Shown one piece after another: positions 1 through 64,000 of a stretch of 64,000 nt of DNA (positions within the stretch are counted from its first letter, which is position 1; each line of letters starts with the position of its first letter). Source of the DNA: Nitrospira sp. (GTDB lineage Bacteria; Nitrospirota; Nitrospiria; Nitrospirales; Nitrospiraceae); assembly GCA_029865225.1 (NCBI GenBank), contig JAOUHJ010000012.1, positions 1 to 64,000 of the forward strand, written 5' to 3'. The notes under the pieces are model-generated. The model saw nothing but the letters and a program-made list of their open reading frames with translations. It was not told where the DNA came from and searched no databases. A program made the position numbers and the translations under genes.

Positions 1-56
1 TCTCCCCTCGGTTCTCTGATCCCGTCATAATGCGATCAAACTGAAAGGATAATGTA

Positions 57-1343
57 GTGGATACGTCTGCTCAACGCAGTTTTCACGCTCTCGGTTTGTC
101 CGAGGCTCTTTTACGCGACCTAGCGGAAGCTGGGTTTGCCTCACCCACTCCCATTCAAGAACAAGCCATCCCTCCGGCTCTAGCTGGACGAGATGTGATC
201 GGATGCGCTCAGACTGGCACCGGTAAAACGGCGGCGTTTGTGATTCCGATTGTCGAACGCCTGGCTACCCTCCCGAAGGGGCAGCCAAAGGCGCTGATCC
301 TCGCGCCGACGCGCGAACTCGCCTTGCAGACGCTGGCCACGATTGAGAAGCTCGGGCGGAGTCGAGGCATCTCCGCCACTGTCATTGTGGGAGGAGCTGA
401 CATGCAAGCGCAGGTGCGAGGTTTGCGGCAGCGACCGGACATCTTAGTGGCGACGCCTGGTCGACTTCTTGATCACATGTGGAACGGCACGATTTTATTG
501 TCGTCCATGAAGATGTTGGTATTGGATGAGGCGGATCGGATGTTGGATATGGGCTTTGCCCCGCAAATCAATCAGATTCTTGATGCCTTGCCTGAGGAGC
601 GACAGACCTTACTCTTTTCGGCCACATTGCCGGCGGATCTTGCCCGGTTGGTTCAAGCCAGCGTCAGGAATCCTGTGCGTGTCATGGTTGCCCCTTCGGC
701 GACGACGGCGGACGGAGTGACTCAAGCGATCCATTATACATCCCACACCGATAAGTCCGATCTTCTCTTATCCCTCCTAGGGGCCGATAAGGATACGGCC
801 TTGGTTTTCACGAGGACGAAGCATCGGGCGGATCGGTTGGGTCGCATGTTGGGTCGCGCGGGCCATCGAGTGGCGATCTTGCATGGAGGCCGAAGTCTGT
901 CACAGCGACGTGCGGCGCTAGAGGGGTTTAAACGCGGAGCATTTCGGGTGCTAGTTGCGACGGATATCGCTGCTCGAGGGATTGATGTCGCGAACATCGG
1001 CCACGTGATCAATTTTGATTTGCCCAATTGTCCGGAGGATTATGTGCATCGTATCGGACGGACGGCGAGGATGAAGACGACCGGTCGCGCAACGAGCTTT
1101 GTGACAGGTGAAGATCGGTCTCAACTTCGAGACATCGAGCGGCTGTTGGGGCAAGCTGTTCCGCTTGCCGCTGGGAGTGGGGCGCCGCCATCTGCTGTGA
1201 ATGATGGAGCCAGACAAGTCCGTCGTCATGAGCATTCCTCCGCCAATCATATGAAGAGTACAGGACGGTACCGTCGTCCGATGTCGAGAGGTGCTCATGC
1301 TGGATCTTCAACTCCCAATCCTTCTTCGACAAGACATTCGTAA
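57..1343 (+). CDS. DEAD-box ATP-dependent RNA helicase (RhlE-like)
   Basis: ATP-dependent RNA helicase that remodels structured RNA, probably in ribosome assembly or mRNA turnover. Both RecA-like domains are visible: Q-motif region (PTPIQEQAIP), Walker A AQTGTGKT, PTRELALQ, TPGRLLDH, DEAD and SAT in domain 1 (about residues 20-210), then HRIGRTAR in domain 2 (to about 355). The last 70 residues are basic and low in complexity, as in RhlE-type tails. Translation starts at GTG, with AAAGGA about eight bases upstream. The following PilZ gene is separated by a strong hairpin. The RhlE subfamily is inferred from length and tail; the helicase call is firm. Confidence 0.95.
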   Translation: MDTSAQRSFHALGLSEALLRDLAEAGFASPTPIQEQAIPPALAGRDVIGCAQTGTGKTAAFVIPIVERLATLPKGQPKALILAPTRELALQTLATIEKLGRSRGISATVIVGGADMQAQVRGLRQRPDILVATPGRLLDHMWNGTILLSSMKMLVLDEADRMLDMGFAPQINQILDALPEERQTLLFSATLPADLARLVQASVRNPVRVMVAPSATTADGVTQAIHYTSHTDKSDLLLSLLGADKDTALVFTRTKHRADRLGRMLGRAGHRVAILHGGRSLSQRRAALEGFKRGAFRVLVATDIAARGIDVANIGHVINFDLPNCPEDYVHRIGRTARMKTTGRATSFVTGEDRSQLRDIERLLGQAVPLAAGSGAPPSAVNDGARQVRRHEHSSANHMKSTGRYRRPMSRGAHAGSSTPNPSSTRHS

Positions 1344-1363
1344 AGTGTAAAAACAGTTCGCAA

Positions 1364-1404
1364 AATCTACCTCGTGGGATACAGTATCCCTCACGAGGTA
1401 GATT
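1364..1404 (+). promoter_or_regulatory. Long hairpin that pairs the Shine-Dalgarno of the next PilZ gene
   Basis: A near-perfect inverted repeat: AATCTACCTCGTG plus GGATAC on the left pairs with GTATCC, a two-base bulge and CACGAGGTAGATT on the right. The stem is about 17-19 bp with a tiny loop. The right arm contains GAGG, the only plausible Shine-Dalgarno for the ATG at 1408. There is no U tract after it, so it does not look like a standard terminator. It could limit translation of the PilZ gene, act as an attenuator, or stabilise the 3' end of the helicase mRNA. Confidence 0.7.
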
Positions 1405-1407
1405 GGC

Positions 1408-1788
1408 ATGCAGCTGGTTCCTCAGCAGAAGCTGGCGCGAAACAAAGCTCGGCAGTATTCCAGGGTTCGCATCCCAACGCCGTTCAGCTGCTCGGTATCT
1501 TCTCAAACAACACGAGGGTGGTTCCGGAAGCCGGTCCATGACGTTGGCTTGGTGTATGACCTATCGCTGCACGGCGCCTGCGTCAGTACCGATGCAGCCA
1601 TCAAACCAGGCGATCAGGTTTCTCTCGTGCTTCGATTGAACAAGAGTACCCCTCCGGTTGAGGTGGCGATGGCCACCGTGTGTTGGACAAACTATCAATT
1701 CCATGGACTTGCGTTCAGTGCGCTTTCAGAAGCGTCTTTGAACCGGTTGGCCGAGTACATGGGTCTCTCTGGTTTAGCGAAGGAGTAG
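1408..1788 (+). CDS. PilZ domain protein
   Basis: Small 126-residue protein that is essentially one PilZ domain, the usual receptor for cyclic di-GMP. The RxxxR-type motif is seen as RQYSRVR near residue 16, followed by DLSLHGA near residue 50, matching the D/N-x-S-x-x-G signature. PilZ proteins control motility, pili or exopolysaccharide; the target here is unknown. A second PilZ gene follows after three bases, so the two are probably cotranscribed tandem paralogues. The start codon sits right after a hairpin that includes its ribosome binding site. Confidence 0.85.
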   Translation: MQLVPQQKLARNKARQYSRVRIPTPFSCSVSSQTTRGWFRKPVHDVGLVYDLSLHGACVSTDAAIKPGDQVSLVLRLNKSTPPVEVAMATVCWTNYQFHGLAFSALSEASLNRLAEYMGLSGLAKE

Positions 1789-1791
1789 AAT

Positions 1792-2190
1792 ATGGATGAT
1801 CCAGATTTCAAGCCGCTCGGTGTTCACGGCACGCCGCAATTACGAAAATATCCTCGCGTGCGGGTATCCGCTCCGTTCCCCTGTGCACTGGCACGAGTGG
1901 GTTTGGTCAAAAAAGGAGCAGTTGAGCAGGGATTGGGCATTATCTACGACCTCTCCACCAAAGGGGTACGTGTCATGACCGAAGCCGTGATCACACCTGG
2001 AGACCGGATCGCGATGCAGTTACGATTACCTGATCAGGCCGCATCAATGGTCATCAAAACTGCCACCGTCAGGTGGGGCAAAGAACACACGTATGGAGTG
2101 GAGTTCGAAGGGTTATCTCCGAGCGACAACAAACATATTCTGGCCTTCATGACCCACCAGTCCAAGTCTGGCCCGACGGTCGTGGCCTAA
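1792..2190 (+). CDS. PilZ domain protein, second copy
   Basis: 132-residue PilZ protein directly after the first, with matching motifs RKYPRVR (about residue 19) and DLSTKG (about residue 51). The copies share layout (PFPCAL versus PFSCSV after the arginine motif) but are clearly diverged, so the duplication is old. Likely a cyclic di-GMP receptor. The ATG begins three bases after the stop of the upstream gene and GGAG lies within that gene's last codons, consistent with coupled translation. Confidence 0.87.
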   Translation: MDDPDFKPLGVHGTPQLRKYPRVRVSAPFPCALARVGLVKKGAVEQGLGIIYDLSTKGVRVMTEAVITPGDRIAMQLRLPDQAASMVIKTATVRWGKEHTYGVEFEGLSPSDNKHILAFMTHQSKSGPTVVA

Positions 2191-2235
2191 CCTTGTTAGG
2201 CTGATCTCCGAAGCTAACCGAATGCACCAAGAGAC

Positions 2236-3468
2236 TCAACGTCCATTGCTTTCGGGGAGAGACACGAACTGCTTACGGAAGCCGACGACCTTCACGAGGT
2301 AATCTCTGGTTTCCTGGTACGGCAGGTTGTTCCGTAATCGGTCGTAGACGGCCGGAGGCTCGAGGCTGTTAATTTGATTGACGGCGGATACGGAGTTATT
2401 GCCAAATGTCTTGAACACATTTCCGGAACCTGTGTTATAGGCTGAGATGACGCAATATTCCCGCGAGACCTCGTTGTCGATCTGTTCAAGTAAATTGTAA
2501 GATAGGACATTGAGATAGGCACTGCCGAGCTCAATGTTGTTCTCCGGGTCGAACAGATATTCGCGCGATGGTATTGTATCTTTTCCTTTGGCTTTTCGAT
2601 ACGCATCGCGACCTCCACTGCTTGGCACCAACTGCATCAGCCCATAAGCCGGGGCGGAACTCACGGCAAAAGGGTTGAAGTTACTTTCCGTTCGAATGAC
2701 CGCAAAAATTAGACTCGGACTGATCTTAAACTGTTCCGCATACTTGGTGACGGTTGCGCGGTACTTCTCGGCTTGCCGGTTCGAGAAATTCGCCACCATC
2801 CTGATCTCGACCACCAGTGCCTGCTTCGCCGCTCCGTTCTGATCCACCGGTCGTGTCTCGGCGCTATTGAGCGTTGAAGCCGCAAATGCTTCCGCTTGGG
2901 CTGGGGTGCGGATTGGCTGTCCTTGTTGGTCCAGCACCAGACCTAATAAATATGGAGGCCGCTCACTCGTGAGCGTCACGGCTTTGTCGGAAAATAGATC
3001 GACGGAGCGTGGGTCGTCCGGAGTCAGCAAGGTCGTGACGATGGCGTTCTTTAAACTTTCTTTCGGCGCTTTCTCGTCCAGAGTCTCCACCACAATTGAC
3101 CCATTGTCGAAGTCGACGACGCTCCGGCTCATGTAATTCTGCGTGTACTTCACATACTTCTTTTGTTCCGGAACCTTGATTTCTTTCTCACCCCACGTCT
3201 GTCGGACTCGCCCCGTGAGGGCTGTCATGATCGTGTTGAAGTCTCGTTGAATCGTCCTCAGATCCCGAAGTACGGCCTGGGGATCACGCTGATAGGCATC
3301 AACCCGCTCTTTGACGAGTAGCTTAGGGTCCTTGCCCGTGGCAAGGTCGAGGACGGTTCTGCCGGTACGGCTACCAAGCACACGTTCTGTATTTGTGAGC
3401 GTACGGTCGAGGGATTCGCACCCGGCAAGAAGAATTAACGATGCTACAAGGAGCTTGGATAATCGCAT
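2236..3468 (-). CDS. mltC: Membrane-bound lytic murein transglycosylase, MltC-like lipoprotein
   Basis: Cleaves the glycan strands of peptidoglycan between MurNAc and GlcNAc. The N-terminus is a lipoprotein signal ending LLAGCES, so it should be tethered to a membrane. The middle third resembles the MltC-specific N-terminal domain (DUF3393), and the C-terminal SLT domain begins around residue 240. In that domain VIRTESNFNPFAVS carries the catalytic Glu, followed by AYGLMQLVP and the YN-G pattern of the fold. The start ATG has AGGAG upstream. Transcribed leftward after pilB, with which it may share an mRNA. The MltC subtype is less certain than the transglycosylase function. Confidence 0.88.
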   Translation of the reverse strand: MRLSKLLVASLILLAGCESLDRTLTNTERVLGSRTGRTVLDLATGKDPKLLVKERVDAYQRDPQAVLRDLRTIQRDFNTIMTALTGRVRQTWGEKEIKVPEQKKYVKYTQNYMSRSVVDFDNGSIVVETLDEKAPKESLKNAIVTTLLTPDDPRSVDLFSDKAVTLTSERPPYLLGLVLDQQGQPIRTPAQAEAFAASTLNSAETRPVDQNGAAKQALVVEIRMVANFSNRQAEKYRATVTKYAEQFKISPSLIFAVIRTESNFNPFAVSSAPAYGLMQLVPSSGGRDAYRKAKGKDTIPSREYLFDPENNIELGSAYLNVLSYNLLEQIDNEVSREYCVISAYNTGSGNVFKTFGNNSVSAVNQINSLEPPAVYDRLRNNLPYQETRDYLVKVVGFRKQFVSLPESNGR

Positions 3469-3576
3469 GACGTCGATACTCCTGTTAAACGGGGCGGCAT
3501 TCTACACGGTTGTGGATAGGAAGTGAAAGGGCCAGTTCCAAGAAAAATGGAGTTGCAATCGCGCGGACCTTGAACG

Positions 3577-5898
3577 CTACTTAATCGCCACCGCTTTGAC
3601 TTCTTTGTAGGTGGTGTGACCTTGCATGACCTTGTGGATTCCGTCTTGGACGAGCGTCGTCATACCTTCCTGGAGGGCTGTTTTCAGCATATCCTCGGTG
3701 CGCGCTTTCATTTGCACCATACGTTTCATTTCATCCGTGCCAAGGAGCAGCTCGTGGAGGGCGACGCGCCCCTTGAAGCCGGAGCGATTGCATGTCTCGC
3801 AGCCTTTTCCGCGCGAAAGCCGGAACGCATTATCTTGCTTGATGCCGAGCTTGTCCCAATACTCAGGGCCGTAGCCTAATCGGAGTTCTTCATACTCTTC
3901 TTTGGTTCCGATGTATTGCTCTTTGCATTCCTTGCATATTCTACGAGCCAGACGTTGCGCGAGGACGCCTAACATGGCATCGGCAAAGCTGAACGGATCA
4001 CAACCCATGTCAAGGAGTCGGGTGACGGTTTCGACGGCGCTGTTGGTGTGGAGTGTGCTGAGGACAAGGTGACCGGTCAACGATGCTTCAATGCCAGTGT
4101 CAGCGGTTTCCTTATCCCGCATTTCTCCCACCATGATGACGTCGGGGTCGGCCCGGAGAAATGCGCGCATGGCTGCAGCGAAGGTAAGGCCGATCTTCGG
4201 CTGGACTTGTACTTGGCGAAGGCCGTACTGCGTGATTTCGACTGGATCCTCGGCCGTCCATATCTTGATGTCCGGAGTATTGATGTTGCCCAACACCGAG
4301 TGGAGCGTCGTCGTTTTTCCTGAACCGGTCGGACCGACACAGAGAATGATGCCGTATGGTCTTTCGGAAATTTCCTTCAACACTTTGAGGTTGCGTTCGG
4401 AGAATCCCATTTTATCAAGTGGCAGTGGTTCGCTTGCCGCAAGGATACGCATTACCACGTCTTCGTTGTATCCGGCGGTGGGGAGCGTCGCGACACGGAG
4501 CTCAATTTCTTTCGACTCCGAGAGCTTGAACTTGATTTTCCCATCCTGAGGTTTCCGGCGCTCGGCGATATCCAAACTGGCCATGATCTTGAGCCGAGAC
4601 ACGATCGCACGGCGATAGCTCTGCGGGATCTTCATGTACTCGAAGCATTCACCGTCAACTCGGAAACGCACGAGCGTTTCGCGTTTCTCTCCGTAGGGCT
4701 CGATGTGAATGTCCGAGGCATTTTGGCGGTAGGCATCGGCAATGATTTGGTTGGCCAGCCGGACGATGGCGCTGTCGTTTTCGTCCAGCCCTCCACCCAA
4801 ACCGGAGTCTTCCATCGCCTCGGCCTGAGCCTCGGTGACCAGTTCTCCGAGAATGTCGGATACATTCTCATCGAGCTTGCGTCCTCCGCCATCCCCTCCC
4901 TGTCCGGTCGCTGAGCCAAGAAACTGCGAGATGTCTCGGCGGAGGCTCACGGCGAAGCGGATATTCAGGCCAGGGAATGTGCGTTTGATATCCTGAACAC
5001 GGTCAAGATCGCCTGGATCGTCGGTCAGAATTTCGATGGCCGTACGATCGCGCTTCAGCGGCATCCAGTGGTTTTTCTTCAGATAGTCGACATTCAGATT
5101 TTTCAAGAGCTCCACGTCGACGATCGTTCGCTCGCTGTACTCGATATAGGGGCACTTATAAAACTGGGCCAGCGATTTACCGATATCAATCTTGGGGACT
5201 TTGTATTTTTCAATGAGGATACTCTCAAGGTCGTTCATGCCCTTTCGAGAGTCGGCGATAGCCTGGTCGAGCTCATTTTGCGTGATCCGGCTATTACTCA
5301 CCAGGAGGTCAAATTTGGTGGGATTCTTTTTTGAGATCTTTCGAAGGTTGAAGAATGCAATCCCGAGCGCCTTCGCAATTTCATCGACCGATTCTTCATC
5401 TTTTCGGGTAAACCGACTCCCGCTCTTCTTGTTGAGGAGTTGAAGCACTCCCATCAAGTATTTATTGTCGGCGACGATCGGGTACGTCAGCACCTGTTTG
5501 GTTTTGAACCCGGTCCGTTTGTCGTAGGAGGTATCATGAACGAGAGCGGGGTGAGTGGCCTTGAGCTCCGCCATGTTGTACGCATCGGCGATGTTCACTG
5601 GACGGAGGTACTTGGCGCAGAAGCCGGGCAGACTCTGCTCGGTAATGGGGATACGGACTTCCTCAACACCGTCGATGTGGGGAACTTTGGAGAAAATCTC
5701 TTTTTTGTCGGTGTCGAACGCGAAGAGGGTTAAATCTTCTGCGTCGAACAAACTGAGGATATCTTTGTGCAGGTCCAGAAGGATTTGATCGAGATTGTTG
5801 GCCGCATGAATTTGAGTGGTAATGCGTTTGACATGCTCTGCGTGCTCAACCTTTTGTTGTAATTCCTGGACGTTGGGAGTTATGGGCTTGGCTTGCAT
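3577..5898 (-). CDS. Type IV pilus assembly ATPase PilB/GspE family with N-terminal GAF domain
   Basis: Motor ATPase of the type IV pilus or type II secretion family. Residues 25-180 look like a GAF sensory domain (PIVADNKYLMGVLQLLNKK). A MshEN/T2SSE N-domain follows at about 200-340, then the ATPase core. The core has Walker A GPTGSGKTTT, the Asp and His box region (LRADPDVIMVGEMRD, GHLVLSTLHTN) and the zinc tetracysteine formed by CKEC and CETC. At 773 residues it is longer than PilB (about 570) because of the GAF domain. No other pilus genes adjoin it, so its partner machine lies elsewhere. GAF domains often bind nucleotides or small ligands; the ligand here is unknown. Confidence 0.9.
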   Translation of the reverse strand: MQAKPITPNVQELQQKVEHAEHVKRITTQIHAANNLDQILLDLHKDILSLFDAEDLTLFAFDTDKKEIFSKVPHIDGVEEVRIPITEQSLPGFCAKYLRPVNIADAYNMAELKATHPALVHDTSYDKRTGFKTKQVLTYPIVADNKYLMGVLQLLNKKSGSRFTRKDEESVDEIAKALGIAFFNLRKISKKNPTKFDLLVSNSRITQNELDQAIADSRKGMNDLESILIEKYKVPKIDIGKSLAQFYKCPYIEYSERTIVDVELLKNLNVDYLKKNHWMPLKRDRTAIEILTDDPGDLDRVQDIKRTFPGLNIRFAVSLRRDISQFLGSATGQGGDGGGRKLDENVSDILGELVTEAQAEAMEDSGLGGGLDENDSAIVRLANQIIADAYRQNASDIHIEPYGEKRETLVRFRVDGECFEYMKIPQSYRRAIVSRLKIMASLDIAERRKPQDGKIKFKLSESKEIELRVATLPTAGYNEDVVMRILAASEPLPLDKMGFSERNLKVLKEISERPYGIILCVGPTGSGKTTTLHSVLGNINTPDIKIWTAEDPVEITQYGLRQVQVQPKIGLTFAAAMRAFLRADPDVIMVGEMRDKETADTGIEASLTGHLVLSTLHTNSAVETVTRLLDMGCDPFSFADAMLGVLAQRLARRICKECKEQYIGTKEEYEELRLGYGPEYWDKLGIKQDNAFRLSRGKGCETCNRSGFKGRVALHELLLGTDEMKRMVQMKARTEDMLKTALQEGMTTLVQDGIHKVMQGHTTYKEVKAVAIK

Positions 5899-6102
5899 CC
5901 GACTCTGCTTTCGCTGCCGTTGAGACGCGGAACAATCGGGTTGCGCGCTGGATCAGAAGACCCTTGCTTCGCGATCGCGGCCCACCGTTGTGAATCGAGT
6001 TTCAGTCTAGCCGAAAGAGACGGGAAGGCAAGGAAAAGACATTTTCCATCGAAGGAAGATCAACGATTGGCGAGGGAGGAGTAGTGCGTGCGCGTAGCCG
6101 TC
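5899..6102. other. Intergenic spacer between proS and pilB
   Basis: About 200 bases between the proS stop and the pilB start, both leftward. No open frame with a ribosome binding site, no clear hairpin and no recognisable promoter hexamers were found. The short ORF in the track here is read from the opposite strand and has no supporting signal. Confidence 0.5.
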
Positions 6103-7821
6103 TCACCGAACAGATGGATCATGCTCGAGGCGAAGTGTTTTTAGGTGGTCGACCAGATCGTGAGGGGCTATCCGAGACTTGAGTCCTCCCTTCCGGATCT
6201 TGATCTCCACGATTCCATCGGCGAGGCCCTTGTCGCCAATGACGACCTGAAAGGGGATTCCGATCAGATCGGCGTCATTGAATTTTACCCCTGCTCGATC
6301 AGGACGATCGTCCCAGAGGACCTCAAAGCCTGCATTCTCTAATTCTGGGTAGAGCCGGGCAGCGGTTTCGGTCGTCTTTTCGGATTGGCTGACCGTCAAC
6401 AAGTGAACATGAAACGGTGCAATGGGAAACGGCCAGATGATGCCTTTGTCGTCGTGATGTTGTTCGATCGCTGCGGCGGCTGTGCGTCCCACACCGATGC
6501 CGTAACAACCCATGATGGCTAAGCGCTCTTTGCCTTGCTCATCGAGGATGGTGGCGTTCATTTTCTGACTGTACTTGGTGCCGAGCAAGAAGACTTGTCC
6601 AACTTCGATTCCCTTGGCGAGCGTCAACACACCAGGACCACGAGAGGATGGATCGCCGGCTTGCACATTCCGAAGGTCGGCAAATTGTTCAACGGAAAAA
6701 TCGCGACCGACGTTAGCGTTCTGGTAGTGTGTGTCGGCCTTGTTGGCCCCGACCACGACGTTTTTTATTCCTTCGACGGCCCGATCGGCGAGAATGCGAA
6801 CCTGCTGCAACCCGATCGGTCCTGCAAATCCGGGGGGGCACCCTGTGAGACGCTGTACGGTGTCAGGATCCGCCAATGTGACATCCGTCACCTGGAGCAA
6901 CCGCGCCAGTTTGACTTCGTTGACTTCATGATCTCCCCGGATCAAGACAGCAACAGATTCGGTTCCGGATCGATACAGTAATGTCTTCACCAGTTGCCGA
7001 GATGAAACCCTTAAAAAAGCTGTGACCTCTTCTACCGTCCGACGCTGAGGCGTTTCAACAGCAGTCAGCGGGAGTAACGCACTTGTATCTGCTTCAGTGG
7101 GGGGGCATGCCTCAGCTCGTTCAAGGTTGGCGGCATAGGATCCCTCCGTACTGTATACGACGGTTGCTTCACCTGTTTCGGCGAGCACCATGAACTCATG
7201 CGAGACATCCCCACCGATCAGCCCCGTGTCTGCTTCTACAGGTCGGAAGGTCAGGCCGCAGCGTGTGAATATCCTGGTATAGGCGTCATACATGTTCTGG
7301 TAGCTGACCTTGGCGCCGGCTTCATCAAGGTCAAAGCTATAGGCGTCTTTCATAATGAATTCACGCCCTCGCATGAGACCAAAGCGGGGACGGATTTCGT
7401 CTCGGAATTTGGTTTGGATTTGATAAAAGTTCAACGGGAGCTGGCGATACGAACGCACTTCTCGCCGGAAGAGATCCGTGATGACTTCTTCATGAGTCGG
7501 ACCTAAACAGAAATCACGTTCGTGACGATCCTTGAACCGTAAGAGCTCCTTCCCGTAGTAATCCCAACGAGCGGTTTCTTTCCAGAGTTCCGCAGGGGAC
7601 GCGATCGGCATCAGCAGCTCCTGCGCGCCGGCTCGATTCATCTCCTCGCGGATGATCTGCTCAATCTTCCGGATGACCCGTAGGCCGAGCGGAAGATAGG
7701 TATAGATCCCTGCCGCGACCTTGCGGATCAGCCCCGCGCGCAACATCAATCGATGGCTGACGGTTTCGGCTTCTCCGGGATCGTCCCGTAGCGTAGGAAT
7801 TAACAATTGGGACATCTTCAT
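6103..7821 (-). CDS. proS: Prolyl-tRNA synthetase
   Basis: Class II synthetase that charges tRNA-Pro. The N-terminal catalytic part shows the bacterial form: RAGLIRKVAAGIYTYLPLG, then LGPTHEEV (motif 2 region) around residue 107. The bacterial-type editing insertion (YbaK-like, about residues 225-385) follows, with GCYGIGVGRT as motif 3 and a C-terminal anticodon-binding domain. Length 572 is normal for the long bacterial type. It is the last gene of the uppS-cdsA-dxr-rseP-proS order and is separated from rseP by the 127-bp repeat, which may split transcription. Confidence 0.97.
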   Translation of the reverse strand: MKMSQLLIPTLRDDPGEAETVSHRLMLRAGLIRKVAAGIYTYLPLGLRVIRKIEQIIREEMNRAGAQELLMPIASPAELWKETARWDYYGKELLRFKDRHERDFCLGPTHEEVITDLFRREVRSYRQLPLNFYQIQTKFRDEIRPRFGLMRGREFIMKDAYSFDLDEAGAKVSYQNMYDAYTRIFTRCGLTFRPVEADTGLIGGDVSHEFMVLAETGEATVVYSTEGSYAANLERAEACPPTEADTSALLPLTAVETPQRRTVEEVTAFLRVSSRQLVKTLLYRSGTESVAVLIRGDHEVNEVKLARLLQVTDVTLADPDTVQRLTGCPPGFAGPIGLQQVRILADRAVEGIKNVVVGANKADTHYQNANVGRDFSVEQFADLRNVQAGDPSSRGPGVLTLAKGIEVGQVFLLGTKYSQKMNATILDEQGKERLAIMGCYGIGVGRTAAAAIEQHHDDKGIIWPFPIAPFHVHLLTVSQSEKTTETAARLYPELENAGFEVLWDDRPDRAGVKFNDADLIGIPFQVVIGDKGLADGIVEIKIRKGGLKSRIAPHDLVDHLKTLRLEHDPSVR

Positions 7822-7865
7822 GGCGTAGTGGTGGTTAGGATATGAGTCGAACGGTGGAAGAGTTT

Positions 7866-7992
7866 ACAGAATGCTCAAACGAGTCATCTAACGAGGCCGC
7901 AGGCGAAAAGAAACCGGAGGCGTACCCTCTGGGGTACGTTGAGGATTTCTTGGAGCCGAGAACGAGGTTAGGGACTTGTTTCAGCATTCTGT
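7866..7992 (-). repeat. 127-bp palindromic repeat, copy 1 (in rseP-proS gap)
   Basis: Imperfect palindrome with 20-base ends ACAGAATGCTCAAACGAGTC and GACTTGTTTCAGCATTCTGT (two mismatches as inverted repeats) and a central GTACCC/GGGTAC stem. Read on the minus strand it aligns end to end with the repeat at 39934-40060: same length, same order of blocks (ATGCTGAAA, CGTTCTCG, CTCAACGTAC, TGCGGCCT). It fills the gap up to the base next to the rseP stop codon. No coding potential. Probably a REP- or MITE-like mobile element, or a structured RNA processing site. Confidence 0.75.
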
Positions 7993-9384
7993 CTAGCGGG
8001 AGAAGATCCGTTCTAGATCGTTCCAAAAGGCGAAGATCATGACACCGACCAATAAGACCAATCCAACTTGTTGAGCAACCTCTCGCTGTCGCTCGCCAAG
8101 TGGTTTACGTAAGATGCCTTCAATCAAGAAAAAGAGCAAGTGGCCACCGTCAAGAATGGGGATCGGCAGCAGATTCAGGACTCCGAGGTTGATGCTCAGA
8201 ATGGCGATCAAAAAGACGACGCTGGAGGCACCTTGAGAGGCGGCTTCCCCCGAGATATTGGCGATCGTCAGTGGGCCGCCGATATTCTTGCTCGAAATGT
8301 CACCGATCACCATCTTATAGAGACCGATGGCCGTCAGCTCCGTCCATCCCCACGTGGCTTCCAGCCCTTGGTACACGGCTTCCGCCACGTTCTCGGACCG
8401 CATCAACGAGCGACCAGGACCGGAGATGCCGATCTTTCCCACTTCAGAGGTCTGTCCATTGACCGTGAGTTTTTCGCTGGCCGGCGTGACGGTCAATGTG
8501 GTGCGCATTCCTTCGCGAAGCACCTCGAATGTCAACGGCGTCTCAGGATGCTCTCGCACGTGTGTGGTCATCTGGGACCACGAATAGATCCTCTGTCCCT
8601 CGATCGCGACCACCCGATCACCGGGCTGGAGTCCAGCCATGGACGCTGGTGATCCATGCAGGACCGATGTGACCAACGCGGGCATTTCTTCGACCCCGAT
8701 GGTGTACAGCGGTTCTTCTGTCGTTACCTCATCCCCAGTCATCTGCACGGGAGTCGCCGTGAGCGTTTTGAGGTGTCCGTCTCGTCGGACCTCCAGTGAG
8801 ATCGGCTGTCCATTGCTCCGGGAAACGAGATCCAGCAATTCAGTCTTGGTAGAGATTTCTTTCCCATTCACGCTGACGACACGGTCGCCGACTTCCATGC
8901 CGGCCACCGATGCTGGGGATCCAGGAACGAGCGCCTCGACATCCGCGCTCAAATCACGAAAGGTCGGGACAAAGAGGGGCGATCCGGTCGATAGCCATCC
9001 GGCAAAGATCAAGTAGGCCAGAATAAAATTAAATCCCGGGCCGGCGGCGACGATCAGGACTTTTCCCCACAGGCCTTGGTGCGAAAAGGACCGGCGGCGG
9101 TCATCGGGGGTCGTGGCTTCTGTTTCATCCTCACCGAATAGTTTGACATAGCCACCAAGGGGAACGGCTGAGACGAGGTATTCCGTTTCGCCGACCTGAC
9201 GACCGAAGATCTTCGGGCCGAACCCGATCGAAAACTTCAAGACTTTCACTCCGACCCAGCGGGCAGCGAGGAAGTGGCCAAGTTCGTGGAAGGCCACTAA
9301 GACACCAAGGACCACGAGAAACCACCAAGCTTTCTGGAGGAGAAGCCAGAGCGTATCGGGGGACCAGGCGAATGCGGATGTCAT
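7993..9384 (-). CDS. rseP: RIP metalloprotease RseP (site-2 protease family)
   Basis: Membrane zinc protease of family M50 that cuts transmembrane anti-sigma factors and signal peptide remnants. HELGH near residue 33 gives two zinc ligands and the catalytic Glu, and the C-terminal LPIPILDGGH supplies the third. Two PDZ domains lie between (about residues 125-200 and 205-290; both carry GSPAS-AG-GDRV patterns). The track ORF begins earlier, but MTSAFAWSP at 9384 has GGGAG just upstream and gives 463 residues, the normal family length. It sits downstream of dxr with a 64-base gap in the conserved isoprenoid/envelope operon. Confidence 0.95.
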   Translation of the reverse strand: MTSAFAWSPDTLWLLLQKAWWFLVVLGVLVAFHELGHFLAARWVGVKVLKFSIGFGPKIFGRQVGETEYLVSAVPLGGYVKLFGEDETEATTPDDRRRSFSHQGLWGKVLIVAAGPGFNFILAYLIFAGWLSTGSPLFVPTFRDLSADVEALVPGSPASVAGMEVGDRVVSVNGKEISTKTELLDLVSRSNGQPISLEVRRDGHLKTLTATPVQMTGDEVTTEEPLYTIGVEEMPALVTSVLHGSPASMAGLQPGDRVVAIEGQRIYSWSQMTTHVREHPETPLTFEVLREGMRTTLTVTPASEKLTVNGQTSEVGKIGISGPGRSLMRSENVAEAVYQGLEATWGWTELTAIGLYKMVIGDISSKNIGGPLTIANISGEAASQGASSVVFLIAILSINLGVLNLLPIPILDGGHLLFFLIEGILRKPLGERQREVAQQVGLVLLVGVMIFAFWNDLERIFSR

Positions 9385-9448
9385 GAGAGCTCCCTGTTGC
9401 TTCCTCAGTCTTTTAACTCTAACAGACGTTATCCGAAATGCAAAACAA

Positions 9449-10612
9449 TCATGAGTGAGAGAAGGCGTGCACCAATGATTCTGCTTTTTCTCTTGCCCAT
9501 CGATCAGCGTCCAAGGCGTCATCGAGGCACGTGATTTCTTGCTGACTATGCGCCTCCATGGTGTTGCGAATCACCTGCTGGATTTCAACGAAGCGGAGGC
9601 CATGGTTGAGAAACGCGTCGACGGCAATCTCATTGGCCGCATTCATCGTGGCTGGCATGGTGCCCCCGATGCGAAGCGATTCATACCCGAGATTGAGACA
9701 GGGGAATCGATCATGGTCGGGTTTGAAAAAGGACAGTTGTCCGATCTCCGTCAACTCCAGCGAAGGAAGATCAAGCGTCATCCGTGCAGGATAGTGCATC
9801 GCGTACGAGATAGGGGTTCGCATGTCAGGAAGCCCCAATTGGGCAATAATCGAACGATCCTTGTATTCAACCAGCGAGTGAATGATGCTTTCTCGATGGA
9901 CCATGACCTCGATGTTGGATTCAGGGATATCAAACAGCCATCGAGCTTCCACGACCTCCAACCCTTTGTTCATCAGGGTGGCCGAGTCGATGGTGATCTT
10001 GGCCCCCATCTTCCAGTTGGGGTGCTGCAAGGCCCGTTCAGGTGTGACGTCTTGAAGCTGGTCCGGAGTCAGCGTCCAGAGCGCTCCGCCGGACGCCGTG
10101 AGAATCAGTCGCCGGACATCTTCAATCCGATGCCCCTCCAGCGACTGAAAGATGGCGCTATGCTCGCTATCGACCGGGAAAATCTTGACCCCATGTTTGC
10201 GAGCTTCATCCTGCATCAACTTTCCCGCCATGACCATTGGCTCTTTGTTCGCCAAAGCGATATGCTTGCCACTTCGAATCGCGGACAAAGTCGGAACAAG
10301 CCCGGCGGCTCCCACGATGGCGGAAATGACCAATTCAGCATCCAGGACCGATGCCACGTGGGTAATGCCGTCTTCCCCGGATAGGACCTCGACTCGAAGA
10401 TCGGCACATCGGCTGCGAAGGAGGGCGGCAGAGGATTCAGTGGAGACCGCCACGGCTTTGGGCCTAAAACGGTGAATCTGCTCCTCGAGCTTCTCGATAT
10501 TGTTGCCGGCGGTCAGACCCACCACGCGAAATTCATCTGGAAACCGTTGAACGATATCGAGTGTATTTGTCCCGATCGATCCGGTCGATCCCAAGATGAT
10601 TATCGGCTTCAT
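9449..10612 (-). CDS. dxr: 1-deoxy-D-xylulose 5-phosphate reductoisomerase
   Basis: Second step of the MEP pathway: NADPH-dependent conversion of DXP to 2-C-methyl-D-erythritol 4-phosphate. The NADPH-binding start is ILGSTGSIGTNTLDI. The metal and substrate region includes ANKEPMVMAG, PVDSEHSAIFQ and TASGGALW, followed by HPNWKMGAKITIDSATLMNKG. I place the start at MKPIIIL (10612), where GGAGAAGAC lies directly upstream, giving 387 residues. Its product feeds the isoprenoid supply used by UppS in the same operon and by the hopanoid genes at 21-24 kb. Confidence 0.97.
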   Translation of the reverse strand: MKPIIILGSTGSIGTNTLDIVQRFPDEFRVVGLTAGNNIEKLEEQIHRFRPKAVAVSTESSAALLRSRCADLRVEVLSGEDGITHVASVLDAELVISAIVGAAGLVPTLSAIRSGKHIALANKEPMVMAGKLMQDEARKHGVKIFPVDSEHSAIFQSLEGHRIEDVRRLILTASGGALWTLTPDQLQDVTPERALQHPNWKMGAKITIDSATLMNKGLEVVEARWLFDIPESNIEVMVHRESIIHSLVEYKDRSIIAQLGLPDMRTPISYAMHYPARMTLDLPSLELTEIGQLSFFKPDHDRFPCLNLGYESLRIGGTMPATMNAANEIAVDAFLNHGLRFVEIQQVIRNTMEAHSQQEITCLDDALDADRWAREKAESLVHAFSHS

Positions 10613-10632
10613 GTCTTCTCCTCTCCATTCAC

Positions 10633-11475
10633 TCAGGAAAGTGGCCACAGGCCTCGAATGTAGGCGACATAGTAGTAGAATGTGGGGGCAGTGAACAAGA
10701 GACTATCGAGACGGTCCAGCATTCCGCCATGGCCAGGCAAGATCCCGCCCGAGTCTTTGACCCCGGTTCGTCGTTTGATGAACGATTCGAAAAGATCTCC
10801 GATGAGGCCCACCATCGTCAGGAGGGCGCCAAGGATCAAAGCATCGGATACTGAGAGCTGTGAAGCAAACCACTGCTGAGCCAGGAGTGCCACAGTGACC
10901 GCCAGAATGAGTCCACCGAGCACCCCTTCGACGGTTTTCTTCGGACTGATCGACGGGAGTAACGGATGCTTTCCCCACAAGGTTCCCGCATAGTAGGCCC
11001 CGATGTCTGACGCCCATGTCACAACTGCCAGGAAGAGCACGAGCCACTGGCCGTCAGGTAGTGCGCGGGCTGAGACCACGGTGCTCAGAGGGAACCCCAC
11101 GTACAACATGCCCAGGAGAATCACGAGTGCGTCGTTCCATCGATGTTCTGCGGACGCAGCGGAGATGGATACGGTCACGAGGGCCACCAGGACACCGCCC
11201 ACGAGCAATTCTGACCAGGAGAACGAAAAATGTGGTTGGATAAGTGTCAGAGTAAACCCTGCCAGACCTACTCCCAGAAGGAGATGACTCAAGCCTGAGG
11301 GGAAGCTGAGTTTGTAGAGTTCCAGCAGGGCAATCACACCAACCACGAGCAAAAGCAGGGTCAAGCCCCAGGGAACGAGGTGTGCGATGATGAGATAGAC
11401 TGCGGGAATCAGCGCGAGCGCGGTGTAGAGACGGCGGAGATCGAATTGTCGGGTACGTGCCGGTGAGGTCGTCAC
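10633..11475 (-). CDS. cdsA: Phosphatidate cytidylyltransferase
   Basis: Integral membrane enzyme that makes CDP-diacylglycerol from phosphatidate and CTP for phospholipid synthesis. The product is almost entirely hydrophobic helices. Near the C-terminus it carries the CdsA signature, seen as [12 protein letters not shown] and [35 protein letters not shown]. The true start is unclear: the track ORF runs into uppS. GTG at 11475 (MTTSPART) gives 280 residues, and GTG at 11523 is an alternative; neither has a good Shine-Dalgarno. Operon member between uppS and dxr. Confidence 0.93.
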   Translation of the reverse strand: [280 protein letters not shown]

Positions 11476-11528
11476 AAATCTAGTGCTATGGGCAAGGATT
11501 TCTGTCGCGAGGGGGTATCCCACAAGTG

Positions 11529-12314
11529 TTATGACGATACGGTGCTTAGGACTCGACCAAATCGACGTTCCCGTTTTTGATACTCGATCAACGCTAGGAG
11601 GAACTCCCGCCGGCGAAAATCCGGCCATAGCGTCGGGCTGAAGCACAGCTCGGTGTAGGCTAACTGCCACAGGAGAAAATTGCTGATCCTGGTTTCTCCA
11701 CTCGTCCGAATCAGAAGGTCTGGGTCAGGGAGCGGATGAGTGGAGAGGTACTTTTTGAACGTGGTTTCATCGATTTGGTTCGGCTGTATGGTGCCTGTTT
11801 GGACATCGCCGATCAGCGCTTTTACGGCATCGACGATCTCTGCTCGCCCGCCGTAGCTCAACGCGACGGTCAGGATCATTTTATCGAGATGAGCGGTCTC
11901 TTTTTCGGTGGTGCGAACCCAGTGCTGGGCTGATTGCGGAAGGAGATCGTGGCGTCCGATGGTGCGGAAGCGAACCCCTTGCTCGATCAAACTCGCCCGT
12001 TCCGTGGAGAGGTAATGCTCCAGGAGTCCCATGAGGGCGCTGATTTCGTGAGTTGGGCGATTCCAGTTCTCCTGGGAAAACGCGTAGATCGTCAGGGCCC
12101 GAATGCCTAATTCCAGACACAAGGTGATCATTTCTCTGACGGAATTGATGCCTTCGCGATGGCCAGCGATCCGAGGAAGACCACGTAGCTCAGCCCAGCG
12201 ACCGTTGCCGTCCATAATGACCGCGACATGTTTTGGGAGCAGATCCAGCTCTAATTTGGCGGTTAATTCGCTTTCTGAAAGGCGATCGAGGTTTGAAGAT
12301 GGCTGGTGTGCCAT
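11529..12314 (-). CDS. uppS: Isoprenyl transferase (undecaprenyl diphosphate synthase)
   Basis: Cis-prenyltransferase that extends farnesyl diphosphate with IPP to the C55 carrier lipid for cell wall synthesis. Family motifs are clear: HVAVIMDGNGRWA near residue 29 (catalytic Asp), GHREG, TIYAFSQENWNRP, ALSYGGRAEI, and DPDLLIRTSGETRISNFLLWQLAYTE at the end. Length 261 is normal. First gene of the leftward operon, about 50 bases behind a strong promoter-like sequence. Confidence 0.97.
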   Translation of the reverse strand: MAHQPSSNLDRLSESELTAKLELDLLPKHVAVIMDGNGRWAELRGLPRIAGHREGINSVREMITLCLELGIRALTIYAFSQENWNRPTHEISALMGLLEHYLSTERASLIEQGVRFRTIGRHDLLPQSAQHWVRTTEKETAHLDKMILTVALSYGGRAEIVDAVKALIGDVQTGTIQPNQIDETTFKKYLSTHPLPDPDLLIRTSGETRISNFLLWQLAYTELCFSPTLWPDFRRREFLLALIEYQKRERRFGRVLSTVSS

Positions 12315-12370
12315 ATGAATCTTGAGTCAGCTCCTACAGGTTCAGTGTGCAGACGCGCTGAAGTGGTCAG

Positions 12371-12399
12371 AGTCTACTGGCGGGCCTAGGGAATGTCAA
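12371..12399 (-). promoter_or_regulatory. Sigma70-like promoter of the uppS-cdsA-dxr-rseP operon
   Basis: On the minus strand, a perfect -35 TTGACA is followed by a 17-base spacer and TAGACT as -10 (four of six matches). The predicted start falls near 12364, giving a leader of about 50 bases to the uppS ATG. A TATAAT hexamer slightly upstream lacks a good -35. The match and the position ahead of the first operon gene make this one of the best promoter candidates in the window. Confidence 0.65.
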
Positions 12400-12470
12400 A
12401 CGATAACTCATTCATTATAGTAAGGTAATCGTACAATTAGTAGAATTGCGACGTGAGAGGTGTCGCTGCA

Positions 12471-12500
12471 TTGCGACCACGGAAATGATTGGGCTATACT
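12471..12500 (+). promoter_or_regulatory. Candidate promoter of tldD
   Basis: TTGCGA at 12471, an 18-base spacer, then TATACT at 12495. Transcription would start near 12507, about 36 bases before the tldD ATG at 12543. It is divergent from the uppS promoter, and the two share the 228-base gap. Confidence 0.5.
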
Positions 12501-12542
12501 GTCCCCTTCTTACGCCACTACCGAGACCAGAAAGACTGAGCT

Positions 12543-13973
12543 ATGTCCGATCTTATCCAATTGAGCAAATTTGGCGTCACTGAGTTCGAAGCGCAGCATG
12601 CCCTTGATCGGCTCAATGTCCGAGACGTGGATTATGCGGATCTGTATTTCGAGTCGCGTACGTCGGAATCGGTGTCCATGGAGGAAGGCATCGTCAAGCG
12701 TGCAGCTAAAAGTATTTCTCAAGGTGTCGGAGTTCGTGCAACGGCCGGTGAAAAAACCGGATTTGCCTACTCGGATGAACTCACGAAAAAGGATCTAGAG
12801 ATTGCGGCGGATACGGCGCGGTATATCGCCAACTCCCCCAAAGGGGATTCGCCCGTTCCAGTGCCCACGCAACGACGCCCCACGAGAGATCTCTATCCGG
12901 TGGAACAGGCCAAAGCCGAAGTCGCGACGCCTGAGCGTGTGACGCTCTTGAACGAGATCGATGCGGAAGCCAGACGATATGACCCTCGCATCAAGAACGT
13001 GATGGCGTCGTTTAACACCGAGTACAAGGTGGTGGCGGTGGCCACCTCCGATGGGACCTTGGTGACCGATATTCAACCGTTATCCCGCCTGCAGATCACC
13101 TGTATCGCCGAGGACGGTGATAATCGGCAGGTAGGGAGCTTCGGTGGTGGCGGTCGGGTTGCGTTCGAATTCTATCGAGAAGGAGGGCGCCATCTGGGCT
13201 ACGCGCGAGAAGCGGCACGAGAGGCGATTCTCAACCTCTCGGCGGTCGACGCTCCGGCTGGGGTGATGCCGGTCGTTCTGGGCGGTGGATGGCCCGGCAT
13301 CTTACTCCACGAGGCGATCGGGCACGGTTTGGAAGCCGACTTTAACCGGAAGAAAACGTCTGCCTTTTCCAATTTGATCGGGAAGCGCGTGGCATCCGAC
13401 GTCTGTACGATCGTGGATGATGGAACCCTTCCCTCTCGTCGTGGCTCGTTGAATATGGATGATGAGGGAACTCCGACCAGTTGCACGACACTGATCGAGA
13501 AGGGCATTCTCCGTGGCTATATTACCGATAAACTCAATGCACGCCTCATGGGGATTCCCTTGACTGGGAACGGACGGCGGGAGAATTACCAAAGTGTGGT
13601 GCTTCCTCGTATGACGAATACCTTTATGCTGGCTGGGGAGTCCGACCCGCAGGATATTATCCGATCAGTCAAGAAAGGGCTCTACGCCGTCTCGTTCGGA
13701 GGTGGGCAAGTCGATATTACGAACGGGAAGTTCGTATTTTCTGCGAGTGAAGCCTACCTGATTGAGGACGGCCAGATTACGAAGCCGGTGAAAGGAGCCA
13801 CGTTGATCGGGAACGGACCTGAGATTCTTACGAAGGTCTCGATGGTGGGACACGATCTGAAGCTCGATAACGGCATCGGGACTTGTGGGAAGGACGGGCA
13901 GTCGGTCCCCGTGGGAGTCGGCTTACCGACCATTAAGATCGACGAAATTACGGTCGGTGGCACCAGGAGCTAG
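12543..13973 (+). CDS. tldD: Metalloprotease TldD
   Basis: Zinc protease subunit that, with TldE, forms the TldDE protease, which degrades unfolded peptides and matures some modified peptides. The metal site HEAIGHGLEAD (HExxxH) lies near residue 256. The N-terminal antiparallel domain (YADLYFESR, then the GVGVRA-type pattern) and the C-terminal region with GIGTCGKDGQ are typical of the family. Length 476 is normal. tldE follows after 65 bases with nothing else between, so the pair is likely one operon. Confidence 0.95.
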   Translation: MSDLIQLSKFGVTEFEAQHALDRLNVRDVDYADLYFESRTSESVSMEEGIVKRAAKSISQGVGVRATAGEKTGFAYSDELTKKDLEIAADTARYIANSPKGDSPVPVPTQRRPTRDLYPVEQAKAEVATPERVTLLNEIDAEARRYDPRIKNVMASFNTEYKVVAVATSDGTLVTDIQPLSRLQITCIAEDGDNRQVGSFGGGGRVAFEFYREGGRHLGYAREAAREAILNLSAVDAPAGVMPVVLGGGWPGILLHEAIGHGLEADFNRKKTSAFSNLIGKRVASDVCTIVDDGTLPSRRGSLNMDDEGTPTSCTTLIEKGILRGYITDKLNARLMGIPLTGNGRRENYQSVVLPRMTNTFMLAGESDPQDIIRSVKKGLYAVSFGGGQVDITNGKFVFSASEAYLIEDGQITKPVKGATLIGNGPEILTKVSMVGHDLKLDNGIGTCGKDGQSVPVGVGLPTIKIDEITVGGTRS

Positions 13974-14038
13974 CCGCTCTATCTACGAAAGTTCCGCTGA
14001 TCGATGAGCAATGGTTAACGCATTGATGCAACGCACCG

Positions 14039-15418
14039 ATGGCTAAAAAAAGTTTGGTTCCGGTAGAAACAGCCAACGGGTACGCCCAACTTGCGTCGGA
14101 GGTCCTTGCTCGCGCGAAGGCCTGTGGGGCGACGGAAGCGGATATTGTGGTGGCTGATGGAGAGACCCTTTCCGTCCAGGTTCGGGTCGGTGCCGTCGAT
14201 CGACTGACCAAGGCGCGGGAGAAGCGGCTCGGCCTCCGTGTCTTCATCGGGAAACGGTCGGCGACAACCTCCACCTCCGACTTTTCACAAGAATCCCTCG
14301 AACGGCTCGTCGCGGACACCTGTACCTTAGCTGGGGCAGTGGTCGAGGATGTGGTGTCGGGATTGCCCGATGCTGTGCAGATGGCCACAGATCAGCCAGA
14401 CCTCGATCTGTATGATGACACAGTGCTCGATACGGAGACGCAGATCGACTGGGCGAAACGAGGTGAAGCCGCGGCGTTCGCGGCCGACCAGCGGGTGACC
14501 AACTCAGAGGGTGCGGAGTTTGATTCATCCTCCGGGCGGGTGGTGCTGGCCAATAGTCATGGATTCGTCGGGTCCTACAAGAGTTCAAACTTTTCACTGT
14601 CCGTCTCTCCGATTGCGACCGACTCCGAAACGGGCGCCATGCAACGTGATGCGTGGTACGAGGTGCAGCGTAAGTTCGGGCGGTTGGCCTCCGCGGAATC
14701 GATCGGACAAGAGGCTGCAAAACGGGCTGTTCGGCGCTTAGGCGCGCGCAAGGTCTCGACGAAACGAGTTCCGGTCGTGTTCGATCAGGAGACGGCCGGA
14801 AGCTTGCTCGCAAACCTTTGCGGTGCAGTGTCGGGCTATGGGCTCTACAAGCGCGCCTCCTTTCTTCTCGACAAACTGGGGCAAACGATAGCATCCGAGC
14901 TGATCACGGTGTATGACGATGGTCGCATGGTCGGTGGCCTGGGGTCTCGTCCGTTCGATGGTGAAGGGTTGGCGACTCGCAAGAATACGATTGTCGAGCG
15001 TGGCGTGCTGAAGAGCTATCTGCTCGATACCTACTCGGGAAAGAAGCTGGGGCTTCCTTCGACCGGAAATGCGTCGCGAAGTGTGGGCGAAAGTCCTTCG
15101 GTCGGTCCGACGAACTTTTATTTGGTTCCTGGAACGAACAGCGCACAAGAGATTATTGGGTCGGTGAAGGATGGGCTCTATGTCACGGAGTTGATCGGAT
15201 TCGGTATCAACATGGTGACCGGCGATTATTCACGTGGAGCCTCAGGATTTTGGGTCGAAAACGGAGAGTTGGCCTATCCGGTTGAAGAAATTACCATCGC
15301 GGGCAATCTGAAACAGATGTTCAAAAATATCGAACTTGTCGGGAACGATCTTGTATTCCGAGGGCGCATCACCAGCCCGACCGTCAAAATTTCAGAAATG
15401 ATGGTGGCGGGCAATTAA
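14039..15418 (+). CDS. tldE: TldE/PmbA, non-catalytic partner of TldD
   Basis: Homologue of TldD that lacks the HExxxH zinc motif; instead it reads VFDQETAGSLLANL at the equivalent place. In known systems it caps the TldD active site in a heterodimer. Family patterns include TKAREKRLGLRVF near residue 60, GLGSRPFDGEGLATRK, and the C-terminal GINMVTGDYSRGASGFWVENGE. Length 459 is close to E. coli PmbA. No modified-peptide (for example microcin-like) precursor was found beside it, so the general proteolytic role is the safer reading. Confidence 0.94.
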   Translation: MAKKSLVPVETANGYAQLASEVLARAKACGATEADIVVADGETLSVQVRVGAVDRLTKAREKRLGLRVFIGKRSATTSTSDFSQESLERLVADTCTLAGAVVEDVVSGLPDAVQMATDQPDLDLYDDTVLDTETQIDWAKRGEAAAFAADQRVTNSEGAEFDSSSGRVVLANSHGFVGSYKSSNFSLSVSPIATDSETGAMQRDAWYEVQRKFGRLASAESIGQEAAKRAVRRLGARKVSTKRVPVVFDQETAGSLLANLCGAVSGYGLYKRASFLLDKLGQTIASELITVYDDGRMVGGLGSRPFDGEGLATRKNTIVERGVLKSYLLDTYSGKKLGLPSTGNASRSVGESPSVGPTNFYLVPGTNSAQEIIGSVKDGLYVTELIGFGINMVTGDYSRGASGFWVENGELAYPVEEITIAGNLKQMFKNIELVGNDLVFRGRITSPTVKISEMMVAGN

Positions 15419-15541
15419 GAACTGGGCAAATGCTGAGGTATGAGTCCCTGAGTACCGAGTTGGAATCTCCCTCCTTCCTCTATCCCGCACTCAGGACTCA
15501 GCACTCATAACGAAACACTCGCGACGGTGCGGAGGTGACGC
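15419..15541. repeat. Spacer with imperfect inverted repeat
   Basis: Between tldE and the hydrolase gene, TATGAGTCCCTGAGT on the left pairs imperfectly with ACTCAGGACTCAGCACTCATA on the right (15438-15509). The arms are built from repeats of TGAGT/ACTCA, so the fold can shift register. No U tract follows. It may be a transcription barrier or remnant repeat; no gene is seen. Confidence 0.45.
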
Positions 15542-16246
15542 ATGGCTGAATCCATTCGAGAAACGACCGTACAGTATCAGAGCGGAAAAGTAGGAATGAA
15601 GGCCTTCGTGGCCGCTCCGCAAACCAAGGAAAAACGGCCGACCATTATCATCGTCCAGGAGTGGTGGGGTCTCACAGACCATATGAAGGATATTGCAAGG
15701 CGATATGCGGGGGAAGGCTACGTCGCCATCGCTCCGGACCTGTATTCCCGTCTGGGCCATGCGCTGACGGCAGACGCCGGGGAAGCAGGCAAACTGATGA
15801 ACAGGTTGAAGCAGGAGGACGGGCTCGCCGATCTGAACGCGACGGTAGCCTATCTGAAAGCGGTTCCCGAAGTCGATGCGACCAAGATCGGCGTCACCGG
15901 CTTTTGCATGGGTGGTTCCTACGCGCTCATGCTGCCCTGCGTCAATCCGGAAATCAAAGCGGCGGTACCTTTCTACGGGCAGGTACCTAATCCTGATACA
16001 CCGATCCAGAATCTTGCCTGTCCAGTCCTCTACATCTATGGGGAGGACGACGGCTGGATCACGAAGGCCGATGTGCAACGATTGGCGGCGGCGTTGAAGA
16101 AATACAACAAACCCGGAGAGATCAAAACCTATCCGGGAGCGCCGCATGCGTTCTTTCGGGACACCGATCCCTCGGTGTATCGACCTGAAGCCGCGAAGGA
16201 TGCATGGGGCAGGACGAAGGCCTTCTTTAAGCAACACCTCGGCTGA
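15542..16246 (+). CDS. Dienelactone hydrolase family protein
   Basis: Alpha/beta-hydrolase of the dienelactone hydrolase family. The nucleophile elbow is GFCMGGS around residue 121 (Cys nucleophile). QEWWGLTDHMK follows the first strands, with an acidic residue at YGEDDGWI and a terminal His in PGAPHAFF. The family hydrolyses dienelactone in chlorocatechol degradation, but many members act on other esters or lactones. No aromatic-degradation genes are nearby, so the substrate is unknown. The start ATG has GGAGGTGAC just upstream. Confidence 0.9.
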   Translation: MAESIRETTVQYQSGKVGMKAFVAAPQTKEKRPTIIIVQEWWGLTDHMKDIARRYAGEGYVAIAPDLYSRLGHALTADAGEAGKLMNRLKQEDGLADLNATVAYLKAVPEVDATKIGVTGFCMGGSYALMLPCVNPEIKAAVPFYGQVPNPDTPIQNLACPVLYIYGEDDGWITKADVQRLAAALKKYNKPGEIKTYPGAPHAFFRDTDPSVYRPEAAKDAWGRTKAFFKQHLG

Positions 16247-16297
16247 TGATCATGACTTCCGGCTCCGTGAATCGCGCGTAGCACAGAAAGAATTACC

Positions 16298-16753
16298 ATG
16301 CCGCTTGATGCAGAACTCGGAAAGGAAATGCTGCAGTTGATCACGTCGCGCTACGACGATCGGCATTGGCGCAAGCGGATCGAAAAAACCCTCAGCTTGC
16401 CCCAGTCCGGCGTTGCCGATCCGATTCAGCAGCAGATCTTCATGTACCTCAAGCAGGGCTTGAAGGCGTACAAGTCCCGCCGAGCGGATCCCGATTCTTG
16501 GATCATCGGTGGCTATGCCACGAAAGAAGTCATTAATCGTGCGAAGTTCCAACCTCAGCTTGTCGGTGCATCCATCAAGCAAGAAGACGTGGCCTTTCTG
16601 GGAACAGACCCAGGCGAGGACGTCACCGAAGCCTGGTGGGAAGAGATGTTGGTTCAGTGGTTTGATGTGCCGGAAGAGGAGACGCCTGCCGAAGAAGAAA
16701 GCAGCGAAGCCAAGGACCAGGACTCGTCGCCGGCGGCCCAATCGAAAACATAA
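16298..16753 (+). CDS. Conserved hypothetical protein (intact copy)
   Basis: 151 residues, cytosolic by composition, with no family I can name. Residues 1-80 are basic and helical, residues 80-125 contain the motif run KEVINRAKFQPQL and EAWWEEMLVQWFDVPEEE, and the tail is very acidic and Ser/Glu-rich. A second, 5'-truncated copy of residues 76 to the end lies 1.2 kb downstream at 17726-17959. Its preservation at protein level suggests that the C-terminal part is the functional core. Confidence 0.7.
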   Translation: MPLDAELGKEMLQLITSRYDDRHWRKRIEKTLSLPQSGVADPIQQQIFMYLKQGLKAYKSRRADPDSWIIGGYATKEVINRAKFQPQLVGASIKQEDVAFLGTDPGEDVTEAWWEEMLVQWFDVPEEETPAEEESSEAKDQDSSPAAQSKT

Positions 16754-16848
16754 GCTCCTACCCAGAATATGGCTTGCCGCTGGACCGATGGCAAAGCACT
16801 TCTGTGCCAGAAGTCTTGTCATGCGGTCCAGATTCTCGGCGACGTTCG

Positions 16849-17184
16849 CTAGCCGAGCTCTTCCAGAAGTCCCGCAACTTTGACCTTCAACATGGGCAAG
16901 TCGCGTTCGACAACATCCCACACGAGCTGAAGGTTGACGCCGAAGTAATCATGCACCAGCTTGTCTCGCATTCCGGCGATAGGTTTCCAGGAAATGTCTG
17001 GGTGAGCCTCTTTGAGGCGGGCAGAGATACGCTTGGTTGCTTCGCCAATAATTTCCAGATTGCGGATGACGGCGTCCTGGGTTTTTCGGTCCGCGAAGAA
17101 ACGATCCTTACCGGGGGACGTATACTCAAGAATATATTGGACGGCGTCGCGAATGTGGAGCAGGTAGATGCGGTCATCCTTCAT
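16849..17184 (-). CDS. HEPN-domain toxin, HepT-like (DUF86)
   Basis: 111-residue HEPN protein of the DUF86/HepT family, the predicted RNase toxin of HEPN-MNT type toxin-antitoxin pairs. The catalytic Rx4HxY motif is present as RDKLVHDY near residue 73. Helical patterns at the start (LLHIRDAVQYILEY, then DAVIRNLEIIGEA) match the family. It overlaps the upstream nucleotidyltransferase by four bases. In studied pairs the MNT partner AMPylates the Tyr of this motif and silences it. Confidence 0.9.
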   Translation of the reverse strand: MKDDRIYLLHIRDAVQYILEYTSPGKDRFFADRKTQDAVIRNLEIIGEATKRISARLKEAHPDISWKPIAGMRDKLVHDYFGVNLQLVWDVVERDLPMLKVKVAGLLEELG

Positions 17185-17471
17185 AGGGGGATGGCTTCAT
17201 CAAGGATACGTTGCCGCAGGTAGGGGCTTAGGCCCTCGTCGGTGAGGATATCCACTTTCCGATGCAGAATGGATTCCAGCTGCTGGCTCAGTTCAATCAG
17301 GTCCAGCAAGCTCCGCCCACAGTCCATCCTAACTAAGAAATCGATGTCACTGCTTGGGCCAGCTTCTCCCCGTGCCGCTGATCCAAACACACGTATCTGG
17401 TGGGCTCCGTGTTCTGCAGCAAGCCTGAGAATGTCGTTGCGTTTGGATTTCAGTACGTCGGTGGTCGTCAT
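17181..17471 (-). CDS. MNT-type nucleotidyltransferase antitoxin (MntA-like)
   Basis: 96-residue minimal nucleotidyltransferase with the GSx10DxD motif GSAARGEAGPSSDID at residues 31-45. In HEPN-MNT systems this protein neutralises the toxin by adding AMP to its active-site Tyr. It precedes and overlaps the toxin gene by four bases, so the two are translationally coupled. The pair lies on the strand opposite the flanking genes and between two copies of a duplicated gene, which points to acquisition. Confidence 0.9.
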   Translation of the reverse strand: MTTTDVLKSKRNDILRLAAEHGAHQIRVFGSAARGEAGPSSDIDFLVRMDCGRSLLDLIELSQQLESILHRKVDILTDEGLSPYLRQRILDEAIPL

Positions 17472-17561
17472 CGTCCCGATCCGTGTTCCTTGTGGGGAGA
17501 ATACTCATTTCGCACAGATATGACAAGCATTCCAGGTTTCACGTGAGAGGGAGACTCTGCG

Positions 17562-17699
17562 ATGACCCGTAGCTGTTGCAGAAGTAGGAGTGTGGCAGGC
17601 GAGACAGCCCTCAAGATCAGCGACGCAGTTGAAGGGGTACTCTGCGCAGGCAAGAACCTCGACATGACTGATATTTCCTTTCACGAACTCGTCAGCTAG
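17562..17699 (+). CDS. Possible 45-residue ORF
   Basis: Short frame beginning ATGACCCGT with GAGAGGGAG about eight bases upstream and ending at TAG. The product is polar with four cysteines and resembles nothing I know. It lies in the gap between the MNT gene and the truncated paralogue. The ribosome binding site is the only support; it may be debris from the rearrangement. Confidence 0.25.
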   Translation: MTRSCCRSRSVAGETALKISDAVEGVLCAGKNLDMTDISFHELVS

Positions 17700-17725
17700 G
17701 TTTGTAGCCGACGCGTATCTTGTTC

Positions 17726-17959
17726 ATGAAAGAAGTCATCAATCGCGCCAAGTTCCAGCCCCAGCTCATCGGCGCCAGCATCAAGCAAGAAGATGTGGCC
17801 TTTCTTGGGATGGACCCAGGCGAGGAGATTACCGAAGCCTGGTGGGAAGAGATGCTGGTGCAGTGGTTTGATGTGCCGGAAGAAGAGAAGCCCGCTGAAG
17901 ATTCGGAGAAGGAATCGCCGGAATCAGATTCCTCCACGATGGAACAGTCGAAAGCCTGA
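17726..17959 (+). pseudogene. 5'-truncated second copy of the 16298-16753 gene
   Basis: The frame from KEVINRAKFQPQL to the end matches residues 76-151 of the intact gene closely (about 80% identical over the first 50 codons, with many silent third-base changes). Homology stops abruptly at the ATGAAAGAAGTC junction, where the intact gene reads ACGAAAGAAGTC. The N-terminal half is absent and no ribosome binding site precedes the ATG. The acidic tail has diverged but remains open. It could still be expressed as a 77-residue domain, but is more likely a decaying duplicate. Confidence 0.7.
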
Positions 17960-17989
17960 GAAACTGCGCTACGCTGGCTAACCAGCCGT

Positions 17990-19129
17990 ATGAGCCTGCC
18001 GACGAACATCACGCTGTCGTTCCATCCCAAACTCAATCGAATCAGTAAGGGCAAAGAGCTACGTGACGGCCTGTCCGCCGTGACGCAAATCGCGGACACG
18101 CTCTGGGTCGTTAATGATGAAGGCACTAGTCTTGAGCGGTTGGCACCAATCAAGAGCCTCAAACCCGGTATCAAGGCATTCGGTTGCCATGAACGATTTC
18201 CACTCGCGGACTTTCTTCGTCTTCCGCAGAAGAAGGTGAAGGGTTCGAAGAATCAGCCTGAAGTGGATGTGGAAGGGCTGACCCATGCAGACGGATATCT
18301 TTGGTTGGTAGGCTCCCATAGCCTCATTCGCCCTAAGCCAACCCTCGACGAGGGTACCAAGAGGGCTCGGCAGCAGCTATACCAGGTCAACTGGAGAGGC
18401 AACCGCTACCTGCTGGCTCGAATTCCCGTCGAGGAAACCAACGCGATACCGACGTTGGTAAAAAAGGCGATGCGGGATGGGAAGAAGCTGGTGGCCGCTC
18501 AGTTGCGGGGCGACGATCGAGGGAACGACCTGACCAAGGCATTACGCCAAGACGAACACCTCGGACTGTTTCTTGGCATTCCGGGCAAGGATAATGGGTT
18601 TGATATCGAAGGGCTGGCCGTGGCGGGCAAGCGGATTTTTCTTGGGCTTCGTGGACCGGTCTTGCGTGGTTGGGCCGTGATATTGGAACTTGAACTTAAA
18701 GCGAATGGTAAACGTCCGAGCCTCCTGCAATTAAAGCCCATCGGTCCAAAGGGCGGTCGCTATCGCAAACATTTTCTCCAGCTCGCTGGTCTTGGCGTTC
18801 GAGACCTCTGTGTACAGGGACCTGATCTGCTGATCCTTGCGGGACCGACCATGAGTCTCGAAGGACCGGTAAAAGTTTTCCGGTGGAAAGGCGGCGCTGA
18901 TCCTAAAGGGGAGTGCATGGTTGGGAAGAAAGACTTGGTTTGCTTGCTCGAGGTCCCGCACGGCGATGATGTCGGCCATGCTGAAGGCATGACATTGTTC
19001 TCGCTTGATGGTGGGCAGGTTGGTTCACTCATGGTGGTCTACGATTCCATCCCCAAGAAGCGCCAATCAGACGATGGCACGGTGACGGTAGACCTGTTTC
19101 CTCTGGCTGGAAAGCTTAGTTGGCGTTGA
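17990..19129 (+). CDS. DUF3616 domain protein
   Basis: 379 residues with the pattern of the DUF3616 family, probably a beta-propeller-like fold. It has recurring blocks such as LRDGLSAVTQIADTLWVVNDEG, DVEGLTHADGYLWLVGSHS and FDIEGLAVAGKRIFLGLRGPVLRG, spaced as in propeller blades, plus GHAEGMTLF near the end. There is no signal peptide, so it is predicted cytosolic. Function is unknown; some relatives resemble phytase or lactonase propellers. It follows the truncated duplicate by 30 bases. Confidence 0.75.
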   Translation: MSLPTNITLSFHPKLNRISKGKELRDGLSAVTQIADTLWVVNDEGTSLERLAPIKSLKPGIKAFGCHERFPLADFLRLPQKKVKGSKNQPEVDVEGLTHADGYLWLVGSHSLIRPKPTLDEGTKRARQQLYQVNWRGNRYLLARIPVEETNAIPTLVKKAMRDGKKLVAAQLRGDDRGNDLTKALRQDEHLGLFLGIPGKDNGFDIEGLAVAGKRIFLGLRGPVLRGWAVILELELKANGKRPSLLQLKPIGPKGGRYRKHFLQLAGLGVRDLCVQGPDLLILAGPTMSLEGPVKVFRWKGGADPKGECMVGKKDLVCLLEVPHGDDVGHAEGMTLFSLDGGQVGSLMVVYDSIPKKRQSDDGTVTVDLFPLAGKLSWR

Positions 19130-19459
19130 GCGTAGTTGCAGTGGGAAACGGCCAGCAAGGACAATGTGTCCTTGCTGGGAAAAGGAATCTAACTGTGGAT
19201 GGTGTAGAATGGAAAATCCCGTGCTTTCGCCGGAAGGTGGCGTATGAATTCTCATGGTAGGAGTCAAGATCGACATATTGGATTGCAAGATGGTTGGCTG
19301 GTTTTTTCGTGTTGGCCTATTGCTCCAAGCACATTCATCCCTGCCGGTTCAGGAGATTCACTATTCAAGGATGATATGGACGAGAAGCGTTATCTGCGAA
19401 GTTTGCTTGCCAGGCCTCATGCCTGCCGCTATAGCAGCCCTTAATAAGGCTATCTAGAG
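19130..19459. other. Gene-poor spacer with strong hairpin
   Basis: About 330 bases without a convincing gene. It contains a perfect 12-bp inverted repeat at 19152-19178 (CCAGCAAGGACA, loop ATG, TGTCCTTGCTGG) just after the DUF3616 stop. The two overlapping 66-67-residue ORFs here lack ribosome binding sites and protein-like composition. The segment may hold the remains of another accessory gene. Confidence 0.5.
19152..19178 (+). terminator. Hairpin after the DUF3616 gene
   Basis: Perfect 12-bp stem with a three-base loop, 22 bases after the stop codon. The 3' flank is GAAAAGG rather than a U run, so intrinsic termination would be weak on the + strand. It may instead protect the mRNA 3' end. 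Confidence 0.45.
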
Positions 19460-19465
19460 GTGGCC

Positions 19466-19732
19466 ATGCCACAGGTCGATAAGTTTGTTTCTGTCAATGA
19501 GGCCAAGAATAGATTGTCGAGCTTGATCCGCCGGATGAAGCATCGGCAAGAGGTAGTTGCCATTACACGCGATGGCGTCCCTTCTGCTGTGCTCTTGAGT
19601 ATGGATCAGTTTGAAGGGCTCATGCAGACGGTTGAGATCCTGAGTGATCAGAAGTCGATGCGCGCGCTCAGCCGATCCTTGAAGCAGGCTGAGAAAGGGC
19701 AGTGGGTCAGCCACCGCTCGGTGTTTGGTTGA
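19466..19732 (+). CDS. Phd/YefM-type antitoxin, orphan
   Basis: About 88 residues with the Phd/YefM N-terminal DNA-binding pattern: VSVNEAKNRLSSLIRRM, VAITRDGVPSAVLLSMDQFEGL. Such antitoxins bind their own promoter and neutralise a RelE/ParE or Doc toxin through the C-terminus. No toxin gene follows: the next gene is a uracil-DNA glycosylase on the opposite strand, and nothing toxin-like precedes it. The start may be 19460 (two more residues); GAGGTGG lies upstream of both. Confidence 0.85.
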   Translation: MPQVDKFVSVNEAKNRLSSLIRRMKHRQEVVAITRDGVPSAVLLSMDQFEGLMQTVEILSDQKSMRALSRSLKQAEKGQWVSHRSVFG

Positions 19733-19751
19733 AAGCCTTGAAGCAGTCAGG

Positions 19752-20408
19752 CTACCCGAATAAATCCATCTGTGCCGGTTGGGGTGATTCAATCTTCAAG
19801 ACCGGTGCGGTTGAAGTTGGAGCTGCGGTGGTTGGTTCTGCTGGTTTGGAGTGGTGGTCTAAGAATTCCTTAAGTTTTTTGAAATCTTCTTTCAACGTAG
19901 GGAGCAGGTTGCCTTGATGCAACGCCGCGGCTGGGTGCAAAAGCGGGAAGAGCACGAAGTCTTTTAAATGGAAGGCTTGTGCCTTGACCTTGGTGATTCC
20001 GACTTTCCGTTCCAATAAGGTCTGCGTGGCCCAGTTGCCGAGGGTACAGACCAGCTTTGGCTGAATCAGTTGAATCTGCTGCAGTAGGAACGGTTTGCAG
20101 GTTTCCACTTCGTCTTGCTCGGGGTCGCGGTTATTCGGCGGTCGACACTTGATCACATTCGCAATGTAGATCTGGTCACGCGAGAGGCCTGCGGAGCTCA
20201 GCAGGTCGTTTAAGAGCTTGCCTGCTGCCCCAACGAACGGCTCGCCCTTCCGATCTTCGTTAAAACCTGGCGCTTCCCCCACAAACATGATACTGGCGTG
20301 AGGGTTACCGACGCCGAACACGACCTGGCTGCGCCCCAGCTTTGCTAATTTGCAACGCTGGCAATCATGAAGCGAGTTGGCAAAGTCCTGAAGAGGTGTG
20401 AGCGTCAT
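19752..20408 (-). CDS. Uracil-DNA glycosylase, family 4 (Fe-S)
   Basis: Removes uracil from DNA to start base excision repair. Family 4 features are present: N-terminal CQRC (residues 15-18) plus CRPPNNRDPEQDEVETC as the four Fe-S cysteines, motif 1 GEAPGFNEDRKGEPFVG, and motif 2 HPAAALH. The Pro/Ala/Thr-rich last 30 residues are a variable tail. Length 218 is normal. It converges with the antitoxin gene. Confidence 0.95.
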   Translation of the reverse strand: MTLTPLQDFANSLHDCQRCKLAKLGRSQVVFGVGNPHASIMFVGEAPGFNEDRKGEPFVGAAGKLLNDLLSSAGLSRDQIYIANVIKCRPPNNRDPEQDEVETCKPFLLQQIQLIQPKLVCTLGNWATQTLLERKVGITKVKAQAFHLKDFVLFPLLHPAAALHQGNLLPTLKEDFKKLKEFLDHHSKPAEPTTAAPTSTAPVLKIESPQPAQMDLFG

Positions 20409-20504
20409 GCGCGATAAGGGTGAAAAAATGGTAGCGGTATCTTAGAAATTGGCGAGTCGGGATGTCAATCACGATCATGAGGTCAAGGAATAGGAGAAGC
20501 GGCC

Positions 20505-21122
20505 GTGAAACGTATGAGCATAGCCAGTATGGTACTACTGATGTTGCCGGCGATGGCGGCTGCGGCCTCCGTGGAACTGGCGGCGTTTGCGGACAAGGAC
20601 TTCTGCGAGAAGGTGGCCGGACTGTCGGGAGCCCGGTTCGTATTCGAAAGCCGCCTATCGCAAACGGTGCAGTGGGAGGCTATTGATCTGAAAGGAGATG
20701 GTCCCAGGGTAAGGCGCTGTTCGAGCCTCGACAAGACGATGATCGATCTGGACAATGATGGACGCAAGGATATGGTGGTGAAGACCACGTTCTGTATGAA
20801 AGGCAGCCCGAGCGACAGCCTGTATGTGTTCCCCGCGGACAGCAGGGTCCTTGAGGATTCGAGTTGGCAAGATTTGAGTCCCCTCTTGGCGACTCACGAC
20901 AAATTCGAACGGACTGGTGGCATCTATCCACTGACGGCGCTGCCGTTTGACAAAGGCCAGTCGTCTCCCGCGTTGAGGACCACGTTCTCTGTTTACCCCT
21001 TCATCCTTGAGGGCACCACCTATGTGGGTCTGACAGATAGCAGGCGGGAGTGGCTACTGGTTGCGAAGTATATGGGGGAGGAACGGCTTGAAGATCTGTG
21101 TTATCTGCACGCGGCTAATTGA
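20505..21122 (+). CDS. Secreted protein of unknown function
   Basis: 205 residues beginning with a clear Sec signal (MKRMSIASMVLLMLPAMAAAA). The mature part has four cysteines and a calcium-loop-like DLDNDGRKDMVV near residue 84, as in FG-GAP or dockerin-type loops. GTG start with TAGGAG seven bases upstream. It converges with the next lipoprotein gene and the two stop regions overlap by eight bases. No family recognised. Confidence 0.75.
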   Translation: MKRMSIASMVLLMLPAMAAAASVELAAFADKDFCEKVAGLSGARFVFESRLSQTVQWEAIDLKGDGPRVRRCSSLDKTMIDLDNDGRKDMVVKTTFCMKGSPSDSLYVFPADSRVLEDSSWQDLSPLLATHDKFERTGGIYPLTALPFDKGQSSPALRTTFSVYPFILEGTTYVGLTDSRREWLLVAKYMGEERLEDLCYLHAAN

Positions 21123-21423
21123 GACGGTAGCCTTTCGCTGAAAGACAGGTATCCCGCATGGCGTTCATCATTGAAAGGCCATGTAGTGCGCGGGTATGGT
21201 CAGCTGGGTTTTGGGGTCCTGGGTTGAAAGGAAATGGGGAGGTCTGGCTATAGAAGTATTGCTCGTTGGCTAACCGTGCTTTGTACTCGCACTCCATATA
21301 GTCCCGCTCGACGTCATAGCGGGTGAGCCCACTTGGGTGACCGCCACGCTCGTACGGACTTGGCGCGCAACCGAACCCCGACAAGAGAAGAATAATCAGA
21401 AGACCTCTGTACTGTACTTTCAT
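21115..21423 (-). CDS. Small lipoprotein of unknown function
   Basis: 102 residues starting with a lipoprotein signal, LLLSGFGCAPS, so the mature protein should be lipid-anchored. The remainder has MECEYKA and MRDTCLSAKGY, a two-cysteine arrangement often seen in small outer membrane lipoproteins of unknown role. Separated by 31 bases from the hpnE stop and on the same strand, so it may be the last gene of that operon. Confidence 0.75.
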   Translation of the reverse strand: MKVQYRGLLIILLLSGFGCAPSPYERGGHPSGLTRYDVERDYMECEYKARLANEQYFYSQTSPFPFNPGPQNPADHTRALHGLSMMNAMRDTCLSAKGYRLN

Positions 21424-21454
21424 AGGGTATTGGTACCAACTACAGGCCGAGAGA

Positions 21455-22780
21455 TCAATCCGGGTTATCTACACGACCTATGATGGTCTCCACGCATCGA
21501 CGGCTGCTGATCACTGCGCTTTCAAGATTGGTTGGCCATCCGGTGTCGGTCCAGGCTCCCGCGACGAGCAGATTCTGGATCGGACTCCGTTGTAGGGGGC
21601 GGAGCCGTGCCGTGCCCGGTACAAGGGAGAGACTCGCATGGGGCTCTCGAATGATGTCATGACTGAGGACGTCTTCAGGGCCCATGTGTGGGAACACTCG
21701 AAGCAACTCAGGGATGGCGGTGTTTCTCACCTGGTCAGCATTCACGTTCTCCAGCGAAGTGACCGTGGCGGAGAGCCGACAGACGATTTCCCCAGGCCCA
21801 GCCTGTGTGACGGTGAGTTGGTAGAAGGGGTGTCCTGTCAACAGGACGAGTCGCGATGTTTGAGTCGATGACCGGCACGTTAACTGGACGACGAACTCAC
21901 CGAGATCGGTCAGATCTGGCATGTGGGCGAAGTAGGCAAACCGGGTCAATAACCGCTCTGGTAGCAGGGCGCGCAACTGTTGATGCGGCAGCGCGAGAAT
22001 GTACCATTGCGCGTGCAACGTCGTGCCGTCGTGAAGCCTGACATCTCGCATCCGGTTCTCATCGAAGCGGAGCCATGGAGAATTCGTCAGCGTACGAAAC
22101 TCCATGCGATCGTGAGGTAGCGATTGTTTCATGGGCGCCAAGAATCTCTCCACGATGGACCCGGATATAGAGGTGAGCCTGGCATCTGAGGCCTCGCTCA
22201 GAAATACGGTCGACAGCAATTGCACAAAGGTCGCGGCTGAGAGGCGGGCAAGATCGTTTCCCGTCAGCCAATGAGCCAGGCGCCCCCAAATCCGCTCCCG
22301 CGCCTCGAGGCTCTGTCCGGTCGCTGCGAGCCATTCGTCCGCGGTTCGATTTTCCAGGTCTGCCGGAAGGGTTTGTGCCTGTTCCCAAATCTGCTCGACG
22401 TGTGAGAAGAGTCTCCACCGGTCTTGCCAGGCCAGGCCCTGGAAGCTGAAAAGACTCATCATCCATTGAAACGCTCCGGGAAGCCGAGCCGACTGATAGG
22501 ACACGTGACGTCCATCAGATAGCCGAAACTCGAGTGGAATAGGTTGGTCTGGTCCTGGTGATTTTTGCCGATCCAACGTGTGAAGAAGTCGGTGGCTTTC
22601 TCGGTAGCATCCCAGCAGAACCGGTACGGGGTCGGATGGATTGAGCCAGAACCCATCGCGCCATTCGGGGTGATCGAGGAGCATGACGTGGTAGTTTTCT
22701 CGGCGTAGATGATAGGCAACGGTCAGACCGGCCAGACCGGCGCCGAGGATGAGGACGGTTTGTGAGGCTGGAGCGGTCAC
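21455..22780 (-). CDS. hpnE: Squalene-associated FAD-dependent desaturase (HpnE-like)
   Basis: Flavin amine oxidase-type protein. It opens with the dinucleotide-binding motif VLILGAGLAGLTVAYHL and ends with LLVAGAWTDTGWPTNLESAVISSRR, the usual FAD-binding C-terminus. HpnE reduces hydroxysqualene to squalene in bacteria that use HpnCDE. GTG at 22780 overlaps the hpnD stop as GTGA, which fixes the start better than the longer track ORF. A carotenoid desaturase role cannot be excluded from sequence alone, but the hpnD neighbour favours squalene. Confidence 0.85.
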   Translation of the reverse strand: MTAPASQTVLILGAGLAGLTVAYHLRRENYHVMLLDHPEWRDGFWLNPSDPVPVLLGCYRESHRLLHTLDRQKSPGPDQPIPLEFRLSDGRHVSYQSARLPGAFQWMMSLFSFQGLAWQDRWRLFSHVEQIWEQAQTLPADLENRTADEWLAATGQSLEARERIWGRLAHWLTGNDLARLSAATFVQLLSTVFLSEASDARLTSISGSIVERFLAPMKQSLPHDRMEFRTLTNSPWLRFDENRMRDVRLHDGTTLHAQWYILALPHQQLRALLPERLLTRFAYFAHMPDLTDLGEFVVQLTCRSSTQTSRLVLLTGHPFYQLTVTQAGPGEIVCRLSATVTSLENVNADQVRNTAIPELLRVFPHMGPEDVLSHDIIREPHASLSLVPGTARLRPLQRSPIQNLLVAGAWTDTGWPTNLESAVISSRRCVETIIGRVDNPD

Positions 22781-23637
22781 GAGTAGCGGGAACGGAACCA
22801 AATGCGTAAGGCGATGATCAACCGTTGTGTGGTGGTCAGACTGATCCGTGGTCCGAAAACCTGATAGTTCGATCGCTCGATGTGATCCAAAATTCGGCTA
22901 TAAATGCCACGCATGATTTCTGCTACCGTCAGTGCCCGGCGCTCTGCGGGGGACAAGGCTTTGAGCGCGGCATCGGCTCGCTGGTAGTAGTGGTGGGCGC
23001 GGGATGCCTCATATTCCATCAACGCACGGAATTCCGGCGAATAGCTTCGATTGAGCATGGACTTTTCTGCATAGTTCCACTTCTTCAGGTCGTCGAGGGG
23101 AAGGTAAATACGACGTTCCTGGGCATCGGTACCAACGTCGCGAAGAATGTTCGTCAGCTGGAAGGCCATGCCGAGTGCCACCGCGTAGTCCTGTGCCCGG
23201 GCGGACGTGACGCCGAAGATGTGCAGACAAATCAGACCGACGACGGAAGCCACGCGGTAGCAGTAGAGCGACAGCTCGTCGAAGGTGACATAGCGATTAT
23301 TGAAGAGATCCATCTCGACGCCTTTGATCAATTCTTCAAAGTAGGCTTTAGGGATTCCCATTGATTTCACATGGTGGGCGAGGCTCACCATAATCGGGGT
23401 TGTTGGTGCCCCTGAATAGACGGCGTCAAGTTCGTTCCGCCAACGGGTCAGTTCATCTTTTGGGTTCGTCCCGGCAGCCGGTTCGTCCACGGCGCTGTCG
23501 ATTGCCTTACAGAAGGCATAGACGGTATACATGGCTTCGCGTTTGACTTTGGGCAGGAAGAGGAACGAATAGTAAAAGTTGCTGCCGCTGTTCTTGGTGT
23601 AGGCCGTGCAATAGGCCTGTGCCTCAGAGGCCTTCAT
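22777..23637 (-). CDS. hpnD: Presqualene diphosphate synthase (HpnD-like)
   Basis: Trans-head-to-head prenyl synthase that condenses two farnesyl diphosphates. Aspartate-rich motif 1 appears as FCKAIDSAVDEP near residue 42 and motif 2 as ALGMAFQLTNILRDVGTDAQERRIYLP (residues 160-190). SGSNFYYSFLFLP at the start is typical of HpnD rather than HpnC. ATG at 23637 overlaps the upstream gene as ATGA and gives 286 residues; the longer track ORF is unlikely. hpnC, the usual third partner, is not in this window. Phytoene synthase is the alternative reading. Confidence 0.87.
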   Translation of the reverse strand: MKASEAQAYCTAYTKNSGSNFYYSFLFLPKVKREAMYTVYAFCKAIDSAVDEPAAGTNPKDELTRWRNELDAVYSGAPTTPIMVSLAHHVKSMGIPKAYFEELIKGVEMDLFNNRYVTFDELSLYCYRVASVVGLICLHIFGVTSARAQDYAVALGMAFQLTNILRDVGTDAQERRIYLPLDDLKKWNYAEKSMLNRSYSPEFRALMEYEASRAHHYYQRADAALKALSPAERRALTVAEIMRGIYSRILDHIERSNYQVFGPRISLTTTQRLIIALRIWFRSRYS

Positions 23638-24575
23638 GACGCGCTGCCTCCAACCAGCATCGAAGCTTGAAGTTTGATGGCGTTGATGGGGTCGATCCCG
23701 TGATCTGGACGTGGATGCAGAATCGAGTCCAGCAATTCGACACCATCGACCAGCCGTGGGCCTGGACGGCTGAAATAGGAAGCGGCATCCACGACGTAGA
23801 GATTCGGCCATCGCTCACAGGCCCGTCGCCACGTTTCTTGACCGGACCCGTTCTGTCTGAGTTCATTGATGGTGCGATCGACGGAAAAACCACAAGGCAT
23901 GAGGATGACGATATCGGGGTGAGCGGCTTCCACTGCTCGCCATGTCGTTTCGCGCGATGGGCCATCTGAAGACCCTAGTACATCATATCCACCAGCCAAG
24001 TCTATCATGTCCGGAACCCAATGCCCTGCCACATACAATGGGTCAAGCCATTCGAGACAGGCGACACGAGGACGGGACTGCCTATTCGAGTTCTTCCGTT
24101 TGATCCTGTCCACACGATGCCGAAGTTCCTTGGTGAGGATCTGTCCATTCTCGGGTCGGTCGACAGCTGCGGCGATTCGCTCGATATCATGGATCATCCC
24201 TTCGATGGTCGTCGGACTCAACGTGAGGATGGCAGGTGGAAGGGGAAGAGATTCGACGGCATGTGTGAGTTGGCCTGGGGTGACGGCGCAGACGTGACAG
24301 AGGGCTTGAGTCAGGATGACATCCGGACGGGCCTGGTTGAATGCCAGCTCATTCAGGCGATACAACGGACTCCCCGATGCAACTCGTTCTTTGACCTGTT
24401 GATCGATTGCGACGCTTGTGGTCCGGTGGGTCTCGATGAGTGGTTCAATCATTACCGGAACTTCTCGAACGGAGGGAGGAAAATCGCACTCATGGCTGAC
24501 ACCGACAAGCTGGTCCGCCAAACCGAGTGAAGCAATCACTTCTGTTGCACCGGGAACCAGCGAGCAGATTCTCAT
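23634..24575 (-). CDS. BtuF-like cobalamin/metal-chelate binding protein without signal peptide
   Basis: Periplasmic-binding-protein fold of the BtuF/FepB type. It starts RICSLVPGATEVIASLGLADQLVGVSHECDFP, the standard motif of predicted cobalamin-binding proteins, and continues with PRVACLEWLDPLYVAGHWVPDMIDLAGG. ATG at 24575 has AGGA upstream and yields 313 residues, but no signal peptide precedes the fold, so it seems cytosolic. Its place between a HAD phosphatase and hpnD, with four-base coupling to hpnD, is odd. No permease or ATPase of an ABC importer is adjacent. Confidence 0.8.
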   Translation of the reverse strand: MRICSLVPGATEVIASLGLADQLVGVSHECDFPPSVREVPVMIEPLIETHRTTSVAIDQQVKERVASGSPLYRLNELAFNQARPDVILTQALCHVCAVTPGQLTHAVESLPLPPAILTLSPTTIEGMIHDIERIAAAVDRPENGQILTKELRHRVDRIKRKNSNRQSRPRVACLEWLDPLYVAGHWVPDMIDLAGGYDVLGSSDGPSRETTWRAVEAAHPDIVILMPCGFSVDRTINELRQNGSGQETWRRACERWPNLYVVDAASYFSRPGPRLVDGVELLDSILHPRPDHGIDPINAIKLQASMLVGGSAS

Positions 24576-24588
24576 AAGGGTCCTGCGC

Positions 24589-25272
24589 CTATGTAGGCCA
24601 CAAGCGAGCGCGCACATCCATAAGACGTGTGTCACGCAAGCTATGGCTGATGGCATCGGCTTCGTGTAAGTCTTGCACAGTATGCGTATTGGCCACGGCT
24701 AACACTTTCATGCCCGCAGATTTCGCTGCCCGAATGCCTGGACGGGAGTCTTCAATGACCAAACAGGACGCCGGTGAAAGCAACGCGGTGCCCTGTTGCC
24801 GGTTCACTCCGGCCAGTGCATGCAGAAACGGTTCAGGATTTGGCTTACCGTGAGTCACATCTTCGGCGCTGGTAATGTGACAAAAGGCCTTTCGGAGACC
24901 AATGTGCTCCAATACCAACTCAATCTCTACTCGTAATGCGCCTGAGGCGATGGCAACAGGACAGGTTGCGGCGGCTTCTTCCACAAACTCCTTGACGCCT
25001 GGGAAAATGACCACATGGTCCTTGATCGAAGCCAAATAGGCGGCGGCCTTCTTAGCCATGAGGCTCTCAACGAGCGAGGGAGTCGATGGGACCTGGTTGA
25101 CGCGCAGCGCTTCCAGAAAACATCCTCGATCGTCGAATCCGAGATAATTGGTGTAGTAGTCGTCTTCCGTTAAATCGATGTGGATCTCTGCCAGCGTTCG
25201 ACGCAACCCTTCAAAGTGCAGCGGTTCACTGTCGGCGATCACGCCGTCGAAATCGAAGATTACGGCCTGCAT
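24589..25272 (-). CDS. HAD-family phosphatase (beta-phosphoglucomutase-like)
   Basis: HAD hydrolase with motif I DFDGVIADSEP near residue 6, motif II in ASGALRVEIE, the motif III Lys in GKPNPEPFLHAL, and motif IV VIEDSRPGIRAAKSAGM. The helical cap between motifs I and II places it with beta-phosphoglucomutase and phosphoglycolate phosphatase-like enzymes; the substrate is unknown. Start at MQAVIF (25272); a GTG start at 25299 is possible. It ends 13 bases before the BtuF-like gene, so the four genes down to hpnE look like one operon. Confidence 0.88.
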   Translation of the reverse strand: MQAVIFDFDGVIADSEPLHFEGLRRTLAEIHIDLTEDDYYTNYLGFDDRGCFLEALRVNQVPSTPSLVESLMAKKAAAYLASIKDHVVIFPGVKEFVEEAAATCPVAIASGALRVEIELVLEHIGLRKAFCHITSAEDVTHGKPNPEPFLHALAGVNRQQGTALLSPASCLVIEDSRPGIRAAKSAGMKVLAVANTHTVQDLHEADAISHSLRDTRLMDVRARLWPT

Positions 25273-25337
25273 GGGGTCCCGGGGCTCGTGATGTGTCACC
25301 TAATAAGATGTGAGGTATGAACGGGCGGCATTATAGC

Positions 25338-25370
25338 ACAGAGGATGGTGATGCAATGACCATCCTCTGT
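25338..25370 (-). terminator. Perfect 12-bp hairpin below the SH3 gene
   Basis: ACAGAGGATGGT and ACCATCCTCTGT form a perfect 12-bp stem with a nine-base loop. It lies 30 bases after the stop of the leftward SH3 gene and 40-65 bases ahead of the HAD gene. No U run follows on the minus strand. It probably marks the operon boundary, as terminator or mRNA stabiliser. Confidence 0.5.
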
Positions 25371-25400
25371 GGGCGATCTGTATTATGGAAGCCGAATGGC

Positions 25401-26174
25401 TCAGGGTTTCAGTTTCAGCTGGCGTTCTGGCAGCCAGCCTTTGGTGCCGTAGTCGCTGCGTAAGGAGTAGACCCAGCCGGTTTCTTGAAGATCCCCGTCA
25501 AGCACGGTGAGGACGGTTCCCGGTGGAATGGCTGGCCCTGGCTGAACTCCCTCTGCATCCTTGGCGAGCACGACTTTCTCTCCTGGAGCAGCAGGGTTCG
25601 GTAGCACGCTGACTCGCTGTCCCTCACCGAAGAGCGGAGGCGGTGTATTGGTGATAGGTGTCTCGGAGGCTGGGGGTGGCATGGGTGTGACGTCTCCTGT
25701 GGTCGATGCGGTCGGTACCGCTGGGGCCGAGGGCGGCATCGGAACAGGGACTGCAGGCGCTGTGGCGGCCTGCGGTACCTCGGCCGGTGCAACAGCTGGC
25801 GGTGCCGTTGGAGCCGCTTCCATAGGCTGAGGCGGCGCTACTGGTGCAGGCTTCGGCAGCACCGGCTGTTGTGCAACAGGGGCCGGAGGCGGCGCCGGTG
25901 TCTCGCCGAGCAGCGGCTCGATGTACTCCATGACCATCTCCGGTTCCATCGCGACGTACGCACCGCCGCCGATCATCACCAGCAAGAGCACCCACAAGAG
26001 AGGACGCCCGCTCGATTGTTTGGGTGGTTTCTTCGGAGACGGTGAACGGACGGTGGTCGTCTGCTCGAGTTCTTCTTCCGTGAATTCCAGATCCGGTTCA
26101 GGTTGGCGAGCAAAGAAGAGGTTCCAAGTCAGAGGACTGCCGCCCAACGACGGGCTTCCCGCGAATGCAAACAT
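25401..26174 (-). CDS. Membrane-anchored proline-rich protein with C-terminal SH3-like domain
   Basis: 257 residues: a short cytosolic N-terminus rich in Glu, one transmembrane helix (PLLWVLLLVMIGGGAYVAM, about residues 62-80), then about 100 residues dominated by Pro and Ala. The end is a bacterial SH3-like domain (VLPNPAAPGEKVVL through GTKGWLPERQLKL). SH3b domains bind peptidoglycan or mediate contacts in the periplasm. The start at MFAFAGSP has GGGAGGTG seven bases upstream; the longer track ORF lacks this. The partner is unknown. Confidence 0.75.
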   Translation of the reverse strand: MFAFAGSPSLGGSPLTWNLFFARQPEPDLEFTEEELEQTTTVRSPSPKKPPKQSSGRPLLWVLLLVMIGGGAYVAMEPEMVMEYIEPLLGETPAPPPAPVAQQPVLPKPAPVAPPQPMEAAPTAPPAVAPAEVPQAATAPAVPVPMPPSAPAVPTASTTGDVTPMPPPASETPITNTPPPLFGEGQRVSVLPNPAAPGEKVVLAKDAEGVQPGPAIPPGTVLTVLDGDLQETGWVYSLRSDYGTKGWLPERQLKLKP

Positions 26175-26293
26175 CGAGCACCTCCCTGCAGCGGACTGCA
26201 TCGTACAGCCTGAAAAAGTACTTATCATCAAGGGAATAGGCTGTCAATTCTGTATGGATATTCAGCACGGGGCGTTCTGAGACAAGTTCTGGC

Positions 26294-28024
26294 TTAACAG
26301 GATTGCACATGCGAACAGGACAGGACTTGACCCTCTCGGCTGCCTGAGCGGTACACCGTTAACCCTTTGCAGCCGAGTTCGTGTGCCAAGAGGAAGGCGG
26401 CAGCGACGTCGTTCGTCGTTGCGGTAGGCGGCAAGTTGATCGTTTTGGAGACACCGCTGTCGCTGTGTCGTTGAAAGACGGCCTGCGTCCGGACATGGTG
26501 CTCGGGGGCGATATCGTGTGCCGTCACAAACAACCGACGAAGATCGTTCGGAATCTGCGAGAGCTGTTGAATCGACTCCTGATGATTGAGTGCCCGGTGT
26601 ATTGCTGGGAGAGACAGACCTCGGGTTTTGACTTGCTTGACAAATTCAGGATGAAGGCGTTCCAAACGAATATCTTCCATGATTGTGTGAGTGACACTGA
26701 TGCCGTACAGCGGTTCGATCCCGGCTGAACAATCGGCCAGAATACTGATTGTCCCGGTGGGAGCAATCGTCGTGACCGTCGCGTGACGCCGGTGCAGCCC
26801 CTCGGCTTCGAGGCGGCTTCCTTTGTACCCGGGGAAGGGTCCCCGTTCCTGTGCGAGCTCCTGAGATGCTTCGTGGGCATGGAGCCGGATGAATCCCATC
26901 AACTGGTCTGCGATCTGTAGGGCTTCGTCGGTATTATATGGGACTCCAAGCTGGATCAATAAATCGGCAAACCCCATGATCCCAAGGCCTATTTTCCTCG
27001 TTTGTCTGGTTTGGGTTTCAATCGATGCCAGCGGAAATCGAGTGCGATCGAGCACGTCATCGAGAAACCGAACCGTGAGAGGAATCATCTCGGCCAGTTG
27101 TGCGTAATTGATGGTGGCTTTCCTGCGGGACACCGTCAGGCAGCGGGCAACATTGATCGATCCGAGCGTGCAGGATTCATTGGCGAGAAGTGGTTGTTCG
27201 CCGCAAGGATTAGTTGCTTCAATGAGGCCGAGCTGAGGTGTGGGATTTGTCTTGTTGATCGTGTCGAGGAACAGGATGCCTGGCTCTCCGGATCGCCAAG
27301 CCGCTTCTACGAGCCGGTCGAAGATCATCTGAGCGGGGAGCTGTCGGACCGGTTTGCCGGTTCGGGGATTCATCAAGCTGTACGACCGACCTTGTCTGAC
27401 TGCGCGCATGAAACGGTCAGTGAGTCCGACCGAGAGATTGAAGTTCGTCATTTCATGAGGTTCTGTCTTCAGGGAAATGAAGTCCAGAATGTCGGGGTGG
27501 TCGACGCGCAGGATGCCCATATTGGCACCCCGTCTCGTGCCACCTTGCTTAATGACGTCGGTGGCCAGGTTGAACAGGCGCATAAAGGAGATAGGGCCCG
27601 ATGCCAGCCCGTTCGTGGTCGTAACACGGTCACCACGGGGGCGAATGTGGCTGAAAGAAAAACCGGTTCCTCCGCCGGATTGATGAATGAGGGCTTGCTG
27701 CTTCACTGCATCGAAAATAGACTCCAAGGAATCCTCTATCGGTAACACAAAACAGGCCGAGAGTTGTTGGAGTGGGCGTCCCGCATTCATCAAGGTTGGT
27801 GAATTGGGGAGGAACCTCAAAGAGGCCATCATTTCATAAAACTGCCGGGCAACCTTGTTTCGCTGTCTGACGGGCTCGGCCAAGGCAATATCAGTTGCGA
27901 CTCGGCGGAACATATCGCGGGGTGACTCCACAGTGAGGCCACGCGAGTTTTTCGCCAAATAGCGTTGACGCAAGACCGCCAGTGCATTTGATGAGAGCCG
28001 AGGTGATGGACGCAGGGTGGCCAT
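26294..28024 (-). CDS. nrdJ: Adenosylcobalamin-dependent (class II) ribonucleotide reductase
   Basis: Reduces ribonucleotides to deoxyribonucleotides with a B12-generated thiyl radical, so it works with or without oxygen. Visible hallmarks: FLPNSPTLMNAG, the cysteine in LSACFVLPIEDS, HQSGGGTGFSFSHIRP, the NPCGEQPLLANESCTLGSIN active-site loop, and PTGTISILADCSAGIEP. The C-terminus ends with a CSHVQSC Cys pair, probably the mobile thiols re-reduced by thioredoxin. At 576 residues it is a compact member without the long extra C-terminal domain of some NrdJ. No class I subunits are nearby. Confidence 0.93.
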   Translation of the reverse strand: MATLRPSPRLSSNALAVLRQRYLAKNSRGLTVESPRDMFRRVATDIALAEPVRQRNKVARQFYEMMASLRFLPNSPTLMNAGRPLQQLSACFVLPIEDSLESIFDAVKQQALIHQSGGGTGFSFSHIRPRGDRVTTTNGLASGPISFMRLFNLATDVIKQGGTRRGANMGILRVDHPDILDFISLKTEPHEMTNFNLSVGLTDRFMRAVRQGRSYSLMNPRTGKPVRQLPAQMIFDRLVEAAWRSGEPGILFLDTINKTNPTPQLGLIEATNPCGEQPLLANESCTLGSINVARCLTVSRRKATINYAQLAEMIPLTVRFLDDVLDRTRFPLASIETQTRQTRKIGLGIMGFADLLIQLGVPYNTDEALQIADQLMGFIRLHAHEASQELAQERGPFPGYKGSRLEAEGLHRRHATVTTIAPTGTISILADCSAGIEPLYGISVTHTIMEDIRLERLHPEFVKQVKTRGLSLPAIHRALNHQESIQQLSQIPNDLRRLFVTAHDIAPEHHVRTQAVFQRHSDSGVSKTINLPPTATTNDVAAAFLLAHELGCKGLTVYRSGSREGQVLSCSHVQSC

Positions 28025-28125
28025 GATCGTGCATGGGCATTATAGCCTCTTCTCCCGAGCCCAGATATTCATCGCAGCGCTGATTCGTCGAGGCCTCTTG
28101 CATGTCGATCGAACCGGAAGGCACA

Positions 28126-28557
28126 ATGCTTCGACCGACGAACATGAAATCCTACCGAGAAGAACTCTGGTTTGAGACGAAGACCAGACGAGCCTATCTG
28201 AATATTACGCCACAGATCGAAGCCTTGGTAAAGAAGAGTGGGGTCCGGGAAGGCTTGGTGTTGGTCAACGCAATGCATATCACCGCAAGCGTGTACATTA
28301 ACGATGATGAGCCTGGTCTGTTGCAGGACTACGATGAATTTCTCGAACGGCTTGCCCCACATGAAGGGCGTTACCGGCACAACAACACGGGTGAAGACAA
28401 CGGCGACGCGCATCTGAAGCGGCAGATCATGGGACGAGAAGTCGTCGTTGCCATCACCGAGGGCAAGCTCGACTTTGGTCCATGGGAACAGATTTTCTAC
28501 GGCGAGTTCGACGGACGGCGTCGCAAGCGCGTGCTGGTGAAGATCATCGGAGACTAA
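28126..28557 (+). CDS. YjbQ/UPF0047 family protein (secondary thiamine-phosphate synthase type)
   Basis: About 143 residues of the UPF0047 family. Signature elements are [37 protein letters not shown] and the terminal [20 protein letters not shown]. coli YjbQ has weak thiamine-phosphate synthase activity, but the physiological role is not established. ATG at 28126 is preceded by GGAAGG; 28144 (MKSYREEL) is an alternative that matches the typical family N-terminus, and the track start at 28102 seems too early. Divergent from nrdJ. Confidence 0.88.
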
Positions 28558-28700
28558 CGCCGGTGACGATGAGATAAAGCTGGGCCCCAGTCACGGATAT
28601 AAGTAATGTGGCGATGCTTGCATGGGTATAAAAAGTTTGGCAACATGGATTTTGAGGTTCTCGCGATCGTCTGTGGCTTGTGTTGTTGTAGGGGGCAGCG

Positions 28701-29714
28701 ATGTTAGCTTGGTCTCGCCCTGATCCGCTCACGCGTGATCTTATCCATCTGATCAACGCCCGTCGTCACGATCACGGCGACACGGATGATGCGATCGATA
28801 CGCTGCAGGCATTTCTTGAGCAGGGACGCGAACATGATCTTCTGACGGTGCTTGCCGCGCTCGACGAAGAAATGGCGGAATGGCTGTTCGATCTTGTAGC
28901 AGAGGCGAGTTGCACCTTACTGCTGGATGGGCCGAGTGATGAAAAGCCGACCTATGCAACCATCGCGGCATTGGAGCTGCCCTTACAAGCAAATCTCACC
29001 GCGCCTCTGAAACTCAAGATCGATCCTATCGCGACGGCTGAGCTCCTCCATCGTTATCTCCAGCTTCCTGCCGGGACGGTCGTGCGAGTCGAGTCACGGC
29101 TCTTGACCGATGCCACATTGGAGATGTTGAATCTCCAAATGCTCCATGATCACCTGGTCACCGTCGCGGATTCACGCCGCGCGCAATCGGTGGCTGCGAG
29201 ACTTCTTCCTCCGGTTGAAAACACGGCGTTTCTGTTATTCGAACTGATCGGTGCGTCGGATCCGGGGTTGCCTGACTCATGGGAAGATCATCAACGTCGG
29301 GAACTGCTCGATGGATTGGTAAAGCAATGTCCGGAGTTAGCCTGCGCACCTGATACCATCGAGGCGCCAGTCTATGCGGCCTATGCCATGTTTGACGCAC
29401 AGAATGCGGTGCGGTTGCATCATCTGGCCGATGAGACTGCTGCGGTGTGGAGAGAACTGGATCCGCTTGTGAGGTCCCGTACCATTGTGCATCTCCATAC
29501 GCAATGCGGAAATGGGGTGTATATGCCGGTCTGGACTGATCTCTTTGATCCTGAGCTTCCGGACGAACACGGCCCCGTGTGGACCTCTCCGGATGTGTGG
29601 GTCTTTACCGCCGACCTGCCGATAGAGTGGCCTGGGGAGATGCTGACCAATCGGTTGCTGGCTGAAGGCTGCACAAGGTTCGAGAATCATATCGTTGAAA
29701 CTCCGGATAACTGA
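28701..29714 (+). CDS. Hypothetical protein, 337 residues
   Basis: Cytosolic, acidic, mostly helical by composition, with no membrane segment or signal. Nothing in it matches a family I can name with confidence. It contains LTVLAALDEEMAEWLFDLVAEA in the N-terminal third and ends with a Trp-rich segment (PVWTSPDVWVFTADLPIEWPGEM). ATG with AGGGGG upstream. Its codon choice resembles that of neighbouring housekeeping genes. It stands alone between the YjbQ-family gene and the Cys-repeat protein. Confidence 0.7.
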   Translation: MLAWSRPDPLTRDLIHLINARRHDHGDTDDAIDTLQAFLEQGREHDLLTVLAALDEEMAEWLFDLVAEASCTLLLDGPSDEKPTYATIAALELPLQANLTAPLKLKIDPIATAELLHRYLQLPAGTVVRVESRLLTDATLEMLNLQMLHDHLVTVADSRRAQSVAARLLPPVENTAFLLFELIGASDPGLPDSWEDHQRRELLDGLVKQCPELACAPDTIEAPVYAAYAMFDAQNAVRLHHLADETAAVWRELDPLVRSRTIVHLHTQCGNGVYMPVWTDLFDPELPDEHGPVWTSPDVWVFTADLPIEWPGEMLTNRLLAEGCTRFENHIVETPDN

Positions 29715-29828
29715 ATTCCCGCCTGTTCCCTTTGATCTACCGGTATCGGCCATTCCCATGAGTGATAGACTCTGCGCAAAAATCCCGTTTCAGTGATTTT
29801 CAAGAGGCTTTATTCTATCCTCAGTTTC

Positions 29829-30440
29829 ATGAAGACGTCGAAGCCTTCAGACCGATCCGTGAAACCTATTACTATCGTCGTCACAGTCGGGGGATTGAGC
29901 TTGGTCTGGGCCATCGTATGGGCGAATTTGCCATCGAAAGAAGAGCTGGTGTCGTCTCAATCAGGGGCATCCTCGGTTCAAGCTTCGCGTGCCCCAGCTC
30001 TCGACCTCTCGATTCCCGGTGTACCCAGTCGGCCGATGACAAACTCGGTTGGCACCGGACAGGCGGCACCAGTGACGACTCTGGGGGGATTATCTGTTCC
30101 GCTCGATAGCCGTGCCAGGAAGATTGCGGAAGTAAAGTGTGACGCGGAGATCCAGCAGTATTGTCCCGATTCTCTAGCTGGAGAAGACCGTCAAAGCTGT
30201 GTGATGCAGCGCCTCAAGCGGTTCGATGCATCCTGTCAACAGATCGTGCAGCAGCGCTTAGTGCGTTGGAAAGAAGCCGAGGGATATAAGGTGGCCTGTG
30301 TTGTCGATGTAAGGCGGTTTTGCCGTACGGTGCCAGCTGCCGATGGTCGTGTCTTGCAATGCCTACAAGAACATGAACAGGATCTCTCAGAAGGCTGCTA
30401 CCGAAGCCTGCCCAAGGGACGGCTTCAAACCAGGAACTAA
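29829..30440 (+). CDS. Membrane-anchored protein with two GLG1-type cysteine-rich repeats
   Basis: About 203 residues: an N-terminal membrane helix (ITIVVTVGGLSLVWAIVWA), a low-complexity linker, then two cysteine-rich repeats. The first has C-DAEIQQYC then C about 10 residues on and again C; the second has ACVVDVRRFC with the same spacing. This resembles the GLG1 cysteine-rich repeat (PF00839 type), which occurs in bacterial exported proteins of unknown role. The start is uncertain: GTG at 29793 is the track choice, and neither start has a good ribosome binding site. Confidence 0.68.
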   Translation: MKTSKPSDRSVKPITIVVTVGGLSLVWAIVWANLPSKEELVSSQSGASSVQASRAPALDLSIPGVPSRPMTNSVGTGQAAPVTTLGGLSVPLDSRARKIAEVKCDAEIQQYCPDSLAGEDRQSCVMQRLKRFDASCQQIVQQRLVRWKEAEGYKVACVVDVRRFCRTVPAADGRVLQCLQEHEQDLSEGCYRSLPKGRLQTRN

Positions 30441-30475
30441 CGGTATCTCATGTGCTTCCTCTAGCGTGGACACCG

Positions 30476-31873
30476 TTAGGCAGCTAAGTCTGCGACGCAA
30501 GCACGGAGCTCCGTGGCGAACTCGCCGGCGCGGCGATAACGATGGACTGGGTCTTTATGGAGTGCGCGATCCAAGATAGTCTTGAGGAGAACAGGTAGGT
30601 CGGGTCTGATGGCTTTGAGGCTGGGATGGGGGTTATGAGCGATCGCAAACAGCAAGGCCGACACATTGTCCGCCATAAACGGTGGACGGCCGGTGAGGAG
30701 TTCGAACATGACGACGCCTAGGGAGAAGATATCGGACCGGCCATCTACCTTCTTACCGGCGATCTGTTCTGGCGACATGTATGTTGGTGTTCCCATCACG
30801 ATATTCGTCTGCGTTTTTGAGAAGCTCGCCATTTTAGCGATGCCGAAGTCCATGATCTTCACGACGTCGTCGTTGGTGACCATGATGTTGGCTGGTTTGA
30901 TGTCGCGATGTACGACGCCTTGTTGGTGGGCATAGTCCATGGCTTCCGCAACGGTCGCCAGGATCGATATCACTTTTGGGAACGGCATCAGATTCGGCTT
31001 TCTCGACCACTCCTTCAGTGTCGTCCCTTGAAGTAGCTCCATTGCAATATACCCAAGGTCTTGCTCCTCCCCGGCATCAAAAATCGTCACGATGTTCGGA
31101 TGGGACAACCGTCCGGTGGATTCGGCTTCTCGGAAGAATCTCGCCTTCACGTCCTGGAGTTTATCGGCATCGTCGATGGCATCGAGCTGCATCGTTTTGA
31201 TGGCCACGAACCGTTGGATCGTTGGATCTTTGCCCAGGTACACCACGCCCATTGAGCCGCGTCCTAGCTCCTTCAAGACCTTATAGCGGCCCAGCATAGT
31301 GGGCGGTTCGTTGGGCGCATTTGGCAAGCCAGTCCCCTTTTCTTGTTCTTGGATCTCTTCCTCTGCATGGACGTCGTGCGTTTCCTCGATCAGCGTCGTC
31401 GCTTCGGTGTGGCCGGTCGATGCAGATGGCTTCGAGAAGAATCTTTGGAGTGCATCGAGACTCATCAGCCAGGCAATCGTGATCCAGAGGCCGGTGAGTG
31501 TCAGGATGACGGCCTGCGCGACTGAGTAGCGTGTAGAGCCGAAGTGGTCGATCAAAGACTGTCCCAAAGCCCGAAGGGTCTTGTCTGCCGCGATCACCAT
31601 GAGCAGTGTCGTGACAGGGAGCACCAGCTGTCGTAAGAAAGAGAATCCACGACCATTATCTGGCATCTGTCGGAAGGCACGCAGACACAACCATCCAAGC
31701 ATGGCCAATCCGGTAGCTTCGATGAGCAGGCGAATGGTCTGGCCGCTGCTCAGCCCGAACAGTGTGAAAGGGATCGACTGTGTGCCGGGCAGATTGCCCA
31801 AAAGGGGACCGGCAAAAAGCGCGATGAGCGCAGCGAAAAGATATTGGAAGGCCCAACTCGATGCATGGGTCAT
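30476..31873 (-). CDS. Serine/threonine protein kinase with N-terminal membrane domain
   Basis: 465 residues. The first 165 hold about four hydrophobic helices (FAALIALFAGPLLG, LLIEATGLAMLGWLCL, LVLPVTTLLMVIA, AVILTLTGLWITIAW). A Hanks-type kinase domain follows from about 205: YKVLKELGRGSMGVVYLG, the ATP Lys in VAIKTM, catalytic HRDIKPANIM, DFG in IMDFGIAK, and GTPTYMSPEQ. The membrane part precedes the kinase, the reverse of the PknB layout, so the kinase faces the cytosol and the membrane part may sense. ATG at 31873 is preferred over the TTG track start. Confidence 0.9.
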   Translation of the reverse strand: MTHASSWAFQYLFAALIALFAGPLLGNLPGTQSIPFTLFGLSSGQTIRLLIEATGLAMLGWLCLRAFRQMPDNGRGFSFLRQLVLPVTTLLMVIAADKTLRALGQSLIDHFGSTRYSVAQAVILTLTGLWITIAWLMSLDALQRFFSKPSASTGHTEATTLIEETHDVHAEEEIQEQEKGTGLPNAPNEPPTMLGRYKVLKELGRGSMGVVYLGKDPTIQRFVAIKTMQLDAIDDADKLQDVKARFFREAESTGRLSHPNIVTIFDAGEEQDLGYIAMELLQGTTLKEWSRKPNLMPFPKVISILATVAEAMDYAHQQGVVHRDIKPANIMVTNDDVVKIMDFGIAKMASFSKTQTNIVMGTPTYMSPEQIAGKKVDGRSDIFSLGVVMFELLTGRPPFMADNVSALLFAIAHNPHPSLKAIRPDLPVLLKTILDRALHKDPVHRYRRAGEFATELRACVADLAA

Positions 31874-31959
31874 GGGTGACAAGATCCGGAAGACTTCCAA
31901 AGTCTAGCGGATAACGAAGAAGAGTCAACGGATCGGAGAAAATGTGCGGGACGGCCATC

Positions 31960-32808
31960 TCAGCCTTGAGCGACTCTCTCCTTCATCTTCGGAAGCAGCG
32001 TGGTAGGGATATGAAGCGAACCTTTGCCGATGCCGACTTCAATGTCGGGCTTCGTGAGCCCGTGAAAATCGCTCCCACCGGTAACCAGGAGACCTAGGTG
32101 TTGAGCAAGACTGAGATATTCTCGAGTCTGCCGTGCTGCATGGGTGCTGTAATAGACTTCCACGCCATCGAGTCCGTCTGCTTTGAGCCGGCGAACCAAT
32201 TCAGCAAGCGGCTGATCCGTCAGTTTCACCCATGTCGGATGGGCCAGGACGGCGAGTCCACGTGCTTCTTTGATCCAGCGAATGGCATCGGCCGGGTTCG
32301 GGAGGTCACGAGGAACGTACGCTGCTTTCCCGTCGCCAAGAAACCGGTCGAACGCCTCCTTGGCTGAGGTGACGACTCCCTTGTTCATGAGCGCCCGGGC
32401 AATATGCGGTCTACCGACCGAGTCACTCCCTGCGAGTGCGCGGACTTCATCGTAGGTGATATCGATGCCAAGGCCCTGTAATCGTTCGACGATTTGAGGA
32501 TTGCGATGGTGCCGACTGTCTCGCAAGCTCTTGAATCGTTGGTTCAAGTCGGTGTCCTGCCAATCGAGAAAGTACCCAAGAATATGAAGCTCGGAGCTTC
32601 CCATGAGCGAGCTAATCTCCACTCCGGGAATAATCTCGATCCCATATTGGTCACCCGCTGCGATGGCTTCTGGGATGCCGCTCGTGATGTCATGATCGGT
32701 AATCGCCAGGGCGGTGACTCCAGCTTGGTGTGCCAGCCCTATCACCTCCGTCGGTGTACAGCTTCCATCGGAGTGGGTGGTGTGGAGATGGAGGTCTAAA
32801 CGGCTCAT
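31960..32808 (-). CDS. PHP-domain phosphoesterase (nucleoside bisphosphatase / RNase AM-like)
   Basis: PHP metallohydrolase with the metal-binding clusters LHLHTTHSDGS at the N-terminus, ITDHDITSG, PGVEISS, the His in AVLAHPTW and GSDFHG near the end. Close relatives of this length (about 280) dephosphorylate 3',5'-nucleoside bisphosphates or trim RNA 5' ends (YciV/RNase AM). The start ATG overlaps the FolB-methyltransferase gene by four bases (ATGA), so the two are cotranslated. Confidence 0.9.
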   Translation of the reverse strand: MSRLDLHLHTTHSDGSCTPTEVIGLAHQAGVTALAITDHDITSGIPEAIAAGDQYGIEIIPGVEISSLMGSSELHILGYFLDWQDTDLNQRFKSLRDSRHHRNPQIVERLQGLGIDITYDEVRALAGSDSVGRPHIARALMNKGVVTSAKEAFDRFLGDGKAAYVPRDLPNPADAIRWIKEARGLAVLAHPTWVKLTDQPLAELVRRLKADGLDGVEVYYSTHAARQTREYLSLAQHLGLLVTGGSDFHGLTKPDIEVGIGKGSLHIPTTLLPKMKERVAQG

Positions 32809-33749
32809 GTCAACGGTCCAGTGGGTAGCGGTTTCTGTGCGACGAGTTGTGCGGTGTAGACCGACCTTGCATCGTGATCACCTTTGTGCGGTCCTTCATC
32901 GTAATGTAGAACGCGAAGATCGGATGTGAGCCTGATGAGCTCATTGTGCAGAAGGCAGAATTCACGGCGTCTCGGATGGTGATGGTGGAGGTGATTATCG
33001 ATCAGGAAGGTTTCGTATAGCAATAGACCACCTGGCTTCAGTGCATTCATGATGTGTGGAAAGAGTGGACGAGTCAAGTAGAAGAACACGAGGATGACAT
33101 CATAGGCGTCTTGCCCGAGGTTCGGCCTCTGTGGCGGAGGCGGTTCCAGATCGACCGTCCGTGTTGTGAGTTCTGTGAAGTTTCGCGCGTGAGCAGTCGA
33201 GGATAGCTGCGCTAGCGCCTGGATGTCGCGGTCAACGGCCTCAACCTGGTAGCCCAATGAGGCTAAGAATAGTGCATGCCGCCCTGTGCCGGCTGCGACA
33301 TCGAGGACCTTGCCCTTAGTAGGCAGATGAGGAAGCTGGTGGACAAGAAAGTTGGCCGGGGGAGGTTCCGCTCCGATCAATTGCTGCGCAAGCCTGGTGC
33401 GTTCCACAGTGATACCCATCGATCTGGTGACCTGGGTAATGGGGGGGTGGAGCTTCCTCAACCAGAGCTTGACTCGATCAACTCGAAATTCATCAAAGAG
33501 TGCGGTCACGAGGCGCTCAGCCAGTGCTTCCAGTAATCGAGACTCTTGGCTCGTTCCCAGCTCGACCACTCGTTCTGCGACTATGGCGTAGTCGATCGTA
33601 TGTCGCAAGTCGTCCGATCGACCTGCAGACTCGAACTGACAATCAAGCTCCAGATCGACCGCCAACGGCTGTGGCCGCGCCCGTTCTTCAGGCGTCACGC
33701 CGCAGCGACCGCGGAACTCCAGTCGTTCGATAATGATCTGACTGACCAT
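32805..33749 (-). CDS. Dihydroneopterin aldolase fused to a SAM-dependent methyltransferase
   Basis: Two domains in one frame. Residues 1-120 are FolB-like: IIIERLEFRGRCGVTPEER, RHTIDYAIVAERV and the LRKLHPPI segment, as in the folate enzyme that cleaves dihydroneopterin. Residues 125-314 are a class I methyltransferase with motif I KVLDVAAGTGRHAL and AVDRD, similar to TehB or UbiE-type folds. I place the start at 33749 (MVSQIII), which matches FolB N-termini. No frameshift or internal stop separates the halves. The methyl acceptor is unknown. Coupled to the PHP gene downstream. Confidence 0.85.
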   Translation of the reverse strand: MVSQIIIERLEFRGRCGVTPEERARPQPLAVDLELDCQFESAGRSDDLRHTIDYAIVAERVVELGTSQESRLLEALAERLVTALFDEFRVDRVKLWLRKLHPPITQVTRSMGITVERTRLAQQLIGAEPPPANFLVHQLPHLPTKGKVLDVAAGTGRHALFLASLGYQVEAVDRDIQALAQLSSTAHARNFTELTTRTVDLEPPPPQRPNLGQDAYDVILVFFYLTRPLFPHIMNALKPGGLLLYETFLIDNHLHHHHPRRREFCLLHNELIRLTSDLRVLHYDEGPHKGDHDARSVYTAQLVAQKPLPTGPLT

Positions 33750-33841
33750 GGAGGCATTCTCGAAGATCGTCTTTGGACCTGTCAAGCGAAGCGCCATCGA
33801 GGCAGTGAGGAGGCTCGCTAGAACGTTCCAGAGCGGGCGAG

Positions 33842-35392
33842 TTACACGAAATATCGGCTGGTGTCGAATTTATGCTCGGTATTGTCGATCAACCGGACGA
33901 TGCTGTGCCGGTAGGTACCGGTGTCGTCTTTTTCCGTCAAATCCAGCTCCAGTCCGTTGTCGATGGGATTGCCCTGCTCATCGGCGATGACCTTGACTAC
34001 CGGGCGCTCGCTCTCGGTCTTGTCAGCAGCCGGTTGGAGCACGACGGCAAATTCTTCGGAATCAAGGACGACCAGGCTTCCGATAGGAATGATGCCCACG
34101 CAATTGACGAAGAGCTTGAGCAAGGTCGCATCAAAACTCTTTCCGGACTTGCCGGACATGATGCTCAAGACTTTCGAAGGGGACATCGGTTCACGACGGT
34201 AGACGCGCGAGGACGTCATCGCGTCGTAGCAGTCTGCAATCGTCAGAATGCGACCGGTCAGCGAGAGTTTCCATGGCGTCTTGAGTTTAGGATATCCTGA
34301 ATAGTCCAGATTCATATGGTGTTCGAACGATGCGGCGGCCATCCGGGCAGGGAGATTGGTGATCCCGCGCAACTGAGTCAAGCTGAGGACGCCTTCCACG
34401 GGATGATTCCGCATGGCTGTCCATTCATCTTCCGTAAACTCTCCTGGCTTGTTGAGGACTTCGAGAGGAATATTCGATTTTCCCATATCGTGAAACAGAG
34501 CAGCCAGTCCGAGATTGGCCAGCTCGACCTTTGGATATCCTGCTCTGTTTGCAAGCGCGATCGAGAGGAGTGAGACATTCACGGAATGATTATGGGTATA
34601 TTGGTCATGGCAACGGAGTGTAGTGAGTCCCAACAGGACCGGCTCGTCCTGCATCATCAAATCGACGATATTTTGGATGGCTCGTTTGGCATGTTTGAAA
34701 CTGAGGCCCTTGCCCTCACGAACAGATTGGGTCAGGTTGCCGACCGCGTCGGAGGCCTTCCCATAGGCCGCTTTCGACCGGGCTTTGTGCCTCAACTTGG
34801 AGTTTCCGTCGCCTGCCAGATCTTCTCTCAGATTCAGTTGCCGGGGATCGTTGATTTCGATGGTGGTGACACCGAGGTTTTTGAGTTCGGTTCTGAAATC
34901 ATCGATCGATTTGGTGCTCGGGTCGAGGCTGACGAAGACGTGAGCAAACTCCCGAATATCCTTGGACGAGGTCGATGGGGAAAACGTCAGGCCACCGATT
35001 CTCCACTTCCGTAAAAAGTCGATGATGCTCGACACAACCAGCATTTGCTGCGAGGTCACCTTCAAATGCTGCTTGCCGAGGAAAAGAAAATCATCCTGCA
35101 GCCACACGGTGATGGGCTGGTCATGTGCCAGCGTCTCGATGAGGGTCAGCATCGCTTCGACGGGCTTGTCGAGGGCTGCGTTGGCACGGCCATGAATCTT
35201 CGACGTTTTGATCAGGGTGTTGAGCTGCGTAATGAGCTGAAAGCCCAACATCACCAGCTGCTGGCCAAGGATATCGTCGGCTTCCGATCCTTGCCCGATC
35301 TTTTGTGAGAGCGACTTTTCGTGTGTGAGAATTGGTTGGAGCGTATCGGTTTTCGACTGGTCCTGGAGCGATTTTGCTTTCGGTACGTTCAC
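33842..35392 (-). CDS. HD-GYP domain protein (predicted c-di-GMP phosphodiesterase)
   Basis: 516 residues. The N-terminal half (about 1-220) is a helical domain also recognisable in the upstream HEAT protein. The HD-GYP domain occupies about 225-410, with HDMGKSNIP (HD pair) and HHMNLDYSGYPK, which keeps GYP but changes the usual HHExxDGxGYPxG. The HD residues needed for metal binding are present; the shift from E/DG to M/DY may alter activity. GTG start with GGAG upstream. It ends the HEAT/HD-GYP pair, 12 bases apart. Confidence 0.87.
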   Translation of the reverse strand: MNVPKAKSLQDQSKTDTLQPILTHEKSLSQKIGQGSEADDILGQQLVMLGFQLITQLNTLIKTSKIHGRANAALDKPVEAMLTLIETLAHDQPITVWLQDDFLFLGKQHLKVTSQQMLVVSSIIDFLRKWRIGGLTFSPSTSSKDIREFAHVFVSLDPSTKSIDDFRTELKNLGVTTIEINDPRQLNLREDLAGDGNSKLRHKARSKAAYGKASDAVGNLTQSVREGKGLSFKHAKRAIQNIVDLMMQDEPVLLGLTTLRCHDQYTHNHSVNVSLLSIALANRAGYPKVELANLGLAALFHDMGKSNIPLEVLNKPGEFTEDEWTAMRNHPVEGVLSLTQLRGITNLPARMAAASFEHHMNLDYSGYPKLKTPWKLSLTGRILTIADCYDAMTSSRVYRREPMSPSKVLSIMSGKSGKSFDATLLKLFVNCVGIIPIGSLVVLDSEEFAVVLQPAADKTESERPVVKVIADEQGNPIDNGLELDLTEKDDTGTYRHSIVRLIDNTEHKFDTSRYFV

Positions 35393-35404
35393 GAGTCGAT
35401 GCTC

Positions 35405-37204
35405 CTACTGAGTTGGGTCTGGTGACGGATTCCCTCGATGTTGCCGTTGGGCTTGCGACAAGGCTGTGGCGCAGGCTTGCCGCACTGCGGCGTTTCCTTT
35501 TTTCGTTCCGATGGTGAGGGAGGCGATGGCTGCGGGCGTCGCCAGTTTTCCGAGTGTTTCTGCACCTAAGACGGCCAATTCCTCTTTCTTTTTCCGTTTC
35601 GTCCATACCCATTCGGTCATGAGGCCTTCCCAATAGGGGACGGCTTCATCACCACACGTTTCTCTCATGGCTTGGAAAATAGCGCGGCGCTCGCTGAGCG
35701 GCAGATCCAGAAATCCCTCGCCGGCTATAATCGGTTTCCAGTTGTCGAAGGGAACGGTATATTGTCCAGACATGAGCAGCTTCACGGCTGCAATCCTGAC
35801 ACCCTCATCCGCATCTTCGAGACTGGTGACGAGTTTTGAACCATTCCCGCTAGGACGAAAGAGTCCAATGGCTCGCAGAACCTCCTTGCGGATTCGTGCG
35901 TCCTTGTGCCGGATCAGCTTTTCAATCGGTTCAATCAGCTTCGGGTCGTCCCATTTGATGAGAATTGATAAGAGGTTGCGAACATATATCGGTCGGCGGT
36001 CTAGCAGGCCTCTCAGCAGCGGTTCGGGCTGTTCCTTGGCCAACACACCGAGCACCTCCGCGACGATCGCTTGGTGGTTCGACGATTCGAGGCTTGCCAA
36101 GAGCGTGCAGAGGGCTGGAACCGCATCTGGTTTCATGAGAAGCAAGATCGTCGACAGCCCTTCTGTGTTCGCATTGGGGGTTCCGTTGAGATAGAGCTCG
36201 ATGTTCTTAATCCGTTCCGTTCGGCTGAGTCCGTTGAAGACCGACATCAATTGTTGTTTGTGTTCATCGCTGAGGTCGGGGCGGACGGCGTCCGATTCAT
36301 GGAGCAGGCCCAACACGTTCTCCAAAACAGTCCATTTCCCTTCCCGCAAGAGCGAGTCGACGATGTTGCTCCAGAGCGCGAACAGCTTCGTGAGCAGGGC
36401 GGAGGAGCGTTCGGAAGCAAGAATGGCCGTCAGCATGTCGAAGATATACATCAAGTTATCTTGCTTGCTCTCTGCTTCAATTTCCTTGGCCAGTGCCTCA
36501 AGCTCTTCGTCCGTGACCTCGTAGCCTGCGAGTCCGGATTGAAAACGACTACTGGCGTTTCCGCTGCCTCCGCTCTTGGAATCGGCTTGCTCGCCGGATT
36601 GCTTCTTGCGTGCCATCTCGCGATCCAATAACTCGCGGAGCGTCGAATCTGACGAGCTCATACTTCCATCGAGACGAAGGAAGCCATTATTATTCGCTGA
36701 TGAATTGGACACATCTTCAGCGGTCACGATCGTAATGGTCGAGAGATTGCGAGCCCAGATGCGTGTGACAATATCGTCGTCATCTTCGTCTGAGGTAGAG
36801 GTACCCCACAGCGCACCCAAAAAGAAAAATAAATCCTCGCGGGTAAGATCTTGAAAAAGAGCCAGTTCTCGGACACCATCGGCGTAAAGTTTAAAGGCGA
36901 TGTTCTCGCTTCCTCCCTCCTTCTCAGCTTCGTAGACGACGCAGTCTTTACAGAGCAATTCGTTCCGTTGAACCAGGACGGACAGTCTCGAGTAGGCGGA
37001 CAGGTGGGCGCTGATCTCTTCGAAGAGCTGTTGAGAGAATTTTTGGGCGACGGGGTTGGTCGAGCCGTAGGTCCGATTCGATTTTGCCGTTTTGTCTAAT
37101 AATTTGAGGACCCGTTTGATGGAGACGATTTCCGGGTCTTCCGCCGCCCGTGCAGCCATCGCGGCCGCGATCATCTCCTGTGTGGACTTCAGCTCCGTCG
37201 ACAT
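35405..37204 (-). CDS. HEAT-repeat protein
   Basis: About 599 residues: an N-terminal domain of around 190 residues (SIKRVLKLLDKTAKSNRTYG through LSTITIVTAED) shared with the HD-GYP neighbour, an acidic/Gly-rich linker, and then HEAT-like helical repeats. The repeats show recurrent patterns such as EVLGVLAKEQPEPLL, IRKEVLRAIGLFRPSG and VRIAAVKLLMSGQ. HEAT solenoids act as protein-binding scaffolds. Cotranscribed with the HD-GYP gene, so it may be its partner. The track start is earlier, but MSTELKSTQ at 37204 begins the conserved region; the exact start is uncertain. Confidence 0.8.
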   Translation of the reverse strand: MSTELKSTQEMIAAAMAARAAEDPEIVSIKRVLKLLDKTAKSNRTYGSTNPVAQKFSQQLFEEISAHLSAYSRLSVLVQRNELLCKDCVVYEAEKEGGSENIAFKLYADGVRELALFQDLTREDLFFFLGALWGTSTSDEDDDDIVTRIWARNLSTITIVTAEDVSNSSANNNGFLRLDGSMSSSDSTLRELLDREMARKKQSGEQADSKSGGSGNASSRFQSGLAGYEVTDEELEALAKEIEAESKQDNLMYIFDMLTAILASERSSALLTKLFALWSNIVDSLLREGKWTVLENVLGLLHESDAVRPDLSDEHKQQLMSVFNGLSRTERIKNIELYLNGTPNANTEGLSTILLLMKPDAVPALCTLLASLESSNHQAIVAEVLGVLAKEQPEPLLRGLLDRRPIYVRNLLSILIKWDDPKLIEPIEKLIRHKDARIRKEVLRAIGLFRPSGNGSKLVTSLEDADEGVRIAAVKLLMSGQYTVPFDNWKPIIAGEGFLDLPLSERRAIFQAMRETCGDEAVPYWEGLMTEWVWTKRKKKEELAVLGAETLGKLATPAAIASLTIGTKKGNAAVRQACATALSQAQRQHRGNPSPDPTQ

Positions 37205-37374
37205 ACGTAAGACGTACCGGCAGTTCAATGATTCGTCAAGAAAATCACCATTCTCCGGCATTGTCGAAACGCACTGATTGCTGCCATGGCAGCTTGTGTC
37301 GAGCGAGACCAAGCAGTAAGATTCATCGGCATCCGTGGTGTCTGATGAAGACACTGGGTCTACATGTGGTGGAT

Positions 37375-38013
37375 ATGAATCGATCGACGCTGGTGATTTG
37401 CTTTGGGGATAGTCTGACTGCCGGGTTTCAGTCCCCGACCAGGGACAACCCGACCGGAGCTGAAACTCCCTATGGGAGGTTTCTACAGTCTTCCCTGGGT
37501 GATGCGGCAGAGGTCCGAACGAGTGGAATGTGCGGAGAATTGACGAGTGAGATGGTCATGCGATTTCAGCGTGACGTCCTCAGCCATGCACCGGCCTATG
37601 TGCCGATCCTTGGAGGAACGAATGATCTGGGATGGAACACGCTTCCATCGGAGATCATGCGCAATTTGGTCACGATGTATGAACAGGCTCTCGCGATGGG
37701 CAGCCTGCCGCTTCCAGTGACCATTCCGTCAATCCGCATAGAAGATGGCTCGGAAAGCGGTGAAGGACGGGAGTGGATAGCTGGCCATCTTGCCAGGCGA
37801 CACGAACTAAACCGACTTATCCAGGACTATGCCGACACGAAGGGCATCGGGCACGTTGATCTGTTCACCGCCACTGCCGAGTCGGAGAGCGGCCAGTTGG
37901 CGTCGATCTATTCGAACGACGGGATTCATCTGACCACGGCCGGATATCAATTGTTCGCCAACATGGTCGCTCAGATTCTACAACCACTATTAGCTCGATC
38001 CACAACGTCGTGA
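37375..38013 (+). CDS. SGNH/GDSL arylesterase-like hydrolase
   Basis: 212-residue SGNH hydrolase related to TesA. Block I is FGDSLTAGF with the nucleophile Ser13, block III is GGTNDLG and block V is SNDGIHLTTAGY with the catalytic Asp-His. TesA-type enzymes hydrolyse esters or thioesters, often in the periplasm, but no signal peptide is visible here. ATG at 37375 directly precedes the first strand; 37345 is an alternative. It is divergent from the HEAT gene and overlaps the thioredoxin gene downstream by four bases. Confidence 0.88.
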   Translation: MNRSTLVICFGDSLTAGFQSPTRDNPTGAETPYGRFLQSSLGDAAEVRTSGMCGELTSEMVMRFQRDVLSHAPAYVPILGGTNDLGWNTLPSEIMRNLVTMYEQALAMGSLPLPVTIPSIRIEDGSESGEGREWIAGHLARRHELNRLIQDYADTKGIGHVDLFTATAESESGQLASIYSNDGIHLTTAGYQLFANMVAQILQPLLARSTTS

Positions 38014-38342
38014 GCGCCATTCTTCAAGGCGTGACCGATCGAGAGTTTGACCGAGTAGTTGGGGACATGCCGGTCCCAGTCTTGGTTGAGTTCTGGAAGC
38101 CGGGCTGTGGCCATTGTCAGGTCTTGATGAGAGAACTGGAGCAGTTGCAGACAGAATGCGGCGATCAGGTGCGGATTCTGACCATGAACGTCGATGAGAA
38201 TTTTCAGATTCCTGCTGAGCTGGAAGTCGTGTCGCTCCCAGCCCTCGCGTTCTATCGAAACGGCGAATTCATCAAGTTTATCGGAGGGCTGGGAAAGCGG
38301 GAAGAAATTGCGAAACAGATTGAGATTGTGTTGGGTAATTGA
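38010..38342 (+). CDS. Thioredoxin-family protein
   Basis: 110-residue thioredoxin fold with active site KPGCGHCQ (CGHC rather than the classic CGPC) near residue 33, the cis-Pro in VSLPALAFYRNGE, and the family's VDEN strand. CGHC gives a more oxidising, PDI-like disulfide than CGPC. GTG start overlaps the esterase stop (GTGA). It could serve as reductant for NrdJ or another oxidoreductase; there is no direct link in the sequence. Confidence 0.9.
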   Translation: MSAILQGVTDREFDRVVGDMPVPVLVEFWKPGCGHCQVLMRELEQLQTECGDQVRILTMNVDENFQIPAELEVVSLPALAFYRNGEFIKFIGGLGKREEIAKQIEIVLGN

Positions 38343-38372
38343 CCAGTCGATGGGGCGGTTTTTTTAAGGGAT

Positions 38373-39920
38373 CTACAGCACCCGCCAGGTGCGACCGTCG
38401 TTTTGGATGAGGCGGTCGGCTTCCACTGGGCCCCACGTCCCGGCTTGGTATTCGGGCAGCCAGCGTTGGCCGGACTTCTCCCAGGCTTCGAGGATCTGAG
38501 TGATCCAGGCCCAGGACGCTTCGACAGCGTCGCGCCGCATGAAGCGTGAGGCGTCACCCGCCATGACGTCAAGCAAGAGGCGTTCATACGCTTCCGGAGA
38601 GGGACGGCCGAATACTTCTCCGTACTGGAAATCCATTTCAACGGGATGTGTGTGAGCGCGGGTCCCCGGCACGCGGGAGACGATGCGAAGCGAAAGCCCT
38701 TCCTCCGGCTGAATTTTCAAGGCTAAGACATTCGGGGCCTGAGGATTCTGTGCATTGGCGTTGAAGAGAATCTGCGGGATGTCTTTGAATTGGACCGCGA
38801 CTTCACTGGCCCGTAAGGGCAACGCTTTTCCGGTCCGCAAATAGAAAGGGACTCCGGACCATCGCCAGTTTTCCACGAAGCATTTCACCGCCACGTAGGT
38901 CTCAGTGGTGGAGTCGGGCTTCACGCCTTTTTCACGGCGATAGCCTGGGACTGGGGCGTCATGGACCTTTCCTTCCGTATACTGAGCTCGCACGGTGCAC
39001 TTCTCCACATCCTTTGCCGTGATGGGCCGCAAGCAGCGGAGAACTTCCATTTTGGCGTTTCGCACGACGTCTGGATCGAGAGAATAGGGCGGCTCCATCG
39101 CAACCAAGCAGAGCAACTGCAGCAAATGATTCTGAATCATGTCGCGCAACGCGCCGGCTTCTTCGTAATAGCTTGCTCTGGTGCCGACGCCTTCCGCTTC
39201 ACTCACGGTGATCTGTACATGGTCGACGTATTTGTGATTCCAGATCGGCTCGAAAATGCTGTTGGCGAAACGGACGACCATGAGATTCTGAACGGTTTCT
39301 TTGCCCAGATAGTGATCGATCCGGAAAATCTGTGACTCGTCGAATACACGGCCTGTGACCTCGTTGATGGCTTTCGCGCTGGCCAGATCCCGCCCGACCG
39401 GTTTTTCTACGATGATGCGGGTGTAGGGAGAGCGAGGTCCCGGAGTTCCTGCCAGACCGGAATGAGACAACCCTTCGCAGACTGCGGTGAATGAGCTGGG
39501 TGGAATGCTGAGATAAAAAATGCGATTTCCTGGCAACTGGAACTGGCGCTCGAGTTCTTCGGCTCGTTCTTTGAGCCGCGCATAGGTCTGGGGATCGTCG
39601 TTTTCTCCTGCCAGATAAAAGAGGTGTTCAGAAAACGTGCTCCATGTCTCGTCGATCAGGGCCTGCCGGGAATGCGTGACGACGCCCTCGCGGACTGTCG
39701 TGCGAAACTCCTCGTCGGTCATCGGCGTGCGACCTAAACCCAAGACCAGGTAGTTCGAGGGGAGGAGGCCATCGAGGAGGAGATTGTACACGGCAGGAAT
39801 GAGGCGGCGCTTGGCGAGGTCTCCAGATCCTCCAAAAATGACAAGTGTGCAAGGCTCCACTGGAGGAAGAGTTTCTTTCGCAGGGCTGATATCGATCCGT
39901 TGACTGGTCGTCGGCGCCAT
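38373..39920 (-). CDS. zwf: Glucose-6-phosphate 1-dehydrogenase
   Basis: First enzyme of the oxidative pentose phosphate pathway, making NADPH. Motifs: IFGGSGDLAKRRLIPA near residue 28, the active-site RIDHYLGKE near residue 200, and EKPVGRD before it. Length 515 is normal. TAGGAGG lies seven to eight bases before ATG at 39920. gnd lies upstream on the same strand, with the 127-bp repeat ending just before the zwf ribosome binding site. 6-phosphogluconolactonase is not in the window. Confidence 0.97.
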   Translation of the reverse strand: MAPTTSQRIDISPAKETLPPVEPCTLVIFGGSGDLAKRRLIPAVYNLLLDGLLPSNYLVLGLGRTPMTDEEFRTTVREGVVTHSRQALIDETWSTFSEHLFYLAGENDDPQTYARLKERAEELERQFQLPGNRIFYLSIPPSSFTAVCEGLSHSGLAGTPGPRSPYTRIIVEKPVGRDLASAKAINEVTGRVFDESQIFRIDHYLGKETVQNLMVVRFANSIFEPIWNHKYVDHVQITVSEAEGVGTRASYYEEAGALRDMIQNHLLQLLCLVAMEPPYSLDPDVVRNAKMEVLRCLRPITAKDVEKCTVRAQYTEGKVHDAPVPGYRREKGVKPDSTTETYVAVKCFVENWRWSGVPFYLRTGKALPLRASEVAVQFKDIPQILFNANAQNPQAPNVLALKIQPEEGLSLRIVSRVPGTRAHTHPVEMDFQYGEVFGRPSPEAYERLLLDVMAGDASRFMRRDAVEASWAWITQILEAWEKSGQRWLPEYQAGTWGPVEADRLIQNDGRTWRVL

Positions 39921-39933
39921 CAAGTCCTCCTAT

Positions 39934-40060
39934 GCAGGATGCTGAAAAAGTCCTCCAGCTTCGTTCTCGCGTCGCTCAGAAGCTCAACGTACAGAAATAA
40001 GCACGCTTCCGCTTCTTCGCTCACTGCGGCCTTGCTGGAAGGCCTTTTTGAACATCCTGC
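39934..40060 (+). repeat. 127-bp palindromic repeat, copy 2 (between gnd and zwf)
   Basis: Ends GCAGGATGCTGAAAAAGTC and CTTTTTGAACATCCTGC form imperfect inverted repeats, extended inward by CCTCCAGC with GCTGGAAGG. Read on the + strand it aligns along its full length with the minus-strand reading of copy 1 at 7866-7992. Shared blocks are ATGCTGAAA, CGTTCTCG, CTCAACGTAC and TGCGGCCT. No coding potential and no clear target duplication. It sits three bases upstream of the zwf Shine-Dalgarno, so it may affect zwf expression. Confidence 0.75.
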
Positions 40061-40080
40061 AGATTATTCTGATTCGAGCA

Positions 40081-40974
40081 TCACCGACGTACTGCGTGAC
40101 CTCCGAAGGCATTCCGGAGAGCCGCCAGCATTTTTTCCGCAAACGATTCTTCTTGCCGCGACCGGAATCTGGTAAACAGCGCGGTCGTCAAGGTTGGAAC
40201 TGGTACGTCCTTTTCGATCGCATCCGCAATCATCCAGCGGCCCTCTCCCGAGTCCTGCACATAGCCTTTCAGGTGTTCCAGCTTGGGATCCTGTTTGAGT
40301 GCCCCTGCTGCCAACTCCAGGAGCCAGGATCGGACGACACTGCCATGCATCCACAGATCCGCGACGCGAGCGAGGTCCAGTTTGTATTCGCTCTTCGCCA
40401 TCAATTCAAACCCTTCCGCATAGCCTTGCATCATGCTGTACTCAATACCGTTGTGGACCATCTTGACATAGTGCCCAGCTCCGACCCCTCCGACGTGAGC
40501 CCAGCCGTTCTCCGGCGCAAGGGTCTTGAAGACCGGTGCAAGCCGTTGGACCACTGATTCCTCGCCACCGACCATGAGGCAGTAGCCGATCGTCAGCCCC
40601 CAGATGCCTCCACTCGTTCCGGCATCCACATAGTGGAGTCCTTGCTTCTTCAGTTCGGCGGCACGACGGACATCGTCATGAAAACGGGTATTCCCCCCAT
40701 CGATGATCGTGTCACCGGGTTTCAACAACGCGGCGACCGCCTGCACTGTTTCTTCCGTTGGTGCGCCGGACGGCACCATGATCCAGACGGCACGCGGGGC
40801 GGTAAGTTTACTCACCAGATCGGCAAGCGACGAAGCACCGACACAGCCATGCCCTTCTGCCTGTTTGATCAGCTCGCTGGAACGATCATACACGACGACC
40901 CGGTGCTGATCGCGCCGCAGACGGATGACCATATTCATGCCCATCTTACCTAGCCCAACAAATCCCAGTTCCAT
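40081..40974 (-). CDS. gnd: 6-phosphogluconate dehydrogenase, decarboxylating (short NAD-type)
   Basis: 297-residue form of 6-phosphogluconate dehydrogenase, about 170 residues shorter than E. coli Gnd and resembling the YqeC/GntZ group. N-terminal MELGFVGLGKMGMNMVIRL binds the nucleotide. VDAGTSGGIWGL and HVGGVGAGHYVKMVHNGIEY are the substrate and catalytic segments. The Asp-Arg after the second strand (VVYDRS) favours NAD over NADP. AAGGAG lies six bases before ATG. Likely cotranscribed with zwf, giving the oxidative pentose phosphate branch. Confidence 0.93.
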   Translation of the reverse strand: MELGFVGLGKMGMNMVIRLRRDQHRVVVYDRSSELIKQAEGHGCVGASSLADLVSKLTAPRAVWIMVPSGAPTEETVQAVAALLKPGDTIIDGGNTRFHDDVRRAAELKKQGLHYVDAGTSGGIWGLTIGYCLMVGGEESVVQRLAPVFKTLAPENGWAHVGGVGAGHYVKMVHNGIEYSMMQGYAEGFELMAKSEYKLDLARVADLWMHGSVVRSWLLELAAGALKQDPKLEHLKGYVQDSGEGRWMIADAIEKDVPVPTLTTALFTRFRSRQEESFAEKMLAALRNAFGGHAVRR

Positions 40975-41111
40975 AAGGACTCCTTGGTATGAAAGACGAT
41001 AATCGAGGATGTCGCGCGTGCCGAGCCTTGTTCGAACAGGCGGATGTCCCTTCCGTTTCCTACAAAGTCAGGCCCTTCCGCAGGGCATGCTGGTTCCCTA
41101 GAGGCTTGCGG

Positions 41112-41921
41112 TCAGTCGATGCGAGCAGGATTTGGGACATCCTTAAAGAGAAGATCGGCAAATTGTCGGCCAAAGTTGAGCTTGTCGGAAAGAGTCGTGG
41201 CTGTGAGGAACTGCCCGGCCAAGTCCGCGAGAGTCGGTTCGCGCGAGAACATGAACCGATGAACGTCCACCGGGGCGACCAGCCAAAACCCTCTCAGACG
41301 AAAGAATGCGCCGATGCAGTCTTCGTAGAATAACGTCAATAGATAGTGGGCTGTTCCAGGTTTCTCTACGAGATCCTGGGCTTTCCCAAGCTGGTGATAG
41401 CATTGCGCCTTCAGGCGAATCTGTTCATTGATAGAAGCCGGGGGCGGCCCTTGCCGAAACTGATGGTGCACTTTTTCGATCAGTTTGGCGCAGACGCCAT
41501 CGTGATCGTAGAGGATGCGACCCTTTCGAAGCAGGGAAGGAAGTCGGAGGGAATAGGCAAGGTCCTCTTCCACGGACTGGTACCCATGGTACCGAATATC
41601 TGCGAGCCGGTCGCCGACGCGGAGAATCTCGTGATGGTCGGCCTCTCCCTTGACGAGGGCAATCACGTCGATATCGCTGTGGGGTGTGACGGACCTTCGC
41701 GCGCCTGATCCAACGAGGATGGCGCCCACCAAATCACCACCCCGTCGGCCTTTCACGTGGCGTAAAACAACCTCCAAGCCATCTTCAAATCCTGGCGGAG
41801 GGGGGAGCTCTGGCTGTTCCGGCGGTTCCGGGACCTCGAGGAGCTCCGCGTTCAGTTCCTCACGAGAGGGAAGACTTGTTGTGGTATCTGTGTTCATGAC
41901 GGTCTCGGGGGTGTTAGCCAT
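41112..41921 (-). CDS. Nucleotidyltransferase-domain protein
   Basis: 269 residues: a Pro/Glu-rich N-terminus (about 45 residues), then a polymerase-beta-type nucleotidyltransferase with GSGARRSVTPHSDIDV (GSx10DxD). A helical C-terminal domain follows (QIRLKAQCYHQLGKAQDLV, HYLLTLFYEDCIGAFF) that resembles HEPN-type helices but lacks an obvious Rx4-6H site. This layout fits a self-contained MNT-helical protein such as a kanamycin-nucleotidyltransferase relative. Substrate unknown. The start is either 41921 or 41897; no clear ribosome binding site. Confidence 0.78.
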   Translation of the reverse strand: MANTPETVMNTDTTTSLPSREELNAELLEVPEPPEQPELPPPPGFEDGLEVVLRHVKGRRGGDLVGAILVGSGARRSVTPHSDIDVIALVKGEADHHEILRVGDRLADIRYHGYQSVEEDLAYSLRLPSLLRKGRILYDHDGVCAKLIEKVHHQFRQGPPPASINEQIRLKAQCYHQLGKAQDLVEKPGTAHYLLTLFYEDCIGAFFRLRGFWLVAPVDVHRFMFSREPTLADLAGQFLTATTLSDKLNFGRQFADLLFKDVPNPARID

Positions 41922-42069
41922 CACGCGTATGAATCAATCCTGTATGCCATCGGGAGATTACCGGTGGCTTTATGGCTGACGCCCAGCCCGATACACGACA
42001 GGGAACCAGCCTGAGACATCGCTCCCAGGCATTCTATGGGGCAAGAAGGAAGGTGTCAACGTTGAACGG

Positions 42070-43101
42070 TCAATGCGTAAGAACTTTGGAAAAGATGGCG
42101 GCGGCTTCGTCGATTTGTTTTCCCACGATATTCAAGTGGGTGACCGCTCTGTACGTGTTTCCACCAAGCGCATTGATGAGCACGCCCTGTTCTTCCAGTG
42201 CGCCCACGAGCTCGGCAGGGGTGCGCCGCGCGTCGATGATGTCAAAAATCACGATGTTCGTTTCCACATGCTGGGGGACGATCTGGATTGCGGGGATTTG
42301 CTGAAGTAAGCGTGCAAGTTTCTTCGCATGTTCATGGTCGGTCTTCAGACGTGGGACATGCCGCTCGAGCGCATAGATCCCAGCGGCAGCCACGATGCCG
42401 GCCTGACGCATGGCGCCGCCGTACATCCGACGGAATCGGCGCGCGCGATCGAGGACCTGTTGGTCGTTCGAGAGCAACAGGGATCCAACCGGGGCTCCGA
42501 GGCCTTTGGATAAACAGAGCGACACGGTTTCAAAGTGCTGCGCATACACCGTCGGTGGCAGTGTCGTCGCAGCGACGGCGTTGAACAGCCGCGCCCCGTC
42601 AAGGTGCATGGGGATTCCGTGCCGGACGGCGATGGCACGGATTCGCTCGATGGTGGAGAGCGGATAAATCGTGCCGCCTCCGGCGTTATGTGTGTTCTCA
42701 AGGCAAATTAAGGCTGTCGTGACGCTGTGGGGATCGTTCGGTCGGATAGCCGCTTCGACCTGCTCCGCAGACATGACGCCGCGCTCACCGTAGATCCAAT
42801 GGAGTTGCACGCCCGCCAACGCACCCGCAGCGCCCTGCTCGTAGCGGACGATGTGACTCTTGCTCTCCACGATAATTTCCTGTCCGGGCTGGGTCTGTGA
42901 TCGGATCGCGAGTTGATTGGCCATCGTCCCGGACGGGACGAAGAGTGCGAAGCGCTTGCCGAGCATATTGGCCGCCATATCCTGAAGACGATTGACGGTC
43001 GGGTCTTCCCCATAGACATCATCGCCGACCTCGGCACGCGCCATGGCTTTCCGCATCTCGTCCGTTGGTTTGGTGACGGTGTCGCTCCGAAGGTCGATCA
43101 T
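42070..43101 (-). CDS. ltaE: Low-specificity L-threonine aldolase
   Basis: PLP enzyme that splits L-threonine/allo-threonine into glycine and acetaldehyde. Family markers: [20 protein letters not shown] at the start, [37 protein letters not shown], and [16 protein letters not shown] with the PLP-binding Lys. GGGAGGGGG lies just upstream of ATG at 43101, fixing the start and giving 343 residues. Divergent from the transporter gene. Confidence 0.95.
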
Positions 43102-43192
43102 GCATGCCCCCTCCCGGGAATTCCCCATGGTTTGAGCATTCTAGCAGATATATTACTTACAGGCGAAACGATAACTGATACAGTGCTGAGGC

Positions 43193-44476
43193 ATGGCCGA
43201 ACCTGATCGACCATTTCTGACTCGCTGTGCTGAGTTTCTCGGAGCCGAACGGGAAGAGCTCGTTCCATTGGCCTGGGCGTTCGCCTATTTCTTCTGTCTC
43301 CTCTGTGGCTATTCCATCCTCCGTCCCGTTCGTGACGAAATGGCTATTGAAGGGGGGTTGCACAATCTTCCATGGATGATGTCCGGAACCTTCCTGACCA
43401 TGCTCTGCGTCACACCGCTATTCGGATGGCTCTCGGCGCGATGCTCGCGTTACCGATTGCTGTTGACCGTCTACACGTTCTTTATCACCAATCTCCTGTT
43501 GTTTTATGGGTTCATGACGAGTCAGATGGCTCCGGAGTGGGTGGCTCGGGGATTTTTTATCTGGTTGTCGGTGTTCAATCTGTTCATCGTCTCGGTGTTC
43601 TGGAGTTTTATGGCCGACCTCTTTACCCCCGAGCAGGGGGCGCGATTGTTCGGAGTGATCGCCGCAGGGGGGAGCAGCGGAGCGTTGATCGGTCCGCTCT
43701 TCACAACGGGCCTTACGTTTCTATTCTCGGTTCCGGTGCTGATGCTCGCATCAAGCCTATTTCTCGTCGCCTGTCTCGGCTGTGTCTATTGGTTGGAACG
43801 ATGGGGACGGAGGCAGAGTGCCCACCATCGGGCTCAGCGGGGCGAGCCTCTTCATGGGAGTTTTCTCGCCGGAATTCGTCTGACGTTTTCGTCGCCGTAT
43901 TTACTTGGGATTGGCGGCTATCTGAGTCTTCTCACTATGACAGCCACCTTTCTGTATCTTGAGCAGACTCGATTGGTATCGGAGTATCTCGACCAACCGG
44001 AGGCGCGCACCAGGCTCTTCTCTTCGGTAGATTTCCTGACCAGTCTTCTCACGTGGTTGACCCAGATATTTATCACGCATCGGGTCATCGGTCGGTTCGG
44101 CTTGATTGCACCGTTACTGTTTCTCCCACTCATCAGCTTGGCCGGGTTCGTGGGAATCGCGGTATGGCCGACCCTCGTGCTCTATGTTGTCTTTTCCGTA
44201 GTCCGGCGAGTGGGGGAGTATGCGCTCTCGAAACCAGCACGGGAGGTTCTGTTCACGGTCGTCAACCGTGAAGAAAAATATAAGGCCAAGAACTTCATCG
44301 ATACAGCCATCTCACGCGGCGGCGACGCCTCGACAGCCTGGCTGGTGACTGGCCTGAAAACTCTGGGTGCCACCACGACTCACATCGCCTGGGCATTGGT
44401 TCCCATGATGGGGCTGTGGGCTTGGCTGGCCTCTGTGCTGGCGCGAGAAGAAAAACGCCGGTCGGCATCTACCTGA
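43193..44476 (+). CDS. MFS-like transporter related to ATP/ADP carriers
   Basis: 427 residues with about 11-12 hydrophobic helices and no other domain. The N-terminal AWAFAYFFCLLCGYSILRPVRDEMAIEG resembles the bacterial NTP/NDP exchanger (TLC)-related branch of the major facilitator superfamily. Other conserved pieces are FWSFMADLFTPEQGARLFGVIAAGGS and RVGEYALSKPAREVLFTVVNREEKYKAKNFIDT. In free-living bacteria the substrate of this branch is not known, and parasite-type ATP import is not implied. GAGG upstream of ATG. Confidence 0.82.
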   Translation: MAEPDRPFLTRCAEFLGAEREELVPLAWAFAYFFCLLCGYSILRPVRDEMAIEGGLHNLPWMMSGTFLTMLCVTPLFGWLSARCSRYRLLLTVYTFFITNLLLFYGFMTSQMAPEWVARGFFIWLSVFNLFIVSVFWSFMADLFTPEQGARLFGVIAAGGSSGALIGPLFTTGLTFLFSVPVLMLASSLFLVACLGCVYWLERWGRRQSAHHRAQRGEPLHGSFLAGIRLTFSSPYLLGIGGYLSLLTMTATFLYLEQTRLVSEYLDQPEARTRLFSSVDFLTSLLTWLTQIFITHRVIGRFGLIAPLLFLPLISLAGFVGIAVWPTLVLYVVFSVVRRVGEYALSKPAREVLFTVVNREEKYKAKNFIDTAISRGGDASTAWLVTGLKTLGATTTHIAWALVPMMGLWAWLASVLAREEKRRSAST

Positions 44477-44542
44477 TTTGCTCCGAGTCGTGTATCGGTC
44501 TCGAGGTGAGAACCAAGTCATCACGTGGCGCTATAACTCGCG

Positions 44543-45373
44543 TTAGTCTCGAATCACAAGGGAATCGATCACGTAGGAGCTGGCTCGTCCTGCTCTGGTT
44601 CCTCGCAGCCGCACTTCCGATACATCGCGTACCCATTCGCGAATATTCCAGGTGGTACCCGCCTTCAGCTCCTGCCAGAACCACCAGGTCCCATCGCGCT
44701 TTCGGAACCACAGTTGGATCGAGGTATCCGGCAGTATGCGAATAGATTCCATGTCGAAATACGTGGGAGCGTGATTTTCAGCATCACTGACCCAGACCTT
44801 GATCCACTGGTTGAGATCATGGGAGGACAGGACCCGGGGGGTTCTGGCCCAATCGACATTAGTGCACTTCCATTCGACCAGCCTGCCAAAGCCTCGCCCT
44901 AGGCCGTCTCCGGGATCCGGCAAGGTGTAGCACTCGATTCCAGTTTCCATACTAAGGTGAAAATGAGCGAGACCCATACTATCCAGATTCACATCATGCC
45001 TGGAGCAGTGTTGGCGATAGGTCCAGCAGTCACTATGTTTGGAGGGATCGCACATCTGCAATTGCCCGGAAGGTGCCCGGCCTGTTTTGTGGGCAATGGT
45101 CGACCTGGCCTGGGCGAGGATGTGGCTCAGCGCGCCTTCATCGTCGAAATCTACCACACACTGTTGCTGATTAGTCCCCTCCGGACGTGCCTGCACGACC
45201 TTGGGAGTGGGGCTCTCTCGATCTCGTTCTGCTGCTTGTTCAGGGGTCGCTTGCGTCGGAGCATTCATGGGCTTCAGAGGTTTCAGCTCCGTACAGCCTC
45301 CCAGTGCACCAGCCATGAATATACAGAGCATCACCCAAGGGCCATGCCCAGCCATTCGTGCCTCAAACCACAT
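44543..45373 (-). CDS. Lipoprotein of unknown function
   Basis: About 276 residues with a lipoprotein signal (LCIFMAGALGGCTEL), a Pro/Glu linker, then a Cys-containing domain (CDPSKHSDCWTYRQHC). The C-terminus is beta-rich, with patterns such as IRILPDTSIQLWFRKRDGTWWFWQEL and a terminal SSYVIDSLVIRD that recall carbohydrate-binding-type beta sandwiches. No family recognised. GGAGG lies four bases before ATG at 45373. Converges with the transporter gene. Confidence 0.72.
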   Translation of the reverse strand: MWFEARMAGHGPWVMLCIFMAGALGGCTELKPLKPMNAPTQATPEQAAERDRESPTPKVVQARPEGTNQQQCVVDFDDEGALSHILAQARSTIAHKTGRAPSGQLQMCDPSKHSDCWTYRQHCSRHDVNLDSMGLAHFHLSMETGIECYTLPDPGDGLGRGFGRLVEWKCTNVDWARTPRVLSSHDLNQWIKVWVSDAENHAPTYFDMESIRILPDTSIQLWFRKRDGTWWFWQELKAGTTWNIREWVRDVSEVRLRGTRAGRASSYVIDSLVIRD

Positions 45374-45485
45374 CGGTCCTCCTCTCACGCGGGTAAGCTG
45401 CGCCTCTATGTACCAAGTACCAACTTCTCAGGCGTGATCCTCAGGCCTGAATTGTTCTCGGCGAAACACAACAGACGATACCCGG

Positions 45486-45515
45486 TTTACTCGTCAAAAA
45501 AATGCGTGGTATAGT
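45486..45515 (+). promoter_or_regulatory. Candidate promoter upstream of the proA-like gene
   Basis: TTTACT at 45486, an 18-base spacer and TATAGT at 45510 give a reasonable sigma70 match. The leader to ATG 45603 would be about 80 bases. No strong hairpin is seen in the leader. Confidence 0.42.
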
Positions 45516-45602
45516 CCCCGACGGGTCGGCATCATTTTCTCAGGGTCTCGGCTTGAATGCAATGAATCCTTAGGACGCAATCGCGCAAAAGCTCTATCTC
45601 CC

Positions 45603-46970
45603 ATGCCGCCAGAAATCCCCAGTAAGCTCTATATCGACAAGCTATTAAAGAATAGCAGAAAAGTGTCGCTGGAGGTGTCTCGTCTTTCTGGTGCGGTTAA
45701 GTCGGCTGCGGTTCATGCCATGGCTGACCGGGTCTTATCGGATCAATCGGTCATTCTCGAGGCCAACGCCAAGGATATTGAAGCCTTAGGAAAGTCTCTC
45801 GACAGCGCTGATGCGAGAAATCGGATGAAGGCTGCGGTCGCTCGAGTGCGTGTGACGGCCGACCATATTAAGGAGATGGCAGATCGACTTCATCTCATCG
45901 CCGATCTACCGGATCCCGTCGGACTCGTGACCTCCAGACAGGAACGTCCTGATGGGCTGCAAGTGTCACGGGTAAGGGTGCCGATCGGGGTCATCGGGGT
46001 GATTTCCGAGCGGAATCCGCTTGTCATGGTGGAATCGATCGCGCTCTGTCTCAAGTCGGGTAACCTGTGCATCTTTCGTGGAGCTGCGGACTGGCGATGG
46101 ACGAATCAGGCGATTGACGTTCGGTTGCAGGACGTGGCGGTAGCGGGTGGCCTGCCACCGGGGGCATGGGTGCTCATCGACCGCGATGAAAAGGAAGTGG
46201 CGCTCGAATTGATGCGAGCGGGAAAAGGTCTGGATGCGATGATCGTGCGAGGCGGACCCGGTTTGCGGAAAACCGCTGCAGAGCAAGCCAAGGTTCCAAT
46301 CCTCTGTGATGACGGCGGGCTCACGCATTTGTATATTGATGAAGACACTGATCTTCCCATGGCGCAGAATCTGGTGATCAATTCAAAAGTGCAACACACG
46401 GGGGCCGCCAACGCGCTCGATACGTTGCTTGTGCAGCAGGTCGTGGGACGACAGTTCTTGCCTCCATTGATCAATCGACTGCTGGACCAATTCAAGATTG
46501 AAGTACGCGCGTGCCCAAAGACGGTCGCGCTGATGGGGCAGATGGCGATGACAGGTCATACGGCCATCGTTCCAGCTACGGACGGTGATTGGCAGACACA
46601 GTTTTCCGGTCCGGTTCTCGCTATTAAAATGGTAGAAGATCTCAGTGAGGCCTTGGAGCACATTGAGGCGCATGGCCCCTGTCTCACCGCCGGGATTGCC
46701 ACCAGTCGCTATGACTCGGCCATGCGGTTTACGCGAGAGGTCAATGCCGGTGCGGTATTAGTGAACGCGTCGACCAGGCTTCATGCCGGCGATGGTTTCG
46801 GGATGGGAACCGATATGGGACTGAGTGTGGGGAAGCTGCATGCCAAAGGTCCTATCGGCTTGGAGCAATTGACCTTCGAGAAGTACGTGGCATTTGGGAT
46901 GGGTCAACTCCGATTGCCGCATCCCGTTCCGGACACCTACTTTGATGCCATCATGCTCAAACGGCCGTGA
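45603..46970 (+). CDS. ProA-like aldehyde dehydrogenase homologue lacking the catalytic cysteine
   Basis: 455 residues, aligned throughout with gamma-glutamyl phosphate reductase: [52 protein letters not shown], and the C-terminal [37 protein letters not shown]. The region that should read QRPxxCNAxETLLV instead reads [15 protein letters not shown], placing Ala269 where ProA has its nucleophilic Cys. The upstream GxCHxYVD loop is also changed (GGLTHLYID). The rest is well preserved, so this is not obvious decay. It may be a non-catalytic paralogue or an enzyme with altered chemistry; no proB is adjacent. Confidence 0.85.
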   Translation: [455 protein letters not shown]

Positions 46971-47021
46971 TTCTCGTGAAGTGAGAAACGTGGGGCGTAT
47001 CTCCTAACCCCTCATGGCCCG

Positions 47022-48230
47022 ATGCCGTCAGTCATTAGCCCTATGCTCCGTTCCTCGGACGAGAGACGAACGACGCTTCACGATCACCTTGCCTGGTGGG
47101 GACTTCGGCATTTCACGTCAGATCCCGAATATTTCGCATGGCAGCGACAGCACCTCTCATCCGACGAGCTCGCGCAGCTTGCACGCCTCGCTGAACAAAA
47201 ATGCGAGGGCTCTCGCGCCGATGAGATCGCCTTTTATGATCGCACGGCATCCCCAACGATCTTTCCCGTTCTCTACAGCCAGCGCTATGAATACTATGAG
47301 GAACTTGGGTGCCGGGTCTGTGGGTTGCTTGGCTCGGCGGAGGCCATTCTGGATTTCGGCTGCGGCCCAGGAATTTTGACGACCTTTTACGCTAGGCAGT
47401 TTCCCGATAAGACGTTTGTAGGACTTGATCGTTCGCGTGCCTCGATCGAGCTCGCGCAGCATATGGCCGGTGAACTCGGCGTGGCCAACATTCGCTTCGA
47501 ATGTGTCGATGCTGAGGCGGACGCATTATCAGGATGTTACGATCTGGTGATTGCGACCCATGTGCTGATGCAAGCCGAGCATGATCCAGGGCTTCCCAGC
47601 CTCAGTTGGCAAACGTTCGAGCGCGGACATGATCCACCGCAGCAATCCTCGTTTGAGCAGCGGACGGGGCTTGGAGTCAGGCTTGATCGGGTGTGTGAAG
47701 TCTTACGGCCCCACGGCCGGATGATTGTGAGCGAGAAAACCAGGCAACTGTCCCGGCGTGTGCCTTTTCAACGGGCCTTATCAAGGAGGGGATTCGATCT
47801 GGTGGGACCTCCTGCATTGGTTCACTATCGAACTATCGAAGAAGCAGTAGATGATGGACCCCTTTTTCTTGTGCATCGAGGATTCCAGACATCATCATCT
47901 TGGGATGAAAGACCTGAGCGGGATGATGGTCCCCCGTTTGTTCAGGACATGGCCCACTCCGTGAGCGATCCTGAGAAGCCGTTGTGCGAAAACCATTGGC
48001 CGTCGGCTCAGGGCGTGTGGGAGGAGTTGCAAGATCGTGTCGTCGTGCACGAGACCACTCGGCAAGAACCGGACGGCCGACAAGTGCATGTTGAACGTGG
48101 CACGAGCGGCGACTTCTCCTACCTGTACTGCGCGAATACCTTCGATCAACGGCAAGTCGTGATCGACAAGCGGGCTCGGTCGGCGATGATCGATGCCTAC
48201 TACCAAGAAATCATCCGAGGGCTCCCCTAG
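47022..48230 (+). CDS. SAM-dependent methyltransferase with C-terminal extension
   Basis: 402 residues. The N-terminal 90 residues are helical; a class I methyltransferase core follows with motif I AILDFGCGPGILTTFYA, FVGLDRSRASIELAQ and YDLVIATHVL. After the core comes about 170 residues (from RPHGRMIVSEKT on) with no family I recognise, ending in DKRARSAMIDAYYQEI. Substrate unknown. The start at 47022 lies about 50 bases after the ProA-like stop; 47043 (MLRSSDE) is possible. Confidence 0.78.
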   Translation: MPSVISPMLRSSDERRTTLHDHLAWWGLRHFTSDPEYFAWQRQHLSSDELAQLARLAEQKCEGSRADEIAFYDRTASPTIFPVLYSQRYEYYEELGCRVCGLLGSAEAILDFGCGPGILTTFYARQFPDKTFVGLDRSRASIELAQHMAGELGVANIRFECVDAEADALSGCYDLVIATHVLMQAEHDPGLPSLSWQTFERGHDPPQQSSFEQRTGLGVRLDRVCEVLRPHGRMIVSEKTRQLSRRVPFQRALSRRGFDLVGPPALVHYRTIEEAVDDGPLFLVHRGFQTSSSWDERPERDDGPPFVQDMAHSVSDPEKPLCENHWPSAQGVWEELQDRVVVHETTRQEPDGRQVHVERGTSGDFSYLYCANTFDQRQVVIDKRARSAMIDAYYQEIIRGLP

Positions 48231-48420
48231 TAATGCTACTTGATTATACTAGCGGGTGCAGACCTCGCTCGCACTAAAATCAAAAAATACCTGATATTCC
48301 CCTTGCAATCGACGATTCCCCTCGCTACCCTGAATTCGCTTTCCAATATTTCGCTGGCCGTAGACACGTGGCGTTCTCGTTCGTGCTCGTTCCGGGCGTG
48401 AGTCGGAAGGAGGAATCACC

Positions 48421-49053
48421 ATGAAAGCGGCGCACATTCTTCTTGCCGCGCTGAGTTTGGTTTTCACCGGGTGTGTCACACCCCCAGAGGTGAAACAAGC
48501 CCTCATCGCCAAAGACCACGCGTACATCGAGAGCCAGCGTTTGATGGAGGGATACCGTGAGCTGGTGCAGCAGGTCACCTCGCGCCATCACCAGTGGTAT
48601 CGGTATGTTCAAACTCGGCTGAAACTCAATCTTGCGCTGCAATGGGCCACGACGAATCCGAAGTTGACTGACGTCGGCGATGCGGATTTAGCCGGCGATG
48701 ATGCGGATCTATTGGGGCCTGAGGTGATCGCGCTGATCAACGACCTTCGGCTCAAGCATCTTCCGGAGCGAAAAGGGCCGACGGGGCAGGTGGTGTTTCA
48801 GGCAGGCACCGCAGATATGAACACGCTCCTACAGAAGCTCCCTGAGTTGATCGGGCGAGTGGAACAGCGTGTCGAGAAAGATTCGGCAGTGTCCTCGACG
48901 ATGGACGTGGCGGCGTTCGATCAATACCGTACGAACGTCGAGGCAGTCCGGCGGATCAACGCTATCATCAAACAATACTTGGATATCGATGTCACCTTAT
49001 CCCGCAATGAAGTGCAATCACTGGCCGAGGCTGTGAGAACGCTGCGTCGCTGA
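48421..49053 (+). CDS. Lipoprotein with helical mature domain
   Basis: 210 residues, lipoprotein signal LLAALSLVFTGCVTPP, then a helix-rich acidic/basic mature part without cysteines (LMEGYRELVQQVTSRHHQWYRYVQTRLKLN). GGAAGGAGG lies eight bases before ATG. First gene of a tightly spaced run of five + strand genes ending at 52116. No family recognised; the heptad-like pattern suggests it packs against other helices, perhaps the products of the next two genes. Confidence 0.75.
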   Translation: MKAAHILLAALSLVFTGCVTPPEVKQALIAKDHAYIESQRLMEGYRELVQQVTSRHHQWYRYVQTRLKLNLALQWATTNPKLTDVGDADLAGDDADLLGPEVIALINDLRLKHLPERKGPTGQVVFQAGTADMNTLLQKLPELIGRVEQRVEKDSAVSSTMDVAAFDQYRTNVEAVRRINAIIKQYLDIDVTLSRNEVQSLAEAVRTLRR

Positions 49054-49088
49054 GGCGGTATGTTCTGTTCGCTGGGGAGGTCAGAAGG

Positions 49089-49799
49089 ATGATGAATCGA
49101 CAAGGTGCAACCTTGGTAATCGGGTTGGTTCTCATGAGCGTGGTGGGCTGCAACTCGATTCACAGTGATGCCGTGCGCGATCTCTTGCACAAGGAAGGCG
49201 CAAAGATCGACGCGGCTCAGACGAACATCGACCTGTTTCAAAAAGAAACGGAAGAGAGGATCAAGTTCTTAGAAAAGGCCCGGAACGATTTGCACGAAGC
49301 CTTCAAGTCGCTGCGGACACACGAGACGAAGCACCAATTCGTCCTCTCGTCCTATCGCAATGTTGCGAGCAAAAAAGGCGAGGCCGCCTATGCTGCGGCC
49401 TATCTCGTCAGTCAGATCTATCTGGCTGATTACCAAGGATTGGAAAAGGCCGTGTGGGATCAATTTGAAGACGATTTCTGCGGTCTGCGCGATGCCGCAA
49501 ATGCCTTGAACGACTCCTGGAAAAAGACGGCGGCGCTCCATGCCCAATTGAGGCGCTATGCTGACAAATCCGCTCTCGCGTCGGTCGACCCTGAGTTTGT
49601 GTCCGCGTTGATCGAACAGGCTCCAGGACAGTCGGATCGTATCATGGAGATTGTCAACCACTCACGAACCGTCAATGATGCGTTAGAAGAAGTCGTGGGC
49701 GCGCGTATCGTGCGCGTGCACGCGTTGCAACGCGCCCAGACGTTGACATCCGACTTGGTGAACCTTCTGGATAACCTGAAGAAAGAAGACGGGCAATAG
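49089..49799 (+). CDS. Lipoprotein with coiled-coil mature domain
   Basis: 236 residues, lipoprotein signal LVIGLVLMSVVGCNSI, then long helices with heptads (ERIKFLEKARNDLHEAFKSLRTHE, and again at the C-terminus). 35 bases after the previous gene, with AGAAGG close to the tandem ATG ATG start (49089 or 49092). The two lipoproteins are similar in plan but not clearly homologous. Probably envelope-located, role unknown. Confidence 0.75.
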   Translation: MMNRQGATLVIGLVLMSVVGCNSIHSDAVRDLLHKEGAKIDAAQTNIDLFQKETEERIKFLEKARNDLHEAFKSLRTHETKHQFVLSSYRNVASKKGEAAYAAAYLVSQIYLADYQGLEKAVWDQFEDDFCGLRDAANALNDSWKKTAALHAQLRRYADKSALASVDPEFVSALIEQAPGQSDRIMEIVNHSRTVNDALEEVVGARIVRVHALQRAQTLTSDLVNLLDNLKKEDGQ

Positions 49800-49813
49800 G
49801 AGGAAGCACCACC

Positions 49814-50332
49814 ATGGAAACCAGTATCGCGGGGGTCGTGGGTTTTCTGGAAGACAACGACAGCCTGATCAAACAGTTGATGGAGACTGCCGAGAGCGCG
49901 CATCAGGAGATCAGCGATTTGTCTGTTCAGGTAGACCATGCTCGTGAAGAAGCGAATGGTTTGGTCGATCGGCTCGGTGCCGTGGAATTTGCGGTCGGGA
50001 AGACTGATGAAACCAGAGTCCGTCAAAAGGCGCTCTTGGAAGCAGTCGCGGCGCTGCGAAAAAAGTTCGAGACCTACAAAAACGACCCCCTTCGGCGCGG
50101 AATCTATGCGGCAGAGATTTCCAATCTCTACGTGCAGCTGGCCAATACCTTCAATAATGAGACGATTGCCCAGGTCGTCCCGTTCAGCACGGACGAAATC
50201 AAAACCTACAAAGATTTGATGAGAGAGGCGGTTCTCGACGCGGCATCTCGTAAGAAACGCGCCGCGGTCATTAAGGCTGCCGCGCGTGTTTCGAGGCTTG
50301 CGATCGGAATTGCCGGGAAATTGGCGGTGTGA
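49814..50332 (+). CDS. Coiled-coil protein of unknown function
   Basis: 172 residues, almost wholly helical with coiled-coil heptads in residues 10-90 (IKQLMETAESAHQEISDLSVQVDHA). No signal peptide, so unlike its neighbours it may stay in the cytosol, although the C-terminal 25 residues (VSRLAIGIAGKLAV) are mildly hydrophobic. GGAGG lies seven bases before ATG, 14 bases after the previous stop. Likely cotranscribed with the flanking lipoprotein genes. Confidence 0.75.
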   Translation: METSIAGVVGFLEDNDSLIKQLMETAESAHQEISDLSVQVDHAREEANGLVDRLGAVEFAVGKTDETRVRQKALLEAVAALRKKFETYKNDPLRRGIYAAEISNLYVQLANTFNNETIAQVVPFSTDEIKTYKDLMREAVLDAASRKKRAAVIKAAARVSRLAIGIAGKLAV

Positions 50333-50351
50333 GGGTGTGAAAGACCGATCG

Positions 50352-51125
50352 ATGCGACAGGCGTTCGTTCTCTGCATGGTTGTGGGGATTGGGAGCGGGT
50401 GCACGCTGGATGCCGGCTCACGTGGCCCCTTTGGACCTGAGGATCCGGAAACCGCAGCGCAGAAGGCCAAGTTGCCTGAGGAGGTTCCTTCTCCTCACAG
50501 TCTTCAGTTTACCGGTGAAGAGACCGCTGGGCACCACAAACCGAAAATGGTTGGTGTTTCTGGAGAGACAGCCGTGAAGCGGGCTGTCAATGAATCGGTC
50601 GTGCTGACTGCCGACGAGGTGGCGACCTTCCGAACGGTGGCCGAGAACGACCGAGGCGTCATTCCGCAGCTTGGGAGCCGTTGGGCCTTCATCGACGCCG
50701 ACCGGATTCCACCGGATGGCAAAATTACATTTGGCTGTTGTCGGCAGACCACCGGCCTGGTTCGCCTTGTTTATTACAGCTACAGTCAGAATGTGGCTGT
50801 CGAAGTCCGTGTGAAGAAATCAGGTGTTCTTAGTGTCGATCGGCGTGACGGGTATCAGCCACCGGAAGGTCAACAAGATGTGCAACGGGGAATCGAATTA
50901 GCCAAAGCGGACCCTCGTCTGGTCGGTAAAGTCGACCAACTACAAGGGCACGGACTTCTGATGCAGCCTGATCAGGGATTCTTTCGAAATGATCCGGGCT
51001 ACGGCCATCGGACGATATGGATTACGTTTTCAGAGGGACAGGGCGGTGATCCCAAATTTTGGGCGGTTATTGACCTCACGGAAGATAAAGTTCTCGAGGC
51101 CGGTGAAGAGCCGCCTCGTTCGTGA
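50352..51125 (+). CDS. Lipoprotein with PepSY/amine-oxidase N-domain-like fold
   Basis: About 257 residues with lipoprotein signal VLCMVVGIGSGCTLD. The mature part resembles the small N2/N3 domains ahead of copper amine oxidase catalytic domains. It has YQPPEGQQDVQRGIELAKADPRLVG (the usual QPP...ADP run) and HRTIWITFSEGQGGDPKFWAVIDLTEDKV, a PepSY-like strand pair. The next gene, 10 bases on, looks like the catalytic half. ATG at 50352 is chosen over the earlier GTG because the signal peptide starts there. The resemblance is by eye and needs profile confirmation. Confidence 0.55.
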   Translation: MRQAFVLCMVVGIGSGCTLDAGSRGPFGPEDPETAAQKAKLPEEVPSPHSLQFTGEETAGHHKPKMVGVSGETAVKRAVNESVVLTADEVATFRTVAENDRGVIPQLGSRWAFIDADRIPPDGKITFGCCRQTTGLVRLVYYSYSQNVAVEVRVKKSGVLSVDRRDGYQPPEGQQDVQRGIELAKADPRLVGKVDQLQGHGLLMQPDQGFFRNDPGYGHRTIWITFSEGQGGDPKFWAVIDLTEDKVLEAGEEPPRS

Positions 51126-51135
51126 GAGGAGGGTG

Positions 51136-52116
51136 ATGAAGAGAATCTGTTCTATCGGTGTCTTGCTGCTCTGCATGTTTTCCTGGTTGGGAACGGCTTT
51201 CGCCGAGACACAGTCCGAACACGTGACCTGGGGGCCGTGGAGTTTCGACTGGGAGGTTCGGGACAACACAGGGCTCGCACTGCGAAACGTGAAGTACGCC
51301 GATGAGCTGATACTCGCCAAGGCCAGTATGCCGGTGGTTCGTGTGAAGTACGTCAAGGAGCGGGTCTGGTGGAATCCGTTTACGTGGTTCGGCTCGCGTG
51401 CTGATAGCGGGCGATGTGGACCATTTCAAGACCGGCTGCGGTGGCAGGATCTGGTTCCGATCCTGAATTGCGGTGATCAAAAGGTCTGCATAGAAAGCTC
51501 AACCCAGAATACCGCGAAGTGGCTCGAGGTGGGCATCTATGCGCGAATTGGCGAATATCATCTGTATCAATCATGGCATCTCTCGGAAGATGGGGAAATC
51601 CGTCCCGTGCTGCATAGCCGAGGCCTATCGTGCAATACCGACCATGATCACCATCCCTATTGGCGTTTCGACTTTGATATTAACGGGAATGGAATGGACC
51701 AAGTCTTTGTACATGAAGACGGCGGGGCAGATTATGGATGGGGTCCAGGGTGGAGGAAGTACACGAATGAGCGAAATGATGTCAAGATTCCTGTGCTCAA
51801 CAAGACGTGGTTGATTCGTGATCAACTGAACGGCCACGGGGTCTGGGTGATCCCCGGTACAGGGTACGATCCATTAAAGGACGATGGCGAGCGGGACAAG
51901 TTTGCTGATTTCGATGTGGCCATCCGTCGCGCCAACGTGAGCGAGGATGTGCCATGGAGCTTTGGAGCACGCGGCCAACTTGGGTATGACGAAGACAATC
52001 AAGGTGTCCAAGAGCAAGACATTGTGTTCTGGTACGTGGCTCATCTCCCCCATAGAGCTGCCCTGGGTCCGACGAAATGGCTGACCCTTGGACCCATCCT
52101 CCGTGTGCAGCGGTAG
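51136..52116 (+). CDS. Exported protein resembling a truncated copper amine oxidase catalytic domain
   Basis: 326 residues with a Sec signal (SIGVLLLCMFSWLGTAFAE). Similarities to copper amine oxidase: WGPWSFDWEVRDNTGLALRNVKY at the domain start, ARIGEYHLYQSWHLSEDGEI where the topaquinone Tyr (T-x-x-N-Y-D/E) lies, HDHHPYWRFDFDINGNG like the HxH copper ligands, and VFWYVAHLPH like the third His near the end. Candidate residues are Tyr141, His170/172 and His303. The Asn before the Tyr is replaced by Glu, and the domain is shorter than usual. GAGGAGG before ATG 51136. Activity is doubtful. Confidence 0.5.
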   Translation: MKRICSIGVLLLCMFSWLGTAFAETQSEHVTWGPWSFDWEVRDNTGLALRNVKYADELILAKASMPVVRVKYVKERVWWNPFTWFGSRADSGRCGPFQDRLRWQDLVPILNCGDQKVCIESSTQNTAKWLEVGIYARIGEYHLYQSWHLSEDGEIRPVLHSRGLSCNTDHDHHPYWRFDFDINGNGMDQVFVHEDGGADYGWGPGWRKYTNERNDVKIPVLNKTWLIRDQLNGHGVWVIPGTGYDPLKDDGERDKFADFDVAIRRANVSEDVPWSFGARGQLGYDEDNQGVQEQDIVFWYVAHLPHRAALGPTKWLTLGPILRVQR

Positions 52117-52810
52117 CATTCTGCAGGCCTGCCAACTCACAGGAAAAATAGTAGAGAAGTCTGATCTTGTATCCTGTATCACCTGTATCAATTGTTGTCC
52201 TTTCGGATAGCGATGGCATAGCTTATGCTTGCTCAAATATCCGGAAGAAATTTGAATTTTCCCAGTTGACAGGCAGGATTGAAGAGGTATAGAGAGAAAC
52301 AATAGCTCACTGTCTGCACGATTCTCCAAATGATTCCGAATCAAGGAGGAGGTGAAGATGGAAGATCTTAGTCCACCGGATCACAGCGGCCCGCCGAGTT
52401 ATGGGCGGGCGTCTCACCAGTCACGCTAGCCGGTTCTCCATCGGCTGTCCCGTTCCCGCGTAGGGGCTCAATTTATAACGACGAGTCTGGTGGAGACAGT
52501 GGTTGGCCTGCGAATTCGTTTGCTAGTAATCGGATTCCATTGCTCCTGGCGAAGCGCTCGTAATCCCATTCCTCGATCGGGTCCCTATCAGCACAAATGA
52601 GATCTACCTGGCGTCCTAAGCGCCTCGCGCGGGCAACGTTCCTCTTGTGGGAACAGTTGCCCGCAGCGGTGTTGTCAGGTTTATCAGGAGTAGAAGGGTC
52701 TGAGGGAGGGAAGATGTTTATACTGTGTGAGGTCATGTGCGTGAGAATATTGCGGGGAGGAACGCAACGTCCGCATTCATGATACGAACGAAAGGCGAAA
52801 GGAGTAGCAG
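52117..52810. other. Long spacer with one micro-ORF
   Basis: About 690 bases with no standard-size gene I can support. It holds a 23-codon ORF with a near-ideal Shine-Dalgarno at 52358. An 87-residue minus-strand frame (52473-52736) has fairly protein-like composition but no ribosome binding site. The A+T content is higher than in the genes around it over 52140-52340, as in promoter regions. Confidence 0.5.
52358..52429 (+). CDS. Putative 23-residue peptide
   Basis: ATG GAA GAT CTT with AAGGAGGAGGTGA directly upstream, the strongest ribosome binding site in the region, ending at TAG after 23 codons. The product is hydrophilic and rich in Pro, Ser and His (begins MEDLSPPDH, ends HQSR). It could be a leader peptide, a precursor peptide or a chance ORF behind a remnant gene start. 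No modification enzyme is adjacent, but a small membrane peptide and cytochrome c follow. Confidence 0.4.
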   Translation: MEDLSPPDHSGPPSYGRASHQSR

Positions 52811-52894
52811 ATGGATACTACTTTCATAATATTCGCAGGCGTCATGCTCGCGATTCTCCTTGGTGGAATAGTCGTCTACAAGAAAAGTCAGTAG
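52811..52894 (+). CDS. 27-residue single-span membrane peptide
   Basis: ATG with AAAGGAG seven bases upstream. The peptide is MDTT, then a hydrophobic run (FIIFAGVMLAILLGGIVV), then YKKSQ, a textbook single-pass layout with positive charges after the helix. Similar tiny proteins stabilise oxidase or transporter complexes (for example CydX or KdpF types); the partner here is unknown. A 15-base-loop hairpin (GCACCGG/CCGGTGC, 52956-52985) lies downstream. Too short for the ORF track. Confidence 0.65.
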   Translation: MDTTFIIFAGVMLAILLGGIVVYKKSQ

Positions 52895-52955
52895 GGAACG
52901 AAGGAGAAAGGGGATCCGTTCAGTTTTCTGTTCCTATACTCTGATTGCCAGTTGA

Positions 52956-52985
52956 TGCACCGGTACGATGTGTATGTGCCGGTGC
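52956..52985 (+). terminator. Hairpin after the membrane peptide gene
   Basis: GCACCGG and CCGGTGC form a seven-base stem around a 15-base loop. There is no immediate U run, but TTGGGCTTGGGTTTTG follows. A weak terminator for the peptide gene, or for the leftward cytochrome gene on the other strand. Confidence 0.3.
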
Positions 52986-53052
52986 CTTGGGCTTGGGTTT
53001 TGCCTTAAGAGTGGAGGCGTCTTGTCCCAAGCGCTACGAGTGAGGAGGTGAT

Positions 53053-53601
53053 TTACTTCGACGCCTCCCCACTGGATGGAAACAGAATGTAGGGCTTGGG
53101 CGGTTCCTGATCCGGTGGGAGGTAGGTGGGTGCCGGTTCGCCGGCTGGTCCAAGATGTCGGATGAATCGATAGATCGCTCGCAAGTCTTCATCCGTCATT
53201 TCGCGCAGGACGAACCAGGGCATTGGAGGGCGAAACTCGACGGCGCGTGATACCTGGATCCACTGGCCTTCCGAGAGATTTTGCATATAGAGCCGTAAAT
53301 TGCTTGCGTACGTTGTTCCCCAGGGACCACGCCAACCGATCGAGTCTCCTTTGAGCCAGTCTTGCTCAGGTATCTTTCCAGCCGCTTCTGCATAGCTGGT
53401 AGTATGGCAGTCGTTGCAGCCGGCAATCTTGATGAGATACCGACCTCGCTCCTCGGTCTTTTTGTCCAATTTCTTGTCCAAGGGCGGCTTCACTTGGCCC
53501 ATGTTCTGGCCTTTGTCTCCCGCGGCCTCCGCATCCGTCATCACGGGTAGCATCAGAAATAGACAGAGAAGTGAAGTTAGAACGGTGTGAGCAAGGGGCA
53601 T
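53053..53601 (-). CDS. Cytochrome c family protein (mono-heme)
   Basis: 182 residues with a Sec signal ending in TDAEAAGD, so periplasmic. One heme site, CNDCH at about residue 62, follows GRYLIKIAG, typical of class I diheme-peroxidase-like or small c-type cytochromes. A distal Met candidate lies in FRPPMPWFVLREM near residue 130. MTDEDLRAIYRFIRHLGP is the usual C-terminal helix of cytochrome c domains. Probably carries electrons in the periplasm; the donor and acceptor cannot be told. It precedes the small leftward genes and follows the membrane peptide on the other strand. Confidence 0.9.
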   Translation of the reverse strand: MPLAHTVLTSLLCLFLMLPVMTDAEAAGDKGQNMGQVKPPLDKKLDKKTEERGRYLIKIAGCNDCHTTSYAEAAGKIPEQDWLKGDSIGWRGPWGTTYASNLRLYMQNLSEGQWIQVSRAVEFRPPMPWFVLREMTDEDLRAIYRFIRHLGPAGEPAPTYLPPDQEPPKPYILFPSSGEASK

Positions 53602-53641
53602 CGTGTATTCTCCATTTGAAGATCCACTGCGGGTTGCCGGA

Positions 53642-53815
53642 TCAATAGTCGTCGATCTCGTCTGTCTCGTCGATCATCTCAGCTGTGATCTCGTCGGTTT
53701 CAGCGGTCCATTGAGCCAACGGAATACCTTTCGCCTTCAAGATCGCCTCCTGCTCCGTTCCCGCAGCCAGTGTCAAATCGTATGTGATGGTCTGTCTGAC
53801 CTGAAACATTTTCAT
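53642..53815 (-). CDS. Small acidic protein, 57 residues
   Basis: Frame below the ORF-track cutoff, starting MKMFQVRQTITYDLTL and ending with a run of Asp/Glu/Ile (TDEIDDY). AAGGTAACCGA lies just before ATG, almost the same as AAGGTAACGA before the next leftward gene upstream. The first 40 residues look like a strand pair and a helix (GTEQEAILKAKGIPL), the rest is a highly acidic tail. No family recognised; small acidic proteins of this size include antitoxins and anti-sigma-like regulators. It ends 41 bases before the cytochrome start. Confidence 0.6.
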   Translation of the reverse strand: MKMFQVRQTITYDLTLAAGTEQEAILKAKGIPLAQWTAETDEITAEMIDETDEIDDY

Positions 53816-54158
53816 AGGTCGGTTACCTTTATTTGTAGCAAGTGATACGTGATCTTAAGGGTAAAATCGATAGTAGATCATTCCCTTGACGATGAGCGGT
53901 CTTTGCCTAACAGCCACAAGAGGTCCGTAGAGATTCCCTAACCGAAACAGGACTTCTGGTGCGGTCGTATCTGGATATTGTAATCGATTCGACCATGGAT
54001 ACCATAGAGGGTAATTTATTCTCTCGTTCGACCACATCATTGATCGTTACCTTGACTCCATTTCCGTCGCTTTGTTAGAGTGTTCAACCCAAGTCTAAGC
54101 GATTGAAAGATCCACTGTTTCTGAACCGTTCCCATAAGCAAATCGAGGCAACACCGTG
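53816..54158. other. Spacer between the small acidic gene and the NHL gene
   Basis: Contains a candidate 60-residue leftward gene (53855-54040) and, toward the NHL gene, a weak + strand promoter candidate: TTGACT at 54052 followed after 17 bases by TTAGAG. Otherwise nothing recognised. Confidence 0.4.
53855..54040 (-). CDS. Putative 60-residue protein
   Basis: Frame of about 60 residues, Tyr/Trp/Pro-rich (NERINYPLWYPWSNRLQYPDT), ending IYYRFYP. Its ATG ATG start is preceded by AAGGTAACGATCA, closely like the leader of the 57-residue gene 39 bases downstream. That shared leader is the main support. No family recognised; may form a two-gene unit with the acidic protein. Confidence 0.4.
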   Translation of the reverse strand: MMWSNERINYPLWYPWSNRLQYPDTTAPEVLFRLGNLYGPLVAVRQRPLIVKGMIYYRFYP

Positions 54159-57125
54159 ATGAAAGACTGGCTCTTTGATGACATCCGCTACGCCGATCGG
54201 TTCCGTCTCTTCGTTCAAGGTCTTCATGATGAATGGGGTGGTGGGGATTCGGTAGCGGAGGAGGAAGAACTTCCGTCTCCTCCCCAGAATGTTCAGGCCA
54301 AACCCGGCAACGGACGTATTACGATTACATGGGATTCGGTTCCGGATGCCATGTATTACAACCTCTATTTTCAGACGACGAAGGGCGTACAGATCAAGTT
54401 TTCCGAGCTGACCCGTCCGATTGCCAGCTCCGACGATTTCAAGAGTGTCATCGGTGTGAAAAAAGAGAAGGCCAGCTGTATCGAAGGTCCGACCAGTCCT
54501 TACGTTCACGACGACCTTGCGAATGGGACCTGTTATCACTATGTGGTCACTGTGGTGACCTCGAAGGGAGAAAGTCCTGAATCGCAAGAAGTGATGGCAA
54601 TTCCGTCGCCGTATCTCCTCTCGATGGTGATTGGTCGGGAAGGTGTGGAGGATGGTGAGCTCAGCTCCCCCACGGGGGTTGCGCTCGACAAGGACGGCAA
54701 TATCTACGTGGCCGATACCGACAACCATTCGATCCAAAAATTCGACAAGACCGGAACGTTTTTGGCTCGATGGGGGGGTGAGCCCAGTTCCCAGGAAGGG
54801 CAGTTCTATTATCCACGAGGGCTGGCGGTTGGACCGGACGATGTTGTGTATGTGGCTGATAGCGGAAATAACCGTGTGCAAAAGTTCGATTTGGAAGGCA
54901 ATGTGCAGAAGGCCTGGGGCAAGTTTGGGTTTGCCTGGCGCGGTGCCGATATGGGCCGCTTCGACGTGCCGTGGGGACTCACGACGGATCAAGACGGGAA
55001 TGTCTATGTGTCTGATACCAGCAACTCGCGCATTCAAAAGTTCCAAGCCGATGGCCAACCGCTGTTGAAATGGGGACGCGACGGCAGCTTCGACGGGGCA
55101 TTCTTTTTCCCCCGCGGTGTGGCGGTGGATTTCGTCGGCAATATCTATGTCGCCGATGAGAGCAATAACCGTATTCAAAAGTTCGATACCCGCGGCAGCT
55201 TTTTGACGAAATGGGGTCGCGAGGGAAATGGACCTGGACAGTTCAAGTCGCCGTGGGGCATCGCGTGCGATGCACTCGGGAACGTCTATGTCGTCGATAG
55301 TGGAAATCACCGAATTCAGAAGTTCGACGGCAACGGAACCTTTCTCTGCTCGTTCGGCAATCGAGGGAAAACCGAGGGGCAGCTCAATTTCCCCTATGGG
55401 ATCGCAGTGGATAAGGAAGGGTGCGTCTTCGTCGTCGATAGCGGCAATAACCGCGTGCTCAAGTACATACCGACTGAAGAAGAAATGAATCGTGGTAAAG
55501 AGCAGCCGACGCAGGTAGAGGAGGTCGGATCAATACAGCCACCCCGCAGTCTTGCGGTGAAGGCCGGCGATACGGAGGTTTTCCTGAGCTGGATGGAAGT
55601 GCCGGGCGCCCAAGCCTACAACCTCTATTTCAGTACCTCTCCTCATCTCACGATACAAGGAGCGACCAAGATCGAAGGCGTGACGAATCCCTATACGCAC
55701 GAAGGTCTTACGAACGATACCCCTTATTTTTATGCGGTGACGGCGTCATTCGAAGATGGGGCGGAAAGCGGCTTATCGGAAGAAGTGACGGCGACGCCTG
55801 TCCTGATTGATATCACGGCACCGCAGAATCCGTATGCGGTGATCAACCACGGAGCGTTCATGACGAACTCACCGGATATCGTCGTGACGATCTCAGCCAC
55901 CGATTTAGACACGGGGGTCGGCGCCTATTTCATTTCGGAAAGCCCATTGACTCCCATGGCCGGTACTCCGGGGTGGGTCGAGGTGACACCGGCCATCAAG
56001 TTTGGGGCGACCATTCCCTTTATACTGTCCCCTACGGACGGGCAAAAAACGATTTACGTGTGGTTTAAGGATGTCGGCAATAATGTCTCGACACCAGCGA
56101 CCGCGACCATTCTGGTCAATACGTCCGGATATCTGTGTGTGGCGAAATGGGGGAAGCCGGGTCGTGGCGCGTCGCTGTTACATGGCGGCGAATTCATGGC
56201 ACCCATGTATGGACTCGCCGTGGATCAGCAGGGATCGCTGTTTGTCGTCGACAACGGCAACAATCGCATTCAGAAGTTCGATAACGCTGGAAACTTCATT
56301 ATCCTCTGGGGGAACTTCGGGTCGGCGAACGCCAACTTTCACAATCCGACTGGGATGGCCTGCGACGGGAAAGGCGATGTCTGGGTGGTCGACACGAACA
56401 ATCATCGCGTGCAAAAGTTCGATGGCAAGCTTGGTGGATATCTGATGAAATTCGGCTCGCGTGGGAACGGCGAGGGGCAGTTTAATGCCCCGTGGGGGAT
56501 CGCGGTCGACCGTGTACGTGGCTACCTCTATGTCGTCGACAGCGCAAATTTCCGTGTACAAAAGTTCGACATGACGGGCGAGTTCATCATGGCCTGGGGC
56601 AGCTTTGGGAATGGCGATGGGCAGTTCTATTTTCCGCGCGGCGTGGCCGTCGATCAGGAGGATGGATCGGTCTACGTCGTCGACATGGGGAACCATCGCA
56701 TCCAGAAATTCGACACCAGTACCAATGTGTTGCCGCAGTTGTTGACGAAGTGGGGAGGCAGTCCAGCTGCCGGGCATGCCAGCAGTCCGTTGGCACAGGA
56801 AGCCGGTCAGTTGCGCTCCCCTTGGGGAATTACCGTCGATGGGGCCGGCGACGTGTACGTGACAGATACGGGCAATCACCGCATCGAAAAATTCGACCGT
56901 GAGGGGAATTTCATCACGCAATGGGGCGGGTTCGGAAACGGTGACGGGCAATTCAATTTTCCCTATGGGATTGCGGTCGATGCGAAGGGGAGTGTCTTTG
57001 TCGTCGACAGCGGCAACACGCGCGTGCAGCAGTTCATGCCTGCGGAAGAGGGCAGTGAGCGGTTGCAGGATGAGGCCGAGGAGCTGGCTGAGTTGGAGAA
57101 GGCGCAACGAACCCAGAAAGTCTGA
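54159..57125 (+). CDS. Large protein with two NHL beta-propellers and fibronectin type III domains
   Basis: 988 residues. Order: fibronectin III-like domain (about 45-150, [33 protein letters not shown]), a first six-blade NHL propeller (150-440), a second fibronectin III domain (460-550), an Ig-like spacer (about 555-650), and a second NHL propeller (650-970). The propeller blades repeat P-G-AVD-GN-YVADS-N-RIQKFD. No signal peptide is visible, so it is either cytosolic or exported by a non-Sec route. NHL propellers bind proteins or RNA. GTG at 54156 or ATG at 54159, both behind GAGG. guaB follows 10 bases after. Confidence 0.92.
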
Positions 57126-57135
57126 AGAGGGAACG

Positions 57136-58602
57136 ATGCTTGATAAAGAACCGCGACTGGGATTGACCTACGACGATGTGGTCCTCATGCCGGCCAAGTC
57201 TCAGATTCTGCCCAACGATGTTGAAACCGGCACTCAGCTGTCGCGCAATATCCGGATCAATATTCCGCTCGTCAGTGCCGCGATGGATACCGTGACAGAA
57301 GCTCGACTGGCGATCGCCATGGCGCGCGAAGGTGGGATGGGCATCATTCATCGGGTGCTGTCTCCGGCCGATCAAGCGATCGAAGTGGATAAGGTCAAGA
57401 AATCGGAGAGCGGAATGATTCTGGATCCGGTGACGATTTCGCCGGATGAAACAATTCGCGATGCCCACCAGCTGATGGCGAAGTATCGGATCTCCGGCAT
57501 TCCTGTCACCAAGGGGCGCCAGCTGGTCGGGATCCTCACCAATCGGGATCTCCGATTCGAAAGCCGGATGGACCTGAAGGTTTCACAAGTCATGAAGCGG
57601 GAACGGTTGGTGACGGCGCCGGAGGGCACCAGTCTGGAGAAGGCGCGAGAAATTCTCCATGAACATCGAATTGAAAAGCTGCCCGTCGTGAACAAACAAT
57701 ATGAGCTGAAAGGCCTCATTACCATCAAGGATATTGAAAAACGTATCAAGTATCCCAACGCCTGTAAGGATGGTCATGGGCGGTTACGGGTGGGCGCCGC
57801 GGTCGGAGTAGGGCGGGATACGGAAGAGCGAGTGACTCTGCTGAAAAAATCCGGTGTGGATCTGGTGGTGATCGACACGGCGCACGGGCATTCGCAGGCC
57901 GTACTGGATACTGCAAGGATGATCAAGAAGCTGTATCCGGATCTTGAGCTGGTGGCGGGAAATATCGGCACGGCCGAGGCAGCGAAAGACCTGCTCAAAG
58001 TTGGAGTCGATGCGGTGAAGGTTGGGGTCGGACCGGGATCGATCTGTACGACGCGCATCGTGTCGGGCGCCGGGATGCCACAGTTGACCGCCATCGCAGA
58101 TTGCGCCAAGGTTTTGAATAGAAGCGGAGTCCCGATCATTGCCGATGGAGGCATCAAGTTTTCTGGCGACATCACAAAGGCCCTGGCTGCCGGGGCCTCG
58201 TCCGTCATGCTCGGCGGGCTCTTTGCCGGATCCGAAGAATCTCCCGGCGAGACGGTCCTCTATCAAGCGAGAACTTACAAAGTGTATCGCGGCATGGGTT
58301 CTATCGGGGCAATGGAGCGGGGTGGCGGAGATCGATACGGACAGGCAGGCCGGTCGGCGCAGAAGCTTGTTCCGGAAGGGATAGAGGGACGCGTTCCCTA
58401 TAAAGGCCCGTTGGCAGCGGTCGTGTACCAGTTGGTCGGCGGCGTCAAGTCGGGGATGGGCTACTGCGGTTGTAAAACGATTGCTGATCTGCAACGGAAG
58501 GCCACGTTCATCAGACAATCCGTGGCCGGTCTCCGTGAAAGCCACGTGCATGACGTGATCATTACCAAAGAGGCACCAAACTACCGGATGGATTGGGAAT
58601 AG
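57136..58602 (+). CDS. guaB: Inosine-5'-monophosphate dehydrogenase
   Basis: NAD-dependent oxidation of IMP to XMP, the first committed step of GMP synthesis. 488 residues: barrel start [15 protein letters not shown], paired CBS domains (about 95-205), catalytic [16 protein letters not shown] with the active Cys, [10 protein letters not shown], and [10 protein letters not shown] with RYGQ in the flap. GAAGAGGGAAC precedes ATG at 57136; the longer track ORF runs back into the NHL gene. guaA follows after a 90-base hairpin spacer. Confidence 0.97.
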
Positions 58603-58604
58603 GT

Positions 58605-58689
58605 ACGTGAAAGGTAAAATGTGAAATGTTTTTCCTAGAAGCGTTTCGTCGATCGCTCTCATCTAACCTCTAACGTTTTACTTTTCACG
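58605..58689 (+). repeat. Inverted repeat in the guaB-guaA gap
   Basis: CGTGAAAGGTAAAAT near the guaB stop pairs with GTTTTACTTTTCACG just before guaA (15 positions, two mismatches), leaving a long loop. The right arm ends six bases before the guaA ATG, where no Shine-Dalgarno is visible, so the structure may influence guaA translation. Similar tandem TGAAA-type spacers are common between genes in some genomes; its function is unknown. Confidence 0.5.
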
Positions 58690-58694
58690 CTGCG

Positions 58695-60251
58695 ATGGAA
58701 CTCTGGCACGATAGAATTCTCGTCCTCGATTTCGGCTCACAGTATACGCAGCTGATCGCTCGACGCATCCGCGAAGCCCAAGTCTATTCTCAAATTTTCC
58801 CTTGTACCGTCCCGCTGGCCACCATTCTGGCCTATCGGCCGAAGGGGATTGTGCTGTCCGGCGGACCCTCCAGCGTTTACGAGAAGAAAGCGCCGGTCAT
58901 CGCGAAGGAGCTCTTTGATCAACAGATTCCGATCCTCGGCATCTGCTACGGCATGCAGCTCGTCACGCATCTCTCCGGCGGAGAAGTCGGCAAGTCGTCG
59001 CATCGGGAGTATGGCCGCGCCGATCTCATGATCGACGATGAGAGCGATCTTTTTAAAGGTGTCGGCGCTGAAAAGAAGACGGCGGTGTGGATGTCGCACG
59101 GAGATCGCATCGAGCGGATGCCGCAAGGGTTTCGATCGATCGCCCACACGAGCAACTCGCCTGTCGCGGCAATGAAGCGCGACGATCATAAGCGCCGCAT
59201 CTATTGCTTGCAGTTCCATCCCGAAGTGGCACATACGCCGGAAGGGACGCAGATCCTCCGCAACTTCGTGTATGAGATTTGCGGCTGCAAACCGACCTGG
59301 ACCATGCAGTCTTATGTCGAGACGGCGGTCACACAGATTCGCCAACAGGTCGGGAAGGAGCGGGTGATTTGTGCATTAAGCGGTGGAGTGGATTCATCGG
59401 TGGCAGCGGCGCTCACGCACCGGGCGATCGGCGACCAACTGACGTGTATTTTTGTCGATAACGGAGTTTTACGGGCAGGGGAACGGGAACAAGTCCAAAA
59501 GACCTTCGCCTCGCAGCTGCATCTGAATCTACGGATTATGGACGGCACGAAGCAATTTCTGGCTGGTCTCAAAAATGTGACGGACCCGGAGCGAAAACGG
59601 AAGATCATCGGTAGGCAGTTCATCAAGCAATTCGAAGCGGAATCAAAGAAGCTCAAAGGCACCAAGTATCTCGTGCAAGGTACGCTCTATCCTGATGTGA
59701 TCGAGAGTGTGAGTTTTAAGGGGCCGTCCGCAACGATCAAGACACACCATAATGTTGGGGGATTGCCGGCTCGTATGAAACTCAAGCTGATTGAACCGCT
59801 TCGGGAGTTATTTAAGGATGAAGTCCGGGTGTTGGGCAAAGAGCTGGGATTGCCGGACGAAATTATCTGGCGACAACCGTTCCCAGGGCCAGGCTTAGCG
59901 ATTCGCGTGTTAGGGTCCGTGACTGCGGAACGGTTGGCGATCTTGCGCGCAGCGGAAGCGATCGTCGATCAGGAGATCCGAGCCGCAGGCCTCTATCGCG
60001 AGATCTGGCAAGCCTTTGCGGTGTTGTTGCCGATTAGGACCGTTGGGGTAATGGGCGATCAGCGGACCTACGAACATGTGATTGCGATTCGTGCCGTCAC
60101 GAGCGTGGATGGCATGACGGCGGATTGGGCCAGGATTCCAAATGACGTGCTGGGTCGCATGTCGAACCGCATCATCAATGAAGTAAAAGGCGTGAATCGG
60201 GTCGTATACGACATCAGCTCTAAACCACCCAGTACGATTGAATGGGAATAG
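58695..60251 (+). CDS. guaA: GMP synthase (glutamine-hydrolysing)
   Basis: Converts XMP to GMP with glutamine ammonia and ATP. N-terminal class I amidotransferase: [17 protein letters not shown], nucleophile Cys in GICYGMQL, and the His-Glu pair in [12 protein letters not shown] pyrophosphatase domain starts around 215 with the P-loop [12 protein letters not shown]. The C-terminal dimerisation domain ends [18 protein letters not shown], as in all bacterial GuaA. 518 residues, normal length. Partner of guaB upstream. Confidence 0.98.
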
Positions 60252-60349
60252 GGAAGGCTGAAAGCAGTCTCACCGTCTCTTGTGATCGCCTAGTCCGCAG
60301 CGAGAGCCAGCAGGGCTACCTCTTGTTTTGAGAGGGGAAGAGAGAACCG

Positions 60350-61195
60350 ATGGCAGTTCGACTCCAAAAACTCATTGCAAGTACCGGGCTCTCGTCCCGC
60401 CGCAAAGCCGAGACATTGATTGCGACCGGTCGTGTCACGGTGAATGGCAAGGTGGTCACCGAACTTGGGACGAAGGTTGAGCCCGACCGCGATCACGTGA
60501 AAGTGGACGGGAAGCATCTGAACTCGGCACAACCGTTTGTGTATCTGATGCTGAACAAACCCAAGAACGTGATGTCGACGTTGGACGATCCCGGAGGAAG
60601 AGACACCGTGAAGGACTTTCTTCATGGCGTCTCCGTGCGGGTGTTTCCGGTTGGTCGGTTGGACTTTGATAGTGAAGGACTGATGCTGCTCACCAATAAC
60701 GGTGAGTTGGCGCAGGCCCTTCTGCATCCGCGCTATCATGTGTCCAAGACCTATCTAATAAAAGTCAAAGGCGTGCTGACAGATTCCGAGATCGGCCAAC
60801 TGCAACGTGGAGTCAAACTTGAGGATGGCATGACGAGCCCGGCGGTCGTGAAGAAGATAAAGAGAGCTGAGGCAAACTCCTGGCTGGAGATCACGATTCG
60901 GGAAGGCCGCAAACATCAAGTGAAGCGCATGTTGGAATCTGTGGGGCATATGGTGATCAAGCTGATGCGCGTCCGGATGGGGCCACTCGCGCTTGGCAAT
61001 TTGGAGCCCGGCGAGTTTCGATTCCTCACCGATCGAGAGGCCAATGCTTTGCGCGCATTGGTTGAACAACGCGTGACTGCGGTCGAACAGGGAGAAGAGC
61101 CGATGGCTGGTCCCAAGCGGCTGGTCAGGCGCGAGGGTTGGGCCAGACCGCTTAGAGCTAAGAAGAATGTTGGAAAGAAAGCGAGAACGGCATGA
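60350..61195 (+). CDS. rRNA pseudouridine synthase, RluB/RsuA family
   Basis: 281 residues: an S4 RNA-binding domain (about 3-60, [21 protein letters not shown]) followed by the RsuA/RluB catalytic domain. The catalytic Asp is in [20 protein letters not shown]. The later motif [15 protein letters not shown] binds the target uridine. The tail is basic, as in RluB. The target is likely 23S rRNA (RluB) but RluE/RluF-type specificity cannot be excluded. AGAGGGG precedes ATG; the stop overlaps aspS by four bases (ATGA). Confidence 0.94.
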
Positions 61196-62955
61196 AAATC
61201 CGCACACATCGCTGCGGCGAGTTGAAGAAGCAACAGGTAGGGCAGACCGTGGTGCTGAACGGCTGGGTTCAGCGTCGGCGCGACCATGGGATGGTCATCT
61301 TTATCGATCTCCGCGATCGGACGGGGATCACACAAGTCGTGTTCAATGCCGAGCGCAATCTTCGGTGCCATCAGGCAGCCCATGCGCTCAGGAGTGAATG
61401 TGTCGTCTCTGTGACAGGACAGGTCATGGCAAGACCGGAGGAGTCGAAGAATCCAGATCTTTCAACTGGGGAGATCGAGGTCTTCGTTGATGAGGTGGAA
61501 GTCTTGAACGAAGCCAAGACACCGCCTTTTTTGATCGAGGACGACGCCGAAGTCACGGAAGCGATCCGCTTGAAATATCGCTTCTTGGACCTGCGCCGGC
61601 CTAGGATGCAGGAGCTCTTGAGCCTCCGGCATGGCATTATGCAGGCTGCGAGAGATTTTGTGAACGCAGAGGGCTTCTTAGAGGTGGAGACGCCGATCTT
61701 GACGAAGAGCACACCGGAGGGTGCCAGGGATTATTTGGTACCCAGCCGGGTCAATCCTGGACAGTTTTTTGCGCTGCCCCAGTCGCCACAGTTGTTCAAG
61801 CAAGTGCTGATGGTGAGCGGGGTGGATCGCTATTATCAGATCGCGCGTTGCTTCCGCGACGAGGATCTTCGCAACGACCGGCAACCGGAGTTTACCCAGA
61901 TTGATTTGGAAATGTCGTTCGTCGATCGTGAGCAGATCATGGATCTCATGGAGCGCATGATCGTCACCATCTTCAAAAAGGTCGGTGGTGTTCAACTTCC
62001 CATGCCCTTTCTTCGGTTGAGCTACGATGAGGCGATAGGCCGGTATGGTTCCGACAAGCCGGACCTTCGGTTCGATATGCCGCTCTATGATGTGACGGCG
62101 TTCGGCGCGATGAGCCAGTTCAAGGTCTTCAATGATGCGGCGACGAAGGGAGGTATCGTCAAGGCATTGATCGTAAAGGGCGGAGCGACACTGTCGCGAA
62201 CGCGAATCGATGCTCTGGGAGAAACGGCGAAGAGTTTCGGTGCAAAAGGGCTCGCATGGCTGAAGATTACGCCGGGGGGCCAGCTCGAATCGGTGATCGC
62301 AAAATTCCTCGATGCCCAAGCGTTTGCTACTGCGTTGCCAGAAGCGAAACCGGGTGACCTGGTGTTGTTCGGCGCGGACAAAGCTTCGGTCGTTCACGAT
62401 GTGCTCGGCCGGATCAGACTTCTGCTGGGTGAAGAGTTGAGTCTGATCGACAAGACTGCCTGGCGGCCTCTGTGGGTCATTGATTTCCCGATGCTGGATT
62501 ACGACCAGGAACAGAAGCGGTACGTGGCCATGCACCATCCCTTCACGGCTCCCGTCGATGACGATGTCGCGCTGTTCGAGTCCGATCCGCTGAAGGTGAG
62601 AGCCAAGGCGTACGACATGGTGTTGAATGGGAGCGAGATCGGCGGTGGGAGCATCCGTATCCACCGACGAGATGTGCAGAGTAAAGTCTTTGATCTGCTT
62701 GGGATCGGCAAAGAAGAAGCCGCGGTTAAGTTTGGGTTCTTGCTCGAGGCTCTTGAGTACGGTGCGCCGCCGCACGGCGGCATCGCATTTGGGTTGGATC
62801 GGTTGGTGATGCTCCTCGGCAACGCCGATTCGATCCGTGACGTGATTGCGTTCCCCAAGACCCAGAAGGCACAATGTCCGCTCACCGATGCGCCGTCTAC
62901 CGTCGGTTCCGACCAACTGAAAGAGTTGCGTATCAAGCTGGATCTCGTGCAGTAG
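61192..62955 (+). CDS. aspS: Aspartyl-tRNA synthetase
   Basis: Class IIb synthetase, 587 residues, bacterial type. N-terminal OB-fold anticodon domain ([23 protein letters not shown]). Motif 2 is [23 protein letters not shown], a GAD insertion domain (about 290-420) is present as in bacterial AspS, and motif 3 is [17 protein letters not shown] overlaps the pseudouridine synthase stop, so translation is coupled. Whether it is discriminating or also charges tRNA-Asn cannot be read safely here. Confidence 0.97.
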
Positions 62956-62961
62956 CTTGCT

Positions 62962-64000
62962 ATGACTGCCAACACGCTCGGACGCATACTGACCCTCACC
63001 TCGTTTGGCGAGAGCCATGGTCCGGCTATTGGAGGTGTCGTCGATGGGTGCCCTCCAGGACTGGAGTTGTCCGCTCAAGACATTCAGAAAGATTTGGACC
63101 GACGCAAGCCTGGCACGTCTCGCCACGTCACGCAGCGGCAGGAATCGGACAAGGTTGAAATTCTCTCCGGAGTATTTGAAGGGAAGACCACGGGTACGCC
63201 GATCGCGCTGCTGATCCGGAATGAGGACCAACGCAGCCGGGATTATGGAAACTTGATCGATACCTTCCGGCCCGGGCATGCCGACTATACCTACTGGCAG
63301 AAGTACGGTATCCGCGACCATCGAGGCGGGGGACGCGCATCGGCTCGAGAAACAGCGGTTCGAGTTGCGGCGGCCGCCATCGCGAGAAAGTGGCTCAGAG
63401 AACAATACGGTGTGGTGATTCGGGGATATCTGAGCCAGCTCGGGCCGCATGAGTTGCCATTCAAGACTTGGGAGGCGGTGGGGCAGAATCCATTTTTCTC
63501 CGCTGATCCCGATGTCGTCCCCAAGCTCGAATCCTTCATGGACGAACTGCGGAAGGCTGGGGATTCAGTCGGGGCCAAAATCGCGACTGTAGCTAAGCAT
63601 GTGCCGGTCGGGTGGGGCGCCCCGGTCTATGCAAAACTGGATGCCGATTTAGCCGGAGCTATGATGAGCATCAATGCGGTGAAGGCGGTTGAGATTGGGG
63701 CAGGTTTCACCTCGGTGACTCAGCGCGGATCCGAACATGGCGACGAACTGACGCCAGAAGGCTTTCTCTCTAACAACGCCGGTGGCATTCTCGGCGGCAT
63801 TTCAACGGGGCAAGATATCGTCGTCACCATCGGCATCAAGCCGACATCGAGCATTCGTATCCCACGCAAATCCATCGACAAGAAGGGCAACCCGGTCATG
63901 GTCGAAACCAATGGCCGCCACGATCCCTGTGTCGGCATCCGTGCCACACCAATTGCCGAAGCCATGATGGCGCTGGTGCTCATGGACCATGCGTTACTGC
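62962..64000 (+). CDS. aroC: Chorismate synthase, cut by the window end
   Basis: Last step of the shikimate pathway: EPSP to chorismate with reduced FMN. The frame starts [20 protein letters not shown], with the family's FGESHG and GCPPGL signatures, [14 protein letters not shown] around residue 125, and stays open to the window edge (346 codons). The normal length is about 360-390, so only the C-terminal end is missing. The ORF track omits it because no stop is inside the window. It starts six bases after aspS. Confidence 0.97.

Follow-up and report, generated by a model that had tools for sequence, protein, structure and literature searches.

The window analysed here, a 64,000-nucleotide stretch of Nitrospira sp. 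DNA, encodes an intact ProA-fold protein, ProA2, with an alanine at the position of the nucleophilic cysteine of gamma-glutamyl phosphate reductase. ProA is described in textbooks, and its Cys is considered essential. In every case the gene that comes after the Cys-less copy encodes the same methyltransferase, so ProA2 has probably not decayed but turned into a non-catalytic partner or an enzyme of a new kind. In the reading we prefer, to which we give close to an even chance, ProA2 would be a pseudoenzyme that binds NADP(H) and serves the adjacent methyltransferase, with which it makes up a two-gene unit. The features on which the argument draws are the following:

45603..46970, + strand: ProA2, Cys-less paralogue of ProA (gamma-glutamyl phosphate reductase), 455 aa, ATG start, internal stops absent
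46005..46022, + strand: codons 135-140 (SERNPL), counterpart of the ProA YESRPN loop; S135 invariant in ProA2, 137/138/140 highly variable
46407..46409, + strand: codon 269 (GCC), encoding Ala where ProA has its nucleophile Cys (from sequence and alignment)
46917..46958, + strand: codons 439-452, C-terminal extension found throughout the ProA2 clade, with a core about 99% conserved, and lacking in ProA1
46971..47021, + strand: 51-nt gap between the ProA2 and methyltransferase genes; no terminator-like site found on this strand
47022..48230, + strand: partner gene, class-I SAM-dependent methyltransferase, 402 aa; motif I DFGCGPG and acidic D136 kept

ProA2 keeps the ProA fold and lacks the catalytic cysteine

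In profile searches ProA2 scores 379.7 bits against NF001221, above the cut-off of 289, 297.7 bits against TIGR00407, below the cut-off of 317.45, and 80.9 bits against the Pfam Aldedh family. The top structural match of its AlphaFold model (pLDDT 82.5) is the ProA of T. maritima (1o20; TM 0.83/0.91), and ProA2 is 41% identical to the ordinary ProA of the same genome, ProA1. In alignments with solved ProA and P5CS chains and with ProA1, Ala269 faces the catalytic Cys. A preliminary description of this DNA had placed Ala269 at the Cys position of a well-kept fold in an intact frame, and the GCC codon, the alignments, the uninterrupted 455-aa frame, the NF001221 score and the resemblance of the model to 1o20 bear this out. 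Realignment left Ala269 opposite the Cys and brought no substitute Cys nucleophile into the active site; the candidates were rejected, as C235 is Gly or Ser in many ProA2 sequences and C304, the only invariant Cys, is equally invariant in ProA1. Ala269 is not a sequencing error, because two base changes separate GCC from a Cys codon and because orthologues in independent assemblies also lack Cys. Among 139 ProA2 sequences the column is occupied by Ser (88), Ala (35), Pro (8), Thr (7) and Gly (1), and never by Cys; all 32 ProA1 sequences have Cys. The closed genome of the cultured Nitrospira moscoviensis (L091) carries a ProA2 with Gly at this position. Thus, where the earlier description asked about a conserved clade of the Ala form, it is the Cys-less form that makes up a conserved clade, and the conserved state is the absence of Cys, not Ala.

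A variable centre within a conserved scaffold

Position-wise entropy was compared in sets thinned to 25 ProA2 and 11 ProA1 sequences. In these sets residues 137, 138 and 140 (of the YESRPN loop), 269 and 395 are fixed in ProA1 but variable in ProA2, where entropy reaches the 90-93rd percentile for 137, 138 and 140, the 64th for 269 and the 79th for 395. According to PMC11061531, which cites PMC8963878, R712 and D715 of Drosophila P5CS bind G5P. Residue 395 of ProA2 corresponds to D715 by our own mapping, based on the C598/C255/E381 spacing, with C598 the nucleophile Cys of Drosophila P5CS and C255 that of 1o20; the Arg of the pair is kept in ProA2 (R392), and the Asp is Ala, Ser or Gly in most sequences (A395). 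The position of E. coli Glu383 (PMC4271523) is mostly Asp404 or Glu. N154, R159, R194, R216, G217 and K262 are invariant in ProA2, and from ALDH and ProA homology we infer that they form the NADP cradle; near the active site, N270, K262 and R392 are nearly invariant. Residue 197, which by our mapping takes the place of the adenine-contacting Arg525 of Drosophila P5CS, is Lys, Pro or Arg, mostly Lys (K197), so cofactor binding may be altered. The clade also has invariants of its own (S135, W164, R222, D273) and a C-terminal tail, PHPVPxxYxDAxML, about 99% conserved and not found in ProA1.

Judged by residue conservation, the pattern is that of an abandoned catalytic centre within a conserved scaffold, and NADP(H) binding without reduction is plausible. 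The preliminary description also suggested that ProA2 might bind an acyl phosphate. This idea is weakened: ProA2 retains neither the YESRPN loop nor the Asp to which gamma-glutamyl phosphate binds in ProA, and both sites vary within the clade. That ProA2 still reduces gamma-glutamyl phosphate or a related acyl phosphate, by means of another nucleophile, would agree with the NF001221 equivalog score, the kept fold and the prevalence of Ser at 269. We consider this highly improbable, however, as about a third of the clade has Ala, Pro or Gly at 269, there is no invariant Cys specific to ProA2, the substrate Asp is gone, TIGR00407 falls below its cut-off, and a normal ProA1 is present. ProA2 very probably does not make glutamate-5-semialdehyde. 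The NCBI equivalog model names it glutamate-5-semialdehyde dehydrogenase, and metabolic models of Nitrospira may consequently count a second ProA.

Distribution, origin and selection

In a search of the whole phylum Nitrospirota, a ProA2-grade match (E <= 1e-112) was found in 98/98 genomes of two Nitrospirales families, the window's own (f1) and f3, and in 0/198 of the other genomes, which gave ordinary ProA-grade matches or none; genomes outside f1 and f3 that were searched again with loci have Cys-type ProA. A collection-wide scan with peptide patterns from one sequence returned at least 80 loci; its reach is that of close relatives, distant homologues in other phyla being possible, and the named records of close relatives among the matches listed are Nitrospira or Nitrospirota assemblies, including the closed N. 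moscoviensis. A plasmid search gave ProA-like matches only, all below 60% identity. We found no description of a Cys-less ProA, or of a second ProA in Nitrospira, in the open-access literature.

In a tree built by a quick method, with SH-aLRT support only, 31 ProA2 sequences form one clade (SH-aLRT 100) beside the ProA1 of f1 and f3; the group of ProA2 and f1/f3 ProA1 is supported at 99, and the ProA of a further family, f2, diverges earlier. Four outgroup rows were copied from printed alignments and are flagged as long or odd, and their placement is therefore not interpreted. The simplest history suggested by the tree is a single duplication of an ordinary proA within the order Nitrospirales, before the split of f1 and f3. 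On this phylogenetic evidence ProA2 is an ancient second copy beside a normal ProA1, kept by a whole group within Nitrospirales, nitrite-oxidising and comammox Nitrospira included, since before the two families diverged.

ProA2 is under strong purifying selection: pairwise dN/dS is 0.03-0.12, compared with 0.07-0.13 for ProA1 and 0.11-0.24 for the methyltransferase, and nearly all of the 139 orthologues have intact frames. The loss of a catalytic residue, taken alone, would fit a decaying relic or an error of assembly; the dN/dS values, the intact orthologues, the closed N. moscoviensis genome and the clade-specific invariants leave such a reading a negligible probability, and we rejected it.

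The window's genome, 99.98% complete, contains one other ProA, the ProA1 mentioned above, on contig C83 (L002:1257-2579, - strand), with the ordinary Cys motif VQRPSTCNAMETLLV; the second, Cys-containing proA for which the preliminary description proposed to look is thus present. A dedicated glutamate kinase paired with ProA2 was sought and rejected, the genome having a single proB above cut-off. ProA2 occurs together with this single proB and, in nearly all genomes that carry it, with ProA1, from which it derives. This would suit a role in regulating proline synthesis, in which ProA2 either joined ProA1 or ProB in mixed oligomers or sequestered glutamyl phosphate, and the methyltransferase was no more than a co-transcribed neighbour; the AdoMetDC prozyme offers a precedent for a dead paralogue as activator (PMC6221367). 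Such a role is nevertheless quite unlikely: it does not explain why ProA2 and the methyltransferase are never separated in either family, ProA2 no longer has the YESRPN loop or the Asp for binding glutamyl phosphate, and proA2 of the window's genome lies on a contig other than those of proB and proA1.

An invariant methyltransferase neighbour

The methyltransferase gene directly follows ProA2 in 55/55 long loci and in 20/20 loci of other genera, and it lies downstream on the same strand, with gaps of 3-282 nt, in 135/135 loci where both are readable. When open reading frames from 34 diverse loci were clustered, only ProA2 and the methyltransferase were found in 34/34, the other wide clusters being antisense shadows. 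In f3 the genes upstream of ProA2 are the translation genes rpsB, tsf and frr together with a pyrH-type (amino-acid-kinase-family) kinase, unlike the zwf/gnd/threonine aldolase set of f1, and it follows that the pair travels as a unit. A wider operon was rejected, since zwf, gnd, the nucleotidyltransferase, the threonine aldolase and the TLC-like gene upstream are common to f1 only and vary even there. No full-length methyltransferase was found in f2, f4, G011 or G020, all of which also lack ProA2, nor in 38 other Nitrospirota genomes, which gave matches to the SAM-binding core only. In G011 and the incomplete G020, which belong to a smaller set of relatives, a contig gap would account for the absence of both genes. 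Once the species tree was allowed for, the evolutionary rates of the two proteins showed no coupling (partial correlation -0.10 and 0.05), which lends a partnership no support. Nor do the data support a connection with nitrite oxidation, because f2, a family without ProA2, also has an NxrA-like protein.

The SAM site of the partner is well preserved, with D111, G115, G117 and D136 invariant in 52 sequences and a Methyltransf_31 match in 52/52. Its structure model (pLDDT 93) resembles solved structures in the generic SAM core only, with whole-chain TM of 0.25-0.38 among those listed; the N-terminal helical and C-terminal beta-rich regions have no Pfam match, and no curated equivalog model scores over its cut-off, the best being BioC (37 vs 185 bits). 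A match to mad2 in the PADLOC defence library (51 bits) covers the SAM core only and is generic. By these profiles and residues the partner belongs to an unnamed family of SAM methyltransferases and is apparently active. It shares the SAM core, motif I and the acidic residue after strand 2 with class-I small-molecule methyltransferases (Methyltransf_25/31; UbiG, TehB, plant N-methyltransferases), but unlike these it fits no curated family and has terminal regions without a Pfam match.

The main rival to our reading starts from the same adjacency. ProA2 could be catalytically active through a new chemistry that needs no Cys; NADPH might, for instance, pass hydride straight to an imine or carbonyl without a thioester. 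The methyltransferase would then carry out the next or the previous step of a two-step pathway leading to a small molecule. The invariant pairing, the resemblance of the apparently active partner to small-molecule N-/O-methyltransferases, the kept cofactor-cradle residues, the new invariants S135, W164, R222 and D273, and the retention of N270, K262 and R392 all agree with it. However, the canonical positions 137, 138, 140, 269 and 395 drift freely in the clade, which is unexpected of a conserved new active site there, and no third conserved pathway gene was found among the 34 loci. We regard this pathway as somewhat unlikely, while recognising that the adjacency also fits two sequential enzymes and that N270, K262 and R392 could mean residual chemistry, both of which count against a pseudoenzyme partner.

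A possible pseudoenzyme partner of the methyltransferase

In the preferred reading, ProA2 as a pseudoenzyme partner, an ordinary proA was duplicated once in Nitrospirales. Neither the catalytic Cys nor the glutamyl-phosphate site survived in the copy, which kept the ALDH fold and a probable NADP(H) cradle, as sequence and tree show. Invariant adjacency and co-distribution show that strong purifying selection maintains it as half of a unit with the methyltransferase. The pseudoenzyme subunit would bind NADP(H), or a ligand gated by NADP(H), and its clade-specific surface and C-terminal tail might dock on the methyltransferase in a physical complex. So docked, it could activate the methyltransferase, offer it its substrate, or make its activity depend on the NADPH state. 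We advance more hesitantly, as a doubtful extension, a new Nitrospirales two-protein system in which a dehydrogenase fold without its nucleophile would sense NADP(H) and, as the obligate partner of a methyltransferase, tie methylation to the cell's reducing state.

ProA2 has lost catalytic residues, maintained its fold and stayed under purifying selection, the marks of an ALDH-fold pseudoenzyme, and may well be inactive. Like ProA (NF001221/TIGR00407; 1o20, 4ghk, 8zok) and the GPR domain of P5CS (ALDH18), it has an ALDH-like fold, and with ProA it shares the Asn after the Cys position, the RGG and LRG cofactor motifs and a common ancestry inside Nitrospirales. Unlike ProA and P5CS, it is without the catalytic Cys and the G5P-binding Asp, its YESRPN loop is replaced, a C-terminal tail is added, and it is paired with a methyltransferase. 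ALDH16A1, a described ALDH pseudoenzyme, is also an ALDH fold from which catalytic residues have gone and a probable non-catalytic partner (PMC10650815). It is, however, eukaryotic and of another ALDH family, whereas ProA2 is bacterial, of the acyl-phosphate reductase branch and part of a two-gene unit. We know of no methyltransferase partner of ALDH16A1. An inactive subunit beside an active enzyme, as proposed for ProA2, is found in the trypanosome AdoMetDC prozyme (PMC6221367) and in DRM3, which serves DRM2 (PMC2965745); these are paralogues of the enzyme they activate, while ProA2, a dehydrogenase relative, would serve an unrelated methyltransferase.

The second proA, the Cys-less clade and the absence of a replacement Cys make a regulatory pseudoenzyme or a new reaction, the pair of possibilities named in the preliminary description, the right alternatives. 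That description holds in part: the Cys-less clade and the second proA support it, but it missed the methyltransferase and its acyl-phosphate idea has lost ground. With its fixed partner, what began as an odd residue becomes a two-gene system open to direct assay, for which ProA1 is a clear control.

Other observations

Three assemblies (G246, G005, G014) gave a ProA2 match and no Cys-type ProA; one is rated 100% complete, and contig gaps are probable. A 1.8-Mb f1 genome (G191; C7, C14) has two full-length ordinary ProA-like genes in addition to ProA2. At one locus of genus g18 (L168; G259:C47, about 4537-5787) the ProA2 match is split, residues 4-334 lying in one frame and 417-454 in another, by a frameshift or a divergent middle part; the methyltransferase is next, as usual.

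Within the window, Rfam matches were absent from 40000-52000 and tRNA genes from the full 64,000 nt. A cluster of zwf, a 6-phosphogluconate dehydrogenase-like gene (gnd), a nucleotidyltransferase-like gene and threonine aldolase (38373-43128, - strand) lies upstream of proA2 in most f1 genomes, not in f3. Adjoining the threonine aldolase is an MFS protein (43193-44476, + strand) that scores 30 bits against the TLC ATP/ADP transporter family (Pfam PF03219); a carrier of this type would be unusual in a free-living nitrifier. Lipoprotein-like orphans flank the pair at 44543-45388 (- strand), for which no Pfam family was found, and 48421-52116 (+ strand), and occur in close Nitrospira only (25 and 16-17 of 55 loci). 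Two long frames on the - strand, one of 590 aa (61678-63450) antisense to an aspartyl-tRNA synthetase-like gene and one of 408 aa (54084-55310) antisense to a gene for an NHL-repeat-like protein, are probably shadow ORFs.
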